Source of the DNA: a virus
Length of the DNA stretch: 31,143 bases
IMG/VR virus record: IMGVR_UViG_3300045996_004606
Span: 1 to 31,143 of that record
Direction: 5' to 3' (one strand)
This document shows, piece by piece, positions 1 through 31,143 of this stretch. Both the position numbers and the translations under genes were made by a program. How positions within the stretch are numbered: the first letter of the stretch is position 1; each line of letters starts with the position of its first letter. Under the pieces are notes generated by a model. The model did not search any database. It saw nothing but the letters and a program-made list of their open reading frames with translations, and was not told where the DNA came from.

Positions 1-261
1 TCACGGGTGGGCGGCCGGGGCCGGCGGGGTAGAGGCCACTGGGATCGCCAACGCGCTCTGCTGGGCCGCCAGCACCCGCAGCGGTTCCAGCGTGTAGAGC
101 TGCGCTATTGACCAAGCCAGCAAGGCGAGAACCAGGCCGACCATCCCCTTCAGCACCCAGCCCAGCTTCTCATTGATGCCCTTGTAGCGCTCAGCACACA
201 GCTCTTCATGCGCCCTAATCTCGCGATACGCGCCCGCCACCGTCCGCCTCTCCTCGGTCAC
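1..261 (-). CDS. Small single-TM phage membrane protein (lysis cassette)
   Basis: An 86-aa protein with a charged N-terminal helix (EERRTVAGAYREIRAHEEL, then CAERYKGINEKLG), one membrane segment (about residues 39-56, GMVGLVLALLAWSIAQLY) and a Pro/Ala-rich tail. The layout, a short amphipathic helix before one TM helix, is that of XhlA-like or accessory holin proteins found beside lysis genes in alphaproteobacterial phages. I chose the GTG at 261 because AGGAG (269-273) stands 7 nt upstream. A longer reading from GTG 303 would overlap the o-spanin stop (GTGA) but has a weak ribosome site. It is the last gene of the tail fiber-lysis operon inside the window, and its stop codon is the first three bases. 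An exact role in lysis is inferred from position only. Confidence 0.6.
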   Translation of the reverse strand: MTEERRTVAGAYREIRAHEELCAERYKGINEKLGWVLKGMVGLVLALLAWSIAQLYTLEPLRVLAAQQSALAIPVASTPPAPAAHP

Positions 262-299
262 ATCCCTACTCCTCGCAACGGCGCGCGGCCTGTCCCGAT

Positions 300-653
300 T
301 CACTGTTCCAGCAATTGGCGCCACCACGGCCTGGGAGAAGACAACCTAGCCGCGGCAGCCTTCTCCTCGGCCTCGCAGGTGTCGTAGATCCACAGCACCG
401 TGGCCTTGCGCTCGTTGGCCACTTCGAGGCGTCCGGTCTGGGCGTCGCCGAAGGCCACCCACTCACCGACGCTATTGTCAGACGGCGGCGGTGCGCCAAC
501 GACCTCAGCGCGAAGTTGCGGCGGGACCCGGCTGCCGCAGTCCAACGCAACGGGGATGGTCTCGATACGCCGGCCGCCTGCACAGGCTGCGCAGGCCAGC
601 GTCGCCAGTAGCGCCAGCACCGGCGTCGGCGTCCGGTTGGGTAAGAATTTCAT
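300..653 (-). CDS. Rz1-like outer-membrane spanin (o-spanin) lipoprotein
   Basis: A 117-aa protein with a short positively charged start, a hydrophobic stretch (VLALLATLACAAC) ending in a lipobox-like LACAAC, and a Pro-containing soluble part. It begins inside the upstream Rz-like gene in another frame and runs past its end, the classic Rz/Rz1 layout. O-spanins are sorted to the outer membrane and pair with an i-spanin to fuse the two membranes in the final step of Gram-negative lysis. The ATG at 653 has CAGGAG seven to eight nt upstream; an ATG 45 bp further upstream lacks this support and would bury the signal sequence. The soluble part (LDCGSRVPPQLRAEV, GEWVAFGDAQTGRLE) resembles small lysis-cassette proteins of other Caulobacterales prophages, from memory. 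Confidence 0.7.
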   Translation of the reverse strand: MKFLPNRTPTPVLALLATLACAACAGGRRIETIPVALDCGSRVPPQLRAEVVGAPPPSDNSVGEWVAFGDAQTGRLEVANERKATVLWIYDTCEAEEKAAAARLSSPRPWWRQLLEQ

Positions 654-903
654 GTCGGTTCTCCTGATCCGCGTCGGCCACGACCGCCTCCTTCTCACCC
701 TGGATCGCCACCGCCTCGACGGCCGCCTGCGAGGCTGTCTCGCTGGCCCGTGCCACCGCCTGTCCGCCCCTGGCCCTGGCAGCCTCTTCGCTTGCCCTCG
801 CCAATCCTTGGCCTCTGAGGAAGGCCACCAGGGCCGACAACGCCAGCAGGATGCCCAGGCCGATGATCAGGGACAGGGCGTAGCGCCTGAGCAGCGCCGT
901 CAT
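505..903 (-). CDS. Rz-like inner-membrane spanin (i-spanin)
   Basis: A 132-aa protein with an N-terminal membrane anchor (residues 8-29, YALSLIIGLGILLALSALVAFL) followed by an Ala/Glu-rich segment (about 34-75) predicted to be a long periplasmic helix, which is the i-spanin plan. Its ATG overlaps the stop of the upstream L,D-transpeptidase-like gene (ATGA at 900-903), indicating translational coupling. The o-spanin gene starts inside it at 653 in a different frame, so 505-653 encodes two proteins. The C-terminal 50 residues are low in predicted helix, as expected where the sequence is constrained by the overlapping frame. No family-level sequence match is claimed; the call rests on topology and gene arrangement. 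Confidence 0.68.
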   Translation of the reverse strand: MTALLRRYALSLIIGLGILLALSALVAFLRGQGLARASEEAARARGGQAVARASETASQAAVEAVAIQGEKEAVVADADQENRHEILTQPDADAGAGATGDAGLRSLCRRPAYRDHPRCVGLRQPGPAATSR

Positions 904-1271
904 TCCACGACTTCCAGGTCATGGTCGCCGCATTCCCAGATCAGGCGGCGCATCGCGGGCCCCAGAATGATGCAGCCTTCCGAGGCGGCGCCGGCCCGGC
1001 TGTCACCGTGGATGCGGAAAGCTCCTCGCCCCGTGCCGGCGTGGGTGTCGTCCAGCTGGCCGTCGACGGCGTGGAGTTTCAGGGCATAGGGCCCGACGCT
1101 CTTGCTGTCGTAGCGCCCAACGATCTTCCACAGGCCACGAGGGATCGGACCCGTGGCCCGGACGTGCTCCAGGGTGGGGTTGTTTCGGCCGGGCCCCTTG
1201 CCGCTGTAGCCCCTGGCGATGACCTCCCCGTTGCGGCGCAGCTCGCCGGCCGACTGATCCCAGGTCCACAT
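900..1271 (-). CDS. DUF2778/YkuD-like L,D-transpeptidase-fold protein, candidate endolysin
   Basis: A 123-aa protein with an SAGELRRNGEVIARGYSG start, a central GPIPRGLWKI, and a C-terminal motif with His88 (RIHGDS) followed by Ser97-Glu-Gly-Cys100-Ile. The HG...SxGC pattern is the active-site signature of YkuD-type L,D-transpeptidases and of the DUF2778/Tlde1 family, whose Salmonella member is a peptidoglycan-cutting toxin. Placed between holin and spanins, it is the only good candidate for the phage endolysin. It would need the holin to reach the periplasm, because I see no signal peptide or SAR helix. The ATG at 1271 follows the holin stop by one base and has GGAG about 10 nt upstream. An upstream in-frame start at 1328 would add an Arg-rich tail overlapping the holin gene and is rejected. 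Confidence 0.75.
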   Translation of the reverse strand: MWTWDQSAGELRRNGEVIARGYSGKGPGRNNPTLEHVRATGPIPRGLWKIVGRYDSKSVGPYALKLHAVDGQLDDTHAGTGRGAFRIHGDSRAGAASEGCIILGPAMRRLIWECGDHDLEVVE

Positions 1272-1272
1272 C

Positions 1273-1632
1273 TCAGATGATCTCCGTCTTGGTCGGCGTC
1301 TCGACAACGCTCGGCGTCGGCCCACCATGGTCGCGATCGAGATCGGCCGTCAGGCCTTCCCTGCCGACGTTGAGGTTGAGGGTCAGGCCGGTGATGCAGA
1401 TCAGCGCCACCAGCACCAGGAAGCCGGCGATCAGCTGCCCCTGCCCGAGCAGATCCAGTTGCTTGCTGGCGACCACCTCGGGCCAGGGGCCCTTCCAGAT
1501 CACGACGCCATAGCCGGTCAACACCAAGGTCATGGCCATCGCCGCGCCAACCTGCGCCCAACTCCTCGCCGACGCGGCCGCCATCATTCCCGCCCAGATT
1601 CGGCCGGGAAGGCTCCCGAGAGTAGAATGCAT
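1273..1632 (-). CDS. Putative holin (two TM segments)
   Basis: A 119-aa protein with two membrane segments, about residues 30-48 (AAMAMTLVLTGYGVVIW) and 67-85 (LIAGFLVLVALICITGL), separated by a short polar loop, and with a charged acidic C-terminal tail (DLDRDHGG). The size, two-helix topology and place between the tail fiber and the peptidoglycan enzyme suggest a class II-type holin controlling lysis timing. The start ATG overlaps the tail fiber stop (TGATG at 1630-1634), so translation is probably coupled to fiber synthesis. The downstream enzyme starts one base after its stop. I do not recognise a specific family from sequence. Confidence 0.65.
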   Translation of the reverse strand: MHSTLGSLPGRIWAGMMAAASARSWAQVGAAMAMTLVLTGYGVVIWKGPWPEVVASKQLDLLGQGQLIAGFLVLVALICITGLTLNLNVGREGLTADLDRDHGGPTPSVVETPTKTEII

Positions 1633-4226
1633 CAAGCGACTACCAAATCTTCGAGGACGGCCGTCACCAGTGGTTTTGCCTTGTCCTGACCGTTGCCGCT
1701 GCTGTTGCCCCGAAGGTGAAGGTCATCTTCGAAGTCAGTGCTGTTCCAAGTCCACAGCGTGGTGCCAGCCAGGCTGACATAGACGTAGTCTCCAGTTGGG
1801 TCGCTATCAGCCACCATGGCTGCCTCGTATATGTCGCGACCTACCAACTGGTCAGAGGTAGCGAGGTTGCTACCGATGACGCCCAGGATCACCGCCGGAT
1901 TGCCTGTCTCAGCCTTAATCTCCGCAACGAAGGCCTTTGTGTCGGTAATTAGCGTAGCGACGTTGGCAGTGCCAAACCGCGCTTGATCATTGGCAAAGCT
2001 AGCGCCGATCCCATAGATAACGTTGGTTCCGCAGGCCACAGCGGCCCTGACCATATCCTTGTCACTGTGGACCCAGGTAGGCGCCACCCCTATCGTGTCG
2101 AGGCCCGCCTGGTCCCAGCGCTGCTTCATGCGAACTAGCGTCGACCCCGAGAGAGCCCGATTAGTCACAAACAGCGGCCTACTGACGACGCCAGGATTAC
2201 CTTGGTAGTAGAAGGCCGAGGGGCCGCGCGTACCGGCGGGAAAGCCGCTCACGCTGTTGCTGTCGTGATTGTAAATGAAGGCGTTGCGCGTACCTCCGTC
2301 GGCCCATCTAATGGCATTACGATCAATCATCTTCAGAACATCGGCAACAACGTCGTCGGTAGTGGGCGCTTGGCCGAGCCGCATCGCCATGTCGAGGAAG
2401 GTCCCTGAGGGCGCGAGGAGCCCTGCAGAGTTTCCGAACAACTGAAATAGCCGAGCTGAGAATTCCGTATGGCTTGTATTCAGAACGTTTACCGGCTGGC
2501 CATTGACATAGATGCCGCGGAAGCCGTCCCGAGCTACCAGCGTGATGATAGTTGGACCGGCATCTTTCAGGCGGATGTTGGCGCCTGACGCACCCGTATT
2601 GACGGGCCCTGTCACAAGGGAACCATCGCTGTCATTGGTCCCGATGTAGAGCGTGGAAGTCGTTGTCGCGGGCGACAAATCACCAGCTACTTCGGTGCAG
2701 AAAATGCGGTTGTTGATGGTGGCGCCAGTGACGTCCACCATAACATGAACGCACAGATCGTCTATCAGCGTCGCTGCTGGGAAGCTGGGTGCGATCAAAT
2801 GGCCGAAGTTAACGCCGGAGGTCATAATGATCTCCTCGTTGGCGTCGAAGGTAATCGCTCCGCTATAGCTGAGACGTTTCTTAAAGTGCCAGTTGAACGG
2901 CGTATCGGCCATCTCATCGGCCCAGCTCGGCGTATCGCCAAACGGATAGCCTTGAAGCTCGTCATATAGCAGCGTCGGCGTATTGCTTCCGTCGCCGCGC
3001 ACTTGGTAGTCGATAGCGGTCACGCCGTCAGACACAACACCAGATGGGTCGCGGGGAAGAGCCTTCCAGGTGTCGTCGTTGACGGTATCGCTAGTAAGGG
3101 ACGCCGCCGCACCACGGCGAACGTTGGTCGTTCCGACTGCCGTACCTCTAACCTTGAGTGTCAAGTCCCATGCGTCAGCCGGAATTATGTCGTTGAGGAA
3201 TCGGAACGCAGAAGTAGTGGTGTGAAGGCCTTGAACAGCGCTATTCGGCGCAAGGCCGGCCGGACCCAGCGCAGCCTGCTTCGTGATGTTCACGCCACTG
3301 CTGGTGTTGCGGATATCGCCGGTGGTCAAGGCGAATAAGTTCCCGCTGGGAGATGTCAGCGAGCTTTCGTTCGCCATGTACCTACCGCTGTCGAGGAAGG
3401 CGGCCTTTGCGGACAGGACGGCCGTGGGGGTCAAATACCATTGCGGCTGTTCGTAGACTCGGAAGGCACTGGGCAGGCCGCTCCAATCGGCACCGGGAAC
3501 CTTCTGGCGCACCGCATCGCCAGCTGTGCCGGGGTTGCCCCGAAAATTTGCCGCGATGGTCCAGCCATTCGGGTCAGTGACGTACCAACCCTCATCAAAG
3601 CCAGCCAAGGCCGGGACGATGTCGATAAGGGTTCCCCCGCTTATCCCCAGACTATCAGCGACTCCTGCCCCGGCCTGCTCGATGTGGTTGAGTGCCGCGT
3701 TCTTCTGACCAACGATGGCGGCCGAGGCAGACGTCTCGGCCGCCTCCCCCGCCATCGCGACCTGTGCCAGCGCCTCCGCGCCCACTAGGGCAGCGACGTC
3801 GGTGATCAGTTCGTCGCGGGTGCCGAGTGGGAAGGTCACGTCGCCCAGCTCGACCTTGAAGGCCCGATCGACGTCGCGGCGCAGGTCCTGGACGATCAGG
3901 GTCAGGCGGTCCAGGGCGGTCTCGTGGGTCTCGGCCGGGAAGGCGTCGGCGGCGATGTAGTCGGCCGGCTGGACCAGGGCAGTCTCGGTCCACAGCACCA
4001 GGGTCTCGCCGGGCAGGATGGCGCGCGGGGTCGTCGCCTCGCCGCCGCCGGGGTCGTTGGCGCCTTCGACGATGAGGCCCTCGAGCGCCTCGCGCGCACC
4101 GTCGGACGAGACGACCGCCGCCTTGACCTCCGCCGCCGCCAGGAAGCGGAAGGGCACGGGGAACGGACCGGATCCGCCGTCGCCGGCGTAGGCTGAATAG
4201 CGGGGGGACGGGGCGGTGACGGTCAT
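1632..4226 (-). CDS. Tail fiber/spike with T7 gp17-like N-terminus, lectin-like domain and SGNH-type hydrolase domain
   Basis: 864 aa. Residues 1-125 match the virion-anchoring start of podovirus fibers (YSAYAGDGGSGPFPVPFRF, DAFPAETHETALDRLTLI), and a coiled Ala-rich stretch follows to about 190. Residues about 440-615 look like a concanavalin A/LamG beta-sandwich (GFRGIYVNGQPVNVL). Residues about 645-864 carry SGNH-hydrolase-like blocks: HDSNS at 654-658 in place of GDS(L), NRALSG at 689-694, YGIGAS at 738-743 and D834-x-x-H837. This would make a receptor-binding protein that can deacylate surface polysaccharide; the enzyme call is inferred. GC drops clearly after about residue 190 (DNA below 3660), as expected for a swapped receptor-binding module. 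ATG 4226 has GGGAG upstream. It is the first gene after late promoter P1 and overlaps the holin start. Confidence 0.82.
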   Translation of the reverse strand: MTVTAPSPRYSAYAGDGGSGPFPVPFRFLAAAEVKAAVVSSDGAREALEGLIVEGANDPGGGEATTPRAILPGETLVLWTETALVQPADYIAADAFPAETHETALDRLTLIVQDLRRDVDRAFKVELGDVTFPLGTRDELITDVAALVGAEALAQVAMAGEAAETSASAAIVGQKNAALNHIEQAGAGVADSLGISGGTLIDIVPALAGFDEGWYVTDPNGWTIAANFRGNPGTAGDAVRQKVPGADWSGLPSAFRVYEQPQWYLTPTAVLSAKAAFLDSGRYMANESSLTSPSGNLFALTTGDIRNTSSGVNITKQAALGPAGLAPNSAVQGLHTTTSAFRFLNDIIPADAWDLTLKVRGTAVGTTNVRRGAAASLTSDTVNDDTWKALPRDPSGVVSDGVTAIDYQVRGDGSNTPTLLYDELQGYPFGDTPSWADEMADTPFNWHFKKRLSYSGAITFDANEEIIMTSGVNFGHLIAPSFPAATLIDDLCVHVMVDVTGATINNRIFCTEVAGDLSPATTTSTLYIGTNDSDGSLVTGPVNTGASGANIRLKDAGPTIITLVARDGFRGIYVNGQPVNVLNTSHTEFSARLFQLFGNSAGLLAPSGTFLDMAMRLGQAPTTDDVVADVLKMIDRNAIRWADGGTRNAFIYNHDSNSVSGFPAGTRGPSAFYYQGNPGVVSRPLFVTNRALSGSTLVRMKQRWDQAGLDTIGVAPTWVHSDKDMVRAAVACGTNVIYGIGASFANDQARFGTANVATLITDTKAFVAEIKAETGNPAVILGVIGSNLATSDQLVGRDIYEAAMVADSDPTGDYVYVSLAGTTLWTWNSTDFEDDLHLRGNSSGNGQDKAKPLVTAVLEDLVVA

Positions 4227-4381
4227 GCGGCTCCCTCTGGCGCGCCCGGAGACGGGCGGCAGCCTGGTGTGATGGCGGGTGGCGGGCGGCGCGGCTTGTC
4301 CGTCCAGCGACCTCGGCAGGCGAGGCGCGGCGGGTCCGGCGTCAGGGCCGCGATGGCCCTGTTTGAAAGCGATGGGTTGCT

Positions 4382-4427
4382 CCGCTTATCGAAGCGGCGA
4401 AACCATTATCCCACGGCGGGCGGGGAA
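4382..4427 (-). promoter_or_regulatory. Late promoter-like element P1 with 5' hairpin
   Basis: On the minus strand: TTCCCC (-35-like, 4422-4427), an 11-bp spacer, GATAAT (-10, 4405-4410), then the invariant 13-mer CCGCTTCGATAAG. The 13-mer continues into CGG to make a 6-bp hairpin (CCGCTT/AAGCGG, loop CGAT, 4382-4397) at the expected RNA 5' end. It lies 156 bp upstream of the tail fiber ATG and just after the lipoprotein gene. It is one of four copies; the spacing fits Caulobacter housekeeping promoters (TTGACGS-N10-14-GCTANAWC), although this copy's -35 is weak. Confidence 0.7.
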
Positions 4428-4430
4428 AGC

Positions 4431-5009
4431 CTATTTCCGGGTCAGGCGTTCCAGCGCCATCTGGCGATCGATGGTGAAGCTATAGCGACAGAAATACATG
4501 CGGATATCGCCCTCCCAGCCGCCGATCATGGTGTCGATGTCGCAGTCGGACAAACGCCGGCGCCAGCGGCTGCGCATGGTCGATATCCGCTCGGCCATTT
4601 CGGCGTCCGGCGCGGCCGCGGCGGCGCGCCTGAACTGCCGGTCGACGATCCGCTCGAGCCGCCAGGTCGCCCGACTGAAACAGGTCGCCGTCTCCCGGAA
4701 TGACTGGGCCGCCTTCAGGCATGGCTGAACCGTGGGTGACCATCGGGCTTCGATCCTCGGACAGGGCCTGTCGTAGCAGTCGATCGGCATGCGGGCGAGG
4801 ATCGCCGCCCATTGGCGTTCCTCCCTCTCCGCCTGTTCCGCCTCCGCCTTCAAATCGCGCGGCGGGGGCGGGGGCGGCTCGGCCGCCTTCCTGAGCTCCC
4901 TCAGCCGTTGCGGGTCGATGCGGATCGGCTCGCGTTCCTTGGAGCAGCCCATGCCCAGGGCCTGACAAGCCAGCACCAGGGCGACAGCGGCAAGACCCGT
5001 CCAGCGCAT
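4431..5009 (-). CDS. Exported Cys-rich lipoprotein with LprI/DUF1311-like domain
   Basis: 192 aa. It has an N-terminal export signal (LAAVALVLACQALGMGC) with possible lipidation at Cys15 or Cys22, then a Pro/Glu-rich linker. The Cys-rich domain resembles LprI-type lysozyme-inhibitor proteins: CLKAAQSFRETATC, a helical MRSRWRRRLSDC, and a closing WEGDIRMYFC...RQMALERL, which parallels the family's R-W-...-C-...-GG-...-C-...-R-L pattern. The match was made by eye. It is isolated from the phage operon: the preceding gene ends in a terminator (5061-5102) and late promoter P1 begins 4 bp after its stop, so it sits as a stand-alone cargo ('moron') gene. ATG 5009 has a strong GAGGAGAGG. If it binds lysozyme-like enzymes it could protect the lysogen or restrain the phage's own wall hydrolases; this is inference. 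Confidence 0.65.
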   Translation of the reverse strand: MRWTGLAAVALVLACQALGMGCSKEREPIRIDPQRLRELRKAAEPPPPPPRDLKAEAEQAEREERQWAAILARMPIDCYDRPCPRIEARWSPTVQPCLKAAQSFRETATCFSRATWRLERIVDRQFRRAAAAAPDAEMAERISTMRSRWRRRLSDCDIDTMIGGWEGDIRMYFCRYSFTIDRQMALERLTRK

Positions 5010-5060
5010 TTCCTCTCCTCGGTCCGCGGAAGGCTAGCCCACATCGCCGTCGAATGGAAC

Positions 5061-5102
5061 AAAAAAGGAACGGGCGGCAATCAAAAGCTCGCCCGTCCTT
5101 TG
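5061..5102 (-). terminator. Rho-independent terminator of the capsid-tail operon
   Basis: Read on the minus strand, GGACGGGCG pairs with CGCCCGTTCC (one bulged T), around a loop that contains the TGA stop of the wall-hydrolase gene, and is followed by a T-rich run (CCTTTTTTG). It ends the long late operon and isolates the downstream LprI-like gene. Confidence 0.8.
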
Positions 5103-8100
5103 TACTCTTCCTGCAACATCGCCACCGCCCGATCGCGTTCCCTCGCGAATTGGCCGTCCAGGTCATGCCTGGCCTGTGAACCACCCACGATAGCGATCCG
5201 AGCGTCATAGACAGCGACGATCAGGTCGCGTTCCAACTCATAGGCGTTCTGATCGGGGGTCTTGAGCCTGTTCGGCGCCGCCAATCGGGCCTTGAAGTTG
5301 CTCTTGGCCAGAGCCTGATCCAGGATCTGCCGGCGGGCGGAGGTCTTGTGCTGGAGCCAGGTGGAGAACAACACGTCCTGCAGGGTCCACCGTCCGGCGC
5401 CGGCGTCGAAGCCGGTGGCTGTCTTCAACTGGGCCACGGCGGGCTCGTAGTAGATGCGCCGGGCATAGGCGAACTGCGCCCGTGAGAACTCGTCCGGATA
5501 GGCCAGCGCAATAGCCTGCCACGTCTGCTTGAACGCGTCGGTATCGGAGTCCGGGTTCGGCCCGAAGGCGGCGGCGAACGGTTTACCGTCCGCCTTCAGG
5601 AAACTCTCGGCGATGTGGGCGACGCTGTTGAACTGGTAAAGCCCGTACGACCGGCCGCCAGGGTCGCTGGCCGGACTGACCGCGCCCGGATCCGCCCTCG
5701 ATTCCCGCACGGAGGCCAAGCCGCCCAGATTGGGATTCTCCATCGCGCGCGGGTGGCCGCGGTGCTCGCCCCATCGCAAGTCCAGAAGAGAGCGGCGGCT
5801 GAACGGCTGCGCCGGCGAGGGGCTCACCGGCGGCCGGCGCCAGTCGGGCGGCGTGAAGTAGGACCAGGACGCGGGCTCCCTGAACGCGACGTCCTCGCCG
5901 ACGAAAGAGGCCCGATGCAGCAACCCTCCCTGCCCCCAGCCCTCTCCGTCGTCGAAGTCGTCCTCGACCATCCGCCAGTCCTCGCCCGGGCGTTCGGGCG
6001 GCCCCTCCAGGGCGACGAGCAGGCCGGTCAGGTTGCGCACCATCCGGCCAGTCGGCGTATCCAGCCCGGGCGCGGCGACGGTCGGCTCGACGGGCGGCTC
6101 GGCCTCGAACAGCCAGGCCGTCAGGCCCGACCGGGTCATGCCCCGCGAAAGCAGCTCCGCCCCTTGCGGTCTCGGCCCGGCGCCCGGCTCGGCCCGCTCC
6201 TCATCCGATTCACCGGCCTCACCTTCCAGAAGCCAGGATAGCAGGCCCTTGAGAAGGTTTGCGGTGACCAGGCCGACGAAGCCCTCAGACGGCGCCCGCC
6301 GCCACCCCTCGATCAGGTCGCCGCCCCGCTCCCGGGCCACGGCCACGGCGGCGTCCAAAAGTTGCTTGAGCTTGTCGGTCTTCCAGACCTGCCCGGCCTC
6401 GCCGCCGGACAGGGCCGAGCGCGTCTCGGCCGTCACCGCCCGGTCCATGGCCCGCGCGGCGCCGGCATCGGTCCAGCGGGCCGTATCGGTCCGCACCGAT
6501 CGACCGGTCGCCGGCGCGCCGGGCGGGGCCTGCCTGATCTGGGCGGCGATCCGCGCCCGCAGGCCCTCGTCCAGCCCCACCTGCGCCAGTCGCCCGGCCT
6601 GCGCCCGGGCCAGGGGCGAACCGTCCGCCTCGCCGAGGATGGCATGGACCAGCCGCATATCGATCACCCGACCGACGATGCCGTCGGGATCAAGGCTCCA
6701 GGCCTCCGGGTCGGCCATGCGGCCGCCCCTCAGGCTGACGCCGAAGCCGGTCAGGCTGTCGTCGATCGCCCGGGCCGCCAAGGCGGCCTCCAGGGGCGTC
6801 GGCCGCAGGCGGAAGACATCGTCAGCCAGCGGAGACAACCGCTCGGCCAGGGACTGGCCGTATGTCCCGCTCGCCACCCGCCAAGCCGCCGCCTCGGCCA
6901 ACGGCGCCAGGGCGGGGTCCGCCACGATCCGAGGCAGACCGGCCATGCCGTCGCCCGGCGACCGAGCTCGCGCCGGCCGGGGATCAAGCCCGGCAATCAG
7001 GGCGCCGCGGTTCGCTTCCATCCTGGCCATGGCCTCCGGCCCGGCCGCCTGGCGAAGGGCGTCGTCGATGGTCGCGATGTCGGCGATGTCCGGCAACAGC
7101 CCCTCCGACGCGACCCGCTCGGCGCTGTCCTGCAGGACTTCCAGGTCGTCGCTCCACCGTGGCGATCCCGGGACGATCAAGGCGTCGGAGAGTTCCAGAC
7201 GCTGCGCCGCGGGCCGCGCCGCCACCCCCGGCGGCGTCCAAATCTCGGACAACGCCATGGCCAGGTGATCTGCGGGCTTCAGCTGCCCGTCGGTGGCTGA
7301 CCGGCCGCCCGGACCCACCGGCTCGCCGCGTTTGGCCAGGGCGCGGCGAAGGCCCCGCAACGAAACCGACACCTCTTCGACGGCCGCACGCCGCGCCGGA
7401 GACATCTGCGAGGCGGGAAACCCCTCTCCCTTCAAGTCCATCCTGAGGACCGCCAGGCTCTCCTCGCTCAGCCCACCCCGTTCGTCGGCGCCGATCTGGC
7501 GAAGGATCGCCTCCGCCTGTCGCTTGACCAGCGGCTGCGCCTTGGGGTTTCGCGCCTGGTCGGCCAGGTCGCCGCTGATCGCCCGCAAGCTGGCGTCCAG
7601 GGCCAACCCCGGGTCATCGCCGCCCATGGCCTTCACCGCCTGGCCGAAGGCCGGCCGGGCTTCGGCCACGACGATCCGGTCGCCACGCTCCTCCGCGCGC
7701 AACAGCGCCGCCTGGGGATTGTCGACCGAGGTCAGCAGATCCGCGTCCGACCTTTTCAGGCCGGGCGGATCTGGCGTGTCCAGGCTCTTGAGGGCGCCGC
7801 CGGCCAGGGTGGACAGGACCACCGATCCGACCTGGCCGTCACGGTCCATCTGGGTATTGCTGAGCAGGACCTCCGAGGCGGTCGCGGTCAGCGCCTCCTC
7901 CGCGAACCCGCCGGCCACGCGCATCGCCTTGCCGCCCCGCAAGGCCGGGCCGACCCCCGGAAGGGAACTGACATCGACCAAGCCGAAGGCCGTCTTCATC
8001 ACCAGGCCGGAGAAGCCGCTGTCTTCCAGGACCTTCTCATCGTCCTTTTCCAGCTTGAACCGGCGCTTGATCACCTCCGTCTCCTGCGGCGATCGGCTGC

Positions 8101-8410
8101 CGTAGAAGAGATGGATGCGCGATCGCCATTCAGGCTCGTCCCAGAGATCCTCGACGACGTCGTAACCGGGCGTCGCGCCATACTGCCGGCGCGCCGCATC
8201 GCGCTGTTCCTGCCAAAGCGTGGCGTTGAAGGTGCTGCCGACGATGTTATCGGTGCGGGCCGCCGCCGCCGCCTGGCGCTGGAGCGACCAGTCTTTCCGC
8301 TCGGCCTTCTTCTTGGCCTTGTCGGCATCGACCTGGGCCTGCACTTCGGAGGGACGTCGGCCGCCGCCATCCTCCAGCTGATAGTCTTCGGGTTTGAATC
8401 GCTTCGGCAA
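5081..8410 (-). CDS. Giant internal virion protein with C-terminal transglycosylase-like peptidoglycan hydrolase domain
   Basis: 1109 aa from a TTG start at 8410. AAGGA lies 10 nt upstream, and the upstream gene's TGA ends at 8413, just 2 bp before the TTG. The frame is open further upstream to 8737, but that part runs over the neighbour's coding sequence and reads as Arg/Pro-rich shadow. The middle is a long Ala-rich, probably helical region with little recognisable homology. The last ~220 residues hold a lysozyme/transglycosylase-like core: a Glu near residue 903 in SVRESRADPGAVSP, then GGRSYGLYQFNS, as in soluble lytic transglycosylase folds. By size and position it is the analogue of T7 gp16, ejected into the cell to open the wall and carry DNA. 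It is the last gene of its operon. Confidence 0.72.
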   Translation of the reverse strand: MPKRFKPEDYQLEDGGGRRPSEVQAQVDADKAKKKAERKDWSLQRQAAAAARTDNIVGSTFNATLWQEQRDAARRQYGATPGYDVVEDLWDEPEWRSRIHLFYGSRSPQETEVIKRRFKLEKDDEKVLEDSGFSGLVMKTAFGLVDVSSLPGVGPALRGGKAMRVAGGFAEEALTATASEVLLSNTQMDRDGQVGSVVLSTLAGGALKSLDTPDPPGLKRSDADLLTSVDNPQAALLRAEERGDRIVVAEARPAFGQAVKAMGGDDPGLALDASLRAISGDLADQARNPKAQPLVKRQAEAILRQIGADERGGLSEESLAVLRMDLKGEGFPASQMSPARRAAVEEVSVSLRGLRRALAKRGEPVGPGGRSATDGQLKPADHLAMALSEIWTPPGVAARPAAQRLELSDALIVPGSPRWSDDLEVLQDSAERVASEGLLPDIADIATIDDALRQAAGPEAMARMEANRGALIAGLDPRPARARSPGDGMAGLPRIVADPALAPLAEAAAWRVASGTYGQSLAERLSPLADDVFRLRPTPLEAALAARAIDDSLTGFGVSLRGGRMADPEAWSLDPDGIVGRVIDMRLVHAILGEADGSPLARAQAGRLAQVGLDEGLRARIAAQIRQAPPGAPATGRSVRTDTARWTDAGAARAMDRAVTAETRSALSGGEAGQVWKTDKLKQLLDAAVAVARERGGDLIEGWRRAPSEGFVGLVTANLLKGLLSWLLEGEAGESDEERAEPGAGPRPQGAELLSRGMTRSGLTAWLFEAEPPVEPTVAAPGLDTPTGRMVRNLTGLLVALEGPPERPGEDWRMVEDDFDDGEGWGQGGLLHRASFVGEDVAFREPASWSYFTPPDWRRPPVSPSPAQPFSRRSLLDLRWGEHRGHPRAMENPNLGGLASVRESRADPGAVSPASDPGGRSYGLYQFNSVAHIAESFLKADGKPFAAAFGPNPDSDTDAFKQTWQAIALAYPDEFSRAQFAYARRIYYEPAVAQLKTATGFDAGAGRWTLQDVLFSTWLQHKTSARRQILDQALAKSNFKARLAAPNRLKTPDQNAYELERDLIVAVYDARIAIVGGSQARHDLDGQFARERDRAVAMLQEEYKGRASF

Positions 8411-8412
8411 GG

Positions 8413-10983
8413 TCAGTGTGTCCTTAGCATTGGGGCCCCGCGGTATCGCGCCCGCCACCGCCGGCGGTAGGCTTTCTTGTCCTCGTAGGCCTTCGTGGCC
8501 TCGTTCCACCTGTGGGCCTCGCGCCTGCGGTGGGCGGACTCGCCGGCCACGTCCGGCGTCCACTCGGCAGGCCGGCCAGTCTTCCAGTCGGTGACACGGG
8601 TTTCGCGGCCGTTCCCGTCGGCGATCCAGATCTGGTAAACGACCTTGCCGCGGTTGGTGACCGACGGCGGCTCGCGGAAGCGAATGCGATCGGACTGCGG
8701 AATCTTGAAGCGCCAGCCGGCCTGGATTCGCTGCCACCGCGCGGCCTTGTCCGGCTTCTCGCCGTCGATGGCGAAAATCCGGTCCGGCGGCATGCGCATG
8801 AATTCCGGTTCGCCGTTGATGTAGCTCGGTTGCCAGCGTTTGCGGACATCGTCGTAGGCTTCGCGGTGGGCGCGGTCGGGGTCCAGGTGGTCGCGATACC
8901 GGGACCGGGCGATGTTGTTCAGGTCGCTCATCATCCCCGGCGGCACGTAGATCGCGCCGTAGCGGGCGCCGCGGAACGGGGTGTACTGGCGCAGCGTCCC
9001 CGGCAGGGATTTGAAAGCCTGCACCTCCTGGTCGGCGAACAGCTCTTGTCGCAGCACCCGCTCGACGCGACGGGGATCCTCCTGCATCGACTTTTCGTAC
9101 CAGCGATTGCGCTGCGCGACCTCCGCCTCGCCCATGCTGTCGCGCGCTCGAAGTTGCGCCACGGCGGCAGCGGTGCTCTCGCCCCCCTTCCAGCGATCCC
9201 GTAGATAGCCGCCGCGCAGACGGGCTTGGCGCGAGACGCCGTTCAGGTAGAGCGAGTCAGCCTCCTCAAAGCGCATGAATAGCTCGGCCGCCTCGCCCAG
9301 CAGCTTGGGATCCGAAGACAACAGCATGCGGTTCAGCTCGTCGTTCGCCGCCGTTGGCAGCTGTCCGATTTCGCCAGCGTAGGCCATCACCAGTTGATTG
9401 AACGGCGCCTTGGGGTTCCTGGCGCGAAAGGCCGCATAGTCTCGATCCAGGGCCCGTCGGTGAACCGGATTGGACAGGTCGAGATCCAGTTTCTCGGGAC
9501 CACGGACCCTTGCCATCAGGGCCGCGTCGTCCCGCCGCTCGCTCTCCCGCTTCTCACGTCGCCCGGCGGCGGCGATGGCCCGCTGGACGGCCGGCCGCCG
9601 GGGGTCCAGCCTCTCGTCGGCGATCGCCTGCTGGATCTGGGCCGCATCGACCTTGCCGCTGTCGGCGTCGGCCACCAGCTGTCGATCAAGGTCTTGGTCC
9701 TCGATGTCGAGCCGTTCCTGGGCGTACCGCCGCACCTCGGCCCGCGCCTGCGGCGTCAGCAGGCCGCTGACACTGCCGAACAGGCTGGTCTCGACCACGG
9801 CCATGCGGTCGCGCACCTCGGCGTCGGGAATGGCCTTGCGGAAATCGGCATAGCTGATCGCACCGGTGCGGGGATCGCCGATCGAGGCCAACCAGCCGTC
9901 GACGGTCTCGGAACCGGCCAGGAGACCGGCGAGCGCCAGGGTCTGGTCGCCCCCGAAATGCTGCAGGGCCCGGTCGTAGCGGCTTTCCAACGCCAGCACC
10001 GGCGTCTCGCCCTCCCGGGCCTGGATCGCGAACGCCTCAGGCGACAGCGTCAGAAGGTCCGGCCGACCGATGGCCTCGGCCTCGCCCCGGATCTGGTCGT
10101 CGCTCACCTGATACTGCGTGCGCCCCAAGGCCGCGGACAGCCCCTCGTGCCCCGTCAGCGCCAGATACCGGCCCGGGTCCAGTTCGGCCTTGCGCCGTTC
10201 CATGGCCGCGCGCAGCGTCCTCGCCTGTTCCAGCCGGCGGCCCTGCGAGGCTGCGGGATCGCCCCCGGCATCTCGGACGGTGACATCGCCGAACGTGAGT
10301 TGGCGCTCGCCGAGAATCTCGACCGCCTCATAGGTCGGCGCCGTCTGAATCGTCCCCAGCCCAACCTGCAGCGTCTGGTCGACCAGCGCCTCATGCGCCG
10401 CCTCCGCCTGCGCCGCCTGCTGATTGGCGTCGAGCTCGGTCCAGAAGCCGATCAGCGAGTTGCGGTTGGTTTCCAGCGCCAGACGTTCCTGCGGCGTGCG
10501 CGCCGCGCCGATGGCCGGCTGATAGGCCTGGCTGATCACCTTCGACGCGGCCTCGGGGCCGACCGCGCCACCTGCCTTGCTCAGGTTGTCCAGCGCGGTT
10601 GCGTCGGCCAGGGAGCTGCCGGCCGCGACGAAGGCCGATCCGATCCCGGAAAACATCGCGCCGATCGCCCCACCGAGACCTGTCCGCTCCGTGCGCGCCG
10701 GCTTGTCGTCGGATGGGCCGTCGCCGGCGCGCCGGGTCGCCTGTGGCCTGGACGGACCGCTCCGGTGCGAGCGGCGACCAGATCCTTGCTCCTGTTCAGG
10801 CGCCGACGACTGGTCGCCACCACCGAACATCCCGCCCGCGGCGTCGACCACCGTGCCGGCGGCCTTGGCGGCCTGGGCGAGGATCCTCCAGTCCGACCCG
10901 TCTGGCGGCGAGTAGGAGTCGGCATAATTCAGTCCGCCGACCGACGGGCCGCCCTGCGGTTGATAACGGGGAATGATCGGCAT
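8413..10983 (-). CDS. Internal virion protein (T7 gp15-like position)
   Basis: 856 aa starting MPIIPRYQPQGGPSVGG at ATG 10983, 1 bp after the TAG of the gp14-like gene. The longer reading from 11064 overlaps that gene. The N-terminus is Gly/Pro-rich with an Ala-rich helix (WRILAQAAKAAGTVVDAAGG); a disordered Ser/Arg/Gln-rich part follows (about 80-130), then a long helical body to about 600 and a more compact C-terminal end (PRYGAIYVPPGM-like and WRFKIPQSDRIRF segments). No enzymatic motif is visible. It lies between a small gp14-like and a giant hydrolase-bearing gp16-like gene, matching the T7 core-protein order 14-15-16. It probably forms part of the ejected DNA-transfer tube; this comes from synteny rather than sequence identity. 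Confidence 0.65.
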   Translation of the reverse strand: MPIIPRYQPQGGPSVGGLNYADSYSPPDGSDWRILAQAAKAAGTVVDAAGGMFGGGDQSSAPEQEQGSGRRSHRSGPSRPQATRRAGDGPSDDKPARTERTGLGGAIGAMFSGIGSAFVAAGSSLADATALDNLSKAGGAVGPEAASKVISQAYQPAIGAARTPQERLALETNRNSLIGFWTELDANQQAAQAEAAHEALVDQTLQVGLGTIQTAPTYEAVEILGERQLTFGDVTVRDAGGDPAASQGRRLEQARTLRAAMERRKAELDPGRYLALTGHEGLSAALGRTQYQVSDDQIRGEAEAIGRPDLLTLSPEAFAIQAREGETPVLALESRYDRALQHFGGDQTLALAGLLAGSETVDGWLASIGDPRTGAISYADFRKAIPDAEVRDRMAVVETSLFGSVSGLLTPQARAEVRRYAQERLDIEDQDLDRQLVADADSGKVDAAQIQQAIADERLDPRRPAVQRAIAAAGRREKRESERRDDAALMARVRGPEKLDLDLSNPVHRRALDRDYAAFRARNPKAPFNQLVMAYAGEIGQLPTAANDELNRMLLSSDPKLLGEAAELFMRFEEADSLYLNGVSRQARLRGGYLRDRWKGGESTAAAVAQLRARDSMGEAEVAQRNRWYEKSMQEDPRRVERVLRQELFADQEVQAFKSLPGTLRQYTPFRGARYGAIYVPPGMMSDLNNIARSRYRDHLDPDRAHREAYDDVRKRWQPSYINGEPEFMRMPPDRIFAIDGEKPDKAARWQRIQAGWRFKIPQSDRIRFREPPSVTNRGKVVYQIWIADGNGRETRVTDWKTGRPAEWTPDVAGESAHRRREAHRWNEATKAYEDKKAYRRRWRARYRGAPMLRTH

Positions 10984-10984
10984 T

Positions 10985-11467
10985 CTACCACCCACGTCCT
11001 TCGCTTGATCCGGGTGCGCCCCAGTTGGCCGGATTGCCCCAGTTGGCGATCGAGAGGCGGCCAAGACCGCGTTTGCCGAACACCTGCTGCATGCCGCTCA
11101 CCTGCTCGGCGCTCAGCAGCGCCGCCTGGTTGTCGTACTCGGCGATCTTCAGGCGCCCCTCGTACCGCTCGGTCAGCGCGTCCAATTCTGCCAGCGTCGC
11201 GTCCTGGGTAGCGATCAAGCCATTCGAGCCCCCCGCTCCGGTCCCGCTTTCGGCGATGGCCGCGCGCTGGGCCCCGAGCAGTTGATCCGACTGCCGGCGC
11301 ATCGCCTCCTGCCGCATGGCCGACTGATCGCCGACGGTCCGGGCGTTCTCCCGCGCCACCTGGGCGCTGAAGGCGCGCTGAGCGGCGGTGGCCTGCCCAT
11401 CGGCCACGCCGCCGGCCACGCCGGCCACGGCGTTCACGATATTCAGTACGGCGCCTACCCAGGCCAT
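10985..11467 (-). CDS. Internal virion core protein (T7 gp14-like)
   Basis: 160 aa. A hydrophobic, Gly/Ala/Val-rich N-terminus (AVLNIVNAVAGVAGGVADG) is followed by a long Gln/Ala/Glu-rich helix with the RQEAMRRQSDQLLGAQRAAIAESG motif typical of small podovirus internal core proteins, and a C-terminal 'NWGNPANWG' repeat-like tail. T7 gp14 family members form the outer-membrane part of the ejection channel. ATG 11467 has AAGGAG 8 nt upstream and lies inside the end of the gp13-like gene (13-bp overlap), so the two are co-translated. Its own stop is one base from the next start. Confidence 0.7.
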   Translation of the reverse strand: MAWVGAVLNIVNAVAGVAGGVADGQATAAQRAFSAQVARENARTVGDQSAMRQEAMRRQSDQLLGAQRAAIAESGTGAGGSNGLIATQDATLAELDALTERYEGRLKIAEYDNQAALLSAEQVSGMQQVFGKRGLGRLSIANWGNPANWGAPGSSEGRGW

Positions 11468-11904
11468 GCCTGCTTCTCCTTGATGAAAGCCCAGCGTTCG
11501 GCGTCGCCGCCGTTGTCGCAGAAGGCCCGCATGCGGCCTTCGCGTTCGAAGCCCAGCAGGCGCGTCCAGCGCGCCGCCGGGGTGAAGTCGACCGCCGTCG
11601 CCGCCTCGATCCGGCGGAACGGCGCGGTCTCGAAATAGCGGCGCACGGCGCGGGTGGCGGACAGCATCGCGGCGCCCGCATCCTGCGCCAGCAAGGCCCA
11701 GGCCTCGCCTCGCCCGCCGCCGCGATCGATCACGCCGCCGCAGCCGACGACCCGGCCCCCGGCGCGCAGGGTCCAGGCCAAGCCCGACGCCTCCAGCGCC
11801 GCGCCCGCCGCCCCGTCGATCCGTCCCCGCCAGGCCGCCTGGGCCGGCTGCAGGACCAGCTGCTCGAGGTCGGCGGCCCGGAACGCAGCCACCTCACCCC
11901 TCAT
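11455..11904 (-). CDS. T7 gp13-like, GNAT-fold-like phage protein
   Basis: 149 aa. The pattern of a central strand-rich half (LAWTLRAGGRVVGCGGVID), an Ala-rich helix and a late strand/helix pair (RRIEAATAVDFTPAARWTRLLGFEREGRMRAF) resembles a GNAT acetyltransferase fold. The 'ARWTRLLGFEREG' part looks like the usual GNAT motif B, but a clear acetyl-CoA-binding Q/RxxGxG/A is lacking. Podoviruses often carry such a protein (T7 gp13 group) between the tail nozzle and internal core genes, where it aids internal core assembly. It overlaps the nozzle gene by 11 bp at its start and the gp14-like gene by 13 bp at its end. A real transferase activity is doubtful. Confidence 0.62.
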   Translation of the reverse strand: MRGEVAAFRAADLEQLVLQPAQAAWRGRIDGAAGAALEASGLAWTLRAGGRVVGCGGVIDRGGGRGEAWALLAQDAGAAMLSATRAVRRYFETAPFRRIEAATAVDFTPAARWTRLLGFEREGRMRAFCDNGGDAERWAFIKEKQAWPG

Positions 11905-14149
11905 AGGTCACCAGCTCCGGATAGAGCCCGGTCAGGGTGAACGGGAAACCGTCGTCGCCCTCGAAGGCGACGGTCGCCGCCCCGTCGTAGCCGCCCGGAA
12001 AGGTCATCGCGATATCGCCGCTGGTCAGCACCGGCGCCGCGTCCATCGGCTCACCCGCCTGCCGGTGCTGCAGGGGATCGCAGCGTCCGATGGCCGGGCC
12101 GAACCGACCGCCCAGGCTGTCCAGCAGCCGCACGGTCAGGGCATGCACCCGCTTGATCCGCCCCTGGGCGCTGCCGGACGCCGCCCCGGCCTCGAGCGGC
12201 ATCAGCTGGCCGGCATAGGGCGCCGGCAGGCCCACCACCGCCTTGCCGGCCGGCGCCTGCAGGGTGATCGTCCCATCGATGACTTCCCGGTTGGGATGGG
12301 CCGCGCCGTTGGCCTTCACCGTCACCGTCGCACCCTCAAGATGCTCAAGCCCCGACAGGGTCGAGGTCGGCGCGCCTTCGTAGGTCAGGGCGCTGGCGGC
12401 ATAGACGCTCAGGGCCTGGTCGCCGCCACTCTCGTATTCGGCCGCCATCACCTCGACGTAGCGCCGCCATTGCCCATCGATATACCTGCGGACGATCAGC
12501 CAGACATCGTCCCGCCCGCCGTCGGGCGAGGGGATCACCGCCACAGACTCGACCAGCCCGGCCAGCTGGTGCCGCCGCCAGGCGAACACCTTGTCCTCCA
12601 GCTGAAGGGTCAGCGCCTCCAGCCCCCCATCCTTCGTCACGCACCAGACGCTCTCGTGCGGCGTCTGCTGCCAGGCCATGGCGACGACCGGCGCCATCAG
12701 GCCACGGTACTTGTTGAGGTCCAGCGCCTCATAGCCGTCCTGGGCAGGCGCCAGCAGCCGCAACCGCCGGCCCAGCTTCTCGACGAACACCACCCCGGCC
12801 CCGACCTGCACCGGCTCGACTCCGACCCCGCCCCAGGCGGTCTCCGGATCCTGCTGGGTGTTGCCGGGCCCATAGGCCTGGCTGCTGGTCTGGGCCTTCA
12901 GGCTGTGCTCGCCGCCACCGGCCCCGATGAACAGCACCGAGCGGGTCGGGGTCACCCATTCGATGGGGTTGCCCTGGGCCGACTGGATGGACAGCACCAC
13001 GGCGCTGTCGGGCAGCACCTCGCCATGCGTCCGGGCCTCGAAGTTGGCGAAGTCGCCGGCCGTCGAATGCCAGACCTGCTGCCCCCGGAACCACGTCAGC
13101 CGTTCACGGAAGAAGCAGACGTTGTCCGGCCAACCCGCCTCGGCCGACCAGGCGCCGAACGCCCAGCGATGACTGGCCTGGGTGGTCAGCTCATCCGGCA
13201 GGCGCGACAGCACCACCGCCGTCGCCTCGGTCCCGCTGATCACGCCGGTGATGCGCACATGGCCATAGCCGCTGTGCAGATACTCCCACTCCACCCCGAT
13301 CGAGCCGACCGCCCCGTCGCCCTTCTGTTCCTCGCCGGTGCCGTCCCAGTACTTGCCGCGGGTGTGGATCGGCAGCTCCTCGCCGCAGATCGCTGGCTTG
13401 TCGCTGGTGTCCACGGGCCCGACCTGGGTGCAGATGTAGTGGCGATAGTCCGCTCGCCGGCGGTCGCCGACGTCGGTTGTCGTGCGCACCTGCCAGGCCC
13501 GCACGTCGGCGCCGTCCTTCAGTTCCAGCTCGAACAGCCCGCCGACGTGGTTTGGCCTGAAGATGTCGCCGCTCGCCATCAGGGTCACCGTGCCGCCGAC
13601 CGTCAGGGTTCCGGCCGCCGAGACGGTCACCGCTTCGTCGGTGTTGACGTCCTGGAAGGGCCCGCCCTTGGCCTCGAAGACCTCCAGCGTCCAGGTCAGA
13701 TTGGCCTCTCGCTTCAGCACGCGAGGCGCATGGCCGGCGCAGGCCAGGTAGACGACGTCGCCCGACTGTTCGCATCGCACGCCGAAGCGGCCGTCCGTCC
13801 GCGTGAGGTCGCCCGCCAGGTAGGGGCTCTCGATCTCGACAATCTCCTCCGTCTCGTCGACCAGCCGCCCGCGTCGCCAGAAGAAGCGGATGTAGCCGGG
13901 CCCGAACTCCAGCACGAAGGCGTCGGTCTGGCTGAACACGAAGGGGACCAGCCAGCACCGCTGGGCGCTGTCCTTGACCGCGCCGACGAAGAGGCTGCCG
14001 GCCGCCCGCTGCAGCGCCCCCTGCACCCGCGGGATGAGGTTGTCGCAGCGGCTGAGGCCCGACTGCCATTTCTCGAGGTCCGGCCGTCCTCCCAGCAGAG
14101 GCGACAGCAGGCCGGCGTTGAAGCTGGTGATGGCGGGATTGGCTTTCAT
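11894..14149 (-). CDS. Tail tubular protein B / tail nozzle (T7 gp12-like)
   Basis: 751 aa. The N-terminus (ITSFNAGLLSPLLGGRPDLEKWQSGLSRCDNLIPR) matches the conserved opening of podovirus nozzle proteins ('SFNAGELSPLL..R.D..KY..G...L.N..P...G'). The body is rich in beta strands and aromatic residues (RFFWRRGRLV, VQVGAGVVFVEKLGRRLRLL), as expected for beta-propeller/nozzle domains. It builds the lower tube of the short tail below the gatekeeper ring. The ATG at 14149 (MKANPAITSF) follows the tail tubular A stop by 10 bp. The C-terminus overlaps the gp13-like start. Length is close to T7 gp12 (794 aa). Confidence 0.82.
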   Translation of the reverse strand: MKANPAITSFNAGLLSPLLGGRPDLEKWQSGLSRCDNLIPRVQGALQRAAGSLFVGAVKDSAQRCWLVPFVFSQTDAFVLEFGPGYIRFFWRRGRLVDETEEIVEIESPYLAGDLTRTDGRFGVRCEQSGDVVYLACAGHAPRVLKREANLTWTLEVFEAKGGPFQDVNTDEAVTVSAAGTLTVGGTVTLMASGDIFRPNHVGGLFELELKDGADVRAWQVRTTTDVGDRRRADYRHYICTQVGPVDTSDKPAICGEELPIHTRGKYWDGTGEEQKGDGAVGSIGVEWEYLHSGYGHVRITGVISGTEATAVVLSRLPDELTTQASHRWAFGAWSAEAGWPDNVCFFRERLTWFRGQQVWHSTAGDFANFEARTHGEVLPDSAVVLSIQSAQGNPIEWVTPTRSVLFIGAGGGEHSLKAQTSSQAYGPGNTQQDPETAWGGVGVEPVQVGAGVVFVEKLGRRLRLLAPAQDGYEALDLNKYRGLMAPVVAMAWQQTPHESVWCVTKDGGLEALTLQLEDKVFAWRRHQLAGLVESVAVIPSPDGGRDDVWLIVRRYIDGQWRRYVEVMAAEYESGGDQALSVYAASALTYEGAPTSTLSGLEHLEGATVTVKANGAAHPNREVIDGTITLQAPAGKAVVGLPAPYAGQLMPLEAGAASGSAQGRIKRVHALTVRLLDSLGGRFGPAIGRCDPLQHRQAGEPMDAAPVLTSGDIAMTFPGGYDGAATVAFEGDDGFPFTLTGLYPELVTYEG

Positions 14150-14159
14150 CCGTCCCGCC

Positions 14160-14762
14160 TCACAGTCTGGCCAGGACCCACGCCCCGTCGGGCGTGGATT
14201 CCGGAGCCGTCTCGATGGCGTTGACCCGCACCGCCTCGCGCACGCTGAGCTGATAGTCGCGCAGCGCCGCCTCCTTCTTGCCCGACGACTGGGTCAGCTT
14301 CTCGGCCAGGTCGAAGGCCAGGCGGCAGGCCACCGCCTCGGCGAACAACGGATCCCAGGCCGCCACGTCCTCGGCCCGCCGCACATAGCGGATGTCCAGC
14401 GGCGCGGCCGCGTCGGTCAAGATCCGCCCGCCCTCCAGCGCAAAGGCCGGCTGGCTTGCGCCCTGGTAGTCAGCCAGACCCGGCGTCACCGCCACCCCGC
14501 CGACCTCGACCAGCCGCAGACAGTCCGTCGGCAGAGGAAACTGCCGCTGATAGCCGAAAGCCGGCGCCAAGGCCTCGGCGCTCAGCCGCGCCCGGGCCAT
14601 GGCGAAGTGCCAGCGATTGGCGCGCAGGCACAGGTCCCGCACATCGGCGAACCGGCTTTTCAGCCAGCGGGCCCGGTCGTCGGGATCGTCGAACGACAGC
14701 ACCGCGCCTTGGCCTAGCTTGCCGAGCGCCGCGTTACCGACCGCGGTGGAGGATGTGGGCAT
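14160..14762 (-). CDS. Tail tubular protein A / gatekeeper (T7 gp11-like)
   Basis: 200 aa from ATG 14762 (MPTSSTAVGNAALGKLG). The sequence has the family's features: an early helix (DDRARWLKSRFADVRDLCLRANRWHFA), a FPLPTDCLRL core strand, and a late AVACRLAFDLAEKLTQSSGKKEAALRDY helix. Tail tubular A proteins form the dodecameric ring under the portal. An in-frame extension to 14954 reads across a strong hairpin and the upstream gene and is rejected. Its order after capsid and before the nozzle copies the T7 order 10-11-12. Confidence 0.8.
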   Translation of the reverse strand: MPTSSTAVGNAALGKLGQGAVLSFDDPDDRARWLKSRFADVRDLCLRANRWHFAMARARLSAEALAPAFGYQRQFPLPTDCLRLVEVGGVAVTPGLADYQGASQPAFALEGGRILTDAAAPLDIRYVRRAEDVAAWDPLFAEAVACRLAFDLAEKLTQSSGKKEAALRDYQLSVREAVRVNAIETAPESTPDGAWVLARL

Positions 14763-14792
14763 AGGGCGTCCGTGTGTTTGAGAAAGCAGGCT

Positions 14793-14825
14793 GGAGGAGA
14801 GGACGACCGGGTCGCCCTCTCCTCC
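14793..14825 (-). promoter_or_regulatory. Strong intergenic hairpin between head and tail genes
   Basis: GGAGGAGAGG (14793-14802) and CCTCTCCTCC (14816-14825) form a perfect 10-bp stem, with an inner GAC/GTC pairing across CCGG-type bases. There is no T-run after it, so it is more likely an attenuator or RNA-processing site than a full terminator. It lies between the 172-aa gene and tail tubular A, comparable to the partial terminator after the T7 capsid gene. Confidence 0.5.
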
Positions 14826-14830
14826 CCGGG

Positions 14831-15349
14831 TCAGTAGCCGCCGGTGAACCGCACCCGCAGGCTGACCGTCCCCGCGGCCGAACCGACGGCGTTGCCGGTG
14901 AAGGCGATGTCGTAGTCGACCTGCGGATCGGCGCTGAGACCAAGCAGCTCCCACAACCGCTTCTCGATCTTGGCGATGTCGGTGGCGGCGCTTTCGAAGA
15001 CGACGTCGGAGCCGGCGGCCGGGACGGTCGGGGCCGTCGTGAAGTCGAGCGTCGAGGCGAACAGGTCGGCGTCCACCACCGCGCCGCCATCGTCGGCGGT
15101 GCGGTAGAGACCGAGGTCGAAGCCGCTCCCGCCGGTGATGACGTCGTTGAAGACGGTCAGCTGCGAGACCCGGTCGGACGACCGCAGGCGGGCCATGCGA
15201 TAGACCGAGCCGTTGTCGTCGGCGGCCGCGATCTCGACGGTCCCGACCGCCTCGAACAGCGGCCCCCGCACCAGATGGGCGGGACTGGGCACGCGCGGGC
15301 TGGCGTCACGGTTGGAAACGGCGGTGGATTTGGTGTTGGCGGTGGCCAT
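14831..15349 (-). CDS. Hypothetical phage head-associated protein (172 aa)
   Basis: 172 aa, soluble, Thr/Ser/Ala-rich start (MATANTKSTAVSNRD), then a mixed beta-rich body (FEAVGTVEIAAADDNGSVYRMARL, DVITGGSGFDLGLYRT) and a C-terminal strand pair (GTVSLRVRFTGGY). Proteins of this kind commonly follow the capsid gene in podoviral genomes and may be decoration or head-stabilising proteins. I cannot assign a defined family. ATG 15349 has TGAGGATG upstream. A 146-bp gap with two hairpins separates it from the capsid stop, and a strong hairpin follows it, so its expression may be tuned separately from capsid. Confidence 0.6.
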   Translation of the reverse strand: MATANTKSTAVSNRDASPRVPSPAHLVRGPLFEAVGTVEIAAADDNGSVYRMARLRSSDRVSQLTVFNDVITGGSGFDLGLYRTADDGGAVVDADLFASTLDFTTAPTVPAAGSDVVFESAATDIAKIEKRLWELLGLSADPQVDYDIAFTGNAVGSAAGTVSLRVRFTGGY

Positions 15350-15387
15350 GGGTCATCCTCAATGTCAGGGGATCGCGCCGCGCAGTT

Positions 15388-15450
15388 CCTCCTCCGCGCA
15401 GATCGCGGGGAGGGGGACCGCGCGAATACGCGCGTGGTGGAGGGGGCAGC
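15388..15450. repeat. Palindromic, REP-like intergenic element
   Basis: A pair of hairpins between capsid and the 172-aa gene: CCTCC-CCGCG/CGCGG-AGG (about 15388-15413) and CGCGCG-AATA-CGCGCG (15419-15434), with G-rich flanks (GGGAGGGGGACC, TGGTGGAGGGGGC). The form resembles short intergenic palindromes that recur in high-GC alphaproteobacterial chromosomes. Copy number in the genome is not knowable here. Confidence 0.4.
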
Positions 15451-15495
15451 GCCGGCGGTCGTGGCGAGCCACGTCCTGGCGCCGAAAACGCCGCG

Positions 15496-16368
15496 CTAGC
15501 TCTCGGCGCAGAGCACCTCGACGACCTTCTTCTCCTCGGTGCGGGTGGCGCCGATGGTCACCGAGCCGGTGACCTCCATCGGATTGCCCTCCAGGTCGCG
15601 GCGCGGGCCGATGTCGGTGGCCACGTCCGACCAGATGCCCAGGTGCATGCCGCTCTTGGCGTAGATCGGCACCCGGCGGTTGGCGCCCGACAGGGTCAGC
15701 CGCTCGCAGTGCACGAACTCGATGCCAAGGAAGCGGGTGATGATCCCCTCCTTCAGCACCGGCCGGTCGCCGCCGTTGAAGTCCGAGCTGGTGATCTCGA
15801 TCTCGCCGAGCAGGGCGTCGTGCTGCACCGAGTTGACCACACAGATGATGGGGTCGTTGGCCAGGTCGACCTCATTGGCCATCAGGATCTTCTTGGCGGC
15901 CCGCAGCTTCTCGAAGGTCAGGCCGACGCCGCCGTGCGCCACCTGCTGGCCGGCCGGGAAGGAGGTCGTCGTCCCACCTTGCTTGCCGGTGCGCGCATCG
16001 GCGAAGAAGGCGCGGATGATCTCGTCGTCGATGCGCCGGCCGAGGCTGGCGGTGCAGGCCTGGACCAGCGGGTTCTGCGGGTCCGAGGCGGTCTGCAACA
16101 GGTCGATGTTGTCGACGATGTCGCTCCAGTCGAAGAAGCGGGGATAGGCCCAGCGCCGGTCGACCGGCGTGTTGGCGCTCTCCTTGGGCACGGCGCGGCC
16201 GGTGCGCTCGCGCGCCTCGGTGACGCCGTACTGGTCGACGGGGCTGGCGCCCTCGCCCTTGTGGCTGCCGACCATCACATGGTTGCGCAGCTTCGACCCG
16301 CGCTGTTGCAGGAGCAGGCTCGCCGTCTTGGCGAATTCGATACGATATTGGGTGGAAAAGTCCGTCAT
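15496..16368 (-). CDS. Major capsid protein (podovirus HK97-fold)
   Basis: 290 aa starting MTDFSTQYRIEFAKTASLLLQQ. It has the look of T7 gp10-type capsid proteins: an N-terminal arm (RGSKLRNHV), a long middle (DWSDIVDNIDLLQTASDPQNPLV then the ACTASLGRRIDDEIIRAFF helix), a second helix (LTFEKLRAAKKILMANEVDL), and a beta-rich end (GIITRFLGIEFVHCERL, HLGIWSDVATDIGPR). It assembles the icosahedral head with the scaffold encoded upstream. ATG 16368 is about 100 bp downstream of late promoter P2, so it is the first gene of the long operon ending at 5061. The scaffold, usually its immediate neighbour, is separated by a plus-strand cargo gene. Confidence 0.85.
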   Translation of the reverse strand: MTDFSTQYRIEFAKTASLLLQQRGSKLRNHVMVGSHKGEGASPVDQYGVTEARERTGRAVPKESANTPVDRRWAYPRFFDWSDIVDNIDLLQTASDPQNPLVQACTASLGRRIDDEIIRAFFADARTGKQGGTTTSFPAGQQVAHGGVGLTFEKLRAAKKILMANEVDLANDPIICVVNSVQHDALLGEIEITSSDFNGGDRPVLKEGIITRFLGIEFVHCERLTLSGANRRVPIYAKSGMHLGIWSDVATDIGPRRDLEGNPMEVTGSVTIGATRTEEKKVVEVLCAES

Positions 16369-16466
16369 GGACGCGATGTCTCCGATGGGTTTTGAGAGTG
16401 AACCGATCGGCTTGTCCGCATCGCCTGCGGGTCCGCGTCCCGCTTGGGCGGGAGATGTTGGGGGAG

Positions 16467-16514
16467 CGCTTCTTATCGAAGCGGCTCACCTATTATAGCG
16501 CTTGAAGCGGGCAA
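16467..16514 (-). promoter_or_regulatory. Late promoter-like element P2 with 5' hairpin
   Basis: On the minus strand: TTGCCC (-35, 16509-16514), an 11-bp spacer, a perfect TATAAT in GCTATAAT (-10, 16492-16497), then the invariant CCGCTTCGATAAG (16472-16484). Here the hairpin is shifted by two bases: CGCTTC pairs with GAAGCG around GATAA (16467-16483). GCTATAAT matches 7 of 8 positions of the Caulobacter -10 consensus GCTANAWC. It drives the capsid operon and is the most convincing sigma-type promoter of the four copies. Confidence 0.78.
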
Positions 16515-16626
16515 CAGCGCTTTTTCCCGGCGCTGAAAGGCCCCTGATTTTGGGGACGACGCCCCTCGCCGGTCTGCCTACTCACGACGACGCCCTCGCC
16601 TTGAGGCATCCCGTCAGGAGTAACCC

Positions 16627-17577
16627 ATGAAGAAGCTTGCCCTGGTCGCCGCCATCGCCGCGACCCTGTCCGTCGGCATCGGCGCCGCCGTCGCCCAGAC
16701 CTTCCCGATCAAGATGGCGAGCTATGACAAGAACTACTTCAAGGGCTCCAACGCCATCATCCTGCCGACCTACCAGCTGACCTTCATCACCTCGAACCAG
16801 GCCACCGCCGTCGGCGGCGGGGCCCGGGCCCGGAACACCAAGGTGCTGGCCGGGGTCGACGAGGCCACGATGCGCAAGCTGGCCGACGAAGCCCACGCCG
16901 ACCTGCGGGCCCAGTTCGTCGCCGCCGGCCTGCCCGTCGCCTCCGACGAGACGGCCCAGGCGATGATCGCCGCCAACACCATCCCCCTGCAGCCCGGCAA
17001 CCGCTATGTCGTCGAGGCCAAGGGCGGCATCACGCTCAACAAGAGCCTGCGCCAGAGCTACATCTCCGTCGGCGCCACCAACGCCCCGTTGCTCGCCCCC
17101 TACAAAAGCGAGCTGGCCGCGAACGGCGCCAACTTCATGGGCATGACGCCGTTCAACAACCGCCTCGTCAAAGGTCAGCCGAACGGCTCCCTGGCCGTGA
17201 TCCCCAACCTGGTGATCGACTTCGCCAACATGTCCGCCGCCGCCCAGACCGGCTTCCGCAAGAACACCGCCAGCGCCGGCGGATCGGCCGTCTTCGGCAT
17301 TCGCGGCGTCGCCTCGGGCACCATCTTCGCCAAGGCCTTCGGCAAGAACAACGTCTTCGCCTTCTTCATCCGTCCGGAAGCCGACTACGGCGTCGACACC
17401 CCCTTCGCCCGCGACGAGGCCGGCGCGGCCGACGTCGCTCCCTTGTCGGTGATGGGCGAAAGCGTGGCGCGTGGCGACGCGGTGATCGTCGACCTGCCGG
17501 CCTGGGAAAACCTCGTCCGCGCCGCCTTCCGCGCCCACAACGCCTCCATCGTCGCCGCCACCCTGAAGGGCAAATGA
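16627..17577 (+). CDS. Exported periplasmic protein of unknown function (cargo gene)
   Basis: 316 aa with a clean Sec signal peptide (MKKLALVAAIAATLSVGIG, cleavage probably near AAVAQ-TF). The mature part is Ala/Asn-rich, without Cys and without a membrane segment, and contains FKGSNAIILPTYQLTFITSN, RARNTKVLAGVDEATMRKLADEA as overlapping stretches, a middle ISVGATNAPLLAPYKSEL, and a C-terminal VDLPAWENLVRAAFRAHNASI helix. I do not recognise a family. CAGGAG lies 6 nt before the ATG. It stands alone on the strand opposite to all phage genes, between scaffold and capsid, and its stop is only 4 bp from the convergent scaffold stop. These are features of a lysogenic-conversion gene expressed from the prophage. 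The 318-aa frame on the other strand is its shadow. Confidence 0.75.
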   Translation: MKKLALVAAIAATLSVGIGAAVAQTFPIKMASYDKNYFKGSNAIILPTYQLTFITSNQATAVGGGARARNTKVLAGVDEATMRKLADEAHADLRAQFVAAGLPVASDETAQAMIAANTIPLQPGNRYVVEAKGGITLNKSLRQSYISVGATNAPLLAPYKSELAANGANFMGMTPFNNRLVKGQPNGSLAVIPNLVIDFANMSAAAQTGFRKNTASAGGSAVFGIRGVASGTIFAKAFGKNNVFAFFIRPEADYGVDTPFARDEAGAADVAPLSVMGESVARGDAVIVDLPAWENLVRAAFRAHNASIVAATLKGK

Positions 17578-17581
17578 GCCT

Positions 17582-18439
17582 CTAGCCTTCCCCGCCCGCG
17601 ATCCTCGTCAGCCGCGACCACTCCGCCTTCTCGTCGGCGCCGCCGGCCATCCACCGCGCCTGCCAGGCCTGGTCGCGACGCAGGGAGGCGATGCGGCTCT
17701 CGGCCTGCTCTCGGCTCATGCCGAAGCCAGAGCGACCCTCGCCCTCGATGAAGCGATCCTCGGCCAGGCCCTCGCCGATCCGGGCGAACAGCTCGACCGT
17801 GCGCCGCGTGCCCAGGCCCGCCTCGATGCTGGCCATCTCCTGGCGCGACAGGCCGAAGGTCAGCGCCCCGCGGCGGAAGGTCTCGGTGTTCTGGGCGAAC
17901 CTCGGGCCCCATTCGCGCTGCAGGTCGATCCAGTCGGCCTGGCTCTGGGCCTCGAAGGCTGCCTGAGCCGCCGCCTCGCGCTCGCCGACATAGGTGTTCC
18001 ACTTCTCGGCCAGCGCCCCGGCCCGCGCCTTGCCGACCCCGGCCTCGAACAGCCATTCGGCCGCCCGATCGCTGAACTCCGGATCGGCCCCGGCCAGTTC
18101 GCCGAACCCGTACTCCGCCGCCGTCTCGGGCCGCCCCAGCGCGGTGAAGGCCCGCGCATAGCCATCGGCGTCATCCTCGCCGCTCGGCAGCGGCACGCGC
18201 CCGGACGACATCATCCGCTCCAGCGAGGCGAAGCTGGCGCCCAGCGCCTGCACATCCTTGAAGCCCTTGCGCTCCATGTAGCCGCGCGTCGCCTCGTCGG
18301 TGAAATGATCCAGGAAGGAGGGCGCGCCGGCGGAAACCTCCGCGTCCGGAGCATCGTCCATCAACCCGTCGATCGACGGCGTTTGGTCGCTCATCCCTTG
18401 CTCACTCATCCCCAATTCACTCATCCCCGATTCACTCAT
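17582..18439 (-). CDS. Capsid scaffolding protein
   Basis: 285 aa, acidic, highly helical. After an acidic N-terminus it shows the pattern of phage scaffolds: SFLDHFTDEATRGYMERKGF, SFASLERMM, and a central AEYGFGELAGADPEFSDRAA ('...P..Y.f......d...d..a..l.e.Gls..qa..l...' form), ending with TRIAGGEG. Scaffolds bind inside the procapsid and leave or are cleaved during packaging. The first four codon quintets are a tandem repeat, each beginning ATGAG(T/C)G and preceded by GGG, giving four in-frame start codons (18439, 18424, 18409, 18394). The first ATG overlaps the Bbp19-like gene's stop by 8 bp. Confidence 0.8.
   Translation of the reverse strand: MSESGMSELGMSEQGMSDQTPSIDGLMDDAPDAEVSAGAPSFLDHFTDEATRGYMERKGFKDVQALGASFASLERMMSSGRVPLPSGEDDADGYARAFTALGRPETAAEYGFGELAGADPEFSDRAAEWLFEAGVGKARAGALAEKWNTYVGEREAAAQAAFEAQSQADWIDLQREWGPRFAQNTETFRRGALTFGLSRQEMASIEAGLGTRRTVELFARIGEGLAEDRFIEGEGRSGFGMSREQAESRIASLRRDQAWQARWMAGGADEKAEWSRLTRIAGGEG
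18380..18439 (-). repeat. 15-bp tandem repeat carrying four in-frame start codons
   Basis: Four 15-bp units of the form ATGAGTGAATTGGGG, the third and fourth diverging, encode MSESG-MSELG-MSEQG-MSDQT. The GGGG/GGG at the end of a unit precedes the next ATG directly, so spacing is too short for an ideal Shine-Dalgarno, but AGTGA and GGG give every ATG a similar context. Confidence 0.75.
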
Positions 18440-18707
18440 CGATGGCCTCTTCCTTCAGGTTGAACAGGGCCCGGTCGTCGATAGCGACCATGGCGCGGAT
18501 GCGGTTGAACACCTCCTGGCGGCCGACCAGCCGCATCGAGGCCAGCGGGTCCACGGCCCCGTCGGGGCTGCGCGCCACCGGCGCCTCGGGAACCATGCAG
18601 AAGCGTTTCAGATCGGCCAGCACGGCCCGCGCCTCCCCCACCGAGCCGTCGCCGAACAGGGCCTGATAGGCGCGCTTGCGGCGCAGCAGGGGGTGCAGCA
18701 GATCCAT
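18432..18707 (-). CDS. Bbp19-like small phage protein
   Basis: 91 aa. RAYQALFGDGSVGEARAVLADL followed by KRFCMVPEAP and DPLASMRLVGRQEVFNRI is the pattern of the Bbp19 family of Bordetella phage BPP-1 and related podoviruses (start 'AY..lF.......vL.DL..FC', then 'd.......eGrR.v...I'). Its molecular role is unknown. It is always found near portal and scaffold genes. The ATG (18705-18707) shares its A with the portal TGA, and its stop overlaps the scaffold start, so portal, this protein and scaffold form one translationally coupled unit. A much longer reading in this frame up to 19781 is a shadow of the portal gene. Confidence 0.78.
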   Translation of the reverse strand: MDLLHPLLRRKRAYQALFGDGSVGEARAVLADLKRFCMVPEAPVARSPDGAVDPLASMRLVGRQEVFNRIRAMVAIDDRALFNLKEEAIDE

Positions 18708-20362
18708 CACTGGCCCTCCAGCAGCCCGGCCGCCGCGGCGTCCTTGGCGACCCCCGCCGCCTGGCCGGCCGCGCCGAGCATGGACTGCAGCCTGGCCATC
18801 GCCTCGTCCTGCTGCGCCAAGGCGTCCATGTCCTCGGCGCTGCGCAGCAGCCCGGCCGGCGCCCCGCGGATTTCGGCCAGCCGCCGCAGGGTCTCGGGTC
18901 CCTTGATCATCTTCACCGCCGAGGGGTCGAACTGCCCGACCGCCGCGGCGTCCTCCAGCAGCCGCAGGATCGCCACCCCCTCGTCGCTCTTCTGGGCCCG
19001 GGCCAGGGGCGAGGTGTAGTCGATGTCCGTGACCACATGCTCCAACCCGTCCAGCTCCGACGGCATCTGCGGCAGCACGCCCGCCCCGGCCAGGATGTCG
19101 AGCTCGGCCTGGACCAGCGGTCCCAGCAGTTCCGACTGCAGCCGCCCCATCACCGGCGCCAGCAGCGCCCCCTTCTCCTGGGCCCGCAGCATGGCCTCGG
19201 TCGCCGTCATCTGCGGCGTCTCGACCAGAATCTGGAACAGGGTGACCAGGAAGGCCTGGTTGATCGACTCCCGCGTCTGACTGATCATCTCGAGCGTGAT
19301 CGGCATGTTCGCCCCTACCGACAGCGGCCGCACCAGCTCGGCGCCATCCGCCGACAGGGCCCCGCGGTTGATCGCCCGCGGCTGCAGCTTGAAAGCCGTC
19401 AGCCCGCCCTCGTCCGACAGCAGCAGCGGCGGCTCGGCGATCAGCTGGCCGGTGCGCAGCAGGGTCTTCTGCTGCTCGTTGACCGTCTTGATGTCGGCCA
19501 GCACCGTCATCGCCGGCCCGCGCCCGTAGACCTCGCGCGGCGCCGTCACGTAGCGGGCCACGGCATAGCGCATGGTCCGATAGCCCTGTTCCTTGAGCAG
19601 CTTGCGCCCCTCGAAACTGACGTACCAGCTGGCGAAGGCCATTCCCCGCCAGTCCTTGCGCGACCAATCGGCGTCCTCTCGCGGGCCGACGCAGTGGACC
19701 AGCTCGAACTTGCGGTGCGATTCGGTCTCCGCGGCGCGCCGGATGCTGTCGGGCGTCTCCTCGCCGAACTTCTGCAGCCACTGGCGGGCGGTCAGTTCGA
19801 ACTTGCGGTGCACCGTGTCGACCTGGCCCTGGAAGTTCTCGGCGAACCAGGTCTCGGCGAAGGGGATCGAGCGATAGCGCAGCCCGCCGCTTCCCACACT
19901 GTCTTGGGGCGCCTCGTCGACGAACAGCGTGCCGTTGCCGAAGGCGCCCAGGCCGACATAGGTCTCATGCGCCTGGGCCGCGAAGTTGGCGCCGGCCGCA
20001 TAGCGGGCCGAGAACAGCGTCTCGTTGACCTGCCCCAGCCAGACCCGCACGCTTTCGGGCAGGTTCGCCGCCCGCCCGCGCTCGTCGCGCCAGTCGCGGA
20101 GGGCCAGCTCGTGCCAGCGGCTGGTCCGCGGCGTCAACATGCTCTCGATGGCCGCCGCGAACTTGTCGAGCGCCAGTGGCGCGGTGCTGTCGAACACCTT
20201 CTCGGACCGCCAGGCCGCCGCACCGCTCTGCCGGCCCGTGAAGTCCCGCTGCCGGGTCAGCACCCGCTCGGCCACCTCCTGGCAGACCCCGTCCAGCGGG
20301 GCCCGCTCGGCTTCCATGCGGGCCTGGCGGCGCAACACCTCTTCGGCGCGACTGTCGGTCAT
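18707..20362 (-). CDS. Portal / head-tail connector protein (T7 gp8-like)
   Basis: 551 aa, close to T7 gp8 (536 aa). Family features: an N-terminal RQARMEAERAPLDGVCQEV helix, FDSTAPLALDKFAAAIESML ('D.Ta..a...lAs.l...ltP'), SRWHELAL, a GLGAFGNGTLFVDE ('fGtg.l') segment, the PREVYGRGPAM motif preceding ADIKTVNEQQKTLL (the portal stem region), and a C-terminal Gln/Ala-rich tail. The dodecamer forms the DNA entry vertex and contacts terminase and tail tubular A. ATG 20362 has GGAG upstream and is 83 bp downstream of late promoter P3. It is normally next to the terminase in such genomes. Here 7 kb of cargo lies between. Confidence 0.87.
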   Translation of the reverse strand: MTDSRAEEVLRRQARMEAERAPLDGVCQEVAERVLTRQRDFTGRQSGAAAWRSEKVFDSTAPLALDKFAAAIESMLTPRTSRWHELALRDWRDERGRAANLPESVRVWLGQVNETLFSARYAAGANFAAQAHETYVGLGAFGNGTLFVDEAPQDSVGSGGLRYRSIPFAETWFAENFQGQVDTVHRKFELTARQWLQKFGEETPDSIRRAAETESHRKFELVHCVGPREDADWSRKDWRGMAFASWYVSFEGRKLLKEQGYRTMRYAVARYVTAPREVYGRGPAMTVLADIKTVNEQQKTLLRTGQLIAEPPLLLSDEGGLTAFKLQPRAINRGALSADGAELVRPLSVGANMPITLEMISQTRESINQAFLVTLFQILVETPQMTATEAMLRAQEKGALLAPVMGRLQSELLGPLVQAELDILAGAGVLPQMPSELDGLEHVVTDIDYTSPLARAQKSDEGVAILRLLEDAAAVGQFDPSAVKMIKGPETLRRLAEIRGAPAGLLRSAEDMDALAQQDEAMARLQSMLGAAGQAAGVAKDAAAAGLLEGQ

Positions 20363-20440
20363 TCAGGGTCTCCGGGCGCGGGTCCGCAAGGCGGCGGAGA
20401 TGGCTCCGCCGCACGTCATTCCTGCTGTCTGATGTCTGGG

Positions 20441-20487
20441 GCCGCTTATCGAAGCGGCAGGACTATTATCCCACATCGGCGGGGCAA
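20441..20487 (-). promoter_or_regulatory. Late promoter-like element P3 with perfect 5' hairpin
   Basis: On the minus strand: TTGCCC (-35, 20482-20487), an 11-bp spacer, GATAAT (-10, 20465-20470), then the invariant CCGCTTCGATAAG extended to a perfect 7-bp hairpin (GCCGCTT/AAGCGGC, loop CGAT, 20441-20458). The sequence CTGTTGCCC around the -35 is shared with P2. It lies between the divergent portal and FG-GAP/RTX genes and serves the portal operon. Confidence 0.76.
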
Positions 20488-20624
20488 CAGGGAAAAGACG
20501 GCTCGCGGCAAGACCCGGGGTGTCAAATTTGCACACTGCCGGGCCGATTTCCTCTGTGTTCTGTAACGCGACCTTTCACGCTCGCCGACCGTGCGCGAGC
20601 GCTGTCCTGTTCCAGAGGTCCGCC

Positions 20625-23129
20625 ATGCCGTCCCCTACCCTTGCCCTGTCCAGCCTCAATGGGACCCTCGGCTTCATCCTCACGGGCGGAGCGTTCGGCG
20701 ACGCCACCGGCGCCAAGGTCGCCTCGGCCGGCGACATCAACGGCGACGGCTACGACGACGTCCTCGTCACGGCGGCCATGGCCGATCCGGGCGGCCGCAC
20801 GGACGCGGGCACGGCCTACATCGTCTTCGGCAAGGCGGGCGGCTTCACCAACCTCAGCCTCGCCGCCCTCGACGGGACCAATGGCTTCCGCCTCGATGGC
20901 GCGGCGGCCGGAGACCATGCCGGGTTCGCCGGCCGGCCCGGAGATATCAACGGCGACGGCTATGACGACCTGATCATCGGCGCCAATGGCGCGGACCTCG
21001 GGAACAACAATTCCGGCGGCGCCTATGTGATCTTCGGCAAGGCCGGGGGGTTCGCCGCCAGCATGACGCTGTCGAACCTCGACGGGATCGACGGTTTCCG
21101 CCTGGTCGAAAGCCAGTCCCTCGCCTTCGTCGGCTTCAGTGTCTCCTCGGCCGGCGACTTCAACGGCGACGGCTATGACGAGATCATCATCGGCGCCCCC
21201 AACCGCGCCTTCGGCGGCGCCGCCTACGTCGTCTACGGCAAGGCCGGCGGCTTCGACGCCAGCATCAACCTGGCCGACCTGGATGGAACCGACGGCTTCC
21301 GCGTCGAGGGCCCCAACTTCGAGATGGCCGGCGTCGCGGTCAGCGCCGGCGGCGACGTCAACGGCGATGGCCTGGACGATCTTATCGTCGGCGCCGGCGC
21401 GTCGCCGCACGGCAGATACTCAGGCTCCACCTACGTCGTCCTGGGCCAGGCCGGCGGCGTCGGCCCGGTTCTCTACCTGTCGGACATCGACGGCTCCAAC
21501 GGCTTCCGCCTCGATGGCGGCGCCGCCTACGACTACAGCGGCTGGGCCGTCGACAGCGCCGGCGACGTCAACGGCGACGGCTACGACGACGTCATCGTCG
21601 GCGCCCGGTTCAAGGACGCCCACAGCTCCAACGTCGGCGCGGCCTATGTCTTCTTCGGACACGCCGGCGGCTTCGGTGGCAGCTACTATATGCCCGGCCT
21701 CAACGGGACCGACGGCTTCGCCATCATCGGCGGCGTGGTCAGCGACGAACTGGGCCGGTCCGTCGCCGGGGCCGGCGACATCGACGGCGACGGCTACGAC
21801 GACATCATCGTCGGGGCCGAGAAGGCCGATCCCAACGGCAGCAACTCCGGCGCGGCCTACGTCATCTACGGCAAGGCCGACGGCTTCTCGGCGACGATCA
21901 ACGTCTCCAGCCTCGACGGGCTGAACGGCTTCCGCCTCGAAGGCGCGGGACTCACCGCCTATGCCGGCGGCGGGGTCTCCTCGGCCGGCGACATCAACGG
22001 CGACGGGTTCGACGACGTCATCATCGGCGCCCGCGGGGCCGGCCAGACCGGCTCCTCCTTCACCGGCATGGCCTACGTTGTCCTGGGTCAGCTCAGGACT
22101 GTGGTCCGGGCCGGCACGGCCGGCGGCGACACCTATGTCGGCTTCACCCATGGCGACCAGCTCAGCGGCGGCGGCGGCAACGACGTGCTCAGCGGCCTGG
22201 CCGGCGACGACCTGCTCGACGGCGGCGATCTTTCCGACCGCCTCTATGGCGGCGATGGCCTCGACACCCTGACGGGCGGTTCCGGCGGCGACCTCATGTA
22301 CGGCGAGGACGGCGCCGACAACCTCGACGGCGACGCCGATGGCGACAAGCTGTTCGGCGGCGCCGGCGCCGACACGCTGCTCGGCGGCCTCGGCAACGAC
22401 CGGCTCGAAGGCGGCGACGGCGCCGACATCCTCACCGGCGGCGACGGCAACGACTATCTGGATGGCGGCGCCACGTTCGATATGCTGTACGGCGGTCTGG
22501 GCAACGACGTCTACATCATCGCCCCGATCAACTACTCCGAATTCAGCGACCACGACGCCGTCATCGAGACCGCCGACGCCGGCTACGACATCGTCCGGTC
22601 GCTGCGCAGCTGGACCCTGGACGCCAACGTCGAGGCCCTTGAACTGATGGGCGTGGAAAACATCCTCGGGAGCGGCAACGAGCTCGCCAACAACATCAAG
22701 GGCAATATCGCCCCCAACACCCTCAGTGGCAAAGACGGCGCCGACACCCTGGACGGCGGCGACGGGGACGACCTCATCGTGGGCGGCCGGGGCAGCGACC
22801 GGCTCTACGGCGGGGCCGGCGCCGACTCCTTTTCGGTCAGGGCCGAAAACTTCGGCCAGCCGACCGTGGAACTCGACCATATCCTCGACTTCTCGACCGC
22901 GGAGGGCGACCGCATCACCCTCAACACCATCGACGCCATTCCCGGCGGCGCCAACGACGCCTTCAGATATGTCGGCGCCACCTTCACCAAACACGCCGGA
23001 GAGATGACCCTCAGCTTCGCGGCCGGGGTCACCCTCCTGCGGCTCGACATCACCGGCGACGGCAAGGCCGACTACCAGATGAAGATCAACGGCGACGTCA
23101 CCGGCGACTGGGGCCGCTGGCTGCTCTGA
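20625..23129 (+). CDS. Secreted FG-GAP beta-propeller / RTX calcium-binding protein (cargo gene)
   Basis: 834 aa. Residues about 30-490 contain seven FG-GAP (integrin alpha-like) repeats, each with a calcium loop such as DINGDGYDD, DFNGDGYDE or DVNGDGLDD followed by (V/I)IVGA and a YVIFGKAGGF-type strand; seven repeats suggest a complete seven-bladed propeller. Residues about 508-628 and 698-735 carry RTX nonapeptides (GGxGxDxLxGG). The end (DITGDGKADYQMKINGDVTG) is typical of serralysin/RTX C-terminal type I secretion regions. No Sec signal is seen, as expected for type I export. Probably a surface or extracellular adhesin/lectin. ATG 20625 has AGAGG 6 nt upstream; an upstream in-frame ATG at 20520 has no such site. 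It is on the plus strand and ends 6 bp from the convergent 59-aa phage gene. No exporter is encoded in the window. Confidence 0.85.
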   Translation: MPSPTLALSSLNGTLGFILTGGAFGDATGAKVASAGDINGDGYDDVLVTAAMADPGGRTDAGTAYIVFGKAGGFTNLSLAALDGTNGFRLDGAAAGDHAGFAGRPGDINGDGYDDLIIGANGADLGNNNSGGAYVIFGKAGGFAASMTLSNLDGIDGFRLVESQSLAFVGFSVSSAGDFNGDGYDEIIIGAPNRAFGGAAYVVYGKAGGFDASINLADLDGTDGFRVEGPNFEMAGVAVSAGGDVNGDGLDDLIVGAGASPHGRYSGSTYVVLGQAGGVGPVLYLSDIDGSNGFRLDGGAAYDYSGWAVDSAGDVNGDGYDDVIVGARFKDAHSSNVGAAYVFFGHAGGFGGSYYMPGLNGTDGFAIIGGVVSDELGRSVAGAGDIDGDGYDDIIVGAEKADPNGSNSGAAYVIYGKADGFSATINVSSLDGLNGFRLEGAGLTAYAGGGVSSAGDINGDGFDDVIIGARGAGQTGSSFTGMAYVVLGQLRTVVRAGTAGGDTYVGFTHGDQLSGGGGNDVLSGLAGDDLLDGGDLSDRLYGGDGLDTLTGGSGGDLMYGEDGADNLDGDADGDKLFGGAGADTLLGGLGNDRLEGGDGADILTGGDGNDYLDGGATFDMLYGGLGNDVYIIAPINYSEFSDHDAVIETADAGYDIVRSLRSWTLDANVEALELMGVENILGSGNELANNIKGNIAPNTLSGKDGADTLDGGDGDDLIVGGRGSDRLYGGAGADSFSVRAENFGQPTVELDHILDFSTAEGDRITLNTIDAIPGGANDAFRYVGATFTKHAGEMTLSFAAGVTLLRLDITGDGKADYQMKINGDVTGDWGRWLL

Positions 23130-23135
23130 ACGACC

Positions 23136-23315
23136 TCAGCCCATCAGCACCTTGGTCGCCACCCCGCCCTCGCTGCGGCCCAGGGCGTTCGACAGGAAGG
23201 TGGCGGCGCGGCCCTGGCGCAGGCGCAGGCGGTCGCTTTCCTCGGCCCGCTTGCGGGCGTCGTTGATGGTCGGCGGCGGCGGGGTTGGCCGCGGCGACTT
23301 CATGTCCGGTTGCAT
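23136..23315 (-). CDS. Small phage protein of the portal-terminase region (59 aa)
   Basis: A 59-aa basic protein: a Pro-rich start (SPRPTPPPPTINDARKRAEE), a charged helix (SDRLRLRQGRAATFLSN) and a conserved-looking end (GGVATKVLMG). Small proteins with 'Pro-rich - (T)ID.AR.....d..RrRrGRaat.lt......aa....tK.LLG' are frequent near podovirus portal genes; the function is unknown. I found it by reading the minus strand below P4; it is too short for typical ORF cut-offs. AAGGAGAG stands just before ATG 23315, and that AAGGAG directly follows the invariant P4 13-mer, so its leader is only about 20 nt. It appears to be monocistronic, with its stop 6 bp from the FG-GAP/RTX stop. Confidence 0.8.
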   Translation of the reverse strand: MQPDMKSPRPTPPPPTINDARKRAEESDRLRLRQGRAATFLSNALGRSEGGVATKVLMG

Positions 23316-23323
23316 GCTCTCTC

Positions 23324-23368
23324 CTTATCGAAGCGGTGGAACCATTATCCCACGTCCGGTCCCCGCAA
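23324..23368 (-). promoter_or_regulatory. Late promoter-like element P4
   Basis: On the minus strand: TTGCGG (-35-like, 23363-23368), a 13-bp spacer, GATAAT (-10, 23344-23349), then the invariant CCGCTTCGATAAG (23324-23336). Unlike the other copies, the 3' hairpin arm is replaced by the Shine-Dalgarno AAGGAG of the 59-aa gene, leaving only a weak four-pair stem. It lies in the divergent space between the 59-aa gene and the hybrid histidine kinase. Confidence 0.7.
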
Positions 23369-23482
23369 GGGTCTTCCAACCGTCCGCATAACGCCGGTCG
23401 GCGTCCTTAAGACAATCTCAGTCTCGAACCTGCATCATCGTCAAAATTCTGGGGGTCCCGCGTTCTGGGGCTTTGGGGTGGA

Positions 23483-25582
23483 ATGCAGATTCTCGACGAA
23501 GGCCTGGACGAACTGGCCGTCCACAGCTGCCAGGCGCTGCCGCTGCGCATCCTGGTCACGCTCGGCGTCGGGGCCATCCTGGGCCTGGTCGTCGCCTGGC
23601 CTCTCGCCGCCGCCTGGACCGCCGCCACCCTGGCCCTGGAGGGCTGGAGCTGGTTCGCCACCTGGCCGCAGTTCAAGGCCCGCGGGACCGGCGCCGCCAC
23701 CAGCCTGGCCCAGCGCGCCAACCATTTCGCCAACCTCATCGCCCTGGCCGCCATCTGGTTCCTCGTCGGCGCCTTGCTCTGGGCCAACGGCACGACGGCC
23801 GGCGCCATCTGCGCGGTCACCGTCTGGCTCAGCCTGATCGGCTACGGCCAGGCCTTCTCCTTCCAGTCACCGGTCGGCTCCCTGGTCACCAGCGGCCTGC
23901 CGGCGCTGGGCATGCTGATCGTCGCGTTCGCCGTTCCGGTCCCAGGCGCCGCCATGGGGCCCATCTGGCTGATCCTGGCCATCGCCGTCGGCTTCGGGGC
24001 CGCCGGCTTCAAGCAGATGATGGCCTCGCGCCGCAGCTTCCTGGACGCGCAGGGGCGCCTCGCGGCCAGCGAGGCCGGCTACCGCATCCTTGCCGACAAC
24101 GTCACCGACGTCATCTCGCGCCACGCCGCCGAGGGCGGCATGACCTACATCTCCCCCTCGGCCAAGCGGGTGTTCGGCTGGGAGCCCGAGGAGATCATCG
24201 GCAAGGCCCGCGACAACATCCGGCCCGAGGACATGCCCCGGCTGATCGCCGCCATCACCCTGGCCCGCCAGACCGCCAGTCCCCAAGCCGTCGACTACCG
24301 CATCGTCCACGCCGACGGCCACGAGATCTGGGTCGAGAGCAGCCTCTCCCCCTTCGGCGACGGCGAGCTGGTGATGACCTCGCGCGACATCACCCGGCGC
24401 AAGACCCTGGAGGCCGATCTCCTGGCCGCCGCCCGCAATGCCGAGAGCGCCGCCGCCGCCAAGGCCGACTTCCTGGCCAACATGACCCACGAGCTGCGCA
24501 CCCCGCTGACCGCCATCATCGGCTTCTCCGAGGTGCTGGGCCGCTCCGTCGACCTGGCCCCCGACCAGGCCCGCCAGGTCGGCCTGATCCGCGAGGCCAG
24601 CGACACCCTTCTGGGCATCGTCAACAGCGTGCTCGACTACAGCAAGCTCGAGGCCGGCGGCCTGCAGTTCGACCGCCAGCCCTTCGATCCGGCCGCCATG
24701 GCCGCCTCCGTCCTCGGTCTCGTCGAGCAACAGGCCGCCGCCAAGGGCCTGCGCCTGACCCTGGACGCCTCCGATGCCGCTGGGGGTCTGCTCGGCGACG
24801 GTCCGCGCCTGGCCCAGGTGCTGCTCAACTTCCTGTCCAACGCCGTGAAGTTCACCGACCGCGGCGGCGTCCACGTCCGCCTGACCCGCCATCCGATCAA
24901 GAAGAACGAGCGCCTGCGCGTCGAGGTCGTCGACACCGGCCCGGGCGTCGCCACCGACAAGATCGACGCCCTCTTCGAACGCTTCACCCAGGCCGACGCC
25001 ACCATCTCGCGCCAGTACGGCGGCACAGGCCTGGGCCTGGCCATCGCCCGCCGTATCGTCGAGGGCATGGACGGCCGCATCGGCGCCCACAGCCGCCCGG
25101 GCGAAGGCGCCACCTTCTGGTTCGAGCTCGACCTGCCCACCGCAGAACTCGCGCCGGCCCTCGAGGCGCCTGCCGCCCCCGACGGCCTCGAGCGTCCGCT
25201 GCGCCTGCTGCTGGTCGAGGACAATCCGGTCAACCGCGAACTCGTCGCCGCCCTGCTCGCCCCCTTCGATGTCGAGATCACGCAGGCCCACGATGGCCAG
25301 CAGGGCCTCGCCGCCGTGCAGGCCGGCGCCTTCGACCTGGTGCTGATGGATGTGCAGATGCCGGTCATGGACGGCCTCACCGCCACCCGCGCCATCCGCC
25401 GCCTGCCGATCTCCCAGCCGCCGATCATCGCCATGACCGCCAACGTTCTGTCCGATCAGATCCAGCGCTGCCTCGAGGCCGGCGTCGACGACCACCTGGG
25501 CAAGCCGATCAACACCGCCGCCCTGCTGGCCTGCCTCGACCGCTGGAGCGCGCCCGATTCCCGCGAGACCAAGGCTGCCTGA
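23483..25582 (+). CDS. Membrane-bound PAS hybrid sensor histidine kinase
   Basis: 699 aa. Residues about 20-180 contain five or six hydrophobic segments forming a membrane sensor or anchor. A PAS domain follows (about 195-305, [19 protein letters not shown] to SRDITRRK), then HisKA with phosphoacceptor His336 ([20 protein letters not shown]) and a complete ATPase domain: N-box [13 protein letters not shown]1 VVDTGPGV, F-box [10 protein letters not shown]2 GGTGLGLAI. The C-terminal receiver (about 572-690) has the acidic pair E579/D580, phospho-Asp 623 ([11 protein letters not shown]), Thr652 and Lys674. All catalytic residues are present. The fused receiver needs a phosphotransfer partner, which is not in the window. 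It lies on the plus strand between portal and terminase modules and ends in its own terminator. A histidine kinase is unusual prophage cargo. Confidence 0.9.
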
Positions 25583-25587
25583 AACGA

Positions 25588-25614
25588 AAAAGGCGCCCAC
25601 GATGGGCGCCTTTG
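25588..25614 (+). terminator. Rho-independent terminator of the histidine kinase gene
   Basis: AAAGGCGCCCA pairs with TGGGCGCCTTT around a CGA loop, followed by TTTGTCT, starting six bases after the kinase TGA. An A-rich 5' arm would let it act weakly on the minus strand as well. Confidence 0.85.
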
Positions 25615-25639
25615 TCTCGTCTTCGGCGTGGAGCGCGTG

Positions 25640-25686
25640 GCTCCACCGGATCCTGGCTTGGGAGAGGAGATCAGATCCGGTGGAGC
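25640..25686. repeat. 13-bp perfect inverted repeat
   Basis: GCTCCACCGGATC (25640-25652) and GATCCGGTGGAGC (25674-25686) with a 21-nt loop lie between the kinase terminator and the small ORF. It may act as a terminator or RNA-end protector for the minus-strand 36-aa ORF. No T-run follows. Confidence 0.6.
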
Positions 25687-25702
25687 AGAGCGCCGCGGCG
25701 CA

Positions 25703-25813
25703 TCAGGCGCCGAAGGCCCGCGCGGCGGCTTCCATCTGGGCGACGCCGACGATGGCGATCACGGGCAGGGCGGCCAGGATCAGGCTGGCCAGGTTGGAAA
25801 GGCGAACGGTCAT
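25703..25813 (-). CDS. Putative 36-aa small membrane/exported peptide
   Basis: A short reading frame encoding MTVRLSNLASLILAALPVIA then IVGVAQMEAAARAFGA: a basic start and a hydrophobic helix of about 16 residues, like a small membrane peptide or a signal peptide. GAGGGA stands about 10 nt before the ATG. The upstream 100 bp (25860-25975) are clearly AT-richer than the surroundings and could hold a promoter. It lies between hipA and the histidine kinase, facing the kinase's terminator. No homology is recognised, and a frame of this length could arise by chance. Confidence 0.35.
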   Translation of the reverse strand: MTVRLSNLASLILAALPVIAIVGVAQMEAAARAFGA

Positions 25814-26007
25814 TTGAAGTAGTCCCTCTGTTTGTGTTGGGCGGCGCGTCCCTGCGCTGCTGTGATCAGAGGTATACTGAACGAGGATGGAAAATGCTTG
25901 TTAAGCTTGCTTCATGACGTCGATGTCAGAGAATAAATCCGATGTAAGTAAGTTACGGTCGTGTAATCAGGCAACATGGCGCGCCACCATCGTTCAGTTT
26001 GGACGCG

Positions 26008-27255
26008 CTACAGAGCCAGCGCCCGGTCCAGGTCGTCATGCTCGAAGGCGCTTTCCATGCGTCGGACCTCGGCGGGCCGCGCCCCCCGCGCCGCCGCCGC
26101 AGCCCGCCATGTCGCCGTGACCTTGCCCACCTCCCGGACGATGACCTTCGCCTCGCCATCGGACAGGTCGAAGTAGCCCGCCACCTCCAGGACCAGCGGC
26201 AGGTCGCAGGTGAACTCGTCCGGGCTGATGCCCGTCGTCAGGATACGGGCCTTCACGTCCGTCGGCGTCGGATTGAGGTCGTAGACGGGCGAGAGCCGCC
26301 AACCCGTGGAGCCGCTCCACAGGAAGCCGTGGTTGCGCAGGTGGTCGTCGACATTGGAGATCAGGACATTGAAGACCATCCGCCGGTACATCTCGCGGGC
26401 GTCGGCGTCGGCCGCCGCCCCCACCTGGGTCAGCACATCGACCAGTTCGGGATAGCTGGCCTGTTCCCCGTCCCGCAGCCCCAGCATGGACAGGGCCGAA
26501 AGAAAGGGTATCCGCGAGGCTCCGTCCCGGTCGAACCGGTGCGACAGCAGGATGGCCTTGCCGCCGGCCTGGACCAGGTCGTGGCTCGACGTCCGGATGC
26601 CCGACCGCTCGGCGAGGTCCAGCGCCACGGCTTCCCACAGTTCGAGACTGTAGTCGTCGCTGGCCTTGGGAAACTTGGCGATCGAGAGCCGGCCGTTCTG
26701 GTCGATCACCGAGGCCTTGGGCCGCGCACCGCCCAGCGAGGAGCCGGGGGCGAAGATCAGCTGCAGATCCTCCTCGCTCTCCTCGTCGCGGTCGATGCGC
26801 TCGGTGACCTGCAGCAGCCGGCCCAGATCCACTGTTCCAGGGACGCCCTGCCCGCGCTGGCTGAGGAAGACCTCGCCCCCCGCCTCGCAAAACCGCAGGG
26901 CGCCCAGCCGCGAGATATCCGACACCCCGAGCAGATAGTCGGCATCCTGCAGCGTTCGAGGCCGACGCCCCTCCCGTTCGGCCGCCTTGCGCTCGGCCCG
27001 CTGCATCAGGCGGCGGCCCCAGGTATCGGGCGCCGAGTCGCCGATGGACCCGAACAGCGGCGCGCCATTGGCCGGAGGGAATGCGCCCCGGGTGAGGGTA
27101 AGGGCCGGCTCCAGCGAAAACCGCCCCGGGTGGGCCAGCCAATCGTCGTGATACTCGAAGGTGATGACCTCCTGGCCTCGCCCGGGCTGGCGGCGCAGGG
27201 TTCCGACCCGTGTCGGCGCCCCCCTCAGGTCGACGAAGACCTCGATGTCCGTCAC
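26008..27255 (-). CDS. hipA: HipA-like serine/threonine kinase toxin
   Basis: 415 aa, close to E. coli HipA (440). Features: N-terminal couple domain (VFVDLRGAPTRVGTL), FGSIGDSAPDTWGRRL (the family's 'l.DslPD.WG..l'), SSLGGARPKASV at 172-183 corresponding to the loop carrying the autophosphorylated Ser in E. coli, ATP-binding Lys194 (SIAKFPK), catalytic VDDHLRN (D304, H305, N308) and the metal-binding D326 in PVYDLNP. HipA kinases modify aminoacyl-tRNA synthetases or translation factors and cause growth arrest when not held by HipB. Translation is coupled to hipB by an ATGA overlap at 27252-27255. It has the same orientation as the phage genes and follows terminase by way of hipB. The catalytic residues look intact. 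It may stabilise the prophage or act in defence. Confidence 0.88.
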   Translation of the reverse strand: MTDIEVFVDLRGAPTRVGTLRRQPGRGQEVITFEYHDDWLAHPGRFSLEPALTLTRGAFPPANGAPLFGSIGDSAPDTWGRRLMQRAERKAAEREGRRPRTLQDADYLLGVSDISRLGALRFCEAGGEVFLSQRGQGVPGTVDLGRLLQVTERIDRDEESEEDLQLIFAPGSSLGGARPKASVIDQNGRLSIAKFPKASDDYSLELWEAVALDLAERSGIRTSSHDLVQAGGKAILLSHRFDRDGASRIPFLSALSMLGLRDGEQASYPELVDVLTQVGAAADADAREMYRRMVFNVLISNVDDHLRNHGFLWSGSTGWRLSPVYDLNPTPTDVKARILTTGISPDEFTCDLPLVLEVAGYFDLSDGEAKVIVREVGKVTATWRAAAAARGARPAEVRRMESAFEHDDLDRALAL

Positions 27256-27581
27256 GGCGCGGCCCGCGGACGGCGCGGCAGCCGGGCGCGCTGCGGCAGG
27301 GCGTTGGCCGCGAGCCGCAGTCCCGTCTCATCCCGGGCCGGATCGGCCAGTTCGCTGAGGCCGTCGAGCAAGCCCAGGGCCTGCAACACCCCAGCATAGA
27401 TGCCGATGCCTACGCCCGGGTCCCCGGCCTCGACCCGTTGCAGGGTGGGCCGGCTGGTAAAGGCGCGCGCCGCCACCACGCCGGCCGGCAAGGCGCGGCG
27501 AAGTCGGGCGTCCTTGATGTCCATGCCGAGTTTCTTCAGGCTGCGGCGGACGGCGAACGGGGGTTGATGAGGCGTAGGCAT
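27252..27581 (-). CDS. hipB: HipB-like antitoxin/autorepressor
   Basis: 109 aa with a Xre-type helix-turn-helix in the middle (LPAGVVAARAFTSRPTLQRVEAG, then the GIYAGVLQALGL helix) and a basic Pro/Arg-rich tail (QRARLPRRPRAAP). HipB proteins dimerise, bind operators in their own promoter and neutralise HipA. The ATG at 27581 sits directly beside a 48-bp nested palindrome (27582-27629) that is the likely operator. Its stop overlaps the hipA start. ATG has no good Shine-Dalgarno, so the transcript could be leaderless. Confidence 0.82.
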   Translation of the reverse strand: MPTPHQPPFAVRRSLKKLGMDIKDARLRRALPAGVVAARAFTSRPTLQRVEAGDPGVGIGIYAGVLQALGLLDGLSELADPARDETGLRLAANALPQRARLPRRPRAAP

Positions 27582-27629
27582 GTAAACATCCTATTCCATA
27601 AATGCCCGTTTATGTAACACGATGTTTAC
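27582..27629 (-). promoter_or_regulatory. Nested palindromic hipBA operator/promoter
   Basis: Perfect 9-bp arms GTAAACATC/GATGTTTAC (27582-27590, 27621-27629) enclose perfect 6-bp arms CATAAA/TTTATG (27597-27602, 27609-27614), with equal 6-bp spacers on both sides and one common centre in TGCCCG. On the minus strand TTACAT-N18-TAGGAT could serve as -35/-10, placing transcription at or next to the hipB ATG. Confidence 0.75.
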
Positions 27630-27642
27630 GTGATGTCACCTC

Positions 27643-29139
27643 TCAGTCCTCAAACACCCGGCCTGCCTCGGCGAACTCCGCGACCGGCCCGCTCACCGGC
27701 CGGCTCAGCCGGTCGATCACCCGGCCGATCAGCGACAGGCAGTCGACCTCGTCGTCATGCCGCCCGGCCGGGAAGGCCACGCACTCCTCGATGAAGCAGT
27801 CGCCGTCGCCGTCGTCGCGCACCCACACCCGGCCCTCGCGCACCAGCGACTGCGCCGACCGCGCCCGGGTCGGCTTGTCCTGCGAGGATGCCAGCCACTC
27901 CAGCTGGCAGGCCAGCCGCCGCTCCCGCAGCGCTGCCTTCAACATCGGCTCCACCGCCCGCTGGATCACCCCGGCCTCGCCGAACCATTTGCGGATGCCG
28001 CCCAGCGGCCGGAACTCGGCGACCAGGTCGCACTGCTGCTGGATCCATTGATCCGCCGTTGTCCGCCCGCCCCAGCTGGCCACCCGCCACAGGTTCAGCT
28101 GCGCATCGACGCCCCACACCGTCAACCGCGTATAGTCCCCCCGCCCCTCGCTGACCGCATAGTCGCTGGAGCCGTAGTAGCGCAGCGCCCGGGGCTGCTC
28201 GCCCTCGGCAAACCGGCGGAAGCAGGACCGCTGGAAGTACCCGCCTTCATCCGGCTTCGGCCGCTGCTGGTAGAGGGCGGTCCAGGTGCGCGGGTTCAGC
28301 TTGAACTGTCCCCAGTGGTCTTCGCTCCAGTATTCCGGCCACAGGTAGTCGCCGACGGCGCGCCCCAGCGGATCGTCGGCCCGCTCGGCCTGGGCCGGGA
28401 TGTTGACCACCTCCCAGACCTCGCCGTCGCGGCACAGCACCGGGCCGGAGCGCCCGTCGTAGTCGGCCGGCAGCAGGCTCCCGGCCAGATCGTCCTCATG
28501 CCAGCGGGTCTGGATCAGCACGATCCGCCCGCCGGCCTTCAGCCGCGTGCGGACGGTGTCGTCGAACTCCTCCCGCGTGCGCCGGCGGATCAGGGCGCTG
28601 TCGGCCTCGGCTCTCCCCTTCACCGGGTCGTCGATGACGATCAGATCGGCCCGGTTGCCGGTGATCCCCGCCAGCATGCCGGCTCCCATCCAGTCGCTGC
28701 CGTTGTCGAGCGCCCAGTCCACCGCGCTGGCTCGCCCCCTGTCCGGCCCCGCATCGAAGATCTGCCTGAACACCGGCTGCCGCGCCACCGACCGCGCCTT
28801 GCGTCCCCGCCGACCGGCCAGGCTGGTGGCGTAGGTCACGCACAGCACCGACCGGTTCGCCCTCCGCCCCAGGAACCAGGGCGTGAAGACATCGACCGCA
28901 TAGGTCGACTTGGCCGACCCTGGCGGCATGAACCCCATCAGCCGCCGGATCTGCCCCTGCTCCAGCGCCTCCAGCTTCTCCAGCCACAGCCTGTGGTGCG
29001 CCGCCAGCCTGACCCGCCCGCCGACCCCGGGCACCTCGATCAGGCGGCAGAAGCTGGCCAAGCTGCGCCGCGCCGCCTTGGCGCCCCTGAGCGGCAGCGG
29101 CTCGTTCGGCGGCGGGTCGCCCGCCGTCCCGCTCACCAT
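27643..29139 (-). CDS. Terminase large subunit (packaging ATPase-nuclease)
   Basis: 498 aa from ATG 29139. Walker A MPPGSAKSTY (71-80), Walker B LIVIDD (166-171), coupling motif IQTRWHEDD (209-217), then a nuclease domain with D326 (YGSSDYAV) and the C-terminal HDDEVD (461-466) typical of the RNase H-like fold. It pumps DNA into the procapsid and cuts concatemers. The start overlaps the end of the GcrA-like gene; GAGGA directly precedes it (GTG 29136 is an alternative with better spacing). A longer frame to 29637 is a shadow of that gene. No separate small terminase is recognised in the window. The portal, usually adjacent, is 7 kb away behind cargo. Confidence 0.88.
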   Translation of the reverse strand: MVSGTAGDPPPNEPLPLRGAKAARRSLASFCRLIEVPGVGGRVRLAAHHRLWLEKLEALEQGQIRRLMGFMPPGSAKSTYAVDVFTPWFLGRRANRSVLCVTYATSLAGRRGRKARSVARQPVFRQIFDAGPDRGRASAVDWALDNGSDWMGAGMLAGITGNRADLIVIDDPVKGRAEADSALIRRRTREEFDDTVRTRLKAGGRIVLIQTRWHEDDLAGSLLPADYDGRSGPVLCRDGEVWEVVNIPAQAERADDPLGRAVGDYLWPEYWSEDHWGQFKLNPRTWTALYQQRPKPDEGGYFQRSCFRRFAEGEQPRALRYYGSSDYAVSEGRGDYTRLTVWGVDAQLNLWRVASWGGRTTADQWIQQQCDLVAEFRPLGGIRKWFGEAGVIQRAVEPMLKAALRERRLACQLEWLASSQDKPTRARSAQSLVREGRVWVRDDGDGDCFIEECVAFPAGRHDDEVDCLSLIGRVIDRLSRPVSGPVAEFAEAGRVFED

Positions 29140-29669
29140 TCCTCGCGCACCGGCGCCTCGGCGCCCCTGAACCGGTCCCAGCCCATGCCCTCGCGCCGCT
29201 CCACCGGACGCGGCTGCATCGCCTGTCGCTCCCAGGCCCGCGGCCGACGCACCGAGCGCGCCCGGTGCCCCTCGCAGTAGACCCCGCGCGCGCCGCCCCG
29301 CCTGCAGCCGCAGAACAGCTGTACGCCACGGGCGTCCTCGCCCACCGGCCACAGGCACTCGTCTTCGCCCAGGTCCTCCAGCCGCCGCATCCGCGCCGGT
29401 TCCAGAACCAGCGGCGGCGGCCCGCGCATCGGCGTCGCCGCCTCGGTCGTCTCGCCGCGCCGCCAGCCCAGCCTGGCGATCTTGCCGCTGATCACGCCCT
29501 TGGCCACGCCCATGCGGCCGGCGATCAACAGGTGCGACAGGCCGGCGTCGAACAGGCGGCGAAGCTGGTCCAACCGCTCGCGCGGCCATTCGGCCCGCGC
29601 CCGGCGGGGGATGTCGGAAACAGGCGCGCGGGAACACCCCGCCGCGCCGGAAGCGGCAGCGATCTGCAT
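29133..29669 (-). CDS. GcrA-family transcription regulator (phage-borne)
   Basis: 178 aa from ATG 29669. The N-terminal DNA-binding part (W28 to W69: RERLDQLRRLFDAGLSHLLI, then MGVAKGVISGKIARLGW) and the C-terminal sigma-binding-type end (ECLWPVG 104-110, FCG 119-121, YCEGH 131-135) match GcrA's W-T-E-R...N-A-V-I-G-K-...R-L-G-L and C-x-W-P...F-C-G...Y-C-x-x-H pattern. GcrA binds sigma70 and activates promoters, in Caulobacter at CcrM-methylated GANTC sites. Lying between cro and terL in the first minus-strand transcript, it could switch on late genes, but I found no GANTC near the four late promoters. It may instead act as a small terminase-like DNA-binding protein by position; several phages use such HTH proteins. 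The upstream extension to 29858 overlaps the Cro-like gene and is rejected. Confidence 0.8.
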   Translation of the reverse strand: MQIAAASGAAGCSRAPVSDIPRRARAEWPRERLDQLRRLFDAGLSHLLIAGRMGVAKGVISGKIARLGWRRGETTEAATPMRGPPPLVLEPARMRRLEDLGEDECLWPVGEDARGVQLFCGCRRGGARGVYCEGHRARSVRRPRAWERQAMQPRPVERREGMGWDRFRGAEAPVREEW

Positions 29670-29713
29670 GTCGGTCACTCTTGGACTGGAGGAGAAAGGG
29701 AGAGGCTCGGCGA

Positions 29714-29941
29714 TCAGCCGGGAGAGGCGCGGCTCCGCGCCGCCGCCGCCCCGGCCAGGTCCTCGAGGCTGGCGTAGCCGCGCAGCACGATGGCCGCCCA
29801 GTAGCGCGGCGGAATCGAGTCCGACCGCTTCCATTGATGGGCGCGGCCGGCGGGGCATTTCAGCGTCCGGGCCAGCCGTGAGGGTCCACCGGCGAGCGCA
29901 ATGACGTCGCGGTGGCTCCGATGGGGTTCTGTATCGGGCAT
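29714..29941 (-). CDS. Cro/YdaS-like repressor
   Basis: 75 aa from ATG 29941 (MPDTEPHRSHRDVIALAGGP). The core AGGPSRLARTLKCPAGRAHQ followed by WKRSDSIPPRYWAAI is typical of YdaS/Cro HTH proteins ('GG.s.lA..lg.....V..W.....IPp.yw..i'). It is divergent from the S24 repressor with three operator-like dyads in between, the first starting 8 bp upstream of its start. A TTGAGC-N17-TACAGT promoter would start transcription at about the ATG, giving a leaderless mRNA, and there is no Shine-Dalgarno. It should repress the lysogenic repressor and open the lytic transcript cro-gcrA-like-terL. Confidence 0.82.
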   Translation of the reverse strand: MPDTEPHRSHRDVIALAGGPSRLARTLKCPAGRAHQWKRSDSIPPRYWAAIVLRGYASLEDLAGAAAARSRASPG

Positions 29942-29947
29942 GAGAGC

Positions 29948-29976
29948 ACTGTACAAAAAATACAGCACAAGCTCAA
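29948..29976 (-). promoter_or_regulatory. Predicted cro promoter
   Basis: On the minus strand: TTGAGC (29971-29976), 17-bp spacer, TACAGT (29948-29953). Operator O1 overlaps the -10 and spacer, so bound repressor would block it. The start point would fall at or near the cro ATG (29941), consistent with a leaderless transcript. Confidence 0.5.
29949..29965. promoter_or_regulatory. Immunity operator O1 (CTGTA-N7-TACAG)
   Basis: A 17-bp perfect dyad CTGTA-CAAAAAA-TACAG covering the -10 of the predicted cro promoter. It is one of three similarly spaced dyads between the two divergent regulators. Confidence 0.72.
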
Positions 29977-29983
29977 CCCCCAT

Positions 29984-30000
29984 CTGTAGACAAGATACAG
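29984..30000. promoter_or_regulatory. Immunity operator O2 (CTGTA-N7-TACAG)
   Basis: A 17-bp perfect dyad CTGTA-GACAAGA-TACAG, identical in arms to O1, centre 35 bp from O1's centre. It stands upstream of both predicted promoters. Confidence 0.72.
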
Positions 30001-30006
30001 GAATTA

Positions 30007-30023
30007 ACGTAGGTTTCCTACAT
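30007..30023. promoter_or_regulatory. Immunity operator O3, overlapping repressor start
   Basis: A dyad ACGTA-GGTTTCC-TACAT with the same GTA-N7-TAC core as O1 and O2 but changed outer bases, hence possibly weaker. Its spacer is itself palindromic (GTAGGTTTCCTAC). It covers the first bases of the repressor gene (ATG 30022), suitable for autorepression or Cro control of the repressor. Confidence 0.55.
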
Positions 30024-30654
30024 GAGCCCGCCCGCCGACCTCTCCTCTCCCCATGCCGCGGGCGCAGAACGCCTGCGTCGCGCCCGCCGGGCCAAGGGCC
30101 TGGGCTCGGCCGCCGAGGCCGCCCGCGCCCATGGCTGGAACCTCAACACCTACGCCTCCAACGAGAACGGCAACGCCAGCTTCTCCTTCCGCAAGGCCGA
30201 GGATTACGCCCGCGCCTTCGGGGTGCGGGCCGAGTGGCTGTACGCCGGCAAGGGGGCGATGAAGGCCAGGCGCGCCGGCCTGCCGGTGCTGGGCAAGGTG
30301 GCGGCCGGGGCCGAGGCGGTGTTCGACGACGACTACGAGATGGGCGCCGCCCACGACTGGCTGGACCCCATGGTCCCCGAGGACGGCATCGTCCTGACCG
30401 TCGACGGCGAGAGCATGATGCCCCGTTTCCGCCACGGCGAGCGCCTGATCTTCGGCCGCCGCTACGACGACCCCAGCCCGCTGGTCGGCCAGGAGGTCAT
30501 GGCCCGCCTCGCCGACGGCCGAAAGGTGGTCAAGATCCTGCGCCGCGGCGCCGCCCCCGGCCTGTGGACCCTGGAGAGCATCAACACCCGCTTCAAGCCG
30601 ATCGAGGATGTCGAACTGCTCTGGGCCCTGCCGTTCATGGGCCTGCGGGTTTGA
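30022..30654 (+). CDS. Phage repressor with S24/LexA-type self-cleavage domain
   Basis: 210 aa. N-terminal HTH (about 14-58: GAERLRRARRAKGLGSAAEA ... NLNTYASNENG), then a linker with a likely cleavage site Ala95-Gly96 (LGKVAAGAEAVF), catalytic Ser131 (VDGESMMPRFRHGE) and Lys171 (VVKIL), spaced 40 residues apart as in CI/LexA. Such repressors keep the prophage silent and cut themselves when bound to RecA-ssDNA, so the prophage should be SOS-inducible. ATG 30022 lies inside operator O3 and has only a weak AGG upstream. It is transcribed away from all late genes. All residues required for cleavage appear present. Confidence 0.88.
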   Translation: MSPPADLSSPHAAGAERLRRARRAKGLGSAAEAARAHGWNLNTYASNENGNASFSFRKAEDYARAFGVRAEWLYAGKGAMKARRAGLPVLGKVAAGAEAVFDDDYEMGAAHDWLDPMVPEDGIVLTVDGESMMPRFRHGERLIFGRRYDDPSPLVGQEVMARLADGRKVVKILRRGAAPGLWTLESINTRFKPIEDVELLWALPFMGLRV

Positions 30655-30732
30655 CGCCGGATCCGGACGCCCGCTGGCCCCCGAACTGCTCTTCGCCCTC
30701 GACCCGGACTGACCTCGGCAGTCGCGCCGGAC

Positions 30733-31143
30733 CTAGGCCAGGGCCAGCAGCCCCCGGCTCCGCTCGAAGCCCTCGAACAGGTCGCTCAGCGCCTCGACAT
30801 GGTCGCGGGCCAGCTTGTTGATCGGTTCCGAGCGCAACACCTCCGACGGCACCATCACCCCCCGCACGCCGACCGGGCGGCAATGGCCGCTGGCGATCAG
30901 CCGATGCACATAGCGCCGGGCCGTCTCGCGCGGCAGGCCCAGGGTGCGGGCCACCGAGGCGATGGTCACCGCCCGCCGCATGCCGTCCGGGAAAACCCCA
31001 TCGATGGCCAGCGGGCTGGGCAGCGCCGGCTCGTTCAGATGCTTCACACTGCCCTGGCAGATGGCCAGGAAGGTCGCGGCCAGCAGGACGTCGCCATCGA
31101 ACGGCGCGCTGAGCACCGTTATCTGCCGCAGGAAATAGTCCAT
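30733..31143 (-). CDS. Winged-helix transcriptional regulator (C-terminal part or whole)
   Basis: 136 aa visible, with an ATG exactly at the window edge, so the true start may be further upstream. A helical N-terminal part (DVLLAATFLAICQGSVKHL) precedes a winged helix-turn-helix (VTIASVARTLGLPRETARRYVHRL, then the GHCRPVGVRGVMVP wing), the MarR/IclR-like arrangement. The end (LSDLFEGFERSRGLLALA) is helical. Similar proteins are known from Caulobacterales chromosomes, so this could be the first host gene beyond the prophage or a phage regulator. It is convergent with the repressor gene, 78 bp apart, with no clear terminator between. Confidence 0.6.
   Translation of the reverse strand: MDYFLRQITVLSAPFDGDVLLAATFLAICQGSVKHLNEPALPSPLAIDGVFPDGMRRAVTIASVARTLGLPRETARRYVHRLIASGHCRPVGVRGVMVPSEVLRSEPINKLARDHVEALSDLFEGFERSRGLLALA

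Follow-up and report, generated by a model that had tools for sequence, protein, structure and literature searches.

The window, meaning the whole stretch of DNA analysed here (an IMG/VR record of 31,143 bases catalogued as a virus), probably represents the greater part of a domesticated GTA-like element, T7-tailed and residing at a single Caulobacter locus, together with a CI/GcrA-like circuit for its late genes. The GcrA-like protein encoded in the window is best read, from its domain content and its co-occurrence with a late promoter element, as a methylation-independent sigma-70 co-activator that would serve a dispersed GTA-like regulon.

Structural genes and the control locus

By their profile matches, the structural genes of the window are a T7-like set (Table 1). 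Gene calling relied on a simple codon-usage score, so that errors in starts and among small genes are possible, and the carrier regions described below were joined from adjacent pieces. Lysis-like genes are present as well, while comparison of the window's predicted genes (some short ORFs falling outside the scan) with PHROGs and Pfam yielded no replication, recombination or integrase match. An earlier note on this DNA had pointed out the missing replication genes, and the scan agrees with it; endogenisation of the element is a better reason for their absence than an unusual lambdoid layout.

Table 1. Positions of the features discussed, in the numbering of the window.
Feature	Position	Strand	Evidence or remark
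Tail fibre	1632..4226	-	phrog_1640, phrog_6518
Late promoter box 5' of tail fibre gene	4385..4412	-	CCGCTTCGATAAG copy
Internal virion protein	10985..11437	-	phrog_418, E=3.5e-12
Tail tubular B-like protein	11894..14149	-	phrog_376, E=5.5e-177
Tail tubular A-like protein	14160..14702	-	phrog_394, phrog_9239
Major capsid protein	15496..16368	-	phrog_3437, E=2.3e-66
Late promoter box 5' of major capsid gene	16472..16499	-	TATAAT variant
Scaffold-like protein	17582..18409	-	phrog_3742 (unknown function), E=7.6e-30; putative role, from position
Portal / head-tail adaptor	18707..20362	-	phrog_332, E=2e-131
Late promoter box 5' of portal gene	20445..20472	-	CCGCTTCGATAAG copy
Small late gene, function unassigned	23136..23315	-	phrog_831, E=0.001
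Late promoter box 5' of the 23136-23315 gene	23324..23351	-	GGGATAATGG...CCGCTTCGATAAG
terL	27643..29139	-	phrog_38, E=1.6e-87; without the N-terminal HTH found in several relatives
gcrA-like gene	29133..29678	-	181 aa from GTG 29678; PF07750 and nine aligned orthologues
Predicted sigma-interacting domain, residues 94-144	29247..29399	-	C-x-WP...FCG...YC..H motif; 5yix_B, Z 5.0, rmsd 2.7, 48 aligned
Predicted HTH DNA-binding domain, residues 29-73	29460..29594	-	pLDDT ~88; 5yiv, Z 6.2, rmsd 1.5, 44 aligned
cro-like gene (carph-isopro/YdaS HTH)	29714..29941	-	profile matches below cut-off
Operator-like CTGTACAAAAAATACAG	29949..29965		comparable sites in relatives
Operator-like CTGTAGACAAGATACAG	29984..30000		comparable sites in relatives
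cI-like repressor (HTH + S24 peptidase)	30022..30654	+	divergent from cro-like gene
IclR-HTH-like flank gene adjoining cI	30733..31143	-	kept in G001, G002 and G054 at 80-83% identity

TerL relatives with 69-86% identity were found in genomes labelled Caulobacter or Brevundimonas, and genomes carrying the element were first recognised through them. Their count comes from a search of one genus, Caulobacter, with the major capsid protein (MCP): eight of 75 genomes encode a capsid protein with at least 87% identity and are called carriers here, a definition that leaves out G008, with a 51% capsid relative, and three genomes at 27-29%. In a family sample of 249 genomes, 12 gave a capsid match, six of them at 87% identity or more.

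The span 29133-29941 consists of two minus-strand genes, one cro-like and one GcrA-like, and the suggestion that a GcrA-like gene sits directly between cro and terL was borne out. Its product matches the Pfam GcrA profile PF07750 (GcrA-like protein) with 59.2 bits (E=8.3e-16), above the cut-off of 26.9. The GTG start is kept in three close relatives, with ATG 29669 as a possible alternative, and at the other end gcrA and terL overlap by 7 nt (stop of the former, ATG of the latter). The cro-like gene matches both carph-isopro NF046037 (E=1e-7, 32.1 bits against a 38-bit cut-off) and YdaS_toxin (E=3e-4, likewise under the cut-off). Sites comparable to the two operator-like sequences between cI and cro were found in the six regions inspected and also ahead of orphan terL genes. 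Besides cI and cro, gcrA is the sole regulator kept at the locus in all carriers, and each of the nine copies (the eight carriers and the window) has it within the cI/cro control locus.

Alignment and predicted structure both give the GcrA-like protein the architecture of GcrA, with an N-terminal DNA-binding domain, a linker and a C-terminal sigma-interacting domain. The HTH and the C-x-WP...FCG...YC..H motif are common to the nine GcrA-like orthologues, and residues C108, W110, P111, F122, C123, G124, Y134, C135 and H138 are invariant in all nine when aligned; from this conserved motif, the protein is predicted to bind region 2 of sigma-70. The mean pLDDT of the model is 68.8, with about 88 for the HTH and 83 for the C-terminal domain. 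It matches the GcrA DNA-binding domain (5yiu/5yiv, Z 6.2) and sigma-interacting domain (5yix, Z 5.0), and 7ye1 was also matched; since these are modest Z values for two small domains, the sequence match outweighs the structure matches. In a Foldseek search of the PDB with the model, none of the hits reached E 0.001, and GcrA (7ye2) was ranked fifth. One GcrA structure bears 'TACdown' in its title, which we take to mean a downstream-bound state; if so, such a state would fit a core element just 3' of the -10 box.

The protein is a relative of host GcrA and not host GcrA itself, as its score against the GcrA equivalog NF050816 is far below the cut-off (36.3 versus 280 bits). Comparison with host GcrA by eye showed an HTH turn shorter by one residue and different recognition-helix residues, and host gcrA occupies a separate locus in those carriers where the host copy was found. 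With omega of 0.16-0.60, the GcrA-like protein evolves faster than the capsid protein. Its only close viral relatives found were in L003 and L004, where the gene lies in the early region, and a GcrA motif adjoining terL was seen in none of 80 viral TerL relatives (ten of which had at most 500 nt of upstream sequence).

The late promoter box

Four exact copies of CCGCTTCGATAAG occur in the window, all on the minus strand and each upstream of late genes; they are presumably the late promoters P1-P4 of the earlier note. Its statement that these promoters lack GANTC, leaving a methylation-dependent mode unsupported, was confirmed for all four, none of which has a GANTC within 130 bp. The proximity of GANTC that goes with targets of the GcrA equivalog is thus missing from the four boxes, the putative targets of the GcrA-like protein. 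Throughout the window GANTC is depleted, with 31 sites found versus 128.5 expected.

With one core mismatch allowed, the box is kept before the 23136 gene and before the portal gene in eight of nine copies each; six copies have it before the fibre gene. Before the capsid gene, four copies have it with the standard -10, and G003 and G054 with a variant -10. The structural cluster of G007 is an exception in having no boxes; either read-through from gcrA must suffice there, or this copy is decaying.

Within the genus, a strict promoter pattern run on all 75 genomes was found in five, all of them carriers (50 sites in G054, 24 in G001, 10 in G002, six in G006 and five in G003), and in none of the 67 non-carriers; the reversed-pattern control gave no hits. 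The strict pattern misses the carriers G004, G005 and G007, and a looser one, run on the carriers alone, is present in all eight. Among the strict sites of G054, 43 of 50 have the TATAAT form, and the 18 of these that were examined mostly lie at the end of an intergenic repeat of ~300 bp that no gene immediately follows. The presence of a box is therefore not enough to identify a gene promoter; GATAAT boxes situated 5' of late genes and terS do mark gene promoters consistently. Copies of the TATAAT class were also considered as tRNA promoters, and this was unsupported (one tRNA in 20 regions).

The late-promoter element is common to structural, terS and orphan terL genes. The GcrA-like protein is linked to it by association, which would also suit a different arrangement: host sigma-70, together with a further host factor, could act at the dispersed late promoters, while the GcrA-like protein alters the cell cycle of the host as particles are produced, a role proposed for phiCbK gp222. 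The phiCbK-like phages encode GcrA homologues (PMC3556154), for which an action on host genes, reprogramming the host, has been proposed. We consider this arrangement unlikely, because the recognition-helix residues are unlike those of host GcrA, the promoters lack GANTC and gcrA stays in the cI/cro control locus in every copy. Of the two roles that the earlier note had offered for the GcrA-like protein, that of an activator of late genes in partnership with host sigma is favoured: both GcrA domains are present, the promoters lack GANTC, gcrA is kept with cI/cro and the late element is shared, which together suggest activation of the late genes.

Inheritance of the element and its dispersed terminase genes

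Judged from gene order, trees and substitution rates, the element looks like a vertically inherited, endogenised one, fixed in one Caulobacter clade, and not like a phage genome. In a tree of ProA, encoded near the element, the eight carriers form one side of a branch with support 100/97 (the tree was built from the best 30 of the 72 genomes in which ProA was matched). The host genes that flank the element, and their order, are the same in G001, G003, G004, G005, G007 and G054; the opposite flank is common to G054, G003 and G006. At the proA site of three non-carriers, which served as an empty-site comparison, the flanking genes differ outside the clade. The structural block of G004 appears inverted.

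The element tree (portal, MCP, 18432 and scaffold) and the host tree agree on the groups {G004, G005}, {G003, G006} and {G001, G002, G054}, and the window falls in the last of these. Trees built from GcrA and CI are weaker: the first places G007 with G003/G006 at 93/88, and the second has one starred branch only. Purifying selection was seen for both MCP (omega 0.05-0.14) and portal (0.06-0.17), and the dS of these two genes is near that of the flanking host genes.

The terminase genes are dispersed. In six of the nine copies (window, G001, G002, G004, G005 and G054) gcrA adjoins terL; in the three remaining carriers (G003, G006 and G007) cI is followed by cro, gcrA, the 23136 gene and portal, and terL sits on another contig. 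Two IMG/VR contigs without terL (L325 and L326) have cI, cro and gcrA followed directly by the 23136 gene and portal. The orphan terL genes of G003, G006 and G007 are preceded, immediately 5' of the start codon, by CTGTATTTTTGATACAG, which resembles the cI-cro operators, and G054, a complete chromosome of 4.47 Mb, has three terL copies. In several TerLs, among them the orphans and those of G001 and G002, the N terminus bears an HTH that is related to the Cro-like protein; this HTH is absent from the window, G004 and G005.

A Terminase_2 protein of G054, used as a query, has relatives in ten of the 75 genomes: seven of the eight carriers, with two to five rows each, and, weakly, three non-carriers; G002 gave no terS match in this search. 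The 26 rows in carriers correspond to 25 places, two rows being pieces of one gene, with up to five scattered places per carrier. These genes match TerS families, unlike the GcrA-like protein, which has no TerS family match in PHROGs or Pfam at E 0.001. Genes of the element are thus spread over unlinked sites, which in G054 are separated by megabases. At 23 of the 25 places the terS start coincides with, or closely follows, a GATAAT-N-CCGCTTCGAT box (22 found by script with one core mismatch allowed, and G004:C61 taken from the looser pattern list). At the two others, the L279 gene is cut by the contig end and L289 is a C-terminal fragment with no match. The terS genes of the three non-carriers all lack the box.

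A temperate phage that is still alive and has a single strict attachment site, and whose repeated integration and old prophage debris would account for the conserved flanks and the scattered terminases, would fit the cI/cro switch, the lysis-like genes and the virus entry in IMG/VR. We regard it as rather improbable, since no integrase or replication gene was recognised, the tree groups match those of the host, the dS of the element is similar to that of the host, terL lies elsewhere in three carriers and the scattered terS genes carry the element's own promoter and are themselves nearly confined to carriers. The other role offered by the earlier note, that of a captured small terminase whose HTH would bind pac DNA and hand it to the product of the overlapping terL, is very improbable in spite of the usual terS position of gcrA upstream of and overlapping terL, the canonical-looking terS seen by eye beside terL in relatives L005, L007, L093 and L095 and the lack of any other recognised terS in the window, because Terminase_2 genes under the late-type box in trans in seven of eight carriers mean that the GcrA-like protein need not fill this role, gcrA remains with cI/cro where terL is elsewhere, and the sigma-interacting motif, which a terminase would not need, is invariant in nine copies.

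Known systems and the proposed circuit

Host GcrA is described as an activator acting through sigma region 2 (PMC7403470), and GcrA regulons differ, Brevundimonas having peaks without GANTC (PMC7987155). The GcrA-like protein resembles the host Caulobacter GcrA, a sigma-70 co-activator of PF07750, in its N-terminal HTH, loose linker and C-terminal sigma-interacting domain, and differs from it in the place of its gene in a cI/cro locus and in putative target promoters without GANTC. GcrA-family proteins are also found in phiCbK-like phages and in Microcystis phage Mwe-JY13, but these are free phages; the Mwe-JY13 gene is located three genes 5' of terL, and no cI/cro-gcrA unit was seen at that locus.

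According to PMC11150451, CcGTA of Caulobacter crescentus is activated by GafY, GafZ and IHF, and GafY is reported to contact RpoD domains 3-4; activators of its own and about 18 additional accessory promoters make CcGTA similar to our element. Unlike CcGTA, the element has T7-like tail genes and a candidate activator derived from GcrA, with sigma region 2 instead of domains 3-4 as its predicted contact. The RcGTA and BaGTA viriforms, as presented in PMC9662315, are likewise endogenised, vertically inherited and multi-locus, with capsid and terminase genes kept. The element differs from them in its T7-like tail, its one to three terL copies, some with an N-terminal HTH, and its up to five scattered terS genes; in RcGTA, TerS adjoins terL (PMC7947584). 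Among the GTA features listed in PMC9662315, the element has particle proteins derived from caudoviricetes (portal, capsid, tail and TerL), endogenisation of the kind often spread across multiple loci, and vertical inheritance with co-diversification with the host. The further features listed there are a genome that cannot be fully packaged, packaging of mostly random host DNA and delivery to other cells, and particles of the element would accordingly be expected to package and transfer host DNA if they belong to this class. No paper on a T7-tailed Caulobacter GTA was found in the open-access literature searched.

In the circuit that we propose, CI would repress the cro-gcrA(-terL) operon via CTGTA-N7-TACAG operators, and inactivation of CI would allow the GcrA-like protein to be made. 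Its C-terminal domain would contact region 2 of host sigma-70, while its altered HTH would read, or help to melt, GATAAT promoters with CCGCTTCGAT just downstream, independently of GANTC methylation. The late genes, namely the small 23136 gene and those for portal, capsid and tail fibre, would then be turned on, along with the scattered terS and orphan terL genes in trans.

A broader possibility, which we put forward tentatively, is that Caulobacter harbours an independent GTA lineage of T7-like ancestry, whose scattered parts (several terS genes and relocated HTH-TerL fusions) form one regulon under a GcrA-derived, methylation-independent sigma-70 co-activator, and that the scattered terS genes, and perhaps the ~300-bp repeats, may be packaging start sites deciding which regions are exported. 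If this is true, GTAs would have arisen again, from a T7-like ancestor, in the genus of the CcGTA model species, with a borrowed cell-cycle regulator as the master switch. The GcrA-like protein would then offer an example from nature of a GcrA-type factor that no longer depends on DNA methylation, and the question of how scattered virus genes remain under one control would become testable. The multiple small terminases also raise the question whether the choice of chromosomal regions for packaging can be controlled by the cell.

Genes between terL and the late genes

The hybrid histidine kinase holds the same position in three Caulobacter genomes that carry the orthologous cluster (G001, G002 and G054), where it is 83-85% identical to the window copy. 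No counterpart of the inserted HipB-like/HipA pair of the window was found in G001 or G054. The TIR-domain gene that lies between the kinase and terL in G054 suggests a variable cargo site.

Features of the window and of G054
Feature	Location	Strand	Position
FG-GAP and RTX-type repeat protein	window 20625-23129	+	between late genes
Hybrid histidine kinase	window 23483-25582	+	common to G001, G002 and G054
HipB-like and HipA (PF07804) genes	window 26008-27581	-	between terL and late genes, inserted
TIR-domain gene	L192:6407-7426 (G054)		between kinase and terL

GANTC depletion and an intergenic repeat

GANTC is strongly depleted across the whole window (31 observed versus 128.5 expected). By-eye reading placed a GcrA-like gene in the early region of two other viral contigs, L003 and L004, and a DnaB-like gene close to that of L003.

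An intergenic repeat of ~300 bp occurs at 43 places in the G054 chromosome (C1), 18 of them within L244-L263. It contains the palindrome AATATGTCTAGACATATT and CCTAC arrays, one of its ends is GGTATAATGGTNNGCCGCTTCGATA, and the stop of a convergent gene often lies 4-33 bp before it. Copies that neighbour each other on the chromosome tend to share a strand, so that the strands fall into 14 runs (p=0.007).

TerL proteins and orphan terL copies

A Cro/YdaS-like HTH is present at the TerL N-terminus in L086, L087, L088, L089, L092 and L094, L088 having two. Large proteins related to the FG-GAP/RTX-type repeat protein of the window are encoded near orphan terL loci. The orphan terL copies look autoregulated via the cI/cro operator.
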